DNA of 64,000 nucleotides, taken from NCBI GenBank assembly GCA_014383445.1, contig JACNHV010000389.1:1-64000 (forward strand), written 5' to 3'. Shown here piece after piece: positions 1 through 64,000 of this stretch. The notes beneath the pieces were generated by a model that was not told where the DNA came from, searched no databases, and saw only the letters and a list, made by a program, of their open reading frames with translations. Numbering within the stretch: position 1 is the stretch's first letter; each line of letters starts with the position of its first letter. The position numbers and the translations under genes are program-made. The stretch is from Candidatus Desulfobacula maris. Lineage in GTDB: Bacteria; Desulfobacterota; Desulfobacteria; Desulfobacterales; Desulfobacteraceae.

Positions 1-26
1 AAAAAACATTCCAAGAGATAAATCAA

Positions 27-1829
27 ATGAAAAAAACAAAATTTATTATCCTGTTATTATTTTTGCTTGTGCTTGTCGGAATCGTTTTGATTTCCTATGC
101 ACAATTTAAAAAGGAAACTATTAAAGATTACAAGCAGATCAAGGAGAGTGGTCGAAGCCTTATCGGCATGTTGAGCCTGCCTTCCACAGCTTCTCTTTTA
201 TCCGGACCAAACGATTATTTTTTCCGGGAGCTTTCGCAAAACGCCATAAGTAATAAGATTGCCTATTGCATTATCCATGATGCCCAGAGAAAGCCTGTCC
301 TTTTATTCTCGCCTGAGAACATTGACCAGCAGGTGCCGGATATCATCATAAATAAATCTTTGTTGGAATCCGGCTTTATCATGCAGGATTTTTTAACCAC
401 GGACGGACATGAGCTCATTGAATTTGCCAAACCCGTGTTTGCTGACAAAAAAATTGCCGCTGTTGTCAGGCTTGGACTTAAAGTAGCGGACAATAATTTT
501 TTTACCTATGAAAACCTTGTTCTGCCTTTTCAGATTGCTTTTTTTATCATGCTGGCACTGGTGTTTGGTTATTATTGGACGATCCTGTCGTTTAAGCATT
601 TGAAAACCATTAAACTGGCAGATGATGGGACACCTGGAATCAAACCAGGTAAAGGCGATGTTAAAGACATCATAGAAAACCTGGAAGCCTATCTGGCCAG
701 TGTAAAGGAAAAGACAAGTGAGGCTGAAACCCAGCGGCAGCAATTGGAATCCCGTCTTAAAATCAGCCAGTTTGAAAACAAACAATTTTTCAACATTTTT
801 AATGCCTTTGATTTTGGTATCCTGCTCATTGACAACAGGGAGATGGTTTTCTTTGCCAATACATATCTTCTGAATCTTTTAGGACAAAGCGCGGAAGACC
901 TTATTAATTCTTCCTATGATGAAGTTATTGAGCATGAAGACCTTAAAACCTTTATTATGCAGCGCGGTTCTGCCGAGGGGCACCTGATTTCCAAGCATAT
1001 GAAAATAACCTTTGAAAAAACCGATCCTGGTCAGTTTTTTCAAGCCTCTTCATACAATATCACGGATGCCGAAGGATCTTTGTTTATTCGGCTTATCATG
1101 GTGGTGAATATTTCCAGGGAAAAAGAAGCTGAAAAAGCACAACAGGATTTTATCAGCCACATTGCCCACGAATTAAGAACGCCCTTGACCAATATCAAGG
1201 CCTATAATGAAATGATGATGGATGGTGAAATCAACAATGCTGAAATGCAGAAGGAATTTTTTAATACCATCAATGATGAGACAAACCGTCTGGCTAAACT
1301 GATTTCAAGTATTCTGGAGCTTGCTGAAAGTGAAATGGGTCAGCTCACGATTACAAAAGATATGGTCAAGACGGACTGGCTCATGGAGGGATGTATTGAA
1401 GCTGTGGAGGCAGTGGCCAAAGAAAAGAACATTACAATTGAAAGACAGGTCCCGGATAATTTCCCCAAAGTAATGGGGGACAAGGAGATGCTCAAATCTG
1501 CCCTTATTAATATATTGGGAAATGCAGTAAAATATTCACCAGAATCTGCAAGGATTACATTTGCCATCAAGGAAGCCGATGACATGGTTGTCTTTGAAAT
1601 CAATGATACGGGGTATGGTATGGATGAAAAGGATTTGCCCCATATTTTTGAAAAATTTTACCGGTCTGAAAATGAAGATGTCGTGGAACAGACGGGCAGC
1701 GGGCTGGGCCTTGCCATTACTGCTGAGATCATTAAAACCCATGATGGTTTTATTGAGGTCCAAAGTGAACTTGACAAAGGAAGCCAGTTCACGATAAAAA
1801 TACCAAAGGGAGATTTACTCATTGGATAA
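27..1829 (+). CDS. Membrane-bound PAS sensor histidine kinase
   Basis: N-terminal TM segment, second TM near aa 165-185, PAS-like region, HisKA motif FISHIAHELRTPLTNIKAY, HATPase motifs NILGNAVKYSP / NDTGYGM / GSGLGLAI. Confidence 0.93.
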   Translation: MKKTKFIILLLFLLVLVGIVLISYAQFKKETIKDYKQIKESGRSLIGMLSLPSTASLLSGPNDYFFRELSQNAISNKIAYCIIHDAQRKPVLLFSPENIDQQVPDIIINKSLLESGFIMQDFLTTDGHELIEFAKPVFADKKIAAVVRLGLKVADNNFFTYENLVLPFQIAFFIMLALVFGYYWTILSFKHLKTIKLADDGTPGIKPGKGDVKDIIENLEAYLASVKEKTSEAETQRQQLESRLKISQFENKQFFNIFNAFDFGILLIDNREMVFFANTYLLNLLGQSAEDLINSSYDEVIEHEDLKTFIMQRGSAEGHLISKHMKITFEKTDPGQFFQASSYNITDAEGSLFIRLIMVVNISREKEAEKAQQDFISHIAHELRTPLTNIKAYNEMMMDGEINNAEMQKEFFNTINDETNRLAKLISSILELAESEMGQLTITKDMVKTDWLMEGCIEAVEAVAKEKNITIERQVPDNFPKVMGDKEMLKSALINILGNAVKYSPESARITFAIKEADDMVVFEINDTGYGMDEKDLPHIFEKFYRSENEDVVEQTGSGLGLAITAEIIKTHDGFIEVQSELDKGSQFTIKIPKGDLLIG

Positions 1830-2205
1830 TAAAAAAACCATTCTCATTATAGACGATGATGTCCATATCCGGCGGATACTGGAAATCAAGATCAAGCACA
1901 GCGGGTATGATACCCTGACTGCAAAGAATGGAAAGCAGGGTCTGGAAATCATCCAGAATCAAAAACCCGATGCCGTGATTTCTGATTTAAACATGCCCAG
2001 GCTTGACGGCAAAGAACTTTGCATAATGACCAATCCCTTAAAAAAAGACCGCCCTTTTTTTACCATCATCATCACGGCGCGGATCAATCCCCATGAACAG
2101 AAATGGATCGATGAAATGCAGGACACCATTTTTATGGAAAAACCCTTCAGCCCGTCAAAGATAATAGAAGCCCTTGCCCAGTATTTTGAATGGACAACTT
2201 TATGA
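1822..2205 (+). CDS. Single-domain response regulator (receiver)
   Basis: ILIIDDDVHIRR...DAVISDLNMPRLDG...EKPFSP; TTG start overlapping the kinase stop. Confidence 0.9.
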   Translation: MDNKKTILIIDDDVHIRRILEIKIKHSGYDTLTAKNGKQGLEIIQNQKPDAVISDLNMPRLDGKELCIMTNPLKKDRPFFTIIITARINPHEQKWIDEMQDTIFMEKPFSPSKIIEALAQYFEWTTL

Positions 2206-2226
2206 AGATACCCAGGAATATTTTTT

Positions 2227-3711
2227 ATGAAATCAACGGGTTTTGAAGAGATACTTTCCGGGTTCTCAAAAATATCACCTCTGAAGTTTGAGATCTGGAA
2301 TGAAAAGGGTGCTGTCGGAGCCTGTGATCCTGGGGACCTTAAAGGGGTAAGACAATTTTTACCCGGGATAGCGGCCCGTGTTTATGAAGCCGAAGATTTC
2401 CGGCACGAGGAGACTGAAACTCAGGACGGGCTGTTCGGCCTTCCTTTGTTTGATGACGATATCATTGCCGGCGTTCTTCTGGCTTATTTTTCCAACGCCC
2501 ATGATAATGCACAGGTAAGCTGTCCAGATCCTGAGGATGCAAAAACGCTTTTAACCCGGATTGCCGGCATGATCGAAGAAAGATGGGATATGCAAAAGGA
2601 ATCTGATACATTGATCAACGAGCTTGACAAAAGCTATGAATCCCTTCATCTGTATTCAAATGTGGCAACCCAGATAAAAACCCTTAATTTTTCAAGCCAG
2701 ATGATCCTCCATCTGCTCAATGAAATCAAAGAAAATATCAGGATGGACATGGTATTTTCCATCATGCCGGACCGGCCTGATTATTCTGAGATTGTCTGCA
2801 AAGAGGAGGTTAAGATAAAAGATGAGAAGGGATTTGTAGCATCCTTGATTAAGGCCGTTGAAAAGAGCGATAAGGCTCTTGAGGAGGGTTATTTTATTGT
2901 AAATAATTCAACGGATGAAAAATTGTTTTCAAAGATCCATAAAGACCCCTTCAGGTTTCTTGCCGTAAAAATCATGCACAATGAAAGCTTTTATGGGTGG
3001 CTTGGGATTTTCTCCTTTAGCATGGACGATATTATCAAGCGCAGCGAACTTCGCCTTCTGGTTTCCATTGCAGAACAGATCGGTGTGGTTATTGCCAATA
3101 CAGACCTGTACCATAATCTTGAAGATTTTGGCATCAATATCGTAAAATCCCTTATCGTAACCATTGAAGCCAAGGATGTTTACACGGGGGGCCATTCTGA
3201 ACGGGTGCATCATGTCAGTATGCTTATAGCCCAGGAGGCTGGAATCAGTGAGGAAGACAGGAAAGTTTTAAACTGGTCTGCCCTGCTCCATGATGTGGGT
3301 AAAATAGGCATTCCCGAAGCCATACTCAACAAGCCTGCCCGGCTGAGCGACAAAGAATATTCCATCATCAAAGGACACCCTTTAAAAGGCGCAGAAATAA
3401 TTTCGCCCCTGGATTATCTTGCAGGTTCTATTCCAGGGGTTCTCCATCACCATGAGGCCTATGACGGCACGGGTTATCCTTCCCGCATAAAAGGCCAAGA
3501 GATCCCTTTGTTTTCAAGGATCATTTCTGTTGCAGATACTTTTGACGCCATTACATCGGACCGGGCCTATAGAAAAGGCGCTTCCTTTGAAAAGGGACGT
3601 AAAATCATAAATGAAGTCTCAGGAACCCAGCTGGATCCTGAGATGGTTGCGGTTTTTAATAAGGTTTACAAGAGAGCAAGAACCTGGCTTGCAGAAGGGC
3701 AAATTAAATAA
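2227..3711 (+). CDS. HD-GYP domain protein with N-terminal GAF-like region
   Basis: GGHSERVHHVSMLIA, LLHDVGKIGIPEAILNKPARLS, HHHEAYDGTGYP. Confidence 0.92.
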   Translation: MKSTGFEEILSGFSKISPLKFEIWNEKGAVGACDPGDLKGVRQFLPGIAARVYEAEDFRHEETETQDGLFGLPLFDDDIIAGVLLAYFSNAHDNAQVSCPDPEDAKTLLTRIAGMIEERWDMQKESDTLINELDKSYESLHLYSNVATQIKTLNFSSQMILHLLNEIKENIRMDMVFSIMPDRPDYSEIVCKEEVKIKDEKGFVASLIKAVEKSDKALEEGYFIVNNSTDEKLFSKIHKDPFRFLAVKIMHNESFYGWLGIFSFSMDDIIKRSELRLLVSIAEQIGVVIANTDLYHNLEDFGINIVKSLIVTIEAKDVYTGGHSERVHHVSMLIAQEAGISEEDRKVLNWSALLHDVGKIGIPEAILNKPARLSDKEYSIIKGHPLKGAEIISPLDYLAGSIPGVLHHHEAYDGTGYPSRIKGQEIPLFSRIISVADTFDAITSDRAYRKGASFEKGRKIINEVSGTQLDPEMVAVFNKVYKRARTWLAEGQIK

Positions 3712-3712
3712 T

Positions 3713-4054
3713 ATGAGTCCCAGCGTCTCCATAAAAGATATTACCATTAAAAATATTAACGGCAAAACCGTTCTTGGCCCTGTTACCTCCCTGACCCATA
3801 AAAACTGTGAACAGCTGGAGCGGTTTTTTAAAAATCTTTTAGCCAAGGGTGTTGTGGATATTGTCATTGATATGAAATCCGTGCCCTTACTTGACAGCTG
3901 TGCCCTTGAACTTTTGGTGGAAATGCAGAAGCAGTTGAAAAAAAAAGGGCGGGACCTGATTATTTCAGATATGAATGATGTGTGCACAGACATATTGGTG
4001 TGTGTGAAATTGATCAATGAGTTCAAAGTCGTAACAACAAAGAAAGCTCGATAA
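3713..4054 (+). CDS. STAS-domain (anti-sigma factor antagonist-like) protein
   Basis: ATG at 3713 in frame with the ORF 3611..4054; VDIVIDMKSVPLLDSCALELLVEMQKQLKKKGRDLIISDMN. Confidence 0.8.
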   Translation: MSPSVSIKDITIKNINGKTVLGPVTSLTHKNCEQLERFFKNLLAKGVVDIVIDMKSVPLLDSCALELLVEMQKQLKKKGRDLIISDMNDVCTDILVCVKLINEFKVVTTKKAR

Positions 4055-5763
4055 TGAGCCCGAAAAACATGCCAAAAAGAATCAAGCTCGGGGAAATTCT
4101 GGTCCGCCAGAAAAAATTAACCCCTGGGAAACTTTTTGAACTTCTTGAAATTCAGTCCCAGACAGCCCAGAGTCTGGGGTATCTTCTTACCAAGCAGAAG
4201 ATCATCACAGATGAGGAATTGAACCATGCCCTGAGCGAACAGCTGGGCATCCCCCATATATCCCTGAGAAAAGGGATGGTTGATCCGGCAATCGTTGATA
4301 TCCTTCCAAAGGAAAAAGCCATCCAGATGAACGTGATCCCCATGTTCCGTGTGAACAATGTCCTGACGGTGGCCACCAGCGATCCCCATGATTTTTTCAA
4401 ACAGGATAAAATTGCCGAGATAACAAAGTTCCTTATCCAGCAGGTTTCCTGCTCCCGCGCTGATATCAATAAAGCCATTGAAGAATGCTATCAGGGACAG
4501 ATCAGCATTGATGATGTCATCTCCAGTGTTGACGAAGGCGAGCTTGCCTTTGTTGAAGAGAGCACGGAGGCCACGGTCAGTGAAATTGCAAAAATGGCCG
4601 AGGGAAGCCCCGTTGTAAACCTCACCAACCTGATCCTTCTCAAGGCAATTCGTAAAGCAGCCAGCGATATCCACATAGAGCCCCAGCAGGACAATTTCAT
4701 GGTAAGAGCCCGGGTAGACGGTATTCTCTATGAACTGATGACCCATGGGATGGAGCGCCATTCAGCTGTAGTGTCAAGGCTTAAGGTCATGGCAAGCCTG
4801 GATATTTCAGAGCGGCGAATGCCCCAGGACGGCAGGATCCAGGTCACGGTGGACGGCAGGCTTATAGATCTGCGGTTTTCTTCTCTGCCCGGCTATTATG
4901 GCGAAAAAGTGGTTTTAAGGATCCTGGACCGCAGTAAATCCGTACTGGATATCAACCGACTCGGGTTTGACCAGTCTTTGCTGGCCCTTTTCAAGGAACT
5001 GCTTAGAAGACCCTATGGCCTGATCATTGTCTGCGGTCCCACGGGAAGCGGCAAAACTACAACCCTGTATGCTGCCGTAAATCTTCTCAATACCATTGAA
5101 AAAAATATCGTTACCATTGAAGACCCCGTTGAATATCAGATCAGCGGCATCACCCAGGTTCCCGTGAAATCAGCCATAGGCCTCACCTTTGCCAGAATTT
5201 TAAGGCATGTCCTGCGCCAGGACCCGGATATTGTTCTTGTGGGAGAGATCCGGGACAGGGAAACGGCTAAAATTGCCATTGAGGCATCATTGACTGGCTG
5301 CCTTGTTCTTTCCACCCTGCATACCAATGACAGTCCCAGTACCATTACCCGGCTCCTTGAAATGGGGATAGAACCCTATTTGATTTCATCTTCCCTGCTG
5401 GCTTCAATCGGCCAGCGTCTGGCAAGGTCCATCTGCCCGAGCTGCAAGACTGATTTTTTCCCGCCCAAAGAAGTGATCCAGGCTCTGGGCTTTGATGAAA
5501 ATAAAAATCTTAAACTTATCCGGGGAAGGGGATGCACTTCGTGTTTTGACTCAGGATTCAAGGGCCGTATCGGTATCCACGAGATGCTGGTTAATGAACC
5601 AGGGCTTCAAAAGCTTATCTTAAGCAATCCAACCATTGACAGGCTCAAGGAATATCTTGATAAAAAAGGTTTTATAACCATGCAGCAGGACGGGTATAAA
5701 AAAGTTCTTGCAGGAGATACCACAATTGAAGAGGTGCAAATGCTGACCGTGGGGGAAGAGTAA
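4054..5763 (+). CDS. gspE: GspE/PilB-type secretion/assembly ATPase
   Basis: MshEN-like N-terminus, Walker A GPTGSGKTTTLYA, IEDPVEYQI, GEIRDRETAKIAIEASLTG, C-terminal CPSC...CTSC. Confidence 0.96.
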   Translation: MSPKNMPKRIKLGEILVRQKKLTPGKLFELLEIQSQTAQSLGYLLTKQKIITDEELNHALSEQLGIPHISLRKGMVDPAIVDILPKEKAIQMNVIPMFRVNNVLTVATSDPHDFFKQDKIAEITKFLIQQVSCSRADINKAIEECYQGQISIDDVISSVDEGELAFVEESTEATVSEIAKMAEGSPVVNLTNLILLKAIRKAASDIHIEPQQDNFMVRARVDGILYELMTHGMERHSAVVSRLKVMASLDISERRMPQDGRIQVTVDGRLIDLRFSSLPGYYGEKVVLRILDRSKSVLDINRLGFDQSLLALFKELLRRPYGLIIVCGPTGSGKTTTLYAAVNLLNTIEKNIVTIEDPVEYQISGITQVPVKSAIGLTFARILRHVLRQDPDIVLVGEIRDRETAKIAIEASLTGCLVLSTLHTNDSPSTITRLLEMGIEPYLISSSLLASIGQRLARSICPSCKTDFFPPKEVIQALGFDENKNLKLIRGRGCTSCFDSGFKGRIGIHEMLVNEPGLQKLILSNPTIDRLKEYLDKKGFITMQQDGYKKVLAGDTTIEEVQMLTVGEE

Positions 5764-5766
5764 TAG

Positions 5767-6879
5767 ATGCCTATCACCATTCAATCCAAAGCCAGACCCG
5801 GTATTCAAAAGGGGAAGAAAAAGTCTTTCAGCTTCAGCAGTGGTTCAGTAAAACAAAAGGAACTGTTTTTTTTCCTGACCCAGCTGTCCCTGATGGTAGA
5901 GGTTGGCATTTCACTGAGCCGCGCCATTGAAACCATTCGAGTCCAGACAACCAATGATTATTTTAAAAAGATTCTGGAAGCAATGGTAAAGGATATTGAG
6001 GAAGGCCATCAGCTGTCTGCTGCAATGAGCCGTCATCCCAAGGTGTTTAAAAGTGTTTATGTCAACATGATACGGTCAGGAGAGACGGGCGGGTTTTTAC
6101 CCAGGGTAATTGACAGCATCATTGAAATGCTGGAAAAACAGCAGGCCATCCGATCCCGTCTTCGAGGCGCAATGGCCTATCCCATGGTTCTCTGCGGTCT
6201 GGCCTTTGTAGTAACCCTTTTTGTCCTCATTGGCATTCTGCCCAAATTCATGGTGTTTTTTGAAGGCAAATATCATATCCTGCCGCCCACAACAAGGATT
6301 ATGATGGGTTTAAGTGTTTTTCTGCGGTCCTATTGGTGGGGTTGTATCCTGGGTGCTGTAGGTCTTGTGGCAGGGATCAGGGTTTATCTGTCATCAAAAG
6401 CCTTTGCCCTTCACAGGGACTGGCTTGCCATTCATGTTAAACTGTTTTCAAAATTGTCCAATAATATTTATACGGGGTTTTTTCTGCGAACCCTGGGGAC
6501 CATGCTGGAGAACGGTATCCCTCTGGCAGATGCTATTTCCATTGCCGGCAATACCATTGAAAATACCTATTATAAAGCATATGTGGAAAATATCCGTACC
6601 ATTATTGAAGAAGGCGGTCATTTTTCAAAGGGGTTTGCCTTAAATAAAAATATCCATGAATCTGTAAAGCAGATGATCACCGTGGGAGAGGATGTGGGAA
6701 AACTGCCTGAGGTCATGCTCAAGTTATCCAAAGTATATGAAAGCGAAACAGAAGAGAGCCTGAATCAGATAGCTTCCTTGATTGAACCCATTGCCCTGGT
6801 CTTCATGGGAATTGTTGTTTTTATTATTGTATCCTCCATTATTCTTCCCATGTTCCGCCTTGCCGGGGCCATGAAATGA
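5767..6879 (+). CDS. gspF: GspF/PilC-type inner membrane platform protein
   Basis: FFLTQLSLMVEVGISLSRAIE, MIRSGETGGFLPRVIDSI, VGEDVGKLPEVMLKLSKVYE; three hydrophobic segments. Confidence 0.95.
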   Translation: MPITIQSKARPGIQKGKKKSFSFSSGSVKQKELFFFLTQLSLMVEVGISLSRAIETIRVQTTNDYFKKILEAMVKDIEEGHQLSAAMSRHPKVFKSVYVNMIRSGETGGFLPRVIDSIIEMLEKQQAIRSRLRGAMAYPMVLCGLAFVVTLFVLIGILPKFMVFFEGKYHILPPTTRIMMGLSVFLRSYWWGCILGAVGLVAGIRVYLSSKAFALHRDWLAIHVKLFSKLSNNIYTGFFLRTLGTMLENGIPLADAISIAGNTIENTYYKAYVENIRTIIEEGGHFSKGFALNKNIHESVKQMITVGEDVGKLPEVMLKLSKVYESETEESLNQIASLIEPIALVFMGIVVFIIVSSIILPMFRLAGAMK

Positions 6880-6982
6880 TTTTTTTTTTAAAAAAATGCA
6901 TTTTCCTCTTGAAATTTATATTTTAATGGTGCAAGAATACGTTCAACATTAGAAAATTCATAAAATTCAGTATAAATAATTC

Positions 6983-7552
6983 ATGGAGGAGCACGTGATC
7001 AATCAAAAAAAAGATCGAAAAACAAAGTTCGGAAATCATGGATTCACATTGATTGAAATTTTGATTGTGGTTATGGTACTGGGTATTTTAGCCATGGTAA
7101 TTGTGCCTCAGATTACTGTTTCCACGCAGGATGCAAAGGTGAGTACTTTGCAGACGAACCTGAGTGCAATGAGAAATGCAATTGAATTATATGCTGTCCA
7201 GCATAACGGTGCCTATCCAGGGCTCTACGATGGAGTAACTGCAGGGGCCACCCCGACTTTATCTATAGCTGGTAATGTTGTCGCTGCTTTTACTAATCAG
7301 TTAACACAATACACAGACATTAATGGTATTTTTGCTGTAACTAAAGACAGTACCTACAAATTTGGTCCTTATCTCAAAGGCGCAGCACTGCCGACTAATC
7401 CTTTTACTGACTCGGCAACGGTTGCTTGCGATATTGCTATAGACGTTATTACAACAAAAGCATTAACTGTTCCAGCCACCGCTTGGAAATTTTATGTTAT
7501 CACTGGAATTTTAATCGCTAATGACGGCGGTACCGGTCATATAGATCTTTAA
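6983..7552 (+). CDS. Major pseudopilin/prepilin (GspG-like)
   Basis: NHGFTLIEILIVVMVLGILAMVIVPQ class III prepilin signal. Confidence 0.9.
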   Translation: MEEHVINQKKDRKTKFGNHGFTLIEILIVVMVLGILAMVIVPQITVSTQDAKVSTLQTNLSAMRNAIELYAVQHNGAYPGLYDGVTAGATPTLSIAGNVVAAFTNQLTQYTDINGIFAVTKDSTYKFGPYLKGAALPTNPFTDSATVACDIAIDVITTKALTVPATAWKFYVITGILIANDGGTGHIDL

Positions 7553-7569
7553 TACTGGTTAATTTTTTC

Positions 7570-8124
7570 ATGGCTGGGAGTTCAATAAAAAAGAATGGAT
7601 TTACCCTTATTGAACTCCTCGTAATTGTCATGATCCTTGGTATTTTGCTCATGGCGGGCGTACCAGCTTTAACTTCCGTCATGGCAGACAGCAAACTTTC
7701 ATCAGCCGGCACGATCATGGTCAGTGCTATTGAATACACGGCCAGCCTCAGCATCAAATATAAGCGGCCCTTCCAGTTTGAGGCTGATGTAAACAACAAT
7801 TTTTTTCAAATCAAGGACACAGCCCCATACCCTGATCCGGATCCGGATCCGGGTGATCCTTCTGAAACCATCCGGTTGAATAACCTGCCCCCCGTCAATG
7901 GCGATGATATTGTTTTTAATCCTCTGGCAGGCACCTGGTATATTGTGGATTTTGATACAACGGGCAATTTTGACGGGGTTTCCATTGATTCCGGCCCGGC
8001 AGCTTTAAAATTTTTTCCGGACGGCCATTCCGCCTATACTGACAGTCAATATGTCTTAAGTCTTGGGGAACTTTCAAATACCATTACCATCAACGGAATC
8101 ACGGGGAGGATAACGGTTGATTAA
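7570..8124 (+). CDS. Pseudopilin (GspH-like)
   Basis: KKNGFTLIELLVIVMILGILLMAGVPAL prepilin signal. Confidence 0.85.
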   Translation: MAGSSIKKNGFTLIELLVIVMILGILLMAGVPALTSVMADSKLSSAGTIMVSAIEYTASLSIKYKRPFQFEADVNNNFFQIKDTAPYPDPDPDPGDPSETIRLNNLPPVNGDDIVFNPLAGTWYIVDFDTTGNFDGVSIDSGPAALKFFPDGHSAYTDSQYVLSLGELSNTITINGITGRITVD

Positions 8125-8518
8125 ATTGTCTTCATCCGGGTTTACCCTGTTTGAAATTATCGTGGCTATGTTTGTTATTTCCATTGCCGTCATTCCCATG
8201 ATGCAAAGCTTTGGCCCGACCATGATGACAGCAGGTGCCGTGGAAAAAACAGCTGTTCTGACAAATCAGGCCAGGGCAACCATGGAGCGCCTGCTGGCCC
8301 TAGATTTTGACACTTTGAAGTTAAAACTCGCTGAAGTCCAGCCCCTTTCCGGCAATGCTGTTTTTGGCGATTCAGATGAAACCTTTACTTTTGAAGCTGG
8401 CACTTATTCTCCTGCAATAACCATAAGTGATGCATCTGGGGATGCCAGTAAAACCCTTCTGGATCTGACTGTCAGCCTTGCAGGCATGAACTTTTCCACA
8501 AGAAAGGCAGACTATTGA
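8117..8518 (+). CDS. Pseudopilin (GspI-like)
   Basis: SSGFTLFEIIVAMFVISIAVIPM; TTG start overlapping the upstream stop. Confidence 0.82.
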   Translation: MIKLSSSGFTLFEIIVAMFVISIAVIPMMQSFGPTMMTAGAVEKTAVLTNQARATMERLLALDFDTLKLKLAEVQPLSGNAVFGDSDETFTFEAGTYSPAITISDASGDASKTLLDLTVSLAGMNFSTRKADY

Positions 8519-9168
8519 AGCCCCTTAAAAATAAAAAAGGATTTACCCTTTTTGAGCTCATCCTGGCAGTGGCTGTTCTGGGGCTGATCATGACATCCTT
8601 TCAAGGGATTCTGGGACAATCTCTTTCCACCCATAAGGATACCCAGGAAAAACTGGAACAGGTTTCCCAGGCAAGATTTGCCATGGACCGCATTGCCATG
8701 CTGATCAGGGAAACAGGTCTTATAAATATTCCTGTAGCAAAACTAACACTTGAATCCAGTGCCTCCTCCCTTGAGATTGAGGAGCGGATCATGAATTTTT
8801 ATAATAATTCTACTCACAGCTTTGTCCTGGCCGGGGATGCATATCTGGATGCAGATAATAACTATAATTATATTATCAATGATAATGTTACAACTGATCC
8901 CGTTGACTGGATCATCATCAGCCTGGATACAACGGATCCGGACAACACAAAACTTGTTGAACGACTGCCGGACTACAGCACGGCTGCTTTTGCCGATAAA
9001 ATGCCCGAAAGGATCCTGTGTGAAAACATAACTAAGTTTGAAGTTACCCGGGGCAGTGTTGATGAAAAACTTCATCATCTGATTAAAATTGAACTTGCTC
9101 TTGGCAGCGGAATCAATCAAATATCCTTTACAACAAGGGCCATTGCAGGAAAATTGCTTATATTATGA
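8515..9168 (+). CDS. Pseudopilin (GspJ-like)
   Basis: KKGFTLFELILAVAVLGLIMTSFQGIL; overlapping start. Confidence 0.82.
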   Translation: MKPLKNKKGFTLFELILAVAVLGLIMTSFQGILGQSLSTHKDTQEKLEQVSQARFAMDRIAMLIRETGLINIPVAKLTLESSASSLEIEERIMNFYNNSTHSFVLAGDAYLDADNNYNYIINDNVTTDPVDWIIISLDTTDPDNTKLVERLPDYSTAAFADKMPERILCENITKFEVTRGSVDEKLHHLIKIELALGSGINQISFTTRAIAGKLLIL

Positions 9169-10280
9169 TGCTGACAAAAAAATATCCTATTGCCTTTGAT
9201 ATCGGGTTCCATGATATCCATGCCCTCCAGCTTGGAAAAAGCCGGGACAGATTCAGTATACAATCCATGTTTCATCAAAAACTGGAAAAGGATTTGACGG
9301 ATATCAGACAAAGCAGCCCGGATTTGATTGAAGCTTTGAAAATCATAAAAAAACAGGGCCGGTTTAAAGGCAACAGGGCCGTTATCCATATCCCGGCTCA
9401 CAAGGTGTTTTCATTTCCCATTGAATTTGTATTAAACAAAGATGAAACAATGGAGGAAGCCATCATTCGGGAGGTTGAGCAGAACCTTCCCTATCCCCTG
9501 GAAGAGGCCGTGATTGATTATCCTTCAATGACAAGCTCAATCCCTAAAAAGCCTCAAAAAGTGATTATTGTTTCCGTTCATAGAAGCGATGTTGAAGAAA
9601 TTCTCATGGTATTTAAAAAAGCTGGCTTCAGGCCGGATGCCCTGGATTTCAGGCCTATTTCCTCCATACGCCTTCATCAATATCTTGCCCGGGTTTCTTC
9701 TGACGATCCTTCTGTTATCTGTTATGTGGGCAGAGAAGAGTCCAGTGTTCAGATTTTCAATAACGACCGGATCCTGGCAATGAATAAATTTCCCTGGGGG
9801 CTTGGCAGGGTTATCGAGAAATTGAATGTCAATCTAGGGTTCAAGGAAACAACGGACAATGCTCAGGTTCTGCTGAAGCAGCACGGCATCAGGTTAAACG
9901 CTTCTGGAAAAACAATAAAGGCTGCCCAGCCCCCAGATGATTCCACTGATGATCCCCCTGACTCCAATATCGGTCCCATTGTTTCCAGGATCATTACCCC
10001 TACCATTGAAGAACTGGTATTTGAGTTTCATAAAATCCTTGGGTATATCCGGAATAAAGAGGGGATTCACAAGATCAATGATATCTCTTTTTATGGTGCT
10101 GCATCCATGATTACAGGCCTTGATCACTATATTGAAAACCGTATGAATATCCCTGCAAAAACCATCAACATCCTGGATCATATTGATATTAAACCGGATC
10201 TTGTGGCAGAGGGTTTTAATGACATCACGCCCTTTGCTGCAGCCCTGGGTCTTGCCATGAGGGAGATTTCATGGCTCTAA
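9165..10280 (+). CDS. pilM: PilM/GspL-type actin-fold assembly protein
   Basis: PIAFDIGFHDIHALQLGK..., AIIREVEQNLPYPLEEAVIDYP; position in pilus operon. Confidence 0.82.
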   Translation: MMLTKKYPIAFDIGFHDIHALQLGKSRDRFSIQSMFHQKLEKDLTDIRQSSPDLIEALKIIKKQGRFKGNRAVIHIPAHKVFSFPIEFVLNKDETMEEAIIREVEQNLPYPLEEAVIDYPSMTSSIPKKPQKVIIVSVHRSDVEEILMVFKKAGFRPDALDFRPISSIRLHQYLARVSSDDPSVICYVGREESSVQIFNNDRILAMNKFPWGLGRVIEKLNVNLGFKETTDNAQVLLKQHGIRLNASGKTIKAAQPPDDSTDDPPDSNIGPIVSRIITPTIEELVFEFHKILGYIRNKEGIHKINDISFYGAASMITGLDHYIENRMNIPAKTINILDHIDIKPDLVAEGFNDITPFAAALGLAMREISWL

Positions 10281-10867
10281 GACAGATCAACATGATTCCG
10301 GGAAATATTCTGGCAAGAACAGACCTTGCCAGGCATTTATGGTTCTGGGGCAAAGGCCTTGTGTTTATCCTGCTTGTATTTGTGATGTTTTATCTTGCCC
10401 AGGCCAGCAGATTTGCTTTGCAGCAAAAAGCCCAGCATTCTGATGCTTCCATAAAGATGATAGTAACAAACAAAATTGACCAGGCCTTAAGAAAGGCAGA
10501 TGGTATCAATAAGCAGATGCAGGATCTTAATCTGAAAAGCGGAGTTCTTGCCACCTTGACAAACCAGCAGCTTTATTATGACATTCTTGCTGCTTTTGCC
10601 CATGCCTTTAATGATGCCACATGGATTGATCATCTTTCCATCCAGAGGGGAAATGAGAAAGATATGGACAGGTCAAATCTTTTTGTTGATGGATTTTCCC
10701 TGACTCACAATACCCTGGGCGCTTTTCTGGAATCTCTTTCAGGCAATAACAGGATCCAGGATGTGGTGCTGGTTTATGCAAAAAAACAGGAATCCCTGGA
10801 CCAGGATGTTGAAAGTCTTATCCAATTTAAACTGACCTGCTCCATCATAAAGGGACCCTTAAAATGA
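10271..10867 (+). CDS. PilN-like assembly protein
   Basis: ALRQINMIPGN N-terminus followed by one TM, PilN-type architecture and position. Confidence 0.7.
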   Translation: MALRQINMIPGNILARTDLARHLWFWGKGLVFILLVFVMFYLAQASRFALQQKAQHSDASIKMIVTNKIDQALRKADGINKQMQDLNLKSGVLATLTNQQLYYDILAAFAHAFNDATWIDHLSIQRGNEKDMDRSNLFVDGFSLTHNTLGAFLESLSGNNRIQDVVLVYAKKQESLDQDVESLIQFKLTCSIIKGPLK

Positions 10868-11391
10868 ACCTTAATATGAGAGCCGTGGATATGGCCTGTA
10901 TTCTTCTTCTGGTGGTGGCTGTGGCAGCCGGAGGATTTTTTCTTCAACAAAACTTTTCACATCATTCATCCCATGTAAAACTTGAAAAAGAGGAATTATC
11001 AACTCAGGAAAACAGCCTGAACCTTGCTGTTGAAAAACTTGCAAAGCTTGAGTCACAATTCAAGGAACAGGAAGACAGGGTCCTTGAACTGAACAAAAGG
11101 GTTCCAAAAGCCCCGGGGATGGGTGACCTTTTAAGCCAGGTCCATGGCCTGGTAAAACAAAGAAATATAAACCTCATTGATTTTAATCACAAACCTGCCC
11201 AGGGGTTTGAACGCTACAAACTTATCCCCGTTCAGGTTATTGTGAAGGGTGACTTTTTAAATATTTACAGGTTGATCCATGATCTGGAAACCTTGAACCG
11301 GGTTTTGATTTTTGAAAAAATCATGATCAAAAAACAGGATGGAAAAAACCTGTGCCAGGCAACTTTTATGGCCAGTGTATTTCAGCAGTGA
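10864..11391 (+). CDS. PilO/GspM-like assembly protein
   Basis: N-terminal TM, coiled coil, FERYKLIPVQVIVKGDFLNIYRLIHDLETLNR typical of PilO. Confidence 0.75.
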   Translation: MNLNMRAVDMACILLLVVAVAAGGFFLQQNFSHHSSHVKLEKEELSTQENSLNLAVEKLAKLESQFKEQEDRVLELNKRVPKAPGMGDLLSQVHGLVKQRNINLIDFNHKPAQGFERYKLIPVQVIVKGDFLNIYRLIHDLETLNRVLIFEKIMIKKQDGKNLCQATFMASVFQQ

Positions 11392-11418
11392 TGGAAAAAG
11401 AGGATACAAAGGAGCTTC

Positions 11419-12015
11419 ATGAAAGATAAGAATAAGACCATAAAAACCATTGCTCTGGTATTGATAGCCATTATTTTCCTTTCTATGTTTTACAATACTT
11501 TTTTTAAGGCAAAAAAAAATTCCGGGAAGGCTGCATTAAAAAAACAACCCACAAAGGTGGTGGGCACTATCCAGCCTCAAAGGACGGCACCAACGCAGGC
11601 AGAGACTGTCACTATTCCCGTTTCAGGGTCTGATCCTGCCGGAAATACTGCCTTTTCTGTCCAGCCTTTTAAATCAATCATTCCCAATATATTTGAACCG
11701 CCTGACAGCGTTAAATTCGTTCCAAAAAAGGAAAAGGAGGAACCAAAACCCATAGCTGATGCCGTAAAAAGCCTTGTCAAAAAAATAGTGGAACCTTCGC
11801 CCCTGTCTGACCAGGAAAAAGAAAGTATCAGCCAGGATTTTCAATTTACAGGATCTATCCTCAGCAGCAAAGGCGCTGTCGCCATCATCAATGATGAATT
11901 CATCCATGTGGGGGACATTGTCAATGGATATAAAGTCGCATCCATTTCCGAACAGCAGGTCTTCATCGACACGGGACGCGGCACGATAATACTGGAGATT
12001 ATGACGTATGAATAA
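11419..12015 (+). CDS. PilP/GspC-like protein
   Basis: Single TM, low-complexity linker, C-terminal GAVAIINDEFIHVGDIVNGYKVASISEQQVFI (HR/PDZ-adjacent-like). Confidence 0.65.
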   Translation: MKDKNKTIKTIALVLIAIIFLSMFYNTFFKAKKNSGKAALKKQPTKVVGTIQPQRTAPTQAETVTIPVSGSDPAGNTAFSVQPFKSIIPNIFEPPDSVKFVPKKEKEEPKPIADAVKSLVKKIVEPSPLSDQEKESISQDFQFTGSILSSKGAVAIINDEFIHVGDIVNGYKVASISEQQVFIDTGRGTIILEIMTYE

Positions 12016-13327
12016 AAAAGTATTTTCATCCCTTTTTTTTGTTTTACTGGTTATCGTCTTTACTGGCACGGCCTTTGCCAAAGAAAAAGCACCTGGACCG
12101 GGCCAGCAGATAAAACCGTTAAATGAACAGCTGATTACGCTGAATTACCGGGATATGGATATAAGACATGCGTTTTCCGCCCTTGCCATGGAATTTAAAC
12201 TCAATATTGTCATGAGCCGCGATATCCAGGGCACCATTACCCTGCATCTGTTCGGGCTTACCCTTGAAGATGCCATGTCCACAATTGCCATGGCCGGAGG
12301 GTTTGACTATAAAAAAACTGAAGACCTGTATTATATTTACAAGGCAACGGAAAAAGAAAAAACCCCTGTGCCCGTACCCGTTGAAACATTTATGAAGGTA
12401 TTTCATGCCAGCTTTGTTGATGTTACCACTGCAAAAACAACCCTGGATGCCGTTCCAGGCTTAAATCCAGTAGAGGTCCATGCGTCCACCAAAACCATTG
12501 TTGTCAATGATACCCTGGATAATATACAAAAAGTTGAAAAGGTCCTGTCCTTTCTGGATGCTGTTCCCAAACAGGTCTTGATTGAAGCAAAAATTCTCAA
12601 GGTGACCCTGAATGATGATATGAAATTTGGCGTGGACTGGAAAGCCATCATGACGGACGGCATTATCCAGACCAGCGGACTGAGCACTGCTGTGCTGCCC
12701 GGCACAACCTCAGGTACTGAGTTTATCACCGGCCCAAGTACATCTCCGGCATCAGGGACGGGCGGCTTTGCCAATTTTGTTGCCGGTATGGGAAGCACAA
12801 GCCAGATTGCCATGGCCATTGATTTATTAAAAACCAAAGTAAAGGTGGATATCGTGGCCACCCCTAAAATCCTTGCCATTCACGGGGAAAAGGCAAAGGT
12901 CCAGGTGGGAGGTAAGTTTGGGTATAATGTCACAACGACCATTGATGGGATCACCTCTGGAAGCGTTGAATTTATCGATACCGGAACCATCCTTGAAATT
13001 ACGCCCTATATTGATGAACAAAACAATATATTACTCAATGTAAAGCCTGAAATAAACTCTGCTGGTCTTGTTTCCGGAACTCCTGTGGTCGTATCCACGG
13101 CTGTTGCCACATCGCTTTTGACAAAGGATGGAGAAACAGTTTTTCTTGCAGGATTGATAGAAACTACGGATACAAAGACAAAACATGGCATCCCCATCCT
13201 GGGTGATCTTCCAATCCTGAGTTACTTGTTCAGCAGGACAGAGGATACTAAAGAAAAAAAAGAACTGGTGATTCTGATCACAGCAAAAATCATCCAAAAC
13301 AATCTGCTGCCTTCTCAAAAACCATAG
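12008..13327 (+). CDS. Secretin (GspD/PilQ/MshL-type)
   Basis: Signal peptide, short N-domain, C-terminal secretin ATPKILAIHGEKAKVQVGGKFGY...GTILEITPYID...GIPILGDLPILSYLFSR. Confidence 0.93.
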   Translation: MNKKVFSSLFFVLLVIVFTGTAFAKEKAPGPGQQIKPLNEQLITLNYRDMDIRHAFSALAMEFKLNIVMSRDIQGTITLHLFGLTLEDAMSTIAMAGGFDYKKTEDLYYIYKATEKEKTPVPVPVETFMKVFHASFVDVTTAKTTLDAVPGLNPVEVHASTKTIVVNDTLDNIQKVEKVLSFLDAVPKQVLIEAKILKVTLNDDMKFGVDWKAIMTDGIIQTSGLSTAVLPGTTSGTEFITGPSTSPASGTGGFANFVAGMGSTSQIAMAIDLLKTKVKVDIVATPKILAIHGEKAKVQVGGKFGYNVTTTIDGITSGSVEFIDTGTILEITPYIDEQNNILLNVKPEINSAGLVSGTPVVVSTAVATSLLTKDGETVFLAGLIETTDTKTKHGIPILGDLPILSYLFSRTEDTKEKKELVILITAKIIQNNLLPSQKP

Positions 13328-13339
13328 TCTTTTTGGGTT

Positions 13340-15916
13340 GTGATGCTTAAGAACCAGAAAGGCTTTCTCCTCATCAGTATCATTTTTATCATGCTGCTGA
13401 TGGCCGTCAGCATATTTTCCATCAATTATTATTCCGTCACCCAGATTCGGATGGCTTCCAACCAGATCGATTCGGTCCAGACGGGCTATGATTTTAATGC
13501 CATTGTCGAAACATCCCTCTGGGAATTGACAGACAATCTTTTCTGGCGCACGGTTGAAGCCGGGGTAGACACGGCTTTTAACGGCACCACCTACACCCGC
13601 ATTGTCCGCAATGCAAACCTGTCTCCCTTCAATTATCCTTCCGATTATGACGATGCCGTCACCATTCAGGTGACTCCCAAAGGCTCGGACCAATCCTTTC
13701 AAAAATCTTTCAGATATTATGCCAGAGTATTTGTAGGCGCTGACACTGACCTGGACGAACCCATGGGTATGTTCATGGATTCTTCAGGTAATATTTATAT
13801 CGCAGGTACCAAGGGCCACATAATCTGGAAAATAGATACATTCTGGGACATAACACAGTTTGCCGGTACAGGCAGTTCCGGGTTTTCAGGAGACGGGGGG
13901 CCGGCAGCCAGTGCCGAGTTAAGTGAACCCAATGGTGTTTTTGGAGATTCTTCAGGTAATATTTATATCGCAGATACGAATAATCACAGAATCCGGAAGG
14001 TGGATACCTTTGGGAACATATCAACCTTTGCCGGCACAGGTAATAGTAATTATTCTGGAGACGGGGCAGAAGCAATTCTTGCCGAGCTCAATCAACCCAG
14101 GGGTATTTATGTGGATTCTTCAGATAATATTTATATCGCAGATACAAAAAATCACATAATCCGTAAGGTGGATGGTACAACCAATATCATTACAAAGTTT
14201 GCCGGCACAGCAGGGTCTTCCGGGTCTTCCGGTGACGGGGGGCCGGCAGTCAATGCCCGGCTCAATGAACCCAGGGGTATTTATAAGGATTCTTCAGATA
14301 ATATTTATATCGCAGATACAAAAAATCACATAATCCGTAAGGTGGATGGTACAACCAATATCATTACAAAGTTTGCCGGCACAGCAGGGTCTTCCGGGTC
14401 TTCCGGTGACGGGGGGCCGGCAGTCAATGCCCGGCTCAATGAACCCAGGGGTATTTATAAGGATTCTTCAGATAATATTTATATCGCAGATACAAAAAAT
14501 CACATAATCCGTAAGGTGGATGGTACAACCAATATCATTACAAAGTTTGCCGGCACAGCAGGGTCTTCCGGGTCTTCCGGTGACGGGGGGCCTGCAGTCA
14601 ATTCCCAGCTCAATGAACCCAGGGGTATTTATGTGGATTCTTCAGATGATCTTTATATCGCAGATGCAAAGAATCACATAATCCGTAAGGTGGATGGTAC
14701 AACCAGTATCATTACAAAGTTTGCCGGCACAGCAGGGGCTGCAGGTTATTCCGGTGACGGAGGGCTGGCAGTCAATGCCCAGCTCAATGAACCTTGTGGT
14801 ATTACGGCTTCTTCAGGTAATCTTTATATCGCAGATACAAAGAATCACAGAATCCGGAGGGTGGATACAACAGGGAACATAATAACGGTTGTCAGCACAG
14901 GCAGTTCCGGGTTTTCAGGAGACGGGGGGCCGGCTCTCCTTGCCCGTCTCAATGTACCCAAGGGCATTTTTATGGATTCTTGGGGTAATCTTTATATTGC
15001 AGACAGGGGTAATCATAAAATCCGGAGGGTGGATACATCCGGGAACATAACAACTGTTGCCGGCACGGGCAGTTCCGGGGATTCAGGAGACGGGGGGCTG
15101 GCAACTCTTGCCCAGCTTGACGAACCCCGCCGTATTTTTGTGGATTCCTCAGATAATCTTTATATCGCAGATACGAGGAATCACAGAATCCGGAAGGTGG
15201 ATGCCTCGGGGATCATAACAACGGTTGCCGGCACAGGCAGTTCAGGGTTTTCAGGAGACGGGGGGCTGGCAACTCTTGCCCAGCTTGACGAACCCCATGG
15301 TGTTTTTGTAGATTCTTCAGGCAATATTTATATAGCAGATAGAAAGAATCACAGAATCCGGAAGGTGGATGGTGCAACGGGGATCATAACAACAGTTTCC
15401 GGCAGGCCGGGTTCGGGGTTTTCTGGGGACGGGGGGCTGGCAACCGATGCCAAGCACAATCAACCCCGTGGTATTTTTAAGGATTCTTCAGGTAATCTTT
15501 ATATCGCAGATACAGATAATCACAGAATCCGTAAGGTGGATGCTGCAACGCAGATCATAACAACGGTTGCCGGCACTGGGAATTCCTGGGGGCCTCTCGG
15601 AGATGGTGGCCTGGCAACCAGTGCCAGAATTAAAGAACCTGTAGAAATTTTTTTGGATCACAATTATAATATCTTTATAGCAGACCGGGACGACAGGAGG
15701 ATCAGGGTGGTCAATGCAATAGACGGTAAGATTTATACCCTTGCCGGCACGGGTGCTTCCGGAGACACGACAGATCAACCGGCAGTCCTTTCGAGATTTC
15801 AAGATCCGGCCGGGATCACAATGGCATCCGGCTATGGGGGAAGCAGGATCTACATCAGTGACACGGGAAATCATAAAATTAAAGTTCTTTTACTCAAGAC
15901 TGTTTACGGGCTTTAA
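13340..15916 (+). CDS. Prepilin-like N-terminus fused to NHL-repeat beta-propeller region
   Basis: NQKGFLLISIIFIMLLMAVSIFSINYYS (PilX/GspK-type N-terminus) then many copies of NIYIADTxNHxIRKVD...FAGTGxSGxSGDGG. Confidence 0.85.
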   Translation: MMLKNQKGFLLISIIFIMLLMAVSIFSINYYSVTQIRMASNQIDSVQTGYDFNAIVETSLWELTDNLFWRTVEAGVDTAFNGTTYTRIVRNANLSPFNYPSDYDDAVTIQVTPKGSDQSFQKSFRYYARVFVGADTDLDEPMGMFMDSSGNIYIAGTKGHIIWKIDTFWDITQFAGTGSSGFSGDGGPAASAELSEPNGVFGDSSGNIYIADTNNHRIRKVDTFGNISTFAGTGNSNYSGDGAEAILAELNQPRGIYVDSSDNIYIADTKNHIIRKVDGTTNIITKFAGTAGSSGSSGDGGPAVNARLNEPRGIYKDSSDNIYIADTKNHIIRKVDGTTNIITKFAGTAGSSGSSGDGGPAVNARLNEPRGIYKDSSDNIYIADTKNHIIRKVDGTTNIITKFAGTAGSSGSSGDGGPAVNSQLNEPRGIYVDSSDDLYIADAKNHIIRKVDGTTSIITKFAGTAGAAGYSGDGGLAVNAQLNEPCGITASSGNLYIADTKNHRIRRVDTTGNIITVVSTGSSGFSGDGGPALLARLNVPKGIFMDSWGNLYIADRGNHKIRRVDTSGNITTVAGTGSSGDSGDGGLATLAQLDEPRRIFVDSSDNLYIADTRNHRIRKVDASGIITTVAGTGSSGFSGDGGLATLAQLDEPHGVFVDSSGNIYIADRKNHRIRKVDGATGIITTVSGRPGSGFSGDGGLATDAKHNQPRGIFKDSSGNLYIADTDNHRIRKVDAATQIITTVAGTGNSWGPLGDGGLATSARIKEPVEIFLDHNYNIFIADRDDRRIRVVNAIDGKIYTLAGTGASGDTTDQPAVLSRFQDPAGITMASGYGGSRIYISDTGNHKIKVLLLKTVYGL
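14095..14616 (+). repeat. 174-bp tandem repeat, three near-identical copies inside the NHL gene
   Basis: The phrase gccggcacagcagggtcttccgggtcttccggtgacgggggg recurs at 14201, 14375 and 14549 (174-bp steps). Confidence 0.95.
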
Positions 15917-15930
15917 GCGGCCTGGTTCAG

Positions 15931-15970
15931 AAATTATCGGAAATGCCAATATTGGCAATGTCGATAATTT
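15931..15970. repeat. Imperfect palindrome, TGCCAATATTGGCA family (copy 1)
   Basis: AAATTATCGgaaaTGCCAATATTGGCAatgtCGATAATTT, followed by GTTTCTCC. Confidence 0.9.
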
Positions 15971-15995
15971 GTTTCTCCCTGTATAAGTAAACAAT

Positions 15996-16081
15996 AAATT
16001 ATTTTACCACAAAGCGATCAAAATTGTCAGACATATGGCTGATGAATTTGGTCGTTTTTTTTGGATGATCAGGCATTCCGT
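15996..16081 (-). repeat. Partial copy A of the apbE 3' end
   Basis: Near-identical to 19247-19330; reverse complement still reads ...KKTTKFISHMSDNFDRFVVK*. Confidence 0.92.
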
Positions 16082-16100
16082 TTGACATATAATTTTCATA

Positions 16101-16148
16101 CCAGTCGTTGCAATGGACTCGCTGAAGCTCGCCGGTTGAACTTAGGGG
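16101..16148. other. Possible attC-like recombination site (tentative)
   Basis: CCAGTCGTTGCAATGGACTCGCTGAAGCTCGCCGGTTGAACTTAGGGG; GTT(G)CAA pairs with TTGAAC leaving one extrahelical G. Confidence 0.3.
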
Positions 16149-16198
16149 AAGAAATAATCAAGTTGCTATTGCTCACATATTGGTGTACGATTGTCACT

Positions 16199-16381
16199 AT
16201 GAAACGGAATAAACTTGAGAACGAGTTAAAAAAGCTGGGTTGGTGGTTTCTGAGACATGGTGGTAACCATGATATTTGGACCGATGGAGACAGGAAGGAA
16301 CCAATCCCTAGACACAGCGAAATCAATGAAAAGCTTGCTCGTTCAATAATACGTAAGGCAAAAAGAGGAGGCCAATCATGA
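16199..16381 (+). CDS. hicA: HicA-family toxin
   Basis: ELKKLGWWFLRHGGNHDIWTDGDRKEPIPRHSEINEKLARSIIRKA. Confidence 0.9.
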   Translation: MKRNKLENELKKLGWWFLRHGGNHDIWTDGDRKEPIPRHSEINEKLARSIIRKAKRGGQS

Positions 16382-16809
16382 GATTTTCAGGTAAAATATA
16401 TAAAGACGGCAAATTCTGGCTGGCAGAAATTCCGATTCTCGATTTAATGACCCAAGGTCGAACAAAGAAAGAAGCGTACGAAATGGTTGCTGATATGCTT
16501 GAGTCTTTGGTTAATAAAGATGGATTTAAAATTGAGGTTTATAAAGGGGAAAAGGACAGTTTTGAAGTTGGTTCTTTAGGGCCAAAACATATGGTAAGTT
16601 TACTTTTGCAGCGAAAACGTGAAATGAGTGGACTTTCACTTGCTCAGGTTGCAAGTCGATTAGGTATGAAATCACGCAACACATACGCTCGCTACGAAAA
16701 AGGGAATTCTGTTCCAAGCGTTGAAAAACTTAATGAGTTACTAAATGCAGTTTGCCCACAGACTGATATAGTCATTAATGAAAGCACGATTCCCCTAACA
16801 AATGTATAA
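16378..16809 (+). CDS. hicB: HicB-family antitoxin with C-terminal HTH
   Basis: GKIYKDGKFWLAEIPILDLMTQGRTKKEAYEMVADMLESLV plus XRE HTH LAQVASRLGMKSRNTYARYEKG; overlaps hicA. Confidence 0.9.
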   Translation: MRFSGKIYKDGKFWLAEIPILDLMTQGRTKKEAYEMVADMLESLVNKDGFKIEVYKGEKDSFEVGSLGPKHMVSLLLQRKREMSGLSLAQVASRLGMKSRNTYARYEKGNSVPSVEKLNELLNAVCPQTDIVINESTIPLTNV

Positions 16810-16858
16810 ATCGGACTGCATATCGCCTCTGCAGACTGAAAGTTAAGTGATCTTGGAC

Positions 16859-16939
16859 CGAGCCCATGATTCATTCCTTTGGTATGCTGCTTCTAAGTTC
16901 GACCGTTCAGGGGGTTTTCGAAAAAAGGCTTATTAAAAT
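16859..16939. repeat. ~80-bp repeat R, copy 1
   Basis: GAGCCCATGATTCATTCCTTTGGTATGCTGCTTCTAAGTTCGACCGTTCAGGGGGTTTTCGAAAAAAGGCTTATTAAAAT; second copy at 19171. Confidence 0.93.
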
Positions 16940-16990
16940 GAAACAGGATTTTCATCGCTTAATAAATAAATCAAAGCTCTTTTCCTATCA

Positions 16991-17026
16991 TTTGCAGAAA
17001 ATGCCAATACTGGCATTTTCTGCAAA
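16991..17026. repeat. Perfect palindrome, 16-bp arms, 4-nt centre
   Basis: TTTGCAGAAAATGCCA-ATAC-TGGCATTTTCTGCAAA. Confidence 0.95.
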
Positions 17027-17086
17027 TAGCAGAAGACCTTTGACTAGGAAAGACTGACAATCCATTAACCCAAAATCGTGTCTCAG

Positions 17087-17125
17087 AACTTATCGGAAAT
17101 GCAAATTTTACAATATCGATAAGTT
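17087..17125. repeat. Imperfect palindrome, same family as copy 1 (copy 3)
   Basis: AACTTATCGgaaatgcaaattttacaatatCGATAAGTT followed by GTTTCTCC. Confidence 0.85.
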
Positions 17126-17234
17126 GTTTCTCCCATGGCCATGAGCAGTTCAATAAAAGTAGAAGAAAAAATTGACAAATTGAATAAAATTGAATATATT
17201 TTAGGCAATTAATATTCACAGTGAGGGAAATATT

Positions 17235-17471
17235 ATGAAAACATTAACAATGAGAGTTGATGATTCAATTTATCAGATAATTAAGGCTGCTGCAGATGGT
17301 CAAAAAAGAAATATTTCCAATTTTATCGAATTTGCCACGCTGCAATATCTAACCTCGGTGCAGTATGTTGATAATAGTGAGATGAATGAGATATTGAATG
17401 ATAAGGAATTGGTTGAAAATCTTCAAGAGGGTTTGAAAAACTTGAAAAATGAAGAATATTCAATTGTCTAA
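17235..17471 (+). CDS. Ribbon-helix-helix-type antitoxin
   Basis: MKTLTMRVDDSIYQIIKAAADGQKRNISNFIEFATLQYL; overlaps a RelE/ParE-type toxin ORF. Confidence 0.75.
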   Translation: MKTLTMRVDDSIYQIIKAAADGQKRNISNFIEFATLQYLTSVQYVDNSEMNEILNDKELVENLQEGLKNLKNEEYSIV

Positions 17472-17733
17472 TTTCCAGATTGCAGAAACTAAAACCTTTG
17501 AAAAAGTCAAAAAAAATATTGATTCACAGCTTTATACAAAAATCAGAAACATTGTTTATCCCCAATTGAAGCTAAATCCATATTTTGGGACAAATATTAA
17601 AAAGCTTAAAGGGGATTTTGAAGGATATTATCGATATCGAGTTGGAAGTTATCGATTGTTCTATTTGATAGATAATGAAAAAGTGATCGTTGTTATTGTA
17701 GATTTGAAGCATCGACAGAGTGCTTACGAATGA
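17449..17733 (+). CDS. RelE/ParE-superfamily toxin
   Basis: IKKLKGDFEGYYRYRVGSYRLFYLIDNEKVIVVIVDLKHRQSAY. Confidence 0.88.
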   Translation: MKNIQLSNFQIAETKTFEKVKKNIDSQLYTKIRNIVYPQLKLNPYFGTNIKKLKGDFEGYYRYRVGSYRLFYLIDNEKVIVVIVDLKHRQSAYE

Positions 17734-17772
17734 AATTGTCGGAAATGCCAATATTGGCAATATCGACACTTT
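17733..17772. repeat. Imperfect palindrome, TGCCAATATTGGCA family (copy 4)
   Basis: AAATTGTCGgaaaTGCCAATATTGGCAatatCGACACTTT followed by GCTCTCC. Confidence 0.9.
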
Positions 17773-17862
17773 GCTCTCCAGTTGGCAGCCGGTATTTTTT
17801 TCGTGCTTGACGATTGTTCTTGATGTGTGTATATTGGGAACAATAAAACAGGGAGGGTTATC

Positions 17863-18120
17863 ATGTCTAAAGCACGCTTAAATATCAGCCTTGACCAGGA
17901 TTTAGTAGATTTTGTCAAGGTATATGTTCGAGAAAATCGAACAACAGTCGCTGATGTCATTACGCAATTTGTCCTCACATTAAAACGGCATGCGCAAGGA
18001 GAGAGTATGGAGATCATACTCTCGGATCCTGATTTTCACAAAGCGATACTCAATGTAAAGTCCACGCTCAGCGATGGCACGGCCAAATGGCATACCTTTG
18101 AGGAAGTTTTTGACGACTGA
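17863..18120 (+). CDS. Small RHH-like antitoxin
   Basis: MSKARLNISLDQDLVDFVKVYVRENRTTVADVITQFVLTLKR; RBS gggagg upstream; abuts toxin gene. Confidence 0.7.
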   Translation: MSKARLNISLDQDLVDFVKVYVRENRTTVADVITQFVLTLKRHAQGESMEIILSDPDFHKAILNVKSTLSDGTAKWHTFEEVFDD

Positions 18121-18434
18121 TGAAAGCAAAATTTGAAAAAGCATTTCTGACAGGCGTTCGGAAACATGCCGGCATAAAGAAGCAGATTGAGCAGAAAGTT
18201 CGCCAGATTATGGAGCACCCAGTTGAACTTGGAGAACCTTTGAAGGGCAACTTGCGAGAGTTTTACTCCTGCCCGGTCAAGCGTAATTTCATCATAATCT
18301 ACTTGTATTGTACTGCATGCCGAAAAAAGGGAGATGCTGAATTTGTTGGCTGTTTCGATTGTTTAACAACCTCTGATGAAACTATTAAATTTGTACTATT
18401 GGGACCACATGATGAAGCATACAACATTAAATAA
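18120..18434 (+). CDS. RelE/YafQ-like toxin
   Basis: LGEPLKGNLREFYSCPVKRNFIIIYLY...DETIKFVLLGPHDEAY. Confidence 0.78.
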   Translation: MKAKFEKAFLTGVRKHAGIKKQIEQKVRQIMEHPVELGEPLKGNLREFYSCPVKRNFIIIYLYCTACRKKGDAEFVGCFDCLTTSDETIKFVLLGPHDEAYNIK

Positions 18435-18439
18435 ATAAT

Positions 18440-18561
18440 TAAAATTATTTCAACACAAAGCGATCAAAATTGTCAGACATATGGCTGATAAAATTGGTCG
18501 TTTTTTTTTGGATGATCAGGCATTCTGTATCTGCAAGGCTGTTAACAAGGGCCATGGCTTG
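18440..18561 (-). repeat. Partial copy B of the apbE 3' end
   Basis: Same sequence as 19247-19370 with scattered substitutions (CACAAAGCGATCAAAATTGTCAGACATATGGCTGATAAA...GTTAACAAGGGC). Confidence 0.93.
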
Positions 18562-18631
18562 AAAATTGTAAATCTATTTATTGAGTAAATTTTACATTGA
18601 CATTTATATATATTATAATCATAATTTCATT

Positions 18632-18925
18632 ATGAAAGAGATACGATTCACGTGGAATAAAACTAAGGCGAAAGCTAATTTATTAAAGCACAAAATCTCT
18701 TTTAATGAAGCCACTTCAGTATTTAGTGATGATAATGCCAGGTTGATTTATGATCCAGATCATTCGCTGGAAGAGGAAAGATTTTTGTTGTTGGGTCTTA
18801 GCTATAAACTTAAAATATCGATTGTGGTCCATTGTATGAAAGATGAAAGCAACGAGATAAGAATAATCTCTGCAAGAAAAGCTTCACAAAAAGAGCAGAA
18901 ACAATACGGAGGATATATATTATGA
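18632..18925 (+). CDS. brnT: BrnT-family toxin
   Basis: MKEIRFTWNKTKAKANLLKHKISFNEATSVFSDDNARLIYDPDHSLEEERFLLLGLS...IRIISARKAS. Confidence 0.92.
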   Translation: MKEIRFTWNKTKAKANLLKHKISFNEATSVFSDDNARLIYDPDHSLEEERFLLLGLSYKLKISIVVHCMKDESNEIRIISARKASQKEQKQYGGYIL

Positions 18926-19131
18926 GAAAAGAATATGATTTTAGCAATTCAATAAAGAATCCTTATGCAAAGAAAGTGAAAAAACAAATTTCAATTCGTA
19001 TTGAAACAAACACAATTACCTATTTTAAGGAACTATCAAAAGAGGTTGGAATTCCATATCAGAATCTTATCAACTCTTATCTTGCAGAATGTGCTCACCA
19101 GCATAAAAAGCCTGAATTAAAATGGGCTTAA
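18922..19131 (+). CDS. brnA: BrnA-like antitoxin
   Basis: VKKQISIRIETNTITYFKELSKEVGIPYQNLINSYLAECA; overlaps brnT. Confidence 0.82.
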   Translation: MRKEYDFSNSIKNPYAKKVKKQISIRIETNTITYFKELSKEVGIPYQNLINSYLAECAHQHKKPELKWA

Positions 19132-19170
19132 GCCATAACCAATCAGTCGAGTGGGTATCCTCCAAGAGCT

Positions 19171-19250
19171 GAGCCCATGCTCCATTTTTTCGGTATGCTG
19201 CTCCCGGGTTCAACCGTTCAGGGGGTTTTCGAAAAAAGGCATATTAAAAT
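19171..19250. repeat. ~80-bp repeat R, copy 2, abutting the apbE stop
   Basis: GAGCCCATGCTCCATTTTTTCGGTATGCTGCTCCCGGGTTCAACCGTTCAGGGGGTTTTCGAAAAAAGGCATATTAAAAT. Confidence 0.93.
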
Positions 19251-20281
19251 TATTTCACCACAAAGCGATCAAAATTGTCAGACATATGGCTGATAAATTT
19301 GTTCGTTTTTTTTTGGATGATCAGGCATTCAGTATCCTCAAGCCGGTTAACAAGGGCAAGGGCCTTTTGTACATCCATGACCATAAGGGCTGTTGCAAGG
19401 CCGTCGGCAAAGGTGCAGTCCTTTGAAATCACAGAAGCACTGACGATTTTGTTGTCAACGGGAAATCCTGTTTTAGGGTCAATGATATGGGAATAGGTTT
19501 TGCCCTTTATTTCAAAAAAAATCCTGTAATTCCCACTTGTGGCAATGGCATGATTATTCAAGCGGATAATTTTGAACAGGTTATGGTTTGAAAATTGTTT
19601 ATCAGGTTCTCTGATACCCACGGACCAGGGTTTTCCTTTTTTGTTTGTGCCTGAACCATAAAGCTCTCCTCCTATTTCCACAAGAACATCATGGATGCCG
19701 GATGAGGTAAAAAGTTTAGCTATGGCATCCACGCCATAGCCTTTTGCAATGGACCCCAGGTCAAGGGTGATGTCAGCTGTTTTTAAAAGGGTGTGCGGCC
19801 CTTTGATATCAATGTGATGAAACCCGGTTTTTGATAGGGCAAGGGCGATTTTATCGGGTTCAGGAATCTGGGTCATTCTTTTTTTTGTCCCAAATCCCCA
19901 CAGATCAACCAGGGGTTTCACCGTTCCATCCCAGGAGCCGTCTGTCATGTCATATAATTTTTTAGCCGTTAACATTATGTCATAAAAGTCAGCAGAGACT
20001 TTCACCAGGGTTCCGGTTTTCTGATCGTTAAAAAGAGAGAGCTCGCTTTTCGGGTCATACATGGACAGGCGTTTATTGATCTCCTCCAATTGTTTATCCA
20101 CTCTTGCCTGCCACAGGGGCAGGGATGGTTTTTTAGCAGTGATAAATTTTATGGTGAAATAGGTTCCCATGGTCCTGCCGGAAAGGGTGTACTCCTGGCC
20201 AAAGTTAGCTGCAAGCCCATTTGAATGGAAAATAAAAATAGACAGGCAAATGCAAAAAACAATGGTTTTTGTCTGGTTCAT
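19250..20281 (-). CDS. apbE: ApbE-family FAD:protein FMN transferase
   Basis: TMGTYFTIKF, DGSWDGTVKPLVDLWGFG, LDLGSIAKGYGVDAIA, ATSGNYR, HIIDPKTGFPV, CTFADGLATALMVM. Confidence 0.95.
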   Translation of the reverse strand: MNQTKTIVFCICLSIFIFHSNGLAANFGQEYTLSGRTMGTYFTIKFITAKKPSLPLWQARVDKQLEEINKRLSMYDPKSELSLFNDQKTGTLVKVSADFYDIMLTAKKLYDMTDGSWDGTVKPLVDLWGFGTKKRMTQIPEPDKIALALSKTGFHHIDIKGPHTLLKTADITLDLGSIAKGYGVDAIAKLFTSSGIHDVLVEIGGELYGSGTNKKGKPWSVGIREPDKQFSNHNLFKIIRLNNHAIATSGNYRIFFEIKGKTYSHIIDPKTGFPVDNKIVSASVISKDCTFADGLATALMVMDVQKALALVNRLEDTECLIIQKKTNKFISHMSDNFDRFVVK

Positions 20282-20460
20282 TTATGCAATTCCCTTTTTC
20301 ATTTTTTGTCATACCCTCTTTTTTCGCAATACAATACATGGTTTTAAAAACAGGTTCTACAGACTTTATAGTCCGCAAAATATCAATTGATCAAGTTAAG
20401 TTTCAAAAAATAATCAGTATTCAGCGGAGGAGCAGTCATTTTTCCAATTTCCCCGGTTGA

Positions 20461-20509
20461 CATACCCAGATATTTTGTATAACTTATATATACAAAATAT
20501 CTGGGTATG
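20461..20509. promoter_or_regulatory. Perfect 21-bp inverted repeat overlapping a TTGACA-type promoter (putative TA operator)
   Basis: CATACCCAGATATTTTGTATA-acttata-TATACAAAATATCTGGGTATG. Confidence 0.75.
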
Positions 20510-20596
20510 CTTTATGAAGAATTATTTTTTAGAAAAACAAGTGTTCAACTCATAAAATACAAAAAGCAATATTTATATATTCAGGGAGACTTAACC

Positions 20597-20845
20597 ATGG
20601 CGACTCAAATGATAATTCGGCTCGAACCGAACCTGAAAAATAAAGTCAGTCAGTTGGCTAAAGCTGAGGGGAAAAATTTAAGTGAACTCGTGCGTGAACT
20701 TTTAGAGAAATATACAAAAGAAAGAGACATGAGTGCCTATATTGATAACCTGTGGGATAAAATCGGTCAAAATTTAGCTAAAAACAATATTTCTGAATCT
20801 GACATTGAAAAAGCAATAAAACAGGTGCGGTCAAAAAGTGCTTAA
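20597..20845 (+). CDS. RHH-type antitoxin paired with a PIN toxin
   Basis: MATQMIIRLEPNLKNKVSQLAKAEGKNLSELVRELLEKYTKE; overlaps toxin start. Confidence 0.82.
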   Translation: MATQMIIRLEPNLKNKVSQLAKAEGKNLSELVRELLEKYTKERDMSAYIDNLWDKIGQNLAKNNISESDIEKAIKQVRSKSA

Positions 20846-21257
20846 AGTGGTCGTTGATACAAATGTTTTTATTTCTTCCTTTTTTGGGGGTATTCCAAGA
20901 CAGATAATTAACTGCTGGAAAAAAGGAAAGATTACCCTATGCTTTTCCCAAAAAATAATTGAAGAATATATTGAGGTACTTAACAGGCTTGGCCTTAAAG
21001 ATAAGAATGAAATACAAAACTTAACAAAATTATTCGCAGAGGGTTACAATTCAATTTTCACTGCAAAAACCCCTGATCTTGAAGTTGTTGAAGATGATCC
21101 AGATGATAATAAATTCATTGAGTGTGCTGTGGCTCTTGACTGTAAGATCATCATTTCTGGAGACAAACACCTTAAGAACATAAAAAAATATATTGATATC
21201 GATATCATGTCTCCAAAAGAGTTCATTAAAATCTGGATTCAAAAAAAGAAGGATTGA
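20838..21257 (+). CDS. PIN-domain toxin
   Basis: LKVVVDTNVFISSFFGG...VEDDPDDNKFIECAVALDCKIIISGDKHL. Confidence 0.92.
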   Translation: MLKVVVDTNVFISSFFGGIPRQIINCWKKGKITLCFSQKIIEEYIEVLNRLGLKDKNEIQNLTKLFAEGYNSIFTAKTPDLEVVEDDPDDNKFIECAVALDCKIIISGDKHLKNIKKYIDIDIMSPKEFIKIWIQKKKD

Positions 21258-21276
21258 CAAGAAGATGTTTCACAAG

Positions 21277-21315
21277 CATTTAGAAAATTTGGCAACGTTG
21301 CCATTTTTTCTAAAT
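21277..21315. repeat. Palindrome after the PIN TA module
   Basis: CATTTAGAAAATTTGGCAACGTTGCCATTTTTTCTAAATG. Confidence 0.8.
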
Positions 21316-21332
21316 GGCAATTTTATCATACC

Positions 21333-21581
21333 ATGGATAAGAGACAGATTATGACCAAACAAATTGTTCGGATAAACAAGTCACCCGTTGAACTGTATAA
21401 AATTTTAAAGTTTGAAAATATTGCTGCAAGCGGCGGACAAGCCAAATTCATGATAGTGGATGGTTTTGTGGAAGTAAACGGGAGTATTGAAACGCAGAAG
21501 CGAAAAAAAATATATCCTGGTGATATTATTAAAATCAATGATCTGGTCCTTGAGATACAGCTTTTACAAGACTTATCTTGA
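21333..21581 (+). CDS. YbcJ-like S4 RNA-binding protein
   Basis: LYKILKFENIAASGGQAKFMIVDGFVEVNGSIETQKRKKIYPGDII. Confidence 0.85.
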   Translation: MDKRQIMTKQIVRINKSPVELYKILKFENIAASGGQAKFMIVDGFVEVNGSIETQKRKKIYPGDIIKINDLVLEIQLLQDLS

Positions 21582-22376
21582 GCGCAATGATCTGGATAGG
21601 TGAAAACAGATGACAGCAGCGGCATTGGCCACATTAAGGGAATTTTTTCGGCCATACATGGGAATATGAACAAAGTTGTCACACACGGACCGGACATGGG
21701 ATGAGATCCCATATTCTTCATTGCCAAACACAAGGATGGTGTTGTCTTCCCAGGGCATATCATAAAAAGGAAGGGCACCTTGAATGGTTTCAACACCAAT
21801 GATATGGAATCCTTCTTCTTTTTTCTCAAGCAGGGTCTGGGCAAGATCCCCTGTCTTATCCTGTTCAACCCATTGATGAGCGCCCATGGCGGTTTTCTGG
21901 ACACGGGGATGTTCTTTGCCTGGAGTGTTCCCGAGAATGATGGATTTAAACCCTGCAGCATCACAGGTTCTGAAAATAGATCCCACATTAAAAAGGCTTC
22001 TTAAGCCATCCAGGGCCAGGTGGCAATTAAGCACAGGTTGATGACAGGAAAGCAGGGCATCATCAGTTTGAATTGTTTCAAGCAGATCAGTGTCCCGGAC
22101 AGGGGTGCCAATGGCAGAGCGATGAAAGTGAATCCTGTCGGAAATGCTTTCAATCCACAATCTTGTGGTATTGGATTCAGGCCTGATAAATTCATTCATT
22201 CCCGTCCAATTCAGGACTTCATTGTATTGGCGGGTAAAAAGATCTAAAGATGCCGGGTTGACACGATTGGTGGTTAACTTTTGATAAAATCCGGCCAGCC
22301 AGCTGATAATATGCTTGTTTTGGGTTTCAGGGCAAAGCAGCAGCAGCTTTTTTTTTGTAAATCCAAAGGTATCCAT
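21573..22376 (-). CDS. TrmH/SpoU-family RNA 2'-O-methyltransferase
   Basis: LDGLRSLFNVGSIFRTCDAAGF, LVFGNEEYGIS, VHIPMYGRKNSLNVANAAAV. Confidence 0.93.
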   Translation of the reverse strand: MDTFGFTKKKLLLLCPETQNKHIISWLAGFYQKLTTNRVNPASLDLFTRQYNEVLNWTGMNEFIRPESNTTRLWIESISDRIHFHRSAIGTPVRDTDLLETIQTDDALLSCHQPVLNCHLALDGLRSLFNVGSIFRTCDAAGFKSIILGNTPGKEHPRVQKTAMGAHQWVEQDKTGDLAQTLLEKKEEGFHIIGVETIQGALPFYDMPWEDNTILVFGNEEYGISSHVRSVCDNFVHIPMYGRKNSLNVANAAAVICFHLSRSLRSR

Positions 22377-22445
22377 TTTAAAGGTATCAGCCCGGTTTTT
22401 TTGAGTTATTATAATTATTTTCTTTGCGATTTTTTAATTTAGTCA

Positions 22446-23273
22446 TCATAATTTTTTTAGAATAACTTCAACAAGACAAATGGAATTATTTTTAAAATTT
22501 GCATACATGTTTTCACCGAAAAATTTTGCATTGGAGCCAAAAATGATACCGAGACCCAGAGCATTGGGTTGGGGAGGTCTTTTTTTGGAAACGGCATTAA
22601 ATTTTTCCCACCCTGTGCATGCACTGGAGGTTTGGTCTGAAAAGAATTCTACTTCAAACCCATGCTCCTTAAAAATGTGGGACATGACATCCCGGGATTC
22701 AAGAAATGATATAGAGGACTTGTCTGCCCATGGAACGGGAAGAAGAAGGGAATCGTTGTCACCCTTTTCTATTTCATGTAACATCAGCTTTCCATCGGGT
22801 TTTAATACCCTGAAAAATTCTTTGACGGCTGTTGATTTGTCTTCAATGTTCATTAGAATATGCTGGCATAAAATGGCATCAAATGTATTGTTTTCAAAAG
22901 GCAGGTCAAGAACAGAACCCTGTTGGAAAGAAACAAGATTTTCTAGTTGGGTACACTGGGTCAAAAAGATAGCCGATTCAATAAATTTTTCTGCCAGATC
23001 AACGCCGACAACCCTGCAGTTAAATTGTTTGGCAAGAAGCCTTGAAGATCCTCCAATACCACAGCCGGCATCAAGGACCTGTGCATCAGGGGAGATGGTT
23101 AATTTTTTAAACAGCTCAATGCTGGACCGTGCTCCGCCCGTATGGATCTGATCAATGGGGGAAAGATCTTTCAGTTCAAGATTTGAAAGGTCTTTGCCTG
23201 CTTTGATTAAGGCGGTTTTAATGTTTTGCGTGAGGTTGTCTGAATTATAGTGGTCTTTTACGTGTGATTCCAT
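22446..23273 (-). CDS. Class I SAM-dependent methyltransferase
   Basis: VLDAGCGIGGSSRLLAKQFNCRVVGVDLAEKF; start chosen at MESHVKDH. Confidence 0.88.
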   Translation of the reverse strand: MESHVKDHYNSDNLTQNIKTALIKAGKDLSNLELKDLSPIDQIHTGGARSSIELFKKLTISPDAQVLDAGCGIGGSSRLLAKQFNCRVVGVDLAEKFIESAIFLTQCTQLENLVSFQQGSVLDLPFENNTFDAILCQHILMNIEDKSTAVKEFFRVLKPDGKLMLHEIEKGDNDSLLLPVPWADKSSISFLESRDVMSHIFKEHGFEVEFFSDQTSSACTGWEKFNAVSKKRPPQPNALGLGIIFGSNAKFFGENMYANFKNNSICLVEVILKKL

Positions 23274-23294
23274 ATTTGAGATCTTTATATGAAA

Positions 23295-23382
23295 GTAGTG
23301 AGATATGAGTTTTGAGTAGTGAGAAAAAACCATCAGTCTATCCCCCCTCACATCTCACTACTCATACCTCACTACTCATATC
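23295..23382. repeat. Heptamer tandem repeats in inverted arrangement (locus A)
   Basis: GTAGTGA GATATGA GTTTTGA GTAGTGA ... TCACATC TCACTAC TCATACC TCACTAC TCATATC. Confidence 0.9.
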
Positions 23383-23386
23383 ATTT

Positions 23387-25336
<1,950 letters not shown>

Positions 25337-25349
25337 GGGTATTTTCTCC

Positions 25350-25985
25350 TTATTCATATAAAACAGCAAGTATGGTGGCTTTATTGGTTTTTGCAGTAAT
25401 AAAATGGGGAGTGGTGGACAAATAGTAGGCACTGTCGCTCGGTTCAAGATCATAGGTGTCTTTTCCAATGGTCAGGTTGACAACACCATCAAGAACAAAT
25501 ATAAATTCTTCCCCATTATGGATGGATATTTCCTTGTCATCCATTTTTTCCAATTGTACGATGAGAGCTTCCATGTGACGGCCCTGGACTTCAGGGGCCA
25601 GGCTCATGTATGAGTAAGCATTCTGGCTGCCCGTTTTTGAAGTGGAACGGGAAATCTGCTTTCTTTCGTTTTTCCGTGTAATGGAATACAGTCGGTTCCC
25701 CTTGCCTGAGACAAGATGCCCCACGGCAGCATCCAATGCCTTGGATAGTTTCATCACTGTTCCCAGCTGGGGTTTTTCCTGGCCTTCTTCAATGGCTTTA
25801 AGCCTGGAAATTTCAAATCCTGTTAAATCGGAAAGCGCTTCAATGGAAATGCCTCTTTCTTCTCTTAATCTTTTGATGCGTTTTCCCACTTCATCTACAT
25901 CACCTTTTTCACCATTTTTAATATTTCCCGTGAGATCTTCAAAATAATCCAGATTGATATGAGGTGTTTTATCCTTTTTTTCCAT
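25350..25985 (-). CDS. XRE-family regulator with C-terminal cupin
   Basis: HTH GKRIKRLREERGISIEALSDLTGFEISRLKAIEEGQ; cupin HNGEEFIFVLDGVVNLTIG...YLSTTPHFI. Confidence 0.9.
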   Translation of the reverse strand: MEKKDKTPHINLDYFEDLTGNIKNGEKGDVDEVGKRIKRLREERGISIEALSDLTGFEISRLKAIEEGQEKPQLGTVMKLSKALDAAVGHLVSGKGNRLYSITRKNERKQISRSTSKTGSQNAYSYMSLAPEVQGRHMEALIVQLEKMDDKEISIHNGEEFIFVLDGVVNLTIGKDTYDLEPSDSAYYLSTTPHFITAKTNKATILAVLYE

Positions 25986-26003
25986 AGCATCTCCTTGTCA
26001 TCA

Positions 26004-27128
26004 TTATTTGGGAAAATTTTGATCCGGGGTTTCTCCCAGTTTTTCCTTAAGTTTTGCAAGTCCTGGCCGGGCATACTCCATATGACCTTCTTTAAGGGTT
26101 CTGCCGTTGATAATGGCCTCGCTGCGTAATTTTGTACCAACGGTTTTTTCCAGCTGTTTTCCAAGCCACAGGATTCTGTCAACATCATATCCATGTTCTA
26201 TACCCATTTCATCAATCTGCACAAGGGTATCTTCAAGGCAAACCAGTCCCACATATCTTGCATCATCATAATAATAATCCCCTGTGCCTTTGATGGGCCT
26301 GTCATCCAGGAAATTAGCGGGCTGTCCGCCAAGGCCGCCAAGGGTGGCTTCAAAATGGCAGATGCCTGCCTGAAGTGCAGCAAGAACAGATGCTGAGGCC
26401 ACTCTTTTTGTTTCGTGGAAATGGGCAATGTGAAGGCTTGTATCCGGTATTTCATCAAGGATCATGGAAAAATATCTATACACATCTGCTGCTGACGCAC
26501 TTCCGTCGTGGTCTGCATGCTCAATATCGCTGGCCCCGATGGAAAGCCAGTATTTGGTAAATTCAACGGCATCCTTTAACTGGGTGGCTCCGCCAATGGG
26601 GCTTCCCCAGATAGTGCTCACAGTACCGCACATTTTAATGCCGGCATCTGTACACTTTTTAATACATGTTTCAGCTTCTTTAAAATAATTTGGAAGAGTT
26701 GTGCCTGAATTGGCAAAATGGTGCTGCTCTTCCGTGGAAACCATCATCAAAACCCGGTCAGGTCCAACCCCTCTTTTTTTCAGCTCAATGGCCCGGTCAA
26801 CAGCCTGCTCCCGGATGGTGATGGCCGTCAACACCACATCGTCCATGTTAATGCCTTTTCTGGCTGCCCTTCCCACAAAATCAGTACTTCTAAGATGGGC
26901 TAAAAGTTTTTCAGCATCACTGAACTGGGGCATGCTCCTGGGGTTCCCGAGATTGGTGACCTCAATGTTGCGGCATCCTGCAAAAATCAATTCTTCCAGA
27001 TAGGTTATTTTGGCAGGGGTTGAAATAAATTTTTCAAGATGCTGGAATCCATCCCGGACGGTGATATCTCCAATGGTTACTTTTCTGGGCATTCTTGGGA
27101 AAATTTTCCAATAATCATATTCTGTCAT
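26004..27128 (-). CDS. HMG-CoA lyase-like protein
   Basis: TIGDITVRDGFQHLEKFISTPAKITYLEELIFAGCRNIEVTNLG; LHIAHFHETKR; GGLGGQPANF. Confidence 0.85.
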   Translation of the reverse strand: MTEYDYWKIFPRMPRKVTIGDITVRDGFQHLEKFISTPAKITYLEELIFAGCRNIEVTNLGNPRSMPQFSDAEKLLAHLRSTDFVGRAARKGINMDDVVLTAITIREQAVDRAIELKKRGVGPDRVLMMVSTEEQHHFANSGTTLPNYFKEAETCIKKCTDAGIKMCGTVSTIWGSPIGGATQLKDAVEFTKYWLSIGASDIEHADHDGSASAADVYRYFSMILDEIPDTSLHIAHFHETKRVASASVLAALQAGICHFEATLGGLGGQPANFLDDRPIKGTGDYYYDDARYVGLVCLEDTLVQIDEMGIEHGYDVDRILWLGKQLEKTVGTKLRSEAIINGRTLKEGHMEYARPGLAKLKEKLGETPDQNFPK

Positions 27129-27152
27129 TTCTTTTCTCCTTAAATTATATGT

Positions 27153-28742
27153 TTAAAATCTAAAATTACCAAAACTTGGTTCTCCAATGGGTTTGACAAG
27201 GCTGACTTCAAAGGCCATGGCAAGCCAGTCCCGGATTTCTGAAAATTTGATGACCCGGTCGTTTAAAAGTCTTGAAGCGCAGAAAAAGGGATGGGCTTCA
27301 CCATCATACTTGTCAATCATTTTCTGCTGGAATTCATTTATTTCTTCCGGGGTCATGGGGTTGTCCATGGCTTTTCTTTTTGCCTGCTCAATGCTTAACA
27401 ATACCCCGCCTGCGCTTTTGCCGCTCATAACCCCGGTTCTGGCCCGCATGGTTGAAAATAAAAAGTTGGGCCTGTATCCACGGCCGCACATACCGTAATT
27501 GGCTGCCCCGTTATCCGGTCCTATAACAAGCTGTATCCTTGGCACCTGGGCACAGGAGACTGCACGGACCATATCTGCACCATATTTTCCAATACCGGCA
27601 TGTTCAGAATCAGAACCGATCATATAACCGGGTGAACTCTGGATAAAGAGCAGCGGTGTTTTTTCATAGGAACATCTGACCACCCATTCCGTTACCTTTT
27701 GGGCTGCTTCATGAAAGATAATGCCTGCAGCATTGGAACAGATAACCCCGATGGGAAATCCCTTGATCCTGATTTTTCCCGTCAGGATGTTGGACCCCCG
27801 GCCAGGAGCAAAATTTTTCTTGTGTTCAATAAATTCAGATTCATCTGCAATTGCGCCAATAATTTTTCTGCCGTCAATGCCTTTGTGGGGGGATATGGGC
27901 ATGACGTCATATATGGTTTCCAGAGGGATTATGGGCTCTTTGGCCTCATAGGTGTGACCATGGATTTTCTGGGGCCGGGTCAAAGAAAGAAGCTGCCGTG
28001 CTCTTTTAATGGCATCGGTCTGGTCAGTGCACAGATGATCCGCTCCGCCGGAAATCTGGGTATGAACCTTTGCTCCTCCAAGATTTTCAGCTGATATCTC
28101 TTCTCCCGTGGCCATTTTCACAAGGGGAGGACCGCCTAAGAATGAAAAAGACTGCTTGTCAATCATGATGGATTCACAGGCCATGAAAACAATATAAGCG
28201 CCTCCTGCAGTATTGCCTCCTGTACTGATGGTTACCTGGCGAAGTCCCATGGCAGACATTCTTGCCATATTATAAAAGATAGACCCAAAATGCTGGTCAT
28301 CAGGGAAGACATCGGCCTGCATGGGAAGGAAAACACCTCCTGAATCAGCGATATAAAGACAGTTGAGCCCGTTTTTTTCAGCAATGGCCTGGGCTCTCAT
28401 GTGTTTTTTAAGGGTGATGGGAAAATATGTGCCTGCCTTGACGCGGCTGTCATTGGCCATGATCATGGTCCAGTTGCCATGGACTTTTCCAATGCCCGTG
28501 ACAATTCCTGCACAATGCACATCTTTTACCCCAGGATATCCCATGCCAAACCCCGCTAAAGTGGAGAGTTCAAAAAATTGGGTGTCAGGATCAATCAGGT
28601 CTGCTATCAATTCTCTTACAGGCCGTTTGCCTCTTTTGGCAAGGGTGTCTATGGCTTTCTGGCCGCCGGAACAAATCGCCTCCTGTTGACGGTCTTCCAG
28701 TTCTTTTTCTTCAGATTTCCAAAAAGTTTTATTTTCTGTCAT
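27153..28742 (-). CDS. Acyl-CoA carboxylase carboxyltransferase subunit (methylcrotonyl-CoA-type candidate)
   Basis: Two carboxyltransferase halves: HCAGIVTGIGKVHG...SGGVFLPMQADVFPD; SNAAGIIFHEAAQKVTEWVVRC...YGADMVRAVSCAQVPRIQLVIG. Confidence 0.9.
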   Translation of the reverse strand: MTENKTFWKSEEKELEDRQQEAICSGGQKAIDTLAKRGKRPVRELIADLIDPDTQFFELSTLAGFGMGYPGVKDVHCAGIVTGIGKVHGNWTMIMANDSRVKAGTYFPITLKKHMRAQAIAEKNGLNCLYIADSGGVFLPMQADVFPDDQHFGSIFYNMARMSAMGLRQVTISTGGNTAGGAYIVFMACESIMIDKQSFSFLGGPPLVKMATGEEISAENLGGAKVHTQISGGADHLCTDQTDAIKRARQLLSLTRPQKIHGHTYEAKEPIIPLETIYDVMPISPHKGIDGRKIIGAIADESEFIEHKKNFAPGRGSNILTGKIRIKGFPIGVICSNAAGIIFHEAAQKVTEWVVRCSYEKTPLLFIQSSPGYMIGSDSEHAGIGKYGADMVRAVSCAQVPRIQLVIGPDNGAANYGMCGRGYRPNFLFSTMRARTGVMSGKSAGGVLLSIEQAKRKAMDNPMTPEEINEFQQKMIDKYDGEAHPFFCASRLLNDRVIKFSEIRDWLAMAFEVSLVKPIGEPSFGNFRF

Positions 28743-28749
28743 GCTTTTT

Positions 28750-29574
28750 TTATCTTCCTTTGTAAACGGGTTTTCTCTTTTCTCTAAATGCAGTCAGGCC
28801 TTCAATTCTGTCTTGTGTGGGTATGGTCACCCTATAGGCATTGGATTCTATGGCAAGCCCTGTGGCAAGATCGGTTTCAATTCCTTTATCTATGGCATAT
28901 TTTGCCATCTCAACGGCAATGGGCCCGGTCTGGGCAATCATGTCCGCCATTTCCATACATGCATCCAAAAGGGTTTCAGATGTTGTTACTCGATTCACAA
29001 GACCGATATCAAGGGCTTCTTTTGCATCCACTCTGCGTCCTGTAAAAATCAATTCCTTTGCCTTTGCCACCCCGATGATTCTTGGCAGGCGCTGGGTTCC
29101 GCCCCCTCCCGGGATGATGGCAAGTCTTGCTTCCGTCAATCCCATGCTGGCGTTTTCCGAGGCAATGCGGATATCTGATGCCAGCGCCACCTCAGTACCA
29201 CCGCCAAGGGCGATTCCATTCACGGCACAAATCACGGGGATGGGAAGGTTTTGAATTGAGGTCAGAAGATTTCTGATGGTGATAATAAATCGTTTGACCT
29301 CATCCGGGGTTAAGCCTGCCCTTTCCTTTAAATCAGCGCCGGCACAAAATGATTTTTCTCCTGCACCAGTGATGATCAAGGTTCTGATATCCGTTCTGTA
29401 TTGAAGGGCATCAATTTCATTTTTAATGGCATATAAGAGGTCAAAATTCAGACTATTCATAACCTTTGGCCGGTTCATGGTCAGAATGACGGTCTTGTTT
29501 TTTTCTTTTTTCAGCAATAAAGGGTCACTGTCGCTGCTTACGGGGCTGTCGTCGTTTTTATGGTTTGTGCTCAT
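28750..29574 (-). CDS. Enoyl-CoA hydratase / methylglutaconyl-CoA hydratase-like
   Basis: NGIALGGGTEVALASDIRIASENASMGLTEARLAIIPGGGGTQRLPR; both catalytic Glu positions retained. Confidence 0.92.
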   Translation of the reverse strand: MSTNHKNDDSPVSSDSDPLLLKKEKNKTVILTMNRPKVMNSLNFDLLYAIKNEIDALQYRTDIRTLIITGAGEKSFCAGADLKERAGLTPDEVKRFIITIRNLLTSIQNLPIPVICAVNGIALGGGTEVALASDIRIASENASMGLTEARLAIIPGGGGTQRLPRIIGVAKAKELIFTGRRVDAKEALDIGLVNRVTTSETLLDACMEMADMIAQTGPIAVEMAKYAIDKGIETDLATGLAIESNAYRVTIPTQDRIEGLTAFREKRKPVYKGR

Positions 29575-29604
29575 GGTTTTCTCCTGGGGATTTTCCCCTT
29601 TGTA

Positions 29605-30753
29605 TCAGCAGCCAATATGTCTTGAAATTACAATGCGCTGAACTTCCGAGGTTCCTTCACCTATTTCCAAAAGTTTCTGATCCCTGTAAAATCTTTCCAC
29701 ATTGTATTCTTTCATGAGGCCATATCCGCCATGGATCTGGATGGCATGATCCGCCACCCTGGACATGACTTCAGAGCAATAGAGTTTGCCCATGGCAGCC
29801 TCTTTTTCAAAGGGCCGTTTATTGCTTTTCAGCCAGCAGGCTTTGTATAACAGATTTCTGGCGCACTCTATTTCCATGGCACTATCGGCCAGCTTAAATG
29901 CTATGGCCTGGAATTTTGAAATAGGCTGCCCAAACTGCTTTCTTTCTTTTGCATATTTCAAGGCAAGATCATAGGCTCCCTGGGCTCCGCCAAGTCCCAT
30001 GGCACCAATGGAAAGCCTTCCCCCGTCAAGGGTTGCCAGCATTTGATGGAACCCGTCGCCTTTTTTCCCCAGGATATTTTCTTTGGGGACTCTGACGTCA
30101 TCAAAATAGAGTTCTGCCGTGTTGGAGGATCGCCACATCATTTTTTTGTGCATGGGCACAGCTTTAAATCCCTTTGTGCCTGCTTCAACAAGGATACAGG
30201 AATATTCTGGTTTGCCATTGTCTCTTGTGCCCGTGATGGCCTGGACCGTTACGCCCATGGTCAATTCACAGGCAGCATTAGTGATGAATATTTTTGAGCC
30301 GTTAATGACCCATTCATCTTTCTCCAGAACAGCCGTTGTTTTGCTGCCGCCTGCATCAGATCCGGCCGTGGGTTCTGTGAGTCCAAATCCCCAAAGGCCT
30401 TCACCTGAACAAAGTCTGGGCAGGTATTTTTGTTTTTGATCTTCTGTACCAAAATAGTAGATCGGGCCTATGCCAAGGGAATTTCCTGCTGCAATGGTGG
30501 CAGCCTGGGATCCGTCAATCCTGGCAATTTCTTCAACGCCGATAATGTATGAAATATAATCCATTTCCTGGCCGCCATATTTTTCTGAAACAAACATGCC
30601 GAAAAGACCTATTTCTCCCATTTTTTTTGTTAGCGCTGCAGAAAATTCTTCTTTTTCATCAAGATCTCCTGCAATGGGTGCGATCTCTTTTTGTGCAAAT
30701 TTTCTGACTTCCTTACGGATCATTTCCTGTTCTTTGGTAAGGTCAAAATCCAC
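29605..30753 (-). CDS. Acyl-CoA dehydrogenase
   Basis: GFGLTEPTAGSDAGG, ATLDGGRLSIGAMGLGGAQGAYDLALKYAKERKQFGQPI, QIHGGYGLMKEYNVERFYRDQKLLEIGEGTSEVQ. Confidence 0.95.
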   Translation of the reverse strand: MDFDLTKEQEMIRKEVRKFAQKEIAPIAGDLDEKEEFSAALTKKMGEIGLFGMFVSEKYGGQEMDYISYIIGVEEIARIDGSQAATIAAGNSLGIGPIYYFGTEDQKQKYLPRLCSGEGLWGFGLTEPTAGSDAGGSKTTAVLEKDEWVINGSKIFITNAACELTMGVTVQAITGTRDNGKPEYSCILVEAGTKGFKAVPMHKKMMWRSSNTAELYFDDVRVPKENILGKKGDGFHQMLATLDGGRLSIGAMGLGGAQGAYDLALKYAKERKQFGQPISKFQAIAFKLADSAMEIECARNLLYKACWLKSNKRPFEKEAAMGKLYCSEVMSRVADHAIQIHGGYGLMKEYNVERFYRDQKLLEIGEGTSEVQRIVISRHIGC

Positions 30754-30836
30754 CCCGCACCTCCTTATGTATTATACGTTATTTTGTTTTTGCTTATGGT
30801 TTTTTAACACTAAAAGTACTCGACAATTTAAAAAAC

Positions 30837-30853
30837 TGATCGAGCGCTCAGTC
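30837..30853. promoter_or_regulatory. Putative TetR operator 1
   Basis: TGATCGAGCGCTCAGTC; inverted near-identical copy at 31034-31050. Confidence 0.75.
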
Positions 30854-31033
30854 TATATTTAAGATACTATATTTAAAGAGATTATTTTGTCAAATGCTTT
30901 TTTGATTGATTGTCAAAATTTCATTGATTATTCGGAATATTACTCCTGATTTTCATGGTAGAGCCATATGTGTTTTTAAATTTTGAAAGAATATTTTCTT
31001 GACAAGCTATTGAATAAATGTAAAAAAAACTAT

Positions 31034-31050
31034 GACTGAGCGCTCGTTCA
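31034..31050. promoter_or_regulatory. Putative TetR operator 2
   Basis: GACTGAGCGCTCGTTCA, one mismatch from the reverse complement of operator 1. Confidence 0.75.
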
Positions 31051-31094
31051 AATTTTATTAACAGCAATCTTATTACAGGGAAGGGAGCGATCAT

Positions 31095-31745
31095 TTGGGA
31101 AAAATTATAAAATCCAAAATGCTGATATCTGATGCAGAAGTCCCGACACAAATAAAGAATCCTGAACTGGTTCGGGAAAGAAGGCGCCAGATTATCGATT
31201 CTACTGTAAAGCTTTTTATTGAACACGGATATCACAAGACCACAACAAGGATGATTGCAAAGGCTTCCAATTTTTCCATTGGTTCGTTATACGAATATGT
31301 CAGTTCTAAAGAGGATCTCTTATATCTGGTATGCAAAACCATTCATGAGGAAGTCCAGGATGCCGTTGAAAAAGCCTTGTTAAATACAGACAAAGATAAA
31401 GAAAGAATTGCCCAGGTTATTCGTCAATATTTTTATGTATGCGATCGGATGGCAGATCATATTCTTCTCATGTATCAGGTCACACAATTTTTGCCGGAAA
31501 AATGGAAAAATGATGTTCTTTTGAATGAGTTGAATATCACAGATATTTTTATCAATGCTTTGTCTTCTTTGTCCGGGAAAAACAGTTTTCCTTTGCTGGA
31601 TGGTAAAATATTGAATCTGGTGGGTCACAATATTTCAATTCTGGGTCAGATGTGGGCCTTTCGAAGGTGGCATGTTCAAAAAAAATTTACCATTGAGGAA
31701 TATATTAAAATTCAAACCGATTTTATCCTTGGACTCATATTTTAA
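31095..31745 (+). CDS. TetR/AcrR-family regulator
   Basis: RRRQIIDSTVKLFIEHGYHKTTTRMIAKASNFSIGSLYEYVSSKEDLLYLV. Confidence 0.92.
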   Translation: MGKIIKSKMLISDAEVPTQIKNPELVRERRRQIIDSTVKLFIEHGYHKTTTRMIAKASNFSIGSLYEYVSSKEDLLYLVCKTIHEEVQDAVEKALLNTDKDKERIAQVIRQYFYVCDRMADHILLMYQVTQFLPEKWKNDVLLNELNITDIFINALSSLSGKNSFPLLDGKILNLVGHNISILGQMWAFRRWHVQKKFTIEEYIKIQTDFILGLIF

Positions 31746-31772
31746 TAAAACGGGATCAATAAAAAAGGATCA

Positions 31773-34700
31773 ATGATGAGTATGGAAATCCAAAGTTATA
31801 CCCCCAGGCATTCTATTAAGGTTGTTACTGCAACATCGCTTTTTGACGGTCATGATGCTGCCATAAATATAATGAGAAGAATTTTGCAGGATACGGGCGC
31901 GGAAGTGATCCATATCGGCCATAACAGGTCTGCGCATGAAGTCGTGGATGCTGCCATTGAAGAGGATGCCCAGGGCATTGCAGTATCCAGCTACCAGGGC
32001 GGGCATCTTGAATATTTTAAATATATGGTGGATCTTTTAAAAGAAAAAGGAGCTCCCCATATTAAGATTTTTGGCGGAGGAGGAGGGGTTATCATTCCTC
32101 TGGAAATGGATGAACTGCATGCCTATGGTGTGACAAGAATCTATTCTCCTGAAGATGGTTCAAAAATGGGGCTTCAGGGCATGATCAATGATATGATGGT
32201 TGCCATGGATGTGCCTTGTGTTGATTATGAGGCACTTGATTATGAAAATTTGACTATTGCTAATAAATATGTGACAGCAAATTTTATTTCTGCGGTCCAG
32301 GAAGCCAAAGCCAATGACAGGGAAGCCTTTGACAAAATTATTTTAAATATTAATAAGCTTGCAGATAAAAAAGATATTCCGGTTATCGGACTAACGGGAA
32401 CGGGTGGGGCTGGAAAGTCCTCTTTAACAGATGAATTGATTATCAGGATTTTAAGGGATCTTACAGAGGTCAATATTGCCATTATCTCCTGTGATCCCTC
32501 CAGACGGAAAACCGGCGGTGCCCTTTTAGGGGACAGGATCAGGATGAATTCCATAGAAACAGGCCGGGTTTATATGCGGTCCATGGCCACAAGACGGTCC
32601 CAGACAGAGCTTCCCGAGGCCCTGCCTGATGCCATCGCCGTGGTCAAGGCAGCAGGTTATGATATGGTGATTGTTGAAACCGCGGGTATCGGCCAGGGAG
32701 ATTCAAGGGTGGTTGATCTTGTGGATATGTCCGTATATGTCATGACGGCAGAATTTGGCGCCCCTTCCCAGCTGGAAAAAATAGACATGCTGGATTACGC
32801 TGATATTGTCGTGGTGAACAAGTATGAGAAAAAAGGCAGCGAAGATGCCATAAGGGATGTCAGAAAACAGGTTCAGAGAAATCGTAAGGCCTGGGATATC
32901 GACCCAAAGAGCCTGCCCGTATACGGAACCATTGCCTCAAAATTTAATGATGACGGGATAACAGCTTTTTATCATGGTCTTTTAGACCTTATTTTTGAAA
33001 AGAAAAATATTAAATTTGAATCTACTATTGCCCGGACAGGCATAAAAGAATCTTCTTCAAAAACCATTATTATTCCGGGAGAAAAAACCCGATACCTTGC
33101 TGAGATTGCCGATTCAGTAAGACAATACCATATAACCACAAAAGATCAGGCAAAAGCCATAAGAAACCGATGGCATTTGATTGAGGCTTTAAAAACCATG
33201 GAAGACAAAGGGATTGACCAATTGCCCGAAGCCCTGGAGAAATTCAGGCAGGCTGTTGTTGATGCAAAGTCCCTTGTTGAGGATGAGACAGATAAGACCA
33301 TCAATGAATTCAATACCTGCAAAAATATGTTTGAAAAGGATGAACTGGTGTATTACGTGCGGGATAAGGAATTTAAACTCCCCTTATACAGCGAATCATT
33401 GTCCCATTCCAGAATTCCTAAAATTTCCCTGCCACAATTCATAGATCCGGGAGAGCAGTATACATGGATGAGAAAAGAAAATTTTGCGGGAAATTTCCCC
33501 TATACTGCAGGGGTTTTCCCTTTAAAAAGGGCTGATGAAGATCCCACCCGCATGTTTGCCGGAGAGGGTGGTCCCAGTGATACCAACAGGCGGTTCAAAC
33601 TTTTGTCCCAAAGCTATCCTGGCAAACGACTTTCCACGGCCTTTGATTCAGTTACCCTTTACGGATTTGACCCGGACACCCGGCCGGATATTTATGGCAA
33701 AATCGGAACCTCGGGTGTGAGCATCTGTACTCTGGATGATGTCAAAACCCTTTATGACGGGTTTGATCTGTGTGCTCCCAATACTTCAGTATCCATGACC
33801 ATTAATGGTCCGGCCCCCATGATGCTGGCCATGTTTATGAACACGGCCATTGACCAGCAGATGGAAAAATTTAAAGAGGAAAAAAGCCGGGAACCATCCG
33901 AAGATGAGGCAGCAACAATTCGACAATTTGCCCTGTCCAATGTAAGGGGAACGGTCCAGGCTGATATTTTAAAGGAAGACCAGGGACAGAATACCTGTAT
34001 TTTTTCCATTGAGTTTGCCCTGAAAATGATGGGGGATATCCAGCAGTACTTTATAGATCATCAGGTCAAAAATTTTTATTCTGTTTCCATTTCAGGATAT
34101 CATATTGCAGAAGCCGGTGCCAATCCAATCACCCAGCTTGCCTTAACCCTGGCAAACGGGTTTACCTATGTGGAGTATTATCTTTCCCGGGGTATGGATA
34201 TCAATAGTTTTGCCCCCTCTCTTTCCTTTTTCTTTTCCAATGGTATGGATCCTGAATATACAGTGATAGGAAGAGTGGCCAGACGGATCTGGGCAGTGGC
34301 CATGAAATATAAATACAAGGGAAATGAAAAATCTCAGAAACTTAAATACCATATCCAGACTTCGGGCAGATCCCTGCACAGCCAGGATATCCAGTTCAAT
34401 GATATCAGAACAACCCTCCAGGGATTGTGCGCTATTTATGATAATTGTAACAGCCTTCATACAAATGCCTTTGATGAAGCCATAACAACCCCTTCTGCAG
34501 AATCCGTGCGGCGGGCTCTGGCCATCCAGTTGATTGTCAACAGGGAATGGGGACTGGCCAGGAATGAAAATCCTTTGCAGGGCAGTTTTATTGTGGATGA
34601 ACTCACTGATCTTGTGGAGGAAGCTGTCCTTATTGAATTTGAAAGAATCACGGAAAGGGGCGGTGTGCTGGGAGCCATGGAAACCGGTTACCAGAGAGGC

Positions 34701-35051
34701 AAGATCCAGGATGAGTCTATCTATTATGAATATCTGAAACATTCAGGCATATATCCCATTATCGGTGTGAATACCTTTGAAGACCCTGATGCAGATTACG
34801 CGGAAATGGCAAACCATCTGGAGCTTGCAAGGGCAACAGATGAACAGAAAGATGCCCAGCTTGAAAGATTGAAGGGTTTTAAAGATAGACATGGGGACAA
34901 TTCCAGTGTGGAAATTGAAAAATTAAAGCAGGCAGCATTAAATAATGAAAATATGTTTGAAAGATTAATGGAGACGGTCAAGGTTTGCAGTCTGGGAACC
35001 ATTACTCATGCTTTGTATGAGGTAGGTGGAAAATACAGACGGAATATGTAA
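31773..35051 (+). CDS. icmF: Fused acyl-CoA mutase: B12 domain, MeaI-type GTPase and mutase domain (IcmF-type)
   Basis: SLFDGHDAAINIMRRILQDTGAEVIHIG; Walker A GLTGTGGAGKSSLTDEL; mutase STAFDSVTLYGFDPDTRPDIYGKIG, TSGRSLHSQ, SLHTNAFDEAITTPSAESVR. Confidence 0.93.
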   Translation: MMSMEIQSYTPRHSIKVVTATSLFDGHDAAINIMRRILQDTGAEVIHIGHNRSAHEVVDAAIEEDAQGIAVSSYQGGHLEYFKYMVDLLKEKGAPHIKIFGGGGGVIIPLEMDELHAYGVTRIYSPEDGSKMGLQGMINDMMVAMDVPCVDYEALDYENLTIANKYVTANFISAVQEAKANDREAFDKIILNINKLADKKDIPVIGLTGTGGAGKSSLTDELIIRILRDLTEVNIAIISCDPSRRKTGGALLGDRIRMNSIETGRVYMRSMATRRSQTELPEALPDAIAVVKAAGYDMVIVETAGIGQGDSRVVDLVDMSVYVMTAEFGAPSQLEKIDMLDYADIVVVNKYEKKGSEDAIRDVRKQVQRNRKAWDIDPKSLPVYGTIASKFNDDGITAFYHGLLDLIFEKKNIKFESTIARTGIKESSSKTIIIPGEKTRYLAEIADSVRQYHITTKDQAKAIRNRWHLIEALKTMEDKGIDQLPEALEKFRQAVVDAKSLVEDETDKTINEFNTCKNMFEKDELVYYVRDKEFKLPLYSESLSHSRIPKISLPQFIDPGEQYTWMRKENFAGNFPYTAGVFPLKRADEDPTRMFAGEGGPSDTNRRFKLLSQSYPGKRLSTAFDSVTLYGFDPDTRPDIYGKIGTSGVSICTLDDVKTLYDGFDLCAPNTSVSMTINGPAPMMLAMFMNTAIDQQMEKFKEEKSREPSEDEAATIRQFALSNVRGTVQADILKEDQGQNTCIFSIEFALKMMGDIQQYFIDHQVKNFYSVSISGYHIAEAGANPITQLALTLANGFTYVEYYLSRGMDINSFAPSLSFFFSNGMDPEYTVIGRVARRIWAVAMKYKYKGNEKSQKLKYHIQTSGRSLHSQDIQFNDIRTTLQGLCAIYDNCNSLHTNAFDEAITTPSAESVRRALAIQLIVNREWGLARNENPLQGSFIVDELTDLVEEAVLIEFERITERGGVLGAMETGYQRGKIQDESIYYEYLKHSGIYPIIGVNTFEDPDADYAEMANHLELARATDEQKDAQLERLKGFKDRHGDNSSVEIEKLKQAALNNENMFERLMETVKVCSLGTITHALYEVGGKYRRNM

Positions 35052-35069
35052 AGAATTACAAGAAAGATT

Positions 35070-35140
35070 GTTTTAGGTTTTAAGTTTTAGGATTTAAGGT
35101 TTAGGTTTAAACTTAAAACGTAAATCCTAAAACGTAAATC
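35070..35140. repeat. Heptamer tandem repeats in inverted arrangement (locus B)
   Basis: GTTTTAG GTTTTAA GTTTTAG GATTTAA GGTTTAG GTTTAAA then TTAAAAC GTAAATC CTAAAAC GTAAATC. Confidence 0.92.
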
Positions 35141-35141
35141 A

Positions 35142-35170
35142 GTGCCTGAACAAGGTTTTCGTTCAGGCAC
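35142..35170. terminator. Perfect 10-bp hairpin between icmF and the thiolase gene (terminator or leader structure)
   Basis: GTGCCTGAAC-aaggttttc-GTTCAGGCAC. Confidence 0.6.
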
Positions 35171-35195
35171 AAGCTAAACAGATAAGGAGATATTT

Positions 35196-36371
35196 ATGAA
35201 TAAGGCAGTAATCGTCAGTGCCACACGCACTCCCTTGGGCAGTTTTGGCGGAACCTTAAGCAAAATCGGTGCAACAGATCTTGGGGCCCATGTGATAAGA
35301 GAGGCCATTACAAGGGCGGGCATTGATGATAATCAAATTAATGAGTGTATCATGGGCATGGTCCTGCCCTGTGGATATGGTCAGAATCCGGGAAAACTTG
35401 CTGCAGTTAAGGCAGGGCTCCCCTGGGAAGTTGAATCCATTACAATAAATAAAGTCTGTGGTTCCTCGTTAAAAGCAGTGATGCTGGCTGCCCAGGCCAT
35501 CCAGTGCGGGGATGCCGAGGTGGTGGTTGCAGGCGGCATGGAAAATATGAGCATGGCACCATATTATATGGACAAGGCCCGCTTTGGGTTTCGCATGGGA
35601 CCTGGAAAAATTGAAGACCATATGGTCCATGACGGACTCTGGGATGTGATCAATGATTTTCACATGGGCATGTCCAATGAACTTTCTTCTGAAAAATGGG
35701 ATATATCAAGACAGGTTCAGGACGAGTTTGCTGCCCAGTCTTATAAAAGAGCCAATGCATCTGTTGCCCAGGGCCGGTTTAAAGATGAAATCGTGCCTGT
35801 GGAAATCCCCCAGAGAAAAGGTGATCCCGTAATTTTTGATACAGATGAATGCTGCAAAGAGACAAAACTTGAATTTCTTTCAAAGATGAAACCCGCCTTT
35901 AAAAAAGATGGTGTGGGAACTGCCGGGAACGCGTCCATTATCAGTGATGGTGCATCAGCTTTAGTTATCATGAGTGAAAAAAAAGCAAAGGAACTGGGGT
36001 GCAGGATCATGGCCACCATCGGTTCACAGGGTTCTTATGGCATTGATATGAAATATGTGTTGATGGCTCCCATTTATGCCATACCCAAAGTGCTCAAAAA
36101 GCAGGGTCTTTCAATTTCAGATGTTGATCTGTTTGAAATCAATGAGGCTTTTTCAGGTAGTTCAGCCGGAATTAACAAGGTGCTGGATTTAGATCCTGAA
36201 CGAGTAAATGTCAACGGGGGCAGCGTTGCCCTGGGTCATCCCATCGGTGCAAGTGGGGCAAGGGTTTTGACCACATTATTATATGAAATGGAGAAACGGG
36301 ATGTAAATACGGGCCTTGCCTCTCTTTGCCTGGGTGGCGGAGAAGCTGTTGCCCTTGTAGTCAACAGATGA
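35196..36371 (+). CDS. Acetyl-CoA C-acetyltransferase (thiolase)
   Basis: NKVCGSSLKAVMLAAQAIQCGDAEVVVAGGMENMS, NVNGGSVALGHPIGASGAR, SLCLGGGEAVALVV. Confidence 0.96.
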   Translation: MNKAVIVSATRTPLGSFGGTLSKIGATDLGAHVIREAITRAGIDDNQINECIMGMVLPCGYGQNPGKLAAVKAGLPWEVESITINKVCGSSLKAVMLAAQAIQCGDAEVVVAGGMENMSMAPYYMDKARFGFRMGPGKIEDHMVHDGLWDVINDFHMGMSNELSSEKWDISRQVQDEFAAQSYKRANASVAQGRFKDEIVPVEIPQRKGDPVIFDTDECCKETKLEFLSKMKPAFKKDGVGTAGNASIISDGASALVIMSEKKAKELGCRIMATIGSQGSYGIDMKYVLMAPIYAIPKVLKKQGLSISDVDLFEINEAFSGSSAGINKVLDLDPERVNVNGGSVALGHPIGASGARVLTTLLYEMEKRDVNTGLASLCLGGGEAVALVVNR

Positions 36372-36390
36372 TTTAAAAAACAATTGTTTA

Positions 36391-36462
36391 CCATGAAGAA
36401 CATGAAGATAATGAAGAAAAAATTTACTAAATTAACTTCATGTCCTTCATGCTCTTCATGGT
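36391..36462. repeat. Nonamer tandem repeats in inverted arrangement (locus C)
   Basis: CCATGAAGA ACATGAAGA TAATGAAGA ... CTTCATGTC CTTCATGCT CTTCATGGT. Confidence 0.92.
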
Positions 36463-36489
36463 GAAAATAAATAATATTAAGGAGGAATA

Positions 36490-37341
36490 ATGGAAGTCAA
36501 AAGATTTGGTGTTATTGGATCCGGCCAGATGGGAAACGGAATTGCACAGGTTGTTGCAGCCAGCGGCCTTGAAGTTGTGATGAGTGATATTAAACAAGAG
36601 TTTTGTGACAAAGGCATTGCCACCATTTCAAAAAACCTTGACAGAATGGTTAAAAAAGAAAAAATATCTGAGGATACAAAAAAGGAAATCCTTGGCAGAA
36701 TTACTACTACCACTGATTTAAAAGATATGGCATCTGTGGATTTTGTGGTTGAAGCTGCAGTGGAAAGAGAAGATTTAAAATTTAAAATTTTTGAAGATTT
36801 AGATAAAATATGCCCGCCCCAGGTTATATTGTCCACCAACACCTCTTCCATTCCCATTGGCAGAATTGCCGCCAGAACATCCAGGCCGGATAAAGTTATC
36901 GGCATGCATTTTATGAATCCTGTTCCTGTTATGAAACTTGTTGAAGTCATTAAAGGTCTTGCCACCTCGACGGAGACTTTTGATATTACATGGAAATTGT
37001 GTGAAGACTTTGGAAAAACTCCAGCACAAGCCAATGATTTCCCTGGCTTTATTGCCAACAGGATATTGATGCCCATGATCAATGAAGCAGTATTCTGCCT
37101 CTATCAGAGTGTGGGAAAACCCGAAGATATTGATACAGTGATGCGGCTGGGTGCCAACCATCCCATGGGTCCCCTTGCCCTGGCAGACCTGATAGGACTT
37201 GATACCTGCCTTGCCATTATGGAGACATTGTATGATGGGTTTAAAGATTCCAAATACAGAGCCTGCCCGCTTTTGAGAAAATATGTTGAAGCCGGCTGGC
37301 TGGGAAGAAAAACGGGTAAGGGGTTCTATGATTACAAATAA
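36490..37341 (+). CDS. 3-hydroxybutyryl-CoA dehydrogenase
   Basis: VIGSGQMGNGIAQVVAASGLEV, NTSSIPIGRIAARTSRPDKVIGMHFMNPVPVMKLVEVI, GFYDYK. Confidence 0.96.
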   Translation: MEVKRFGVIGSGQMGNGIAQVVAASGLEVVMSDIKQEFCDKGIATISKNLDRMVKKEKISEDTKKEILGRITTTTDLKDMASVDFVVEAAVEREDLKFKIFEDLDKICPPQVILSTNTSSIPIGRIAARTSRPDKVIGMHFMNPVPVMKLVEVIKGLATSTETFDITWKLCEDFGKTPAQANDFPGFIANRILMPMINEAVFCLYQSVGKPEDIDTVMRLGANHPMGPLALADLIGLDTCLAIMETLYDGFKDSKYRACPLLRKYVEAGWLGRKTGKGFYDYK

Positions 37342-37441
37342 TGATGATGAAACAAATGTAGTATGGCAGAACCACACCTGAAGCGGAGCAGCAATCATGG
37401 ATTGTCGGGTTACAAAAAAGACTTGGCAAACATCTTGCTGA

Positions 37442-37548
37442 TGGTCTCTGAGGGTATTAACTGATAAGGTTATTGAGCTTGATTATATTGATCCCGTTTC
37501 TCACGAAACTATTCGGCCGTTCATTCGATCCCAGATTTCCCGTGGTAT
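37442..37548 (+). pseudogene. Relic of an IS630-like transposase
   Basis: Frame from 37442 reads WSLRVLTDKVIELDYIDPVSHETIRPFIRSQISRGM, like the IS630 transposase DNA-binding region; stop just upstream, no full ORF. Confidence 0.5.
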
Positions 37549-37601
37549 GCATATTTCCTTTAATCAGTTATGGGGATAACTGATTACGTTAATACCACGG
37601 G
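37539..37601. repeat. Nested inverted repeats
   Basis: CCCGTGGTAT...TAATCAGTTA-tgggga-TAACTGATTA...ATACCACGGG. Confidence 0.85.
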
Positions 37602-37652
37602 TAGATCCTTCAGGCATAGCCTTCTGACGATTACCACGCCCACAATATCGGC

Positions 37653-38066
37653 TCAGGCTAATCGAGAAAGGTCACCTAACGAATACCCGTCCAAAAGATG
37701 CTCCATCTTTTTTTCAAACATTTTCCAAAAAATGAGTGAAAAACAAAATTTTTCGCGATGACAATGTTCTTTTTCTCCGCTGTTCACGCAGCCGGCTATT
37801 TGGACAGGGCCTTCTAAGGCGCGGAAAATATCTCCAACGCTCAACCGGTCTGGTTCATCGGAGAGCATATAGCCGAGGCCGAAAGGGCCGTCTTCAATTT
37901 TGATTAGCCCGTTATTATACAACAGGAAAAGCAGTTGTTCCAGAACCTGCAAAGGTATGCTTTGGTGCTGGGAGATTTGCTTGGCCGCAATAGGCCCCTC
38001 TCCATAATTGCAGGCCAACTCGTAAGCCGCGCGCAGGCCGTAATTTCCCTTTGATGATATTCTCAA
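37653..38066 (-). CDS. Rrf2-family regulator with Cys cluster
   Basis: MRISSKGNYGLRAAYELACNYGEGPIAAKQISQHQSIPLQVLEQLL; CVNSGEKEHCHREKFC. Confidence 0.9.
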   Translation of the reverse strand: MRISSKGNYGLRAAYELACNYGEGPIAAKQISQHQSIPLQVLEQLLFLLYNNGLIKIEDGPFGLGYMLSDEPDRLSVGDIFRALEGPVQIAGCVNSGEKEHCHREKFCFSLIFWKMFEKKMEHLLDGYSLGDLSRLA

Positions 38067-38266
38067 AACGGGTCTCCCTTTTATATAATATTCAAATTAT
38101 AAATAGCATGATCTTGAGACAAAAGAAAAGCCCAGTGTCCGGTATTTTTTGAAAAGTGTCCTGAAAAATTTAAGGCCCCATTGTTCCGGCTGGCAATTCT
38201 GAAAAATGGGTGAGTTTTCGTTCAAACACTAATTAGAATGCACACGACTCCAACAGTTTTGACACC

Positions 38267-40414
38267 CTAAAAAGGAAGAATCTCCCCTGCGATCTGCTCC
38301 GCCCTCACGGTTCTGGCGCACTCGGGGCACAAATTTCTTTCTATATCTGCTCCGACGGCACCATCTGCCCGCGCTTTGACAAGCTCCAGATAGGCTTTGG
38401 GGGCAAAAGGGGTTCCACAGCGTTCACATGGCTCCAGGTCAAATTCGGCCACCAGGGTCCCGCAGAAGGAAATTTTTCGTTTCCCCGCGTCGTCGTTCAC
38501 AACGATGTTGCCGTGAGGGCAGGCAGCGGAACAGCTTCCGCACCCGATGCATTTTTCCCCGGTCCCGACAAAATCAAAAAAGGCGAGCCTGTCCTTACGG
38601 GTCTCGCTGAGTGTAAGAGCCGTTATACCCATTTCGCTACAGACGAACATGCAGAGTCCGTCACCGCGGCACCGGTCGCATCGGAGACACCGTTTGGCCT
38701 CATTGGCGGCCATTTCATCGGTTAATCCCCTCTCCACCTGTCGAAAATTCCGGATTCTCTCGTCCACCGGAAGAATGAACGGATGGGAACGCTTCAACTG
38801 CCCTTTTTCTGCGGCCGACACGCTTAAAAACCCAACACTGCCTCTCGATTCTGGACTTAATATCGGGTTCGGGATCACTTTTTTTTGCAGGTAGCAGTCG
38901 ATGCCCACGGACGCCCGCCTGCCAGCTGCAACGGCATCAACAACGATCCGTGGACCGTAGACCACGTCACCGCCGGCAAAGACGCCGGGAAGGTTGGTTT
39001 CCCCGGTGACCCTATCGGCCTGGATGCCGTTGCCCCGTCCCAGTTCAATATGTTCCGCCGCTGCAAAGGCGGTGTCCGCCCCTTGGCCGATGGCCAGGAT
39101 AATGTTGTCTGCTTCCAGTGTGGTCAACTTTGATTCATCATATCTCGGATTAAAGCACCGGGCTTGGTCGAACACCGCTTCGCAATATTTGAATTCCGCT
39201 GCTGTAAACCTGCCCTCCACACCGAGGATGCGACTGGGACCCAGGCTGTTGTGTATGGTGATGCCCTCCTCTTCCGCGTCCACGATCTCATGCTCCCAGG
39301 CCGGCATTTCATCACGCTTCTCCAGGCAGATCAGTTGGACGTCCTCCCCGCCCATTCGCCTTGCTGTTCGGGCTACGTCAATGGCCACATTGCCTCCGCC
39401 CACGACAATAACCTTCTTGCCCAAACCCATGTTGTCGCCCAGAGCGCTGGCCCTGAGAAAATCGACCCCGCCCAGGACACCTTCGAGATCTTCCCCTTCA
39501 AAACCAAGTGCGCGGCTGAGGTTTAAGCCCACGGCAAAATAAAAAGCGCCGAACCCTTCCGATCTGAGACTTTCCAGGGAGATGTCTTCGCCGAAACAGA
39601 TGTGGGTTCGAATCTCGACACCCAGGCGCTTGATGTTCTCGATTTCAGTGTCCAGAATGTCTTTCGGAAGACGGTATGCGGGTATGCCGAATCTGAGCAT
39701 GCCACCGGCAAGGGGGAGTCTTTCGAAAATGGTCACCCCATACCCCTTCATTGCCAAAAAATAAGCCGCACTGAGGCCGGAGGGACCGCTGCCGATAACG
39801 GCTACCTTTTCGGGTCTTTTTTCCGCCACGGGTCGGTTCCGGTATCCTTGGCCGTCAGCCGTGATCTTGGCCGCATAGGCCTTCATGAGTTGAATGCTGA
39901 CCGGCTCGTCCCGCTCACCCCTGAGGCAGGCATCTTCACAGGGGTGGGGGCATATCAGGCCGCAGGTCCAGGGGAAGGGACTGTCCTGTAGGATCACTTC
40001 CGTGGCCTCGTCATATCGGCCCTGGCCGATCAGGGCGATGACGGTGGGGATATCGATATAGGCCGGGCAGGCCGACTGACAGGGTGCCGGCTGATGGGCA
40101 AAGCAAACACCAGCGCTGCAGTGCTTATTGACCACGTGATCCAAAAGCTGTTTTTCATTTTCTTTGAGTAACTCAAGCAGGGGCAGCAGACCGATCGGCT
40201 CAACAGCCCTTCCTCTTAGACTACTTGCAAGGGTTTTGAGGGTGGGCAGATGGTCAAGCAGCCCCTTGCCCTCTTTGATTTCCACAAGCAGTCTTTTGAT
40301 CCGGTTTAATGTTTGGCGGGTGTCTTCATCATATCGATCCGACCCCGCCGGTATGAGCGTGAGCGTTTTATGGATAATGCAGTCAATTTGCTTGACGCAG
40401 TCCTTGTTTAACAT
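38267..40414 (-). CDS. GltD-like FAD/NAD(P)-dependent oxidoreductase with extra Fe-S and Cys motifs
   Basis: CQSACPAYIDIPTVIALIGQGRYDEA, VAVIGSGPSGLSAAYFLAMKGYGVTIFE, VIVVGGGNVAIDVARTARRMG, CIGCGSCSAACPHGN. Confidence 0.92.
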   Translation of the reverse strand: MLNKDCVKQIDCIIHKTLTLIPAGSDRYDEDTRQTLNRIKRLLVEIKEGKGLLDHLPTLKTLASSLRGRAVEPIGLLPLLELLKENEKQLLDHVVNKHCSAGVCFAHQPAPCQSACPAYIDIPTVIALIGQGRYDEATEVILQDSPFPWTCGLICPHPCEDACLRGERDEPVSIQLMKAYAAKITADGQGYRNRPVAEKRPEKVAVIGSGPSGLSAAYFLAMKGYGVTIFERLPLAGGMLRFGIPAYRLPKDILDTEIENIKRLGVEIRTHICFGEDISLESLRSEGFGAFYFAVGLNLSRALGFEGEDLEGVLGGVDFLRASALGDNMGLGKKVIVVGGGNVAIDVARTARRMGGEDVQLICLEKRDEMPAWEHEIVDAEEEGITIHNSLGPSRILGVEGRFTAAEFKYCEAVFDQARCFNPRYDESKLTTLEADNIILAIGQGADTAFAAAEHIELGRGNGIQADRVTGETNLPGVFAGGDVVYGPRIVVDAVAAGRRASVGIDCYLQKKVIPNPILSPESRGSVGFLSVSAAEKGQLKRSHPFILPVDERIRNFRQVERGLTDEMAANEAKRCLRCDRCRGDGLCMFVCSEMGITALTLSETRKDRLAFFDFVGTGEKCIGCGSCSAACPHGNIVVNDDAGKRKISFCGTLVAEFDLEPCERCGTPFAPKAYLELVKARADGAVGADIERNLCPECARTVRAEQIAGEILPF

Positions 40415-40453
40415 TTCAGGTTCTCTCCCTATTCTATGCCTCTGGTTGATTGC

Positions 40454-40954
40454 CTAAACTGATGCAACGGCCCTGGCGTATCGTTCCCGTCGGTTGTCCG
40501 GCACTTCGTTGGCCTCATCGAACTTGAGGCATTGAGACGTGCAGATCGTGACACAGGCCGGTTTGAGACCTTGATCCAGCCGGTCCTTGCAGTAGTCGCA
40601 CTTGACCACTTTTTTAGTTTCAGCATCCCACTGGGGCGCTCCCCACGGACAGGCCGACATGCAGCTTTTGCAACCAACGCACAGGGCCGGGTTCACAAAG
40701 ACGATGCCGTCTTCTGGTCGTTTCTGCATGGCCCCGGTCGGGCAGGCCCCTACACACCAGGGCTTTTCACAATGAAAACAGGGCATGAATATAAAAGCAC
40801 CTCTGGGCATGCCGTCGACCATCTTCGGCTCAATGGGGACGACCAGGCACGGTTTGGGCCCGACCGGCAACGATTTATTGCTTTTGCAGACCACCTGGCA
40901 AGACTGACAGCCGATGCAATTCTTTGTGTCTTGGAACAGAAAATACTGGCTCAT
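40454..40954 (-). CDS. 4Fe-4S ferredoxin-type electron transfer subunit (HycB/NrfC-like)
   Basis: CIGCQSCQVVCKSNKS, CFHCEKPWCVGACPTGAM, CVGCKSCMSACPWGAP, CDYCKDRL. Confidence 0.93.
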   Translation of the reverse strand: MSQYFLFQDTKNCIGCQSCQVVCKSNKSLPVGPKPCLVVPIEPKMVDGMPRGAFIFMPCFHCEKPWCVGACPTGAMQKRPEDGIVFVNPALCVGCKSCMSACPWGAPQWDAETKKVVKCDYCKDRLDQGLKPACVTICTSQCLKFDEANEVPDNRRERYARAVASV

Positions 40955-43071
40955 TGGATTTGCCTCCGTGTTCGAGAATGTTCTTCCATACCGGGTTTTA
41001 CGGTAACAAAGGTATGATGCAATGCCGGACTGCCGCCGACCCGGTCGGTCACGTTCTCCAGCAAGAGGCCGTCCGCAACCCCTCTGTGGTAAGACCGGCT
41101 TGCCATCTTGGCCTCGTGTCCGAAACCATGGAGCATGAAAACCGCCTCCGGATGGATCAAATCTGTGACATAAGCCCTGATCCGGCCCGATCCCCGCTTC
41201 GACGTAACCTCGACCGGGTCCCCGTTTTTGATTCCCGCAACCGATGCCCGTGCCGTGTTGATCCAGAGCACGTTTTCAGGCATCAGCTCGTTGAGATACG
41301 GGTTGTTCTGGGTGGCGACATGGGTATGCAGTGCGCAGCGCCCGACGGTCAAGCGGAACTGCTCCTCCGGGGGCGACGGCATGGGTTCGTAGGTGGGGAA
41401 AGACGCGAACCCGGCCCCCTCCAGCATGGAGGAAACAAATTCGATCCGGCCCGACGGCGTCTTGAACTTGATGCCTTCTTCCCGGTCCCAGACAATCGCC
41501 TTGTCCGTGTAGCTCACAAAGCCTTTTTCATTAAAATCTTCCATTGTAAACCCGGTGCCTTCCAGCTGCCACCGCACCAGATCTTCCATGGTTTTGTATG
41601 GAAAAAAATGTCCCACCCCGAACCGCTCGGCGAGCTGTTTGATGATCACCGGAAATTCCCGTCCGTCGAAGCGCTGAGCAACTGCCTGCCGGGAGAGAAA
41701 CATCTGGGGCTTGACCCCGTTGGCCTGCTGGATCGCATCGGTCCGTTCCAGATAGATGGGCTCCGGCAGAATAACATCCGAATACCAGGCGGTATCGCCG
41801 TAGTTGATGTCGCAGGTGACAATGAGTTCCAGCTGGTCAAAGGCTTTTTTTGTTTCGGCCGAGTCCGGTATAGACATGAGGGGATCGAACCGATGCAGCA
41901 GAAGCGCCTTGATCGGGTAGGGGTCCTGATTTAAAATGGCATACGGCAGCATCTGGGCAACGCCGAACTTGACATCGGGCAAGGGAAATTCCGGGGTCCC
42001 CACCTTGTCGAAACGCATCTGGTCGACAACGGGCAGCGTCTGGTCGGTCAGCTTTTTTGCAGGCTTTGCCCCCACTTCACCCGGCCCCTTTTTAAACAGG
42101 TAACCGCCGGGTGTTTCAATGCTGCCCATCAGCGCGTTCAATATCCCGATGGACCGACGCATGTATGTTTCGGTTTCGTAATGGGCGGCCCGATGGCCGA
42201 AATGAAACACCACTGCTGGTCGGTCCTGGCTGATTTCACGGGCCAGTTCCCGTATTTTGTTGGCAGCGATTCCGGTCTCATCCGCTGCCCATTCCGGCGT
42301 ATACGGCTGGATAAAGGCTTCGAGTTCCGAAAACCCTTTGACCCAACGCTCCACATAGTCCGCATCATAGCGTTTTTCTTTGATGATGACGTGGATCAGC
42401 GCGTAATTGAGCGCCAGGTCCGTCCCGGGCCGGATCATCATATACTGATGCGCCTTGGTGGCCGTTACCGTCACCCTGGGGTCGATGTAGGTGACCTTGG
42501 TCCCCCGCTCGATGGCAGCCAGGAGGTTCCGCGTCTCCTTGACCTTGATAGCCTCGAGTAGATTGTGGCCGTAAAGAACAATGTGACGGCAGTTGGCGTA
42601 ATCCGGAGACAGGTCGGTCACCGTGCACCCGAACAGGGAGCTGGTAGCCGTGCGATTCGAGCCCCGGCAACATGCATCGTGGGTGAAATGGTTCGGAGAA
42701 CCGATCGCCTGCATAAAGGTCTGACTGACGTGGGTGCTGACCTGCACACGTTCGCCCAGGGCGATGCTCTGAGCACCATATTTATTAATAAGCGCTTTCA
42801 ACTTGTCGGTAATGTAATCCAGCGCCTCATCCCAACTCGCCTTGCGCCACTGCCCGGAACCGCGAGCGCCGGTGCGGATCATGGGCTGCTGAACACGTTG
42901 GTCATCATTGAGCAGGGCAATCCCCGCAACCCCTCTGGGGCAGAGGCTGCCGGCCATGCCAGGCACATGGGGGTTGCTCTCCAGGAATTTGACCCTATCC
43001 TCTTCAACGGTAACCTTTATCGGGCAGCGATTAGAACACATGAAACATAAACTGAAAATTTCTTTATTCAT
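40951..43071 (-). CDS. Mo-bisPGD (DMSO reductase family) oxidoreductase, no Tat signal
   Basis: N-terminal CFMCSNRCPIKV...CPRG Fe-S motif, HFTHDACCRGSNRTA candidate Mo-ligand region, FHFGHRAAHYETETY, C-terminal molydopterin dinucleotide-binding domain. Confidence 0.92.
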   Translation of the reverse strand: MNKEIFSLCFMCSNRCPIKVTVEEDRVKFLESNPHVPGMAGSLCPRGVAGIALLNDDQRVQQPMIRTGARGSGQWRKASWDEALDYITDKLKALINKYGAQSIALGERVQVSTHVSQTFMQAIGSPNHFTHDACCRGSNRTATSSLFGCTVTDLSPDYANCRHIVLYGHNLLEAIKVKETRNLLAAIERGTKVTYIDPRVTVTATKAHQYMMIRPGTDLALNYALIHVIIKEKRYDADYVERWVKGFSELEAFIQPYTPEWAADETGIAANKIRELAREISQDRPAVVFHFGHRAAHYETETYMRRSIGILNALMGSIETPGGYLFKKGPGEVGAKPAKKLTDQTLPVVDQMRFDKVGTPEFPLPDVKFGVAQMLPYAILNQDPYPIKALLLHRFDPLMSIPDSAETKKAFDQLELIVTCDINYGDTAWYSDVILPEPIYLERTDAIQQANGVKPQMFLSRQAVAQRFDGREFPVIIKQLAERFGVGHFFPYKTMEDLVRWQLEGTGFTMEDFNEKGFVSYTDKAIVWDREEGIKFKTPSGRIEFVSSMLEGAGFASFPTYEPMPSPPEEQFRLTVGRCALHTHVATQNNPYLNELMPENVLWINTARASVAGIKNGDPVEVTSKRGSGRIRAYVTDLIHPEAVFMLHGFGHEAKMASRSYHRGVADGLLLENVTDRVGGSPALHHTFVTVKPGMEEHSRTRRQIQ

Positions 43072-43128
43072 GATTTATTGCCTTTTTATAGAAATATAGC
43101 ATATTATTTTTAAGAGAATACAATTAGG

Positions 43129-45021
43129 CTAATCATGGCCGTTAAAAGCCATCCAATCGACAAATAGCTCCTGAAAGTCAGGGTGAGTTGTCAATTCGAG
43201 ATAATGCATGTTAAGGGATAGAAAATCTGCATGCTTCCGCTCTTTACTGCTGATCAACGCCATAATAGACCCGGTTCCGGCAGCATTACCGACACCGAGG
43301 ATACGATTTTGTTCCGGCTGGGGGAACAACCCAAGCTGCTGCGCGTTTTGTGGATCCAGGTAGTTGCCAAAGGCTCCGGCAAGAAGAACTTCACCCAATT
43401 TTGTAATCCCAAGTTCTTGCATCATGATTTCAACGCCTGCCCGTATGGCTCCTTTTGCAAGTTGTATTTCCGACACATCCTGGCTTGTCAATACCAGATC
43501 GTGGTCAAAGCCGCACTGATCCGCAAAAGCCACAACATATTCCAGGCCATCTGGACTGGACCGCAGATATGACCCCATCATTCGGGGATTAAAAGAGCCA
43601 CCTGAAGTGATTACCCCCAGCGCGGCCAGTTGACTGATCAGAGACACCAGCCCTGATCCACAAAGCCCCAGGGGCTTGCCACCGCCAATAACAGTGAGTT
43701 TGCATGTCAGGGATTCAGAATCTACCTCCACAGCTTCGATGGCACCTGGCCCGGCGCGCATACCATAGACGATATGGCCGCCTTCAAAAGCCGGACCTGC
43801 AGCAGTTGAACAGCACACCATATAACCCGGCACCGCCAGTATCATCTCGCCATTGGTGCCGAGATCCAGAATAAGGGTCGGTTGGGTAACTTCGTCGGCA
43901 TGAACCGCTAAAGCGACGGAGACGGTATCCGCCCCCACGAACCCGGCTTTTACTGGCAACCAGTAAAGGCGGGCTTCCTTTGCAAACGCAAGCCCTGTAT
44001 CCCTTGCTTTTATATCTATCCCGTGTTTTGTGACCGGCATATAAGGTGCCTGAGACAGGAAAACAGGGTCAAATCCCAGAAAGATATGGTGCATTGCCGT
44101 ATTGCCGACCATCACACAATCCATAATGCGCCGGGGGGATACATTGACCGTTTTGCAGGCTTTCGCGGCAAGCGTATCAATACAGGCTCGGATCTGAGAG
44201 CTTAACACTGACATTCTCTGGGGGTTTCCCATACAATAGCCAATGCGGCTGATCACATCATCGCCGTAGCTGATCTGTGGATTCATTTGGGCTTCCACTG
44301 CCAGCGGCAGTCCGTTTTTAAGATCAAACAAATACGCCACAATAGTTGTGGTGCCAAGATCCACAGCCAACCCCAGGACGGGGATCTCATGACCCGGCGC
44401 AATATCAAGGATCTGATTTCCCTGTCGTGTAACAACGGTAAAACACCCTTTTTTATCTTTAAAAAGTTTCGGAAGGTCCTGGAGAATTGAAAGCGGCAAA
44501 TCATAGACGTCCCCACCTTCTCCCAATTTTTCCAGCAAAAGGTCTTGCAAGGCCTTAGGATCTGCCAGAGAAGGAGGAGAGAGCTTGAGTTCATGGGACC
44601 TGAGCATGGGGTCCATTTGTAATTCTATGGGCGGGCCAGTGGTGAGAATTACAGGCTTTTGCGAACGGGCCGGTTCTTGAAGCCAGACCGTGCCGCCTTG
44701 GAGAAGCCGGGTCTGGCAGGCCAGACGGTCTTGATCATTCCCACGACTCAGAAGGTCCTTTTCTTGGACTGAGGGCTCACTGGCCGGTCCTTCCGGTCTG
44801 ACACGGCATTTACCGCAACGGCCCTTACCACCGCAGGCCGATTCAATGCCCACGCCAACCTCCAGAGCCAGATCCAGAATGGTCTTTTCGGGGTTTGCGG
44901 CAACTCTGCGTCCAGTTGGCTGGAAAATAACACTTTTTTCATTGCCTGTGATTTTTGGATCGGGTTTGCAACTGCCCGGCAAAGAAGATATATCTTCCAT
45001 GGGTTTTCCAATATTTTTCAT
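43129..45021 (-). CDS. Corrinoid-activating ferredoxin/ASKHA protein (RACo/RamA-like functional class)
   Basis: 2Fe-2S motif ESACGGKGRCGKCRVRP; ASKHA region VLGLAVDLGTTTIVAYLFDLKNG, LDLGTNGEMIL, LAGAFGNYLDP. Confidence 0.9.
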   Translation of the reverse strand: MKNIGKPMEDISSLPGSCKPDPKITGNEKSVIFQPTGRRVAANPEKTILDLALEVGVGIESACGGKGRCGKCRVRPEGPASEPSVQEKDLLSRGNDQDRLACQTRLLQGGTVWLQEPARSQKPVILTTGPPIELQMDPMLRSHELKLSPPSLADPKALQDLLLEKLGEGGDVYDLPLSILQDLPKLFKDKKGCFTVVTRQGNQILDIAPGHEIPVLGLAVDLGTTTIVAYLFDLKNGLPLAVEAQMNPQISYGDDVISRIGYCMGNPQRMSVLSSQIRACIDTLAAKACKTVNVSPRRIMDCVMVGNTAMHHIFLGFDPVFLSQAPYMPVTKHGIDIKARDTGLAFAKEARLYWLPVKAGFVGADTVSVALAVHADEVTQPTLILDLGTNGEMILAVPGYMVCCSTAAGPAFEGGHIVYGMRAGPGAIEAVEVDSESLTCKLTVIGGGKPLGLCGSGLVSLISQLAALGVITSGGSFNPRMMGSYLRSSPDGLEYVVAFADQCGFDHDLVLTSQDVSEIQLAKGAIRAGVEIMMQELGITKLGEVLLAGAFGNYLDPQNAQQLGLFPQPEQNRILGVGNAAGTGSIMALISSKERKHADFLSLNMHYLELTTHPDFQELFVDWMAFNGHD

Positions 45022-45060
45022 GATTTCAGCGCAAGATAAAATTGCCAGGCAGGCAATTTT

Positions 45061-45708
45061 TCAGGCAGAAATCTCCAAAACCTGTCGAATGACCCTTACC
45101 GCGTCAATGGCATCGGTCGCATAGCCGTCAGCGCCACACTCATCTACTGCAAATTTTTTGGTAACAGCAGCGCCGCCGCATACCAGCTTGACCTTGCCGG
45201 CAAGGTCGCTTGCCTTGAAAGCGTCTATGGTATCCTTGATGTGAGGATCACCCGTGGTGAGCAGGCTGGACATGCCGACAACATCTGCTTTCAGCTCTCG
45301 GGCTTTGTCAACAAACTGCTGGGGATCAACGTTCTCGCCAATGTTAATTACTTCAAAGCCTGAGCTTTCAAGAAGCAGGACCACAAGGTTTTTACCAATA
45401 TCGTGCAGATCACCGAATACAGTACCCAAGACCACTGTGCCAAGCTTTTCAATCTTATTGTCTCCGGTGATCAACGGTTTTATGACATCAACACCGGCCT
45501 GCATCGTGCGGGCCGCCATCATCATCTCCGGCACAAAAATTTTTTTTGCCTCGAAACGGGCGCCCACTTCTTTCATGGCTTCGATCATATAATCATTAAT
45601 GATAACCTGTGGATCCGTGCCAGCGTCCAATGCCGCCTGGACAAGCCCTGCAATCTCTTTACGTTTACCCTTGTTCACTGCATCTTTTATTGCCTGCAAA
45701 TCTGACAT
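45061..45708 (-). CDS. Methyltransferase corrinoid protein
   Basis: B12-binding motif GTVFGDLHDIGKNLVVLLLESSGFEVINIG plus cap helices FVPEMMMAARTMQAGVDVIKPL. Confidence 0.95.
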   Translation of the reverse strand: MSDLQAIKDAVNKGKRKEIAGLVQAALDAGTDPQVIINDYMIEAMKEVGARFEAKKIFVPEMMMAARTMQAGVDVIKPLITGDNKIEKLGTVVLGTVFGDLHDIGKNLVVLLLESSGFEVINIGENVDPQQFVDKARELKADVVGMSSLLTTGDPHIKDTIDAFKASDLAGKVKLVCGGAAVTKKFAVDECGADGYATDAIDAVRVIRQVLEISA

Positions 45709-45744
45709 TTTTCTATCTCCTTATACACTTGAGTCTCTAATTGT

Positions 45745-46602
45745 TTAGTCTTCTTCTGGATATTGCTCACGGTATCCGGTTATGAAATTCATGGAAAACT
45801 CGTCCTTTCCCATCATTAAGTCGATGAGAAGCAGTGTTTCCTTGATCCTCCAATTGGTGGGATCGGTAATGGGACAGGTGAGTCCCTTCACAGCTGCCAT
45901 AGCCAGGAATACGCTGTTAATAAAAGGCCGGTCGGGAAGGCCATATGAAACATTACTGGCACCAATGGTCTGGTTGACCCCTATATGTTTCTTGATCTGA
46001 GCCAGTGCCTTAAGCGCACTGAGGCCTGCCTGATCATCGGCTGAAACACTCATTGCAAGGGGGTCAATAATGATGTCTTCAAGGGGAATGCCAAGCTTGG
46101 CGGCCTCATTGACAATTTTATCAGCAATCTTTAGCCGGGTTGGTACATCCGTGGGAATGCCTTTGTCATCCATGGTCAAGCAAACCACAGCCGCTTTGTA
46201 CCGGGCCACAAGCGGAAGGACTTCCTTGATCTTAGATTCCTCGCCATTTGCAGAGTTGACAAGGGCTTTGCCCTTGTATACCGCAAGGCCGGCAGCCAGG
46301 ACTTCAGGTTTGGCCGAGTCAATGCACAAAGGGGTGTCTGTGACCTCGCCGATGGCCTTTATGGCCTGGACCATGAGGGCTGACTCATCCCCCCCGGAAA
46401 TGCCGACGTTTACATCCAGAACCTGGGCACCAGCATTCACCTGCCGGAGGGCTTCTTCCTGTAACAACCGCATATCCCCCTGCTCCAGGGCCAGGGCCAA
46501 TTTTTTTCGTCCCGTGGGATTGATCCGTTCACCAATCATGACAATTGGGTGATTGTGCCCTATAATGACTTCTTTGGTCAGGGTACTTATTTTTGTTTCC
46601 AT
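45745..46602 (-). CDS. MeTr/AcsE-like methyltetrahydrofolate:corrinoid methyltransferase (pterin-binding)
   Basis: VMIGERINPTGRKKLALALEQGD, AGAQVLDVNVG, PLCIDSAKPEVL, DIIIDPLAMSVS, GASNVSYGLPDRPFINSVFLAMA. Confidence 0.94.
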   Translation of the reverse strand: METKISTLTKEVIIGHNHPIVMIGERINPTGRKKLALALEQGDMRLLQEEALRQVNAGAQVLDVNVGISGGDESALMVQAIKAIGEVTDTPLCIDSAKPEVLAAGLAVYKGKALVNSANGEESKIKEVLPLVARYKAAVVCLTMDDKGIPTDVPTRLKIADKIVNEAAKLGIPLEDIIIDPLAMSVSADDQAGLSALKALAQIKKHIGVNQTIGASNVSYGLPDRPFINSVFLAMAAVKGLTCPITDPTNWRIKETLLLIDLMMGKDEFSMNFITGYREQYPEED

Positions 46603-46630
46603 AAATAATTATCCTCCTTATTATATCGGC

Positions 46631-47725
46631 TTACCCGATGATGCCGTATTTTTCGACTGTGCGGCGTGCGATGCGCACATTTCCGTCTGGAACACCATGG
46701 GTCAAACCCACTGTATCGATGGAAAAATTTTCCAGGGGAGCTCCCTGAGCAATTGCATCCTTAACAGCTGATTCAACCTCTTCCTCTGTGCCGTTTTTCA
46801 TCAAAACCGGACTGATCCGTGCGTTGAAAGCAACCTTGGGGCCCATCAAACTGCGGGCCCTGGCAAAGTCTGTACCAAATCCTGCTTCCATAAAGACAAG
46901 ATTTTTAACCTTGGCATAATGCTCTGCAACCGCATCCAGGCTGCCGCAATGGTGGATACCGAACGGTTGTAAGGTTTCACCAAGAATATTGTCATAGGGT
47001 AGGCCAAATTCAAGATAGGTATCTCCTGAAATCTGCTCAACCGTGCAGTTGGCAACGCAATAAATGCTGGGATCACACATTGGTGTAACATCGGCAGCTC
47101 CTGAACCGGTCAGGGGATAAACCAGTTTCCATAAAGCAATCATGCACTGGGTGCAAAGCTTGAGCAGCCGATGACAAAATTCAGGGTCTTCATACATATC
47201 GATATAGAGTTCATCCCCACGTAATTTGAGAGCCAGGTTCTGCACTCCGGTGGTATTGATATCACCAACGACTTTTCCGTATTTGGACTTGAGATGGGTG
47301 ACTTGCTCCAGCACTTCTTTCATGGGAGATGCAGTGGCGAGGTCGGGTAAGGTAAGATTGTCACACGCTTCCTTGGACAGGTTAAGCGGCATGGCCCAGG
47401 GCAGGGCATCATCCTTAAATATGATTTCACAACCAAAGATGGCAGGCAGCATCCCCATTCCGAACGTGATCATTGGTTTGGGTTCCGGATTTTTATTTCC
47501 AAGTCCTACATCACCGAAACGGTCATAGAGTTTTTTTTGCATTTTGGCCTGGCAGTCTACTCTATAATCTGCGTTAAAATAATATTCCCTACCAAAACTT
47601 ATGCCGTAATCCTTGTGCCACCAGTCTGGGTAAAACCCAACCCCCAATGGTATATGTCTAATATTGCTCATGATTGAACCCCTTATTTTTCTGATTTTTT
47701 GAATTAAACTATTACGTCTTATCAA
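46631..47725 (-). CDS. UroD-superfamily corrinoid methyltransferase (MtaA/MtvB-like)
   Basis: UroD-fold protein with FGIHHCGSLD (HxC Zn-type motif); translational start may be 47671 (MSNIRHIPLG). Confidence 0.85.
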   Translation of the reverse strand: MIRRNSLIQKIRKIRGSIMSNIRHIPLGVGFYPDWWHKDYGISFGREYYFNADYRVDCQAKMQKKLYDRFGDVGLGNKNPEPKPMITFGMGMLPAIFGCEIIFKDDALPWAMPLNLSKEACDNLTLPDLATASPMKEVLEQVTHLKSKYGKVVGDINTTGVQNLALKLRGDELYIDMYEDPEFCHRLLKLCTQCMIALWKLVYPLTGSGAADVTPMCDPSIYCVANCTVEQISGDTYLEFGLPYDNILGETLQPFGIHHCGSLDAVAEHYAKVKNLVFMEAGFGTDFARARSLMGPKVAFNARISPVLMKNGTEEEVESAVKDAIAQGAPLENFSIDTVGLTHGVPDGNVRIARRTVEKYGIIG

Positions 47726-47761
47726 TTAGCCATTCTTTTATTCGGAATATAGGATGGCTAA

Positions 47762-47777
47762 TGCAATCTTGATGCCA
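47762..47777 (-). promoter_or_regulatory. Sigma54 (-24/-12) promoter for the corrinoid operon
   Basis: Reverse strand TGGCATCAAGATTGCA; GG-to-GC spacing of 12. Confidence 0.8.
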
Positions 47778-47951
47778 CATGCTTTGGAATTCTATCTATA
47801 TTTTATATATTCGAAGGCAAAAATGGATGTAATTGTTTGTAATAATAGATCGATTTGTCTCAAAACGCTACTCTTTTTTTGAAAATATTGACGGCAGCCT
47901 TGCTGAATTTTGAGGTAAAACGGATATATTTATAGTATACGCTTTGGGGTC

Positions 47952-47965
47952 GGTGCATTTTTGCA
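47952..47965. promoter_or_regulatory. Putative activator-binding motif (GGTGCA-type)
   Basis: GGTGCATTTTTGCA, between divergent sigma54 promoters. Confidence 0.5.
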
Positions 47966-48119
47966 GCAGATAGCATCTGGATTTGAGAATTATACACCAG
48001 ATTAAAATTGAAAATAGAAAAAAAAATAAACTAATATTTTCTTAATCTGCCGGATTTATAAGGTATATTATTCAACGACACTGATTAAGCTGTACCAAAA
48101 AAATAAAATTTTACATGCC

Positions 48120-48135
48120 TGGCACATCAAATGCT
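48120..48135 (+). promoter_or_regulatory. Sigma54 (-24/-12) promoter for the CobW gene
   Basis: TGGCACATCAAATGCT; GG-to-GC spacing of 12. Confidence 0.75.
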
Positions 48136-48280
48136 AATCTATCTGTGTGATATGTGAATCAGAGCAAGGCATGCGGAACCAACAAAAGGATTTTCCAGTA
48201 TGACAATAAATCTATTGCCCAATACCGGCATAATATCCTGCAAGGTATTTCAACCTGAAAACAGAGGCTGACAAAACAAT

Positions 48281-49237
48281 ATGAAATCAAACGTCTTCAT
48301 TATAACGGGCTTTCTCGGGTCCGGCAAAACAACCCTGTTAAAGCGGATTTTGAAATCTGCTAAAGATTTATCCAGAACCGTTGTGATTGTCAATGAATTC
48401 GGAAAAGTCGGCATTGACGGTTCACTGATAAAGGATACGGCAACAGCAAATATTGTAGAATTGAACAGCGGATGTATTTGCTGCTCATTGAAGTTGGACA
48501 TGATTCAAACCCTGCAAACCCTCAAAGATGAATACGCACCTGAACGCGTCATCATTGAAGCGAGCGGAGTGGCTGATCCGCTTTCGATTATTGAAACCTT
48601 GTATGACAGAAACCTTGCACCCTATTATTCATATGAAAAGACCATAATGGTCGTGGCTGCTGACTTCTGGGGAGCCCGTCATGTATTTGGATCTGTATTT
48701 AAAAGCCAGTTGAAACAGGCAGATCTCATCCTGTTAAATAAAATAGATACCATTGAAAAATCAACTATTCCTTCACTATTAAAGGAAATTCAAAAAGAAT
48801 CTGCTACAGGTCAGATCATCCCGACCCTGTATGGCAATATTGATCCGAATATCCTCTGGGCCTGCAAAGAAATACCAATTTCTGATTCAGGGAGTGATTT
48901 GTTTTTTAAGGCCTATGACCCTGAAAAGGATTTGTATGCGCCTGTAAATGGTGAAGGGAGTACGAGTGCAAAACAGGCTGGATTTATAACCTTTTTATAT
49001 GAGACACCGCTACCCTTTGATGAAAAAAAATTCAAGAGGTTCATCCGTACGGTTCCGTTAGAATTGTTCAGGATAAAAGGGCCCGTCCAATTTAGCGACC
49101 GGACCGATATGCTCAATTTTGTGGGTGGAAAGAGCGAGTGGATAAAATGGCATGGCCACACGGCAACCTGCTTGACATTTATCGGGTGGAATGTGGCAGA
49201 GGATATGATATTTGATCAATTAAACAGATGTATTTAA
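48281..49237 (+). CDS. CobW/COG0523-family G3E GTPase
   Basis: ITGFLGSGKTTLLKRIL, VNEFGKVGIDG, ELNSGCICCSL, EASGVADPLSI, LLNKID. Confidence 0.95.
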   Translation: MKSNVFIITGFLGSGKTTLLKRILKSAKDLSRTVVIVNEFGKVGIDGSLIKDTATANIVELNSGCICCSLKLDMIQTLQTLKDEYAPERVIIEASGVADPLSIIETLYDRNLAPYYSYEKTIMVVAADFWGARHVFGSVFKSQLKQADLILLNKIDTIEKSTIPSLLKEIQKESATGQIIPTLYGNIDPNILWACKEIPISDSGSDLFFKAYDPEKDLYAPVNGEGSTSAKQAGFITFLYETPLPFDEKKFKRFIRTVPLELFRIKGPVQFSDRTDMLNFVGGKSEWIKWHGHTATCLTFIGWNVAEDMIFDQLNRCI

Positions 49238-49257
49238 AACAGTCTATTTTGTGGCCG

Positions 49258-51093
49258 TTATCTGGAAAGCATAACCGCTGCTTTTTGACGGGCTCGGGAG
49301 ACGACCGCCCGAATGTCGATCCCATAGCGTTGGGCTTTGCGGATAACCGTGCTGTGGTCGATACCGAGTAATTTACCCGTGCCGCGCGTATTGCCTGTTT
49401 TTGCAATGGCACGCTCTATCAGCTTACATTCCAGTGCCTCCCGGGCTATCTTCAAATTCATTGTGTCTGGCAAATCAGAATAGGGTAAACCGATGCCATC
49501 CGTATTTTGTACAGATCGTGGTAAATGGCGGGGCGTCAGGACATCCGCATCGGCAGTGACCACCATACGTTCCACAACATTTTGCAGCTCACGAACATTG
49601 CCGGGCCATTCATAGGTTTCTAAAATAGACATGAGTTCGTGGCCAAAGGTGCAATTGACTTTGTATTTCTGGTTGTTTTGCATCAAGAACATCAGTGACA
49701 AAGGCAGTATGTCTTCCCGGCGGTCTTTCAGGGCTGGGATGTTGATCGGTACAACGTACAATCGGTAGAACAGATCAGCGCGGAAAAGCCCGTTCGCAAC
49801 CATCTGATGCAGATCGCGGTTGGTGGCAGCGATGATACGCACATCAAAGTTGATATTTTTAGTATCCCCAAGCCTGCGGCAACACCGATCTTGTATGGCC
49901 TTCAGGAGCTTCACCTGAAGATGTAAAGGCAATTCTCCCACTTCGTCCAGAAACAGGATGCCGCCATCAGCCTGTTCAAACAATCCGGCCTTGCCCTGGG
50001 TGCTGGCGCCTGTAAATGCACCCTTCATGTAGCCGAAAAACTCGCTTTCCAGCAGGTTGTCAGGTATGGCGCCACAGTTTACCGAAATGAAAGGTTCCTG
50101 GCAGCGATCACTCAAACGATACAGGAGCCTGGCGAGAACGTCTTTGCCCACACCGCTTTCACCCACCAGCATCACGGTTGAGTCAACCCGGGAGACACGT
50201 AAAACCAACTCGATCAGGCGCCGCATAGAAGGGCTTTCGGCCACGATGCCCTGAAAAAAATGGGGATTTACGTCGCTCATCGCCTTGGTTTCCTTGCAGA
50301 TGTTTGTAACGTTTTTGATCTGGTCTTCCAGGCTTTTGAGGTCCGTGACGTCACGCACATTGAGCAGAACTCTGATGACCTGGCCGTGCCGATCAAATAA
50401 CGGATTTCCCGTAACAAAAATCTCATTTCCGCTGGTGAGATGGCGTTGCAGGGTCAGGGTCTTTTTATGATAAGAGGTCAACCGGATTACCTCTTGCACC
50501 GCTGCCAGACACACATGCTTTTTGTTATTCAGTTCATTGAATTTTTTGCCGATAAGCTGCCCGGGAGCAACGCCAGTTATACGTCCGAAGCTCGCGTTGA
50601 CTTGTAGAATGGATTCTCTGTCGGCCAGAATGATTCCATCATAAGAACTTTCCAACAATGAAGCAAATTCTTCTTTGATTCGATCAATGTCGTCACTATT
50701 TTTTATGGAAGTCGTCTCCTTGAGCAACAACAGACATCCTTTTTGCCTGTTGTCCTCATTTAATCGGCTTACAGTGACTATCAGTGAATGCTTCCGCCAG
50801 ATAAACGATTGCATGGAGTCAAGAGAACTGTGGGTGATTGAATTTAAAAGATTGTCATCATCAATAAAGGAAACTGCGGGTTTGCCAAGGACGTCATCCG
50901 CTTTAATGCCGAGGGTCTGCTGGGCAGACTGGTTGATGTAGATCAGATTGCTGATCTCATCAAAGGCAATAATACCATCATGGGTGGCATTCAATAATTC
51001 GAAAAACAGCGGAGAGGTATTGGCCAGGCATTTTTTTTCAGGAGGATGTGAAAATGACCTGTCGAAATGGGAATCCCGCTTGTTTTTTTGCAT
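49258..51093 (-). CDS. PAS-domain sigma54-dependent transcriptional activator
   Basis: Two PAS-like regions; AAA+ VMLVGESGVGKDVLARLLY, ESEFFGYMKGAFTGAS, GELPLHLQVKLLKAIQD; HTH at C-terminus NTRGTGKLLGIDHSTVIRKAQRYGI. Confidence 0.96.
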   Translation of the reverse strand: MQKNKRDSHFDRSFSHPPEKKCLANTSPLFFELLNATHDGIIAFDEISNLIYINQSAQQTLGIKADDVLGKPAVSFIDDDNLLNSITHSSLDSMQSFIWRKHSLIVTVSRLNEDNRQKGCLLLLKETTSIKNSDDIDRIKEEFASLLESSYDGIILADRESILQVNASFGRITGVAPGQLIGKKFNELNNKKHVCLAAVQEVIRLTSYHKKTLTLQRHLTSGNEIFVTGNPLFDRHGQVIRVLLNVRDVTDLKSLEDQIKNVTNICKETKAMSDVNPHFFQGIVAESPSMRRLIELVLRVSRVDSTVMLVGESGVGKDVLARLLYRLSDRCQEPFISVNCGAIPDNLLESEFFGYMKGAFTGASTQGKAGLFEQADGGILFLDEVGELPLHLQVKLLKAIQDRCCRRLGDTKNINFDVRIIAATNRDLHQMVANGLFRADLFYRLYVVPINIPALKDRREDILPLSLMFLMQNNQKYKVNCTFGHELMSILETYEWPGNVRELQNVVERMVVTADADVLTPRHLPRSVQNTDGIGLPYSDLPDTMNLKIAREALECKLIERAIAKTGNTRGTGKLLGIDHSTVIRKAQRYGIDIRAVVSRARQKAAVMLSR

Positions 51094-51173
51094 TATCGAA
51101 TCCAGTCCTTTCTTTATGTAAAACGACCCCAGTCACATTAGTGGCCATCCAAAGACCATCGATTGTGGAGTTA

Positions 51174-51218
51174 TGGTGCAGCCAATCAAGATTTTTCAAC
51201 ATTAACTGTGCTGCACCA
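51174..51218. promoter_or_regulatory. Inverted GGTGCAGC repeat upstream of the activator gene
   Basis: TGGTGCAGC (51174-51182) and GCTGCACCA (51210-51218). Confidence 0.5.
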
Positions 51219-51425
51219 CGACATCCAATTGTGTTACAACGTCTGTGGTTTCACTATTGCTCAAGCCTTTGCCACGCCAAACAGACACTCCGAATCAAAA
51301 TCTATCATTTGTGATCGAATGCTGAATCAGTGTAATAGGCTTCATGCTTCTTATTGTATAAGCATTGCTAAAAAATATCAACACCTGAAAGGTCTTGAAT
51401 GGCTGATTCAGGCATTTTATTGTGC

Positions 51426-51460
51426 CTTCAACCTTCAACCTTCAACCTTCAACATTCAAT
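51426..51460. repeat. Heptamer tandem repeat (locus D)
   Basis: CTTCAAC x4 followed by ATTCAAT. Confidence 0.95.
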
Positions 51461-52245
51461 TAGAAAGTGTCATTATTCCAAACGGGCTTCCGCTTTTCGA
51501 TAAAGGCAGTGAATCCTTCAGTGGCGTTGATGCTCACTGCTTGCTGGGCCATCATTTCCTTAGCGAACATGTATGCTTGATGTTCAGTCATTTCAACCTG
51601 AGCATAAAAATTTTGTTTGGACATATAAATGGCGTATTTGCTTGATTTGCATATATCTTTTGCCAATTCCATTGTTTTTTCGTGCAGCTGGTCATCCGCA
51701 AAGACCTTATTGACCAGACCCATTTCCCGGCTCTCTTCGGCACTGTATAGTCCTGCCGTCATAAGCATTTCCATACATTTTTTCTGTCCGACCGCACGAC
51801 TGACAGCAACCGTCGGTGTCGTACAATTATAAGAATAAATCAGGCCGGTCATACCGAACTGGGCATTTTCCCTGGCTGCGGTGATAAGATCGCACCCGGC
51901 GACCAAATGGCATCCTCCGGCCATGGCGATGGCGTGGACTTCGGCAATAACGCACTGGGGGACATTCCGGATGGCGTTCATGAGGTTGAAGGATGTCTGG
52001 AAAAGTTTTCGAATATTGGCGAGCGGCTGGTTCAAGATCTCCGGCCGATCGTGGCCTGCACAAAACACTGGGCCGTTAGCCTTAAGGATTATGACTTTGA
52101 CATCATGCCGTTTTCCTGCATCCTGCAGGCATTCGGTGATCTCTGTTTCCGCATGGATGCCCAGGGCATTGCGTTTTTCAGGCATGTTCAGGGTCAGTAT
52201 GCCAATTTCATCTTGTTCTTCATAAAGAATTGAATCGTAACTCAT
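51460..52245 (-). CDS. Crotonase-fold protein lacking both canonical catalytic Glu residues
   Basis: MSYDSILYEEQDEIGILTLNMPEKRNAL, FCAGHD, AMAGGCHLVAGCDLITAARENAQFGMTGLIYS; RBS aggag before 52245. Confidence 0.88.
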   Translation of the reverse strand: MSYDSILYEEQDEIGILTLNMPEKRNALGIHAETEITECLQDAGKRHDVKVIILKANGPVFCAGHDRPEILNQPLANIRKLFQTSFNLMNAIRNVPQCVIAEVHAIAMAGGCHLVAGCDLITAARENAQFGMTGLIYSYNCTTPTVAVSRAVGQKKCMEMLMTAGLYSAEESREMGLVNKVFADDQLHEKTMELAKDICKSSKYAIYMSKQNFYAQVEMTEHQAYMFAKEMMAQQAVSINATEGFTAFIEKRKPVWNNDTF

Positions 52246-52306
52246 TGCATTTCTCCTTTTGTTACAACAAAAAGTATTGTTCAAAAACCGTTGTGTTGTT
52301 CATGAT

Positions 52307-52322
52307 TGCAATTTCTATGCCT
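52307..52322 (-). promoter_or_regulatory. Sigma54-type promoter for the crotonase-fold gene
   Basis: Reverse strand AGGCATAGAAATTGCA; GG-to-GC spacing of 12. Confidence 0.7.
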
Positions 52323-52452
52323 GGAATAAAAATACTATGATTGTACAAAACATTTTGCTCCTATGCCGGTAATCATCATAGCAAAAAAAGCCATCAGCGG
52401 TGTATAAATTCCCCGCTTACCCTATTCTGGGTCCTTGTTTTTTCATTAATAT

Positions 52453-52486
52453 GGTGCAAAACATCACCAGTTGGCAATGATGCACC
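52453..52486. promoter_or_regulatory. Paired GGTGCA/TGCACC motifs between divergent sigma54 promoters
   Basis: GGTGCAAAACATCACCAGTTGGCAATGATGCACC. Confidence 0.5.
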
Positions 52487-52613
52487 GGTTGAGTGAAGTT
52501 ACTATTCCAGATTGTACCACCTCTGGGGGGCAACTCAATCGGAATAACCAAACCTGCCTTGAAATCCACTGTCTGAATGTCAATTTGTTGTTGAATGAAT
52601 TTTAGTTATAAAT

Positions 52614-52628
52614 TGGCACACTAGTTGC
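52614..52628 (+). promoter_or_regulatory. Sigma54 promoter for the CoA-transferase genes
   Basis: TGGCACACTAGTTGC, very close to consensus TGGCAC-N5-TTGC. Confidence 0.88.
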
Positions 52629-52655
52629 AAACATTTCTTGTGGTTGTAATGTACA

Positions 52656-53702
52656 GTGCTAAGCTCGCAATGCAATTTAGCCGGAGACAAGATGAAACAA
52701 AGGAGTTTAAGCGTGAAAAATAAATTATTGTCAATTCAGGAGGCTGTTGAGGCCTATACGTGGGATGGCATGACCTATTGCAATGGGGCGGCCCTGCCGG
52801 TAGGATCGTGTTCGATTGCTTTCGGAAAAGAAATGGTCAAACAAGGACGGAAAAATTTGAATGTAATCTGTCATTGTGGTTCGCAACAGATCAACCTGCT
52901 CGCGGCTGTGGGCGCAGTGGATCGGGTTGAGGTTGGATTCTCCGGTTTGGAGGTTTACGGGTTTGCAGCCGGGCTCAACCGGGCGGTCTCCAGCGGCAAA
53001 ACTCTGATCGAGGATTATTCCAACGGCGCAATGGCATTAAGGTTTTTTGGTGGTGCCATGAATTGGCCATTCGTACCGGCCACTGTCTGTATTCACAATG
53101 ACCAGCAGTGGTGTTCAGCCGATCATCCGGAAGAGTACCCGTGTACCCGGAAAATTCCCGAAATCACGGATCCGTTCACAGGGAAAAAATATGGTGCAAT
53201 GCGCACGATCAGACCAGATGTGGCAGCTATTCATGTAACCATGGCTGACATATACGGCAATGCTATCATGCTGGGCACTGAATGGAATCGTTTCGAGATG
53301 TCCCGTGCCTCCGGCAAGGTGGTGCTGGTGGCCGACCAGATTGTTCACACCGATTGTATGCGCCAGTATCCCAACCTGGTCAGGATCATTTCCGAGGTGG
53401 TCGACGCAGTTGTTTACTGGCCCTATGCCGCTTGGCCCCAGGCATCCCCCGGTCTCTATGACAGTGATGAAGAGCATATGTTTTATATGAACAAAATGAT
53501 GAAGACTGAAGCCGATACCAGGGAATTTTGCGATCAGTGGGTCAATAGTTGGAATAGCCACGAAGAATATATGGCCCTCATCGGCGAGGATAAAATAGTA
53601 AAAATTTCCCAGACTGCCACTGCGTTCCTTATGGATCCTTATCGGAAATGGATCAGGAGTGATGCTGAAATCCGTGAACTGCAGAGCAGGACAAAGGGGT
53701 AG
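52656..53702 (+). CDS. Family I CoA-transferase alpha subunit-like (GctA/IpdA-like)
   Basis: SIQEAVEAYTWDGMTYCNGAALPVGSCSIAFGKEMVKQGRKNLNVICHCGSQQINLLAAVGAVDRVEVGFSGLE; start may be downstream (52692 or 52713). Confidence 0.85.
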   Translation: MLSSQCNLAGDKMKQRSLSVKNKLLSIQEAVEAYTWDGMTYCNGAALPVGSCSIAFGKEMVKQGRKNLNVICHCGSQQINLLAAVGAVDRVEVGFSGLEVYGFAAGLNRAVSSGKTLIEDYSNGAMALRFFGGAMNWPFVPATVCIHNDQQWCSADHPEEYPCTRKIPEITDPFTGKKYGAMRTIRPDVAAIHVTMADIYGNAIMLGTEWNRFEMSRASGKVVLVADQIVHTDCMRQYPNLVRIISEVVDAVVYWPYAAWPQASPGLYDSDEEHMFYMNKMMKTEADTREFCDQWVNSWNSHEEYMALIGEDKIVKISQTATAFLMDPYRKWIRSDAEIRELQSRTKG

Positions 53703-53707
53703 AGAAG

Positions 53708-54499
53708 ATGGAATATACCAAACAAGAATTCATGGCTATCACAACCGGTCGAGAGATCAAAGACGGGGAACTTATTATTCTGGGTGTGGGGCTGCCCATG
53801 CTGGCGGGTTACTTTGCCCAATTGAACCATGCCCCTGACCTGAGACCCTTTACCGAAGGTGGCGTTTACGGCTCCACCCCGGTGGGCGGGCTGCCCTGGG
53901 GCATTGAATGTAACCGTATATCGGCCAATGCCACCAGCTTTACCAACGCCATCGATGCTTTGGGATTTCTGGTGTTGTCGGGACGGGCAGACAATGCCGT
54001 GATCGGCGCAGCCCAGGTCGATAAGTATGGAAATGTAAACACCACCGGCATCTGGGATGAACCGCCCTGGAAAGCAGGCAAGTACCTTCCGCCCAAGGTA
54101 CGTCTAAACGGCAGCGGTGGGGCCAGCGACATTTCAGTGGGCTGCAAGCGCTACCTGATCATGGCTTCCCATGAAAAACGCCGATTCATGGAGCGAGTGG
54201 ACTACATTTCCAGCGCAGGATATTTGGATGGGGGAGACAGACGAGAGCGATGCGGTTTTGTGGGTGGTGGACCAGCAGCCATCATTTCAACTCTGGGTAT
54301 TTTACGACCGGACCCACAAACCAAGGAATTCTGGCTTGATGCCTACTTTCCCTTCACCACCATAGATGAGGTGAAGAATAACACCGCCTGGGAGTTGAAG
54401 GTTTCCCCGGATGTAAAGATCGTCCCTGAACCTACTGCTGAAGAGTTGAAAAACCTGAGAACAGTGGATGCAACAGGTTCCTTACGAAAAAATGGTTGA
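53708..54499 (+). CDS. Family I CoA-transferase beta subunit-like (GctB/IpdB-like)
   Basis: ILGVGLPMLAGYFAQLNHAPDLRPFTEGGVYGSTPVGGLPWGIE...ISVGCKRYLIMASHEKRRFMERVDYIS. Confidence 0.85.
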   Translation: MEYTKQEFMAITTGREIKDGELIILGVGLPMLAGYFAQLNHAPDLRPFTEGGVYGSTPVGGLPWGIECNRISANATSFTNAIDALGFLVLSGRADNAVIGAAQVDKYGNVNTTGIWDEPPWKAGKYLPPKVRLNGSGGASDISVGCKRYLIMASHEKRRFMERVDYISSAGYLDGGDRRERCGFVGGGPAAIISTLGILRPDPQTKEFWLDAYFPFTTIDEVKNNTAWELKVSPDVKIVPEPTAEELKNLRTVDATGSLRKNG

Positions 54500-54631
54500 C
54501 TCTTTTAATCTTCAAGTTAATCGTTTGATTAATCAGTGTTTCAGGGTTAAATCCTGGGACTCTGATTTTAGACACAATTGGGCAGGCTTCAGGTCGAAGT
54601 GATTTTGATGTGGTTCGGAACCGGCTTATCT

Positions 54632-54675
54632 GGTGCATAAATGCAGTTTGCAGAAAATTGGTGCATTTATGCATC
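54632..54675. promoter_or_regulatory. Two tandem GGTGCATNNATGCA motifs upstream of the TRAP operon
   Basis: GGTGCATAAATGCA (54632-54645) and GGTGCATTTATGCA (54660-54673). Confidence 0.6.
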
Positions 54676-54762
54676 GGTTTGCAGGGGGGGGCAAAGCGGA
54701 AGATATGCTAAATCTATTACTTTATAATTGGTTGTGCGATTCTATAAAGGGGCTTATGGTTC

Positions 54763-54778
54763 TGGCATAAAATTTGCT
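54763..54778 (+). promoter_or_regulatory. Sigma54 promoter for the TRAP operon
   Basis: TGGCATAAAATTTGCT; GG-to-GC spacing of 12. Confidence 0.82.
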
Positions 54779-54910
54779 GACAACTAAAGTTTAGAGTGTG
54801 GTTATTGTTGAGGCAGGCGAGAGGAAACCGGAGCTTTAATTATTAAAGGTTCGATCCGTTCCGTCTATTATGGAGCATTTTTGCTGTTATTTTTAAAAAG
54901 AAGAAGAGTT

Positions 54911-56014
54911 ATGATTTCAACCAAAAAATCACTTGTAATTGGATTGGTACTACTCATTGGAATGGCGTTTATTTTGCCCACACACACCATGGCGGCGGGA
55001 AAACCGGAGTTTGTGTGGAAAGTGCAGTCTTCCTGGCCCGCTGGTTCCGGTTTGCACTATCTACAGATGCGCACTCTGGATTTTATTGAGAACTGGACCC
55101 GGGGGAGGGTGGCATTCGAACGGTATTCAGCCGATGAGATTGTACCGGGTTATGAAACCTGGAATGCCGTCCAGAGGGGCGTAATCCCAGCCGGTATGGC
55201 TTGTACATGTTATACCATGAGCAAGGATTGGTTGTCGGGAATGATGTGCTCGGCACCGGGCCTTGGGCCGGTTGAAAAGATGGCTTTTTATCATGGCACC
55301 AAAGATGTTAGAGATAGCAAAAACTATGAAACGCCGGTCTGGAAATTTTTTGAGAAAAGAATGAGAGAAAAGTTCAATGTTCAGGTTCTTCCCAGCGCGA
55401 TGCAGACCACTGAGACATTCCTCTATTCCACGAAACCAATCAACACAATCGAAGACCTGAAAAAGCTGAAGATCCGTTCTGTAGGCGTTCGAGGGGACGT
55501 TTTTAAAGCCGCTGGGTGTTCAGTTGTGGGTATGCCCGCCGGAGAGATTATGCCTGCTATGGAGCGTGGTGTGATTGATGCAGCAGAATTTGCCAATTTT
55601 TTTGGTGATGTCCCACTGGGATTTGCAGATGCTGCCAAATACATATATTTCAATCCTTACAGTTCCGCACCAAGCAATCTTATGCTTTTCGTCAATGCAG
55701 ATCAATGGGATAAGATTCCGAAAGACCTGCAGAAACTAATTAAAGAGGCCGCCTTTGAGTCCATGAAATGGTCTTTGAGCGAGTGCCTTTATCTCGATTT
55801 TTTAACCATGCGTAAGGCTGAAAAAGACCATGGAGCCAAAATCCAAAGCATTCCCATGGAAGTGGGCCAATATGTCCATGAAAAGGCCATGGAATTTTAT
55901 AAGGAAAAAGCAAAAGAAGACCAGGATTTGGCCCAATACATGAAATATTATGATGAATTTTTTGTTGAACAAGGCAATGGTGAATACATAAAATACATCG
56001 ACGATCTTCTCTAA
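54911..56014 (+). CDS. TRAP transporter substrate-binding protein (DctP-like)
   Basis: Signal peptide; FVWKVQSSWPAGSGLHYLQMRTLDFIENWTRGRVAFERY; LKKLKIRSVGVRGDVFKAAG. Confidence 0.93.
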   Translation: MISTKKSLVIGLVLLIGMAFILPTHTMAAGKPEFVWKVQSSWPAGSGLHYLQMRTLDFIENWTRGRVAFERYSADEIVPGYETWNAVQRGVIPAGMACTCYTMSKDWLSGMMCSAPGLGPVEKMAFYHGTKDVRDSKNYETPVWKFFEKRMREKFNVQVLPSAMQTTETFLYSTKPINTIEDLKKLKIRSVGVRGDVFKAAGCSVVGMPAGEIMPAMERGVIDAAEFANFFGDVPLGFADAAKYIYFNPYSSAPSNLMLFVNADQWDKIPKDLQKLIKEAAFESMKWSLSECLYLDFLTMRKAEKDHGAKIQSIPMEVGQYVHEKAMEFYKEKAKEDQDLAQYMKYYDEFFVEQGNGEYIKYIDDLL

Positions 56015-56130
56015 TCCAAATAAAGCTGTTTTTGGGAGGCGCTTGCCCGCTTATTGCGGTTTAGCGTCTTCCAAAACTCAACCCGGACCGTGGAAATGAG
56101 GTTCGGCTCAACTTTTTTAATCCGGAGCGT

Positions 56131-56655
56131 ATGTATAGAAAAATGAAACCTCTTCTAAATGGAATTAACACCCTCAACGAGGTTGTTGGAAAGGCGGTAT
56201 CGCTTCTTTTCATAGCCCTGGTCTTCACGGTCGCTATTGACCTGTTCACCAGATATTTCACAGGCAGGACCACGGTGTGGGCTTTTGACATTAACTACAT
56301 GATTTATGGGACCAATTTTATGCTGGCAGGCGCTTACGCCATGAAACATGGTTCCCATGTCAGGGTGGACGTGCTTTACCAAAAATTTTCTCCCCGTGCA
56401 CAGGCGGTACTGGAGGTTGTTTTTCTGGCCATTGTTATGATACCCCTGTGCAGCTTCATGTTTTATGCTACCATGCTAGACTTTCTGAATTCGGTTGCAG
56501 CCCGTGAGGTCTCCATTGCCAGTTCATGGAGACCCATTATTTATCCCTATAAGGCGGTTATGCCGTTGAGTTTTTTCCTGCTGCTGTTGCAATCCATTGC
56601 ACATTTTATTTCTAATTTTGTGATAGCGTTAAAGGGGGATTCAGATGTCAATTAA
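56131..56655 (+). CDS. TRAP transporter small permease (DctQ-like)
   Basis: Four hydrophobic segments; FARRGRTTVWAFDINYMIYG-like region (YFTGRTTVWAFDINYMIYGTNFMLAGAYAMKHGSHVRVDV). Confidence 0.92.
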   Translation: MYRKMKPLLNGINTLNEVVGKAVSLLFIALVFTVAIDLFTRYFTGRTTVWAFDINYMIYGTNFMLAGAYAMKHGSHVRVDVLYQKFSPRAQAVLEVVFLAIVMIPLCSFMFYATMLDFLNSVAAREVSIASSWRPIIYPYKAVMPLSFFLLLLQSIAHFISNFVIALKGDSDVN

Positions 56656-57979
56656 TGAAATGTATGCAATCGCTATGGTGGTGGCTCTCCTTGGTGGAGT
56701 AGTCATCGGTTTCCCGGTGGCTTTTTTAATGGCGGGGTTGGGGCTTTTTTTTGGAGCACTCGTCAATGGTATCGATTTGGCCGCTTACCAGGCAACCCTG
56801 AATACTTATGGAGTGATGTCGGGTTGGTCTCTGCTGGCCATTCCGTTGTTTGTTTACATGGGTGTGGTGCTCGAAAAAGCCCAAATAGCCGAAAAACTTT
56901 ATCTGGGGTTATATCTTTTGCTGGGACCTGTCCGGGGAGGATTGGCAATCGCTACCATGTTCATTGCGACCATGTTTGCCGCCTGCACCGGTATTGCAGG
57001 CGCATCAGTTATCGCTATTGGTCTGATCGCTCTGCCGTCCATGCTCCATTACGGTTATGATAAAAAAATGGCCAGCGGGGCGATTTGTGCGGGTGGGGGC
57101 TTAGGAGTCATAATTCCGCCCAGCATCATGATGATTCTCTATGGGCCAGTGGCGGGCATTTCCATATCCATGCTTTTTATGGCAGCCATTTTGCCGGGTA
57201 TTTTGATGGCGAGTCTTTATATTATCTATATGGCCGCCATGTGTTATTTTAAACCCGAATTAGGGCCGGCTATCAGCAAGGAAGAAGCAGCAAAATACAC
57301 ACGCAAGGAAGTCTTTAAAATTATACTGGTCTCCGGTGTTCCTCCTATGGGGCTGGTATTCTTCGTGCTGGGCAGCATATTTTTTGGGGTGGCAGCGCCT
57401 ACCGAAGCCGCAGCTATTGGCGGCTTAGGGGCTTTAGGCATTGCCGCAATGTATGGCAAGCTGAATATAAAAATGATTCTGGAAACAGGCTATAGTGCAT
57501 TGAAAATAAGTACATTCATTATGTGGCTTGTTCTTGGGGCCAAATTCTTTATGACCACCTTTAATAAATTGGGGGGTGGTAATTTGATCTTCGATGCGTT
57601 GATGGGCTTAAGCGTTGGGCCTACGATGCTCTTAATTATAATGCTATCCATCATATTCATTCTGGGTATGTTCATGGACTGGATCGGTATCCTATTGGTG
57701 GTTATCCCTATATTTGTGCCTATTGTCAAGTCCATGGGATGGGACCCACTGTGGTTTGCTATGATGTTTTGCATCACCCTGCAGATTTCATATATCACGC
57801 CACCTTTTGCCTATTCCATTTTTTACTTAAAGGGGATCGCACCACCAGAAGTAACTCTTATGGATATCTATCGCGGATGTGTTCCTTTTATTATAATTCA
57901 ATTCCTGGTCCTCATTATTTTATTTTTCTGGCATGACCTGGCATTGTATCTTCCCGAAATTTCAATGATTAATAAATAA
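56645..57979 (+). CDS. TRAP transporter large permease (DctM-like)
   Basis: SLLAIPLFVYMGVVLEKAQIAEKLY, GVIIPPSIMMILYGPVAGISISMLFMAAILPG, DWIGILLVVIPIFVPIVKSMGWDPLWFA. Confidence 0.96.
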   Translation: MSINEMYAIAMVVALLGGVVIGFPVAFLMAGLGLFFGALVNGIDLAAYQATLNTYGVMSGWSLLAIPLFVYMGVVLEKAQIAEKLYLGLYLLLGPVRGGLAIATMFIATMFAACTGIAGASVIAIGLIALPSMLHYGYDKKMASGAICAGGGLGVIIPPSIMMILYGPVAGISISMLFMAAILPGILMASLYIIYMAAMCYFKPELGPAISKEEAAKYTRKEVFKIILVSGVPPMGLVFFVLGSIFFGVAAPTEAAAIGGLGALGIAAMYGKLNIKMILETGYSALKISTFIMWLVLGAKFFMTTFNKLGGGNLIFDALMGLSVGPTMLLIIMLSIIFILGMFMDWIGILLVVIPIFVPIVKSMGWDPLWFAMMFCITLQISYITPPFAYSIFYLKGIAPPEVTLMDIYRGCVPFIIIQFLVLIILFFWHDLALYLPEISMINK

Positions 57980-57993
57980 AGCGGACTGTTATT

Positions 57994-58040
57994 CCAAGGC
58001 CGCCGGACATTTCCAAGTAAGATAGTGTCCGGAGCCTTGG
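57994..58040. terminator. Stem-loop downstream of the TRAP operon
   Basis: CCAAGGCcgCCGGACA-N16-TGTCCGGaGCCTTGG. Confidence 0.55.
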
Positions 58041-58050
58041 CCATCAGAGC

Positions 58051-58252
58051 ATGAAATCGGTCTTGAACTGGATGAATTTCCCTTTATTGCCAAAGACCAG
58101 ACCTGGCCCTTGAAAAAGGGATGATGATTGCCCTGGAACCCCAGGTTGTTTTTCCGGGTAAAGGGGTGGTAGGGATAGAAAATACATTGCTGGTAACTGA
58201 CAATGGTCTTGAATCCCTGACAACCTTTAGTGATAAAATTACAATACTATAA
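58051..58252 (+). pseudogene. 3' relic of an M24-family (Xaa-Pro) peptidase, frameshifted
   Basis: HEIGLELDEFPFIAKDQTWPLKKG then, after an apparent 1-nt loss, MMIALEPQVVFPGKGVVGIENTLLVTDNGLESLTTFSDKITIL*. Confidence 0.75.
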
Positions 58253-58257
58253 TGGGG

Positions 58258-59160
58258 TCAGCCCCCATATTTATCATCAAATGAATTCCAGAAGCTTCTG
58301 TCCTTATCCCTCCATCCTTTGCCAAATGATTTGTCAAAGAAGGGTTTCAGATTGGAAAACCAGGCTCCATAGCCTTGTTTGCCTTGTATCCGGGCTTTGA
58401 GGACATCGGCAACATGGTCTGCAAGATTGGCCAGAAAATCTTTGGGAATATAAGAGTCCGCACCTTTTTTAATGGATTCTTTTAAATTTTCAGAGGTCAG
58501 GGCATGAGCCGTCAGCATGATGGCGGGAATATCTTTTTTCCGGGCAAGCTCAAGCACATCATAACCGGAAACACCCATGATATCCAGAATCGCAATATCA
58601 TAGGAGTTATTTCCAAGAAGTTTTTTAGCTTCTTCAAAAGAGGCTGCAGTATCAAGAGAACACATATCCAGTAATTCTTCAACGGTTTCCAGGATATCAG
58701 GTTCATCATCAACCACCAGGACACGTCGGTCTTTTAAAAGCTCATCTGTTTTAATTTTGTTTAGATCAAATTTGGTGGTGGTGACAGGGCAGTGGGCATT
58801 AAGGACAATATACCGCGATGTTGATCCCAGGATAGCTTTTTGAGCTTTGGATTTTTTCTTTATGCCAAGAAAGATGTGATCAATTTCATTTTCTTCAGCA
58901 AATTTAACAAGATCTTCACCAGGAGAAAATCCTCTTACGCTTTGCTGGACATCACATTGGACGTTTGAATTTTCCATGAATTTTTTAGCAAACGCAAGGC
59001 CTTCTTCTGCCTTAATAATATCAGACTGTTTTTCAGAAGCGCCTCCTTCCATGGAGGTGATCACATAAACAAAAGCATTATTTGTTCTGGCATAATCCCT
59101 TGCAAGAGACAGGGCCAGCCTGCCAACTTCTCCACCATTATATCCAACCAGTATTTTCAT
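58258..59160 (-). CDS. Universal stress protein domain fused to a receiver domain
   Basis: MKILVGYNGGEVGRLALSLARDYA...DHIFLGIKKKSKAQKAILGSTSRYIVLNAHCPV; then VLVVDDEPDILETVEELL...DIAILDIMGVSGYDVL...MLTAHA. Confidence 0.92.
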   Translation of the reverse strand: MKILVGYNGGEVGRLALSLARDYARTNNAFVYVITSMEGGASEKQSDIIKAEEGLAFAKKFMENSNVQCDVQQSVRGFSPGEDLVKFAEENEIDHIFLGIKKKSKAQKAILGSTSRYIVLNAHCPVTTTKFDLNKIKTDELLKDRRVLVVDDEPDILETVEELLDMCSLDTAASFEEAKKLLGNNSYDIAILDIMGVSGYDVLELARKKDIPAIMLTAHALTSENLKESIKKGADSYIPKDFLANLADHVADVLKARIQGKQGYGAWFSNLKPFFDKSFGKGWRDKDRSFWNSFDDKYGG

Positions 59161-59181
59161 AATGAACTCCTAAATTGCCGT

Positions 59182-59988
59182 CTACATCCACCGTTTACGT
59201 CTTTTATAAGACTTTACATCTTTAAAGGATTTCCTGCCGCCGCCCTTGGTTATTCCCATATAAAATTCTTTTACATCCGGGTTGTCCTTAAGTTCTTTAG
59301 ATGGGCCTTCCAGAACAATTTTGCCGGATTCCATGATATAGGCATAATCTGACACGGCAAGCGCTACTTTTGCATTTTGTTCCACAACCAGTATGGTGGT
59401 CTCAAGTTCTTTGTTAATTCTTTGAATATTTTCAAATATTTCTTTGACAAGAATGGGTGCAAGTCCGAGAGATGGTTCATCCAGCATCAGCATTTCAGGA
59501 GCAGCCATCAAAGCTCTTGCAATGGCAATCATCTGCTGCTCTCCACCGGAACTGTATCCGGCCATCCTATTGGTGACATTTGAAAGCCTTGGAAAATGCC
59601 TGTACATCAGCTCATTGTCTTCACGGATTTTTTTTGCCCCGTCTTTTCTGGTAATGGAACCCACCAGGATATTTTCGTTCACTGTAAGGTGCTTAAATAC
59701 CCTTCTGCCCTCGGGCACCATGACAGCCCCAAGTTTCACAACATCCGTTCCCAGAAGGTGGGTGGTATCTATCCCTTTAAATTTAATATACCCTTCCTTT
59801 GTTTCACCGTTTTCAGGTTTTAACAAGCCGCTTATGGCTCTCAGGGTGGTGGTTTTGCCGGCACCGTTTGTTCCAAGCAAAGCAACAATACCTCCCTTGG
59901 GAACATTAAGACTGACACCACGCAGGACCTGAATGATGTCATTATAGACAACCTCAATATTATTGACTTCAAGCAGATTGTTTTCCAT
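59182..59988 (-). CDS. livF: Branched-chain amino acid-type ABC transporter ATPase (LivF-like)
   Basis: ALLGTNGAGKTTTLRAISGLLKP, YSSGGEQQMIAIARALMAAPEMLMLDEPSLGLAP. Confidence 0.94.
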   Translation of the reverse strand: MENNLLEVNNIEVVYNDIIQVLRGVSLNVPKGGIVALLGTNGAGKTTTLRAISGLLKPENGETKEGYIKFKGIDTTHLLGTDVVKLGAVMVPEGRRVFKHLTVNENILVGSITRKDGAKKIREDNELMYRHFPRLSNVTNRMAGYSSGGEQQMIAIARALMAAPEMLMLDEPSLGLAPILVKEIFENIQRINKELETTILVVEQNAKVALAVSDYAYIMESGKIVLEGPSKELKDNPDVKEFYMGITKGGGRKSFKDVKSYKRRKRWM

Positions 59989-60029
59989 ATATATTTTCTT
60001 TATCTTTTTGGCTTTATATTTTTGGGTTA

Positions 60030-60075
60030 AACTTACCGGAAATCAGATTAAGGTAACTCGGATTTCCGGTAAGTT
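60030..60075. terminator. 15-bp perfect stem-loop between the substrate-binding protein gene and livF (intra-operon attenuator candidate)
   Basis: AACTTACCGGAAATC-N16-GATTTCCGGTAAGTT. Confidence 0.65.
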
Positions 60076-60162
60076 AATTTAGAGCTTATTCATAGATTCA
60101 ATTTCATTTTGCTCAATTTTATGGGGCTCAATTTTATTGGTCCTCAGCTCAATTTAAAGCGT

Positions 60163-61392
60163 TTATTGAATTTTTTTCATGTATTCAGACTGTATTGGTA
60201 CTCCAACTTTTTTAAATGCACCATTTTTTACAGCGTAAATCTGAAGCATATCAACACCTGCATGGTCCGTTGGTGAATAGGTAACCGGTCCAACCGTTGT
60301 ATATGGATGATATGCATTGGCACCATTCATTCCATTGAGCATTTTGTAGATATTGGCCTTGTTAACCTCAAGACCGGCAGCTTTAACCCTTCTGATTGCT
60401 TCTGTTGAAACCTGGGCAACCATGATACCGTTGGCATAATTATGGGAATTGGCAGCTTTTTCATCACGGCCATATAATTTTGCAAGGGCAAGTTGTTGTT
60501 TTGTTCCTTCATTGTTTTCAGAGGTCAGGTTATAGGAGCATACCCAGAAGTAGTTTTCTGAAGCTTCTGCAGCAAGTGCGATCAGGTCATTACCGCCAGT
60601 GTAGTGGGCCCCCAGGAAAGTAATTTTGCCCTCTTCACCAAATGAGCTGGCAATAAGCCCGAGACGGTGCGCATCTTTTAGCATGGTTGCAACAGGGGAT
60701 TGTACAGTCTGGCTGATCACATACTGAACACCTTTGCTCATGAGACGTGTTAACATGGCAGTATTATCAAGATCTTTTCCATGTTCAACAACTTCAACAA
60801 TTTCAATATTAAGGCCGGCTTTTACAGCAGCCTCTGTATCTGCAAGGGGTCCACGGCCAAAGGCAGAAGGATGGAGAAAAAGAGCAACTTTTGCTTTGCT
60901 GCCTTTATGATTGTTTGCAACATACTCGCCAAGACTGATGACCTGCTCAGAATAGGAAGCTACGGGCAAAAAGATATAATTGGAGTTTTCAAGATTTCCC
61001 CGATGAAAGGAAGCAGGGATTACAGCAATTTTTTCTTCTTCAAAATCTTTTTTCAACCCCAGGGTGCTGCCCGTGGAATAGTTCAGATAAAGAACAATTC
61101 CCTGGTCCATATAGTCTTCAAAATTTCTTTTAGTGATGTCAGTTTTGTATTGATCATCTCTAATGGTGCAGTCAATGGTGTCCTCACCAAGTATTTTGGT
61201 TTCATTTGCAAATTTAAAATAATCTTCAACACCTTTTGAGTAAGGGTTGCCTGCATCAGATGTCGGGCCTGTGATTGCAAGTGACAGGCCTAGTTTGTAA
61301 ACCTTTCCTCCTGCATTTGCAGATGCAGTAAATGCAAACATAATTACAAGAATTAGTAGAGCGTTTAAAAATAATGATTTTTTGGTTTTCAT
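60163..61392 (-). CDS. Liv-type ABC transporter substrate-binding protein
   Basis: Signal peptide; YKLGLSLAITGPTSDAGNPYSKGVEDYFKFANE periplasmic-binding fold. Confidence 0.92.
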   Translation of the reverse strand: MKTKKSLFLNALLILVIMFAFTASANAGGKVYKLGLSLAITGPTSDAGNPYSKGVEDYFKFANETKILGEDTIDCTIRDDQYKTDITKRNFEDYMDQGIVLYLNYSTGSTLGLKKDFEEEKIAVIPASFHRGNLENSNYIFLPVASYSEQVISLGEYVANNHKGSKAKVALFLHPSAFGRGPLADTEAAVKAGLNIEIVEVVEHGKDLDNTAMLTRLMSKGVQYVISQTVQSPVATMLKDAHRLGLIASSFGEEGKITFLGAHYTGGNDLIALAAEASENYFWVCSYNLTSENNEGTKQQLALAKLYGRDEKAANSHNYANGIMVAQVSTEAIRRVKAAGLEVNKANIYKMLNGMNGANAYHPYTTVGPVTYSPTDHAGVDMLQIYAVKNGAFKKVGVPIQSEYMKKIQ

Positions 61393-61468
61393 GTTTCTGT
61401 TCCTCCTTGGTTTTGGTTTATGACGCCTAAATATTTTATAAAGCAGGGCTAACCATCGTTAAAGTTGT

Positions 61469-62563
61469 TTAATAACGGAAAGGCCACAGCTTGGTATATG
61501 ATTTTGCGATTCTCCACCAGTTTGCAATCCCTCTGGGTTCATAAATCAGGAACAGAACAATGACAAGACCAAAAGTAAAGGGTTTCATTGCTGTAGTAAG
61601 ATTCATGCCAGATGGCAGGTATTGTCCCATAGCTTCTGAAAGGTGCTCCATCTGAAGGTCCAGATATTTAATGGCAACGGGTCCCCAGAAAGACCCGTTC
61701 AAGGTACCCAATCCTCCGACAATGGCCATGGCAAGATAGCCAATGGATTCATGGAGGGTAAAGGATTCAAACCCGACCCCCCTGTAGACATAGGCATGCA
61801 AGGCTCCTGCAACGCCTGCAAAAAAACCGGCCAGGGCAAAGGCATAGACTTTTGTGAGGCCTGGATTCATGCCCATGGCATCAGCAGCCCGGTCATTATC
61901 CCTGACAGCTATAAGGGATCTTCCATAACGGGTTTTAAGAAGATTTCTGATCCCAAAACCCAGGAGAACCACAACAACTAGAATGATATAATACCAGAAA
62001 AAATAATGGTCATCCCTCCCCACTTTTCCAGTCACCCAGAAAACACGGCCAACAGATATGGTCTGGCCCTGGTTAAAAAAGCTTGCAAAATTAATAACCC
62101 ATTGAAAAATCATCTGAAAAGACAGGGTGGCAATGGCAAGGTAGAGATGTTTCAACCTCAGGGCAGGCAAGCCGACAACGGCACCAAAACCAGCACCCAC
62201 AAGGCCGCTGACAATAATCATCAAGGGCCAGAAATGGGTGATAATGATATGGGTATCGCCAATGGTCCTGCAAAAGGATGCCACGGTGTATGCACCTATT
62301 CCCACAAAGGCAGCATGGCCAATGGAGATCAGACCTGCAAATCCCGTGACAAGATTTAGTCCCATGACAGCAACAACGGCGATTAAAATATTATCAATCA
62401 CCAGCATATTCTTGTTGCTCATTTCGAACAACAGGGGCCAGGCAAACAGAATTACCAGAAATAAAGTGAAAAATGATCTATCCAGGCTTGTAGAAAATGT
62501 CTTTTGTTCCTGTTTATAGGTCGTGTAAAAATTACCCGTTGCTAACCATGAATTTGCTGACAT
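61469..62563 (-). CDS. livM: Liv-type ABC permease (LivM-like)
   Basis: AVMGLNLVTGFAGLISIGHAAFVGIGAYT, GRSLIAVRDNDRAADAMGMN, AMAIVGGLGTLNGSFWG. Confidence 0.94.
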   Translation of the reverse strand: MSANSWLATGNFYTTYKQEQKTFSTSLDRSFFTLFLVILFAWPLLFEMSNKNMLVIDNILIAVVAVMGLNLVTGFAGLISIGHAAFVGIGAYTVASFCRTIGDTHIIITHFWPLMIIVSGLVGAGFGAVVGLPALRLKHLYLAIATLSFQMIFQWVINFASFFNQGQTISVGRVFWVTGKVGRDDHYFFWYYIILVVVVLLGFGIRNLLKTRYGRSLIAVRDNDRAADAMGMNPGLTKVYAFALAGFFAGVAGALHAYVYRGVGFESFTLHESIGYLAMAIVGGLGTLNGSFWGPVAIKYLDLQMEHLSEAMGQYLPSGMNLTTAMKPFTFGLVIVLFLIYEPRGIANWWRIAKSYTKLWPFRY

Positions 62564-62566
62564 AGG

Positions 62567-63460
62567 TTACACCCGCTCAATTTCGTGAATTCCAAATAAA
62601 CCATGGGGTTTAAATAGAAGAATGATTAATAAAATGATATATGGCATTACATCTCCCGTACCATTCAACCCAAAATTACCATCCAGGTAACCACTGGCAA
62701 ATTGCTGGATCAATCCCATGATGATGCCTGCCACAACTGCTCCAAGGATGGAATCAAGCCCCCCCAGAATTATAACGGGGAATACGATAATTCCAAATGC
62801 ATGGAGGGTATCAAAATTCAACCCGGTTATATTGCCGATGATGCATCCTGCAGCTGCAGCAGACAGCCCTGCTGTGGCCCAGGCAAGACCAAAGACTTTT
62901 GGTACGGATATACCAACGGACATGGAAGCAAACTGGTCGTCAGATACGGCTCTCATGGATATTCCAATGGTTGATTTTTTAAAAAACCAGGAAAATAGCC
63001 CAATCAAAATAAAGGTTATTATAACCCCCACAAGCTGGGTCCATGATATGGAAACACCACCAAGGGACAGGGGCTCCTGGGGAAGAAATGCAGGAAATGA
63101 GAAATTTTCACTTCCAAAGGGAGTAAGATATATCAATCCATCAAGGATTGATCCCAATCCAATGGTGACCATAATGACCGAGATAATGGGTTCTCCGATG
63201 AGACGTCTTAAAAAGATTCTTTCAACGCTCATGGCAAGAAAGAAGGTGATTATCATGCTGGCTATAAAAGAAAAGAAAATAGGCATCCCTATGGATACAG
63301 TTAAAAAATAGGTGATAAAAGCACCGGCTGCAATAATCTGTCCATGGGCAATATTTAAAACCCTGCTTGATTTATATATAAGTACCATTCCAAGAGCGGC
63401 CAATGCATAGATGGAGCCCACCACAATGCCGCTGACGACAATTTGAAAAAAATAACTCAT
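62567..63460 (-). CDS. livH: Liv-type ABC permease (LivH-like)
   Basis: YALAALGMVLIYKSSRVLNIAHGQIIAAGAFITY, VIILGGLDSILGAVVAGIIMGLIQ. Confidence 0.94.
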   Translation of the reverse strand: MSYFFQIVVSGIVVGSIYALAALGMVLIYKSSRVLNIAHGQIIAAGAFITYFLTVSIGMPIFFSFIASMIITFFLAMSVERIFLRRLIGEPIISVIMVTIGLGSILDGLIYLTPFGSENFSFPAFLPQEPLSLGGVSISWTQLVGVIITFILIGLFSWFFKKSTIGISMRAVSDDQFASMSVGISVPKVFGLAWATAGLSAAAAGCIIGNITGLNFDTLHAFGIIVFPVIILGGLDSILGAVVAGIIMGLIQQFASGYLDGNFGLNGTGDVMPYIILLIILLFKPHGLFGIHEIERV

Positions 63461-64000
63461 TTGATTCCCTTGGCTCCTTTCACCGTGTAAAAAGCTATGT
63501 TTGTTTTAACCTTGGTTGACTGCCCGTCCTGATACTGGAAGGATGCCTCAACTTCTTTTTTATCTACAGATTCGTCATAAAGCGAATCATACAGGTTCTG
63601 GTATCTTTCCTGTACAAATTTACGACGGATTTTGCCGGTCTTGGTCAATTCTCCGTCATCAGTATCAAGCAGTTTGTAAAGCAATGCAAAGCGTTTAATT
63701 TTAAAATGTTCTTTTTCAGCCCGTGAATTTACATCAAGCACCTGTTCCATCATAAGCTGGGCCACTTCAGGTTTTCCTGAAAGATCCATATAAGTACTGA
63801 ATGAAATTCCCCTGTCCTCAGCCCATTTGCCCACAACAATGGGATCAACATTAATCAGGCAGGCCACAAAGTCTTCCTTATTTCCGTAGATTACAGCCTC
63901 TTTTATATAGGGACTGAATTTAAGAGCATTTTCCAGAAACATGGGGGAGAACATTTCCCCTTTGTTATTATGCATAACATCGGAGACACGATCAATGACC
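63457..64000 (-). CDS. Long-chain acyl-CoA synthetase (AMP-forming), C-terminal part; truncated by window edge
   Basis: Frame stays open to the window end (VIDRVSDVMHNNKGEMFSPMFLENALKFSPYIKEAVIYGN...LTKTGKIRRKFVQERY). Confidence 0.85.
   Translation of the reverse strand, partial: VIDRVSDVMHNNKGEMFSPMFLENALKFSPYIKEAVIYGNKEDFVACLINVDPIVVGKWAEDRGISFSTYMDLSGKPEVAQLMMEQVLDVNSRAEKEHFKIKRFALLYKLLDTDDGELTKTGKIRRKFVQERYQNLYDSLYDESVDKKEVEASFQYQDGQSTKVKTNIAFYTVKGAKGIK

Follow-up and report, generated by a model that had tools for sequence, protein, structure and literature searches.

The terminal gene of a filament operon in Candidatus Desulfobacula maris (Desulfobacterota) encodes a K-type (GspK/PilX-type) minor pilin with a C-terminal head of NHL blades, an identification that is well supported by its prepilin leader, the absence of Glu5, its slot in related operons and its predicted pilin fold. 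This modular protein probably caps a type IV filament and shows a propeller adhesin or receptor at the tip. The window, that is, the whole stretch of 64,000 nucleotides analysed (contig JACNHV010000389.1), carries the operon genes in the order histidine kinase, response regulator, HD-GYP, STAS, E, F, G, H, I, J, PilM, PilN, PilO, P, secretin and K (Table 1).

Table 1. Features of the operon and of its terminal K gene, with positions in the window
Feature	Position	Strand	Length, basis or remark
PAS histidine kinase	27..1829	+	
Response regulator receiver	1822..2205	+	
GAF-HD-GYP-type protein (HHEAYDGTGYP)	2227..3711	+	candidate c-di-GMP hydrolase
STAS-domain protein	3611..4054	+	
Assembly ATPase E with N-terminal MshEN domain	4054..5763	+	
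Inner-membrane platform F	5767..6879	+	
Major pilin G, has Glu5	6983..7552	+	
Minor pilin H, has Glu5	7570..8124	+	
Minor pilin I, has Glu5	8117..8518	+	
Minor pilin J, has Glu5	8515..9168	+	
PilM	9165..10280	+	Pfam
PilN	10271..10867	+	Pfam
PilO	10864..11391	+	Pfam
PilP/GspC-like periplasmic protein (P)	11419..12015	+	position, operon homology; no Pfam match
Short secretin (D/PilQ-like)	12008..13327	+	439 aa
NHL-bearing K-type minor pilin	13340..15916	+	858 aa; ORF list, Pfam, AlphaFold2
Class III prepilin leader MMLKNQKG	13340..13363	+	predicted prepilin peptidase cut after G8
Pilin module, residues 9-131	13364..13732	+	long helix to residue 65 and four strands; AlphaFold2, GspK profile match
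NHL region, 13 blades	13748..15913	+	probably two propellers (7+6), split near residues 521-535; Pfam, AlphaFold2, repeat model
Adjacent 174-base blade copies (two)	14139..14486	+	174/174 identical

The K reading frame opens 12 bases after the secretin stop, with GTG or with ATG at 13343, and closes the tight operon. The encoded N-terminus reads MMLKNQKG followed by FLLISIIFIMLLMAVSIFSINYYS, giving a predicted mature start of FLLIS with Ser at +5 and no Glu5. Relatives from three genomes share the start MM..NQKGFLLIS, and the start of the window protein is supported because they begin at the same place. The class III leader without Glu5 noted in the preliminary description was confirmed (MLKNQKG/FLLIS, Ser at +5). 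No match of the window protein to Pfam T2SSK, PilX_N or N_methyl was obtained, and one prepilin peptidase was found in the host genome. Among the K proteins, the residue at +5 is G, S, V, T, M, W or P, with Glu or Asp in 0 of the 20 readable leaders (L103 was omitted from the count, its called ORF starting too late for a leader), in contrast to the other pilins of the operon, among which G has Glu in 18 of 18 cases, I has one of the two acids throughout, and most H and J proteins do so too.

A small but complete pilin domain of about 120 residues separates the leader from the NHL part. AlphaFold2 modelled the full protein (mean pLDDT 78) with a helix at residues 6-65, four strands at 76-131 and four-stranded blades from 141 to the end, and the first 133 residues modelled with 13 relatives (mean pLDDT 80) showed the same helix and four strands. 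The profile of this module found homologues in other genomes at E = 1e-33 to 1e-52, with NHL blades after each of them unless the contig ended first; hence the leader-pilin-NHL arrangement is not due to chance. The most probable PDB folds returned by Foldseek for the module were the minor pseudopilins EpsI (E 0.58) and XcpV (E 1.8), which are not significant, and the pilin profile, run against PDB sequences, retrieved a Geobacter pilin alone (E 0.34). Compared with a canonical GspK profile, the pilin part matched over its first 90 residues with 92.9% probability, above the 59.5% obtained with the operon's own I family, both being one-to-one values rather than database E-values and the GspK set being small and drawn from the same bacteria. 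This match, the GspK slot in relatives and the predicted pilin fold bear out the earlier proposal of a minor pilin that lacks Glu5 and carries an NHL head. Weak matches to PilX_N (PF14341) were seen in 7 of 13 family members (best E 0.0016), none above the gathering score. Assignment to GspK proper (T2SSK, PF03934) was rejected, as the protein has no Pfam T2SSK match and no inserted alpha-domain; nor does it resemble PilY1 in its domains, having no PF05567 and possessing a prepilin leader.

An early search of related genomes recovered the pilin part with the same operon end in three genomes of the same genus and more distantly elsewhere. The pilin-part profile (A1, A3), searched in 342 genomes of the order, in the family and outside the order sample, gave 11 strong matches among the 342 order genomes, further matches in the family and four outside the order sample. 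The combination of a prepilin motif with NHL repeats noted in the window thereby proved to recur: 19 NHL-bearing K copies, the window included, were found in Desulfobacterota, nearly all within the same operon. K stands directly after J in ten relatives (L059, L070, L071, L100, L102, L106, L140, L156, L157 and L158), after the secretin in 6 of the 19 copies (the window and five relatives) and beside I/H in two (L069 and L105). One copy (L101) is alone on a short contig, the K-less remainder of the operon lying elsewhere in the same genome (L185), and at another match (L159) the contig ends before any blades. A secretin profile (A6) located the system in 18 of the 342 order genomes, all above 625 bits, and the NHL-K genomes of the order sample fall among these 18 without exception (11 of 11).

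The head had been described as an 800-residue NHL propeller. The protein is indeed dominated by NHL sequence (Pfam NHL, E = 3e-73; TEN_NHL, E = 5.5e-78), but the NHL part amounts to about 720 residues (137-858) with 13 blades in more than one propeller, and the pilin domain at 9-131 had been left undescribed. A repeat model built from the window's own blades counted 13 in the window and 12, about 11, 6 or 5 in complete relatives, counts that fit six-bladed NHL propellers occurring once or twice per protein. The 13 blades probably form two propellers of seven and six, a division suggested by the fall of AlphaFold2 confidence at 521-535, and a single 13-bladed propeller was rejected in view of relatives with 6 or 12 blades and the break of the model near these residues. 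Next to the identical blade pair listed in Table 1 lies a copy sharing 167 of 174 positions, and the thirteenth blade is explained by a recent tandem duplication, with the reservation that exact repeats can be misassembled in a draft genome of 400 contigs.

The head also changes faster than its carrier. Measured against the closest relative (L042), the window proteins showed identities of 94.8% for PilM, 91.9% for PilN, 89.7% for PilO, 83.1% for P, 87.9% for the secretin and 85.1% for the K pilin module, compared with 62.0% for the NHL part, which is also about 62% identical to two more distant relatives. For blades 1-11 of the window, similarity to other blades within their own protein equals or exceeds that to any blade of L042, with a few near-ties, and position is kept by the last two blades alone (69 and 75% against L042). 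Judged from the sequences, this pattern is a signature of duplication and homogenisation with the closing blades fixed, and it is because blades turn over in this way that the propellers of the closest pair are just 62% identical against 83-95% for the machinery.

The K slot was readable in four secretin-marked systems without NHL-K, the other three meeting contig ends or leaving the slot unseen. It holds a bare 133-residue pilin in G314 (L180, 4344-4745), ending where relatives bear the head, a protein with a PKD domain in G313 (L107, 1174 aa) and in G158 (L183, 1264 aa), and a DUF7483 protein in G059 (L108, 468 aa). Since the slot is occupied elsewhere by a bare pilin or by PKD or DUF7483 proteins, the pilin module is a carrier that receives different heads or none. 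The window protein can accordingly be described as a modular pilin, with a pilin module joined to a module that is not T4P-specific and with the bare counterpart in L180. Apart from this, the 1264-residue PKD protein (L183:11075-14866) contains repeated WDGT-like motifs and may represent another propeller type, and the J pilin of L180 (4748-5635, 295 aa) contains Asp-rich repeats of calcium-binding-like type (DDDGNGAIDEEFDNGDDDEDG...).

As to the machine, which had been left as a pilus or pseudopilus, the assembly proteins, with PilM/N/O and PilB/PilQ-like components, resemble those of a type IV pilus more than those of a T2SS pseudopilus. The ATPase E scored 497 bits against PilB structures and 382 against those of GspE, a comparison weakened by truncation of the latter; for the secretin the scores were 112 bits against PilQ and 96 against GspD. 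The NCBIfam cut-offs for GspE, GspF, GspG and GspD were reached by none of the operon proteins (major pilin G against TIGR01710, 53.9 bits, cut-off 88.85), and scores with the curated PilB (578.8 against 675.65), PilQ (199.5 against 284.35) and MshL (150.1 against 250.2) models also fell short. The operon includes no retraction ATPase (PilT). Elsewhere the genome encodes a PilM-Q type locus (L110), an ordinary T2SS complete with a 271-residue GspK (L111) and an MSHA-like locus (L112). With these present and all scores below the curated cut-offs, the operon in the window is a separate filament system of the host, one that the PMC6668835 scheme may have placed in its generic category. MshEN models match the ATPase E, in which the two motif arginines of PMC5013675 read Lys and Ser and two turn glycines read Lys. 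The presence of HD-GYP and MshEN in one operon suggests a link to c-di-GMP as a lead only, binding being uncertain with these motif residues altered. Downstream of K, the region 16061-21257 of the window contains pairs of small ORFs resembling toxin-antitoxin or mobile accessory genes (HicA/HicB-like, RelE-like and PIN-like by eye).

In the proposed mechanism, the shared prepilin peptidase would cut K after Gly8, and the long K helix, still within the inner membrane, would dock on I and J (and H). Lacking Glu5, K would take the top, capping position, and both this absence and the size of the head point to its presentation at the filament tip. The tip complex would start assembly, after which E and the PilM/N/O platform would push the G filament through the short secretin, the NHL propellers being the first part out of the cell as an exposed head. 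This head may act as a binding module, either an adhesin or a surface receptor, such that one polypeptide would take the roles of PilX and a separate PilY1. Filament assembly begins with the tip complex, whose cap is a subunit without Glu5 (PMC10191384), and modular pilins show grafted binding heads (PMC8179133); on these two grounds a tip-capping K with a binding head is the most likely reading.

The same minor pilin might instead work in a T2SS-like machine, with the propellers staying periplasmic at the tip of a pseudopilus as a cargo receptor or plunger. Such an arrangement would suit the pilin set G-H-I-J-K with its GspG-like major pilin, the GspK slot taken by K and the lack of PilT in the operon, which would permit a short pseudopilus, yet it is unlikely, given that the inner platform is PilM/N/O, that the secretin is nearer PilQ than GspD and the ATPase nearer PilB than GspE (the latter weakly so, for the truncated GspE structures), and that an ordinary T2SS with a GspK of its own exists in the same genome (L111). 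Blade turnover and head exchange, moreover, are more readily expected of a binding head exposed at the surface than of a conserved dock for cargo. The variation of internal blades, where a catalytic site would stay constant, and the swapping of NHL heads for PKD and DUF7483 modules also make it quite improbable that the NHL region is an enzyme or electron-transfer partner at the filament rather than a binding head; in Desulfovibrio ferrophilus, cytochrome genes of the outer surface do have NHL proteins as neighbours (PMC9769857), but no such gene was noticed in the ORFs that were read around K.

Fainter still is the chance that the N-terminus of K is an ordinary signal anchor and that the gene merely adjoins the operon. 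The failure of the window leader to match the curated N_methyl model would agree with an anchor, whereas the conserved KG/F-type site, the four-strand pilin module, the occupation of the K slot in ten relatives, a residue at +5 unlike that of the other pilins, the nesting of NHL-K inside secretin-bearing genomes and the bare-pilin version in L180 all speak against it, and a plain anchor was rejected on gene slot, pilin module and Glu5 pattern. Extending the preferred reading of K as a tip-capping pilin with a binding head, it can be tentatively proposed, as a possibility somewhat short of probable, that the system is an unnamed class of Desulfobacterota type IV filament in which K serves as an interchangeable tool holder, with heads swapped (single or double NHL, PKD, DUF7483 or none), blades duplicated and homogenised fast, and the tip receptor diversifying by repeat recombination.

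Several known systems share single traits with this protein. In Streptococcus sanguinis, the modular pilins PilB and PilC (PMC8179133) likewise combine a small pilin module with a C-terminal binding-type module and a proposed tip location, but NHL propellers are unmentioned in the main text of that work. Inclusion in the survey described there depended on the IPR012902 leader motif; the window protein has no match to this motif, and K-type modular pilins without Glu5 could therefore escape such a survey. GspK of the T2SS (PMC6211770, citing Korotkov and Hol 2008) also lacks Glu5, follows J and is the largest minor pilin; its alpha-domain, however, is inserted in the pilin sheet, whereas the window K has an uninterrupted pilin module and a C-terminal propeller pair. 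In the PilY1/PilC adhesin with PilX (PMC7541494, PMC13190605), a large beta-propeller protein is placed at the tip through K-type minor pilins, but there the propeller (seven-bladed, PF05567) belongs to PilY1, a protein of its own that is not a pilin, while the propeller here is NHL-type and fused to the pilin. The blades are closest to TEN_NHL, and the teneurin structure 9ifo was the best structural match; unlike teneurins, K has no YD shell or other teneurin domains. The same genome also encodes a 2406-residue teneurin-like protein (L073:5874-13094, G000 contig C107) with TEN_NHL, YD shell, teneurin TTR-like and FN-plug domains. Its NHL part shares about 51-53% identity with the window propellers; as a second NHL pilin it was rejected for its teneurin-like nature.

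Precedents exist separately for modular pilins, for K-type tip pilins and for propeller adhesins at the tip. Searches of the open-licence literature for NHL proteins connected with prepilins, pseudopilins, pilins or type IV pili gave no description of such a protein, and a K pilin fused to NHL propellers, limited to this Desulfobacterota system, with exchangeable heads and rapid change, was not found in the literature searched. Standard prepilin-motif surveys can miss K-type modular pilins of this kind. The series of bare K, one propeller, two propellers and other heads offers a ready comparison of tip modules against filament binding. The type IVa tip consists of K-type minor pilins and a separate PilY1, and the single gene described here appears to join both roles, a joining that would support K plus propeller as a functional tip unit.

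Follow-up and report, generated by a model that had tools for sequence, protein, structure and literature searches.

The window analysed in the present study, a stretch of 64,000 nucleotides from one contig (C216) of Candidatus Desulfobacula maris, carries an intact apbE gene whose 3' side is occupied by toxin-antitoxin (TA) pairs, palindromes, sequence repeats and displaced copies of the apbE 3' end. Read from the NHL-repeat gene, the order of this array is P1a, copy A, HicAB, R1, P2, P1b, pair 2 (RHH/ParE), P1c, pair 3 (RHH/ParE-like), copy B, BrnTA, R2 and apbE; its four TA pairs are mutually non-homologous, and a fifth pair lies beyond the apbE 5' end. The features are as follows.

15930..15971, no strand: palindrome P1a, 40 nt, DNA fold z -4.9, joined to the outer side of copy A
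15996..16081, minus (coding sense, as apbE): displaced apbE 3' end, copy A, 82/87 identical to apbE
16199..16381, plus: hicA toxin (PF07927, E 1.2e-9)
16378..16809, plus: hicB-type antitoxin (HTH_3, by Pfam)
16860..16939, no strand: sequence repeat R1
16971..17043, no strand: palindrome P2 region, of a hairpin family dispersed in the genus
17083..17135, no strand: P1b, palindrome-derived element, recurrence of P1
17235..17471, plus: pair 2 antitoxin-like RHH, without a Pfam match and assigned by position and partner
17449..17733, plus: pair 2 ParE-family toxin (PF05016, E 2.4e-9)
17732..17773, no strand: palindrome P1c, recurrence of P1
17863..18120, plus: pair 3 antitoxin-like RHH (DUF6364-like), below the Pfam cut-off
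18120..18434, plus: pair 3 ParE-like toxin (PF15781, below the cut-off)
18440..18561, minus: displaced apbE 3' end, copy B, 92% identical to apbE
18632..18925, plus: brnT toxin (PF04365, E 5e-24)
18922..19131, plus: brnA antitoxin (by Pfam)
19171..19250, no strand: repeat R2, abutting the apbE stop
19250..20281, minus: apbE, intact, 343 aa (PF02424, E 4e-87)
20597..20845, plus: fifth pair RHH antitoxin, on the apbE 5' side (PF01402)
20838..21257, plus: fifth pair PIN-domain toxin (PF13470, E 5e-20)

The window genome (G000) was compared with genomes of the genus Desulfobacula, nearly all of which are draft MAGs. Orthologs of apbE are present in 52 of 58 relatives. The RHH of pair 2 has an 83% amino acid homolog in G004, with the same partner, pair 3 has a two-gene homolog in G008 (78-79% at the DNA level), and the PIN-domain toxin of the fifth pair is present in G019 and absent from G004 and G023. 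TA pairs stand also at the P1 palindromes and on the apbE 5' side, where no apbE scar is seen. Two junctions of the array are confirmed by a second genome, namely P1a-apbE3', which equals a junction in G012 (L104), and pair3-apbE3' at copy B, which equals the native pair3-apbE junction of G019; the junctions A-HicAB, HicB-R1, BrnA-R2 and R2-apbE are known from this assembly alone.

A DNA search of the whole window genome with copy B as the query returned exactly three places, all on the same strand, including apbE itself at 19245-19363 (92%, E 4e-43) and copy A at 15996-16081 (93%, E 3.5e-30). This result bears out an earlier reading made from the letters of the window (the sequence-only reading), in which the apbE 3' end was said to be present in three copies of the same orientation. 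The same reading was right that the copies separate different TA pairs, these being non-homologous by Pfam, and that copy A still encodes TKFISHMSDNFDRFVVK*, on the minus strand. Its proposed order, apbE3'(A)-HicAB-R1-...-apbE3'(B)-BrnTA-R2-apbE, is correct in the elements named; it omits pairs 2 and 3, which stand between R1 and copy B, as well as the palindromes and the fifth pair. Copy A matches apbE at 94% over 87 bp, and copy B at 122 of 140 positions over the longest alignment. The divergence of both copies from apbE (6-10%, a comparison based on 80-120 bp and of little power) is as large as that between orthologs of different species, which argues against recent local duplication. The inner ends of the copies lie at varying distances into apbE, about 121 bp for copy B, 87 for copy A, 82 for the copy in G004 and 44 for that in G012, and a repeat in G005 reaches about 40-55 bp into apbE and covers the neighbouring radical SAM gene (radSAM) as well. 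Copy A and the G004 copy stop at almost the same position and both lack one base in a run of T; the displaced ends of copy A, G004 and G012 may therefore derive from one older common event. Copy B and the G005 repeat each arose separately. The repeats R1 and R2 share 86% identity and are the sole occurrences of R across 86 family genomes. R2 alone touches an apbE end, R1 being followed by the palindromes P2 and P1 and not by an apbE 3' copy; therefore, the unit of about 200 bp (R plus apbE 3' end) that had been proposed to flank the payloads was rejected. R was also considered as an attC site, for which its fold gave no support.

In most species of the genus, radSAM is convergent with apbE and only a few bp away, and this neighbourhood is, judging from the genomes compared, the ancestral state. 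In G000, G004 and G012, a type II secretion-like operon with the NHL gene last lies between radSAM and apbE, and the TA arrays lie between NHL and apbE. In G004, both flanking genes are on one contig (radSAM 67059-67982, apbE 85624-86643), in G000 the end of the radSAM contig overlaps the start of the window contig, and in G021 the start of the same operon adjoins radSAM. Variation of the payload, which had been put forward as the comparison to make across relatives, was found in four of them. First, in G004 (L036) the order is NHL, Phd/YefM-YoeB, a displaced apbE 3' end (12627-12710), a spacer with P1, pair 2 of the window, P1 and apbE. Second, G012 has lost the end and the middle of apbE; its contig L104 carries NHL, P2, P1, a 44-bp apbE remnant, fragments of further TA pairs, P2-P1 and a truncated pair 2, and L105 carries VapBC, HicAB with hicA cut, P2-P1, the pair 3 antitoxin, another TA pair and the broken apbE. 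Third, G019 (L035) has BrnA, a shrunken pair 3 and apbE, the order of BrnTA and pair 3 being swapped relative to the window. Fourth, G005 (L045) holds a TA-free 1.8-kb PEP-CTERM/small-ORF insert flanked by a 139-bp direct repeat (85.6%) of radSAM3'+apbE3'. Insertions that leave the gene junction duplicated have therefore occurred at this site more than once, and with different cargo. Duplication of a single TA locus, the rival that relatives were to decide, was rejected, as the pairs are non-homologous and their order is variable. The search for an empty site yielded G023 as the candidate, which was discarded as a true empty site; its radSAM flank resembles that of the island-bearing species, and it looks like a secondary loss.

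The sequence-only reading had interpreted the array as repeated integration of TA payloads at the apbE 3' end, each event restoring the gene as genomic islands do at tRNA 3' ends. Repeated arrival stands, with payloads that vary between species and displaced ends that recur in G004, G012 and G005; the site-specific, gene-restoring part is not supported. In its fullest form this explanation, which we regard as unlikely, supposes that a recombinase of the tyrosine or serine type, lost or encoded elsewhere, acts on an att site located within the apbE 3' end, so that each element brings a 3' end and the displaced one remains (a CIME-like tandem array comparable to that at ssrA of Dehalococcoides). 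Such accretion would explain why the copies share one orientation, why a gene 3' end is the target, why apbE is intact beside the array and why displaced ends recur in three relatives, and the apbE end does contain an imperfect inverted repeat (a self-complementary match). However, the copies reach about 44, 82, 87 and 121 bp into apbE without a common inner end, the duplication in G005 takes in radSAM too, apbE is broken in G012, and the pairs at P1 and 5' of apbE bear no apbE scar. No conserved att core was found at the copy boundaries in the window, G004, G012 and G005. As had been claimed for the array, no recombinase was found in it or near it, and a profile search found neither a phage-type integrase (PF00589) nor an integron integrase on the whole window contig; the proposed search for a tyrosine recombinase did return 23 PF00589 matches elsewhere in the window genome. 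The apbE 3' core, as a candidate phage attP, does not occur in any viral contig of IMG/VR, the array has no match in phages, and its only match to plasmids is the BrnTA stretch (69%). There is no tRNA at the site, Rfam gave nothing above threshold at the array (sub-threshold matches were to simple palindromes only), and the defence-system families gave weak HTH matches only. No circle or donor intermediate was seen in the assemblies; the ends of L105 overlap by 49 bp, possibly as an assembly artefact. Several joins look like microhomology joins: microhomology of 6-12 bp is present at four joins in G012 and G019, namely VapC-HicA in G012 (AAAGCTGG), BrnA-RHH3 in G019 (CAGTCnAGTnGG) and the deletions at AATTTG and GAAGCA in G019. 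A recombinase acting in trans or since lost may have been involved, which weighs against an explanation by recombination.

The TA pairs are more alike between species than the core genes, which shows that they have been exchanged laterally. Between G000 and G012, HicAB shows 98.5% identity and the secretin gene 90.3%; between G000 and G019, BrnTA shows 98.7% and apbE 89.2%. A hicAB of 85% identity also occurs in a genome from another family. Moreover, BrnTA is an integron cassette elsewhere in the genus: in G005 (C24), a pair 88% identical to that of the window lies between attC sites, one of which is related (80%) to four repeated attC sites beside intI in G008, and the pair's own attC is related (92%) to an attC on the intI contig of G001. 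Of 26 genus genomes, 14 carry an integron integrase gene that scores above the cut-off, and in G006, G011 and G025 intI lies directly beyond radSAM, which adjoins apbE. In the window, BrnA is followed by GCCATAAC, which resembles the start of the G005 attC (GCAATAAC). These observations favour a decayed integron (CALIN) or an off-target attG insertion, in which the pairs would be former IntI-placed cassettes with attC sites eroded by recombination. This origin is less probable than site-specific accretion and, in our view, doubtful, since a target duplication of 90-140 bp is not a product of attC recombination. In addition, the attC families of G005 and G008 were not found in the window, L036, L104, L105, L035 or L045, a rough and insensitive structural scan detected no hairpin with attC layout, and the window genome has no intI above the cut-off (best match 84 bits against a cut-off of 265).

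A further alternative, which we consider improbable and place below a decayed integron, assumes that local tandem duplication came first, by replication slippage over the NHL-apbE intergenic region and the apbE tail, and that independent processes later brought the TA pairs into this non-essential, redundant DNA. Two observations agree with this order of events: in G004, a copy of the P2/P1 intergenic spacer comes almost immediately after the displaced end, with no payload in between (L036 12712-12760), and in G005 the displaced radSAM end most resembles the radSAM gene of the same genome (91.6%, versus at most 84% in other species). The remaining copy pairs bracket a payload, however, and none of the other relatives searched showed a duplicated apbE end that lacked a payload. 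Ranked lowest is a trans-acting site-specific recombinase for which the apbE 3' end and the P1 palindromes would serve as sites for stacking and exchanging attC-free TA cassettes; the locus would then be a TA bank that resembles an integron and is located at the 3' end of a protein-coding gene.

Herein, we propose that the NHL-apbE stretch, a hotspot at which small gene cargo, chiefly TA pairs, is captured, may have been built as a TA accretion hotspot by homologous and microhomology recombination, a reading to which we assign a probability of about one half. Recombination at resident repeats together with microhomology fits better than a fixed att site because the inner ends differ, the G005 repeat covers radSAM, the gene is destroyed in G012 and the joins are microhomologous. 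TA modules move about within the genus, with at least one of them carried as an integron cassette, and have entered the site repeatedly. Entry would proceed by recombination anchored in resident sequence, either the apbE 3' end and intergenic segment or the P1 palindromes, and would be finished by microhomology joins. A single crossover with a circle or fragment that carries a TA pair and a homologous piece of the junction would leave a junction copy, the payload and a second junction copy, which is precisely the arrangement observed. With several copies present, crossovers between them and short-homology deletions would reorder, remove or truncate the pairs, and TA addiction would help to keep them. 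The comparison shows that the payload varies, that displaced ends recur, that the copies differ in length and divergence and that the pairs are exchanged laterally, and we infer both the single-crossover and microhomology mechanism and the retention of the pairs by addiction.

Among published systems, the tandem ssrA islands of Dehalococcoides (PMC3146451) come closest; in them, a 20 bp repeat is fixed, the crossover within the tmRNA gene is defined and many islands carry a serine recombinase module. As in those islands, displaced 3' ends stand in tandem downstream of one gene with differing cargo between them, and some of the Dehalococcoides islands also lack integration genes, accretion having been proposed there; unlike them, the present gene is protein-coding, the copies vary in length, and neither PF00589 nor an integron integrase is found at the locus. 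The plastic TA loci folA-apaH and relA-mazG of enterobacteria are likewise intergenic spots in which TA systems or REP palindromes vary by strain (PMC7167474), whereas in the present locus the pairs are stacked and the events are marked by gene-end scars; the mechanism of TA integration was called unelucidated in that review. Integron cassette arrays and CALINs (PMC8618304, PMC12444791) also consist of small TA genes that share one orientation, and in G005 BrnTA itself is a cassette with attC, but gene-end duplications are not an integron product, and neither of the two defining features of an integron, attC and intI, was found at the locus. The locus works like a chromosomal TA insertion hotspot, its TA content varying in a conserved neighbourhood with pairs that are laterally exchanged, and looks like an accretion array, since a single site holds different payloads separated by displaced 3' ends of a gene in the window, G004, G012, G019 and G005; it differs from an accretion array in two respects, having no constant core and no PF00589 match or integron integrase in cis. 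This locus preserves several TA arrivals, marked by gene-end scars, across about five related species, and at least one of these pairs also exists as an integron cassette within the genus. The locus could therefore be used to test whether TA pairs exit integrons and then spread by ordinary recombination.

Four palindromes are observed in the toxin-antitoxin (TA) array, and each carries variable, self-complementary arms around a common core, ATGCCAATATTGGCAT, which within the 64-kb window is confined to this array. Palindromes of the same family are also present on three other contigs of this genome (C35, C281, and C236) and in several genomes of the genus Desulfobacula. Elsewhere in the genus, relatives lie inside open reading frames, one encoding a 533-aa HTH/methylase-like protein (L107) and the other HTH-like (L111). 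An inverted repeat and a second palindrome surround the fifth TA pair (RHH/PIN). This genome and G019 carry the pair as an insertion separating apbE from the S4-domain gene, and it is missing from that position in G004 and G023. The features are as follows.

Window 15930-15971, 16971-17043, 17083-17135, and 17732-17773: palindromes with the core ATGCCAATATTGGCAT
Window 20461-20509 and 21277-21316: perfect inverted repeat with 21-bp arms and a second palindrome, on either side of the RHH/PIN pair
Locus L045 13843-15440 (G005): PEP-CTERM protein, 100-aa ORF, and small Cys-rich ORF

The L045 insert sits between the radical SAM gene and apbE, flanked by a 139-bp direct repeat. In G023 these two genes are again adjacent (L034, contig C390, 7430-7600), apparently through deletion of the entire secretion operon and TA array, and the join changes the radical SAM C-terminus. 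In G006, G025, and G011 (L037, L038, and L039), the gene directly beyond the radical SAM gene adjoining apbE encodes an integron integrase (TIGR02249, 452-461 bits) and lies 928-1980 bp away from the apbE 3' end. Cassette-like genes in the same orientation, including one TA pair, come after the integrase gene in G025.

Many TA pairs and a broken apbE were found together on one G012 contig (L105, C331, 1-3367), whose ends overlap exactly over 49 bp, reflecting either a circle or an assembly-graph artefact. Within the NHL-repeat gene, the 174-bp tandem units at 14053-14874 are near-identical (92-95%), and this sequence similarity is a sign of recent expansion.
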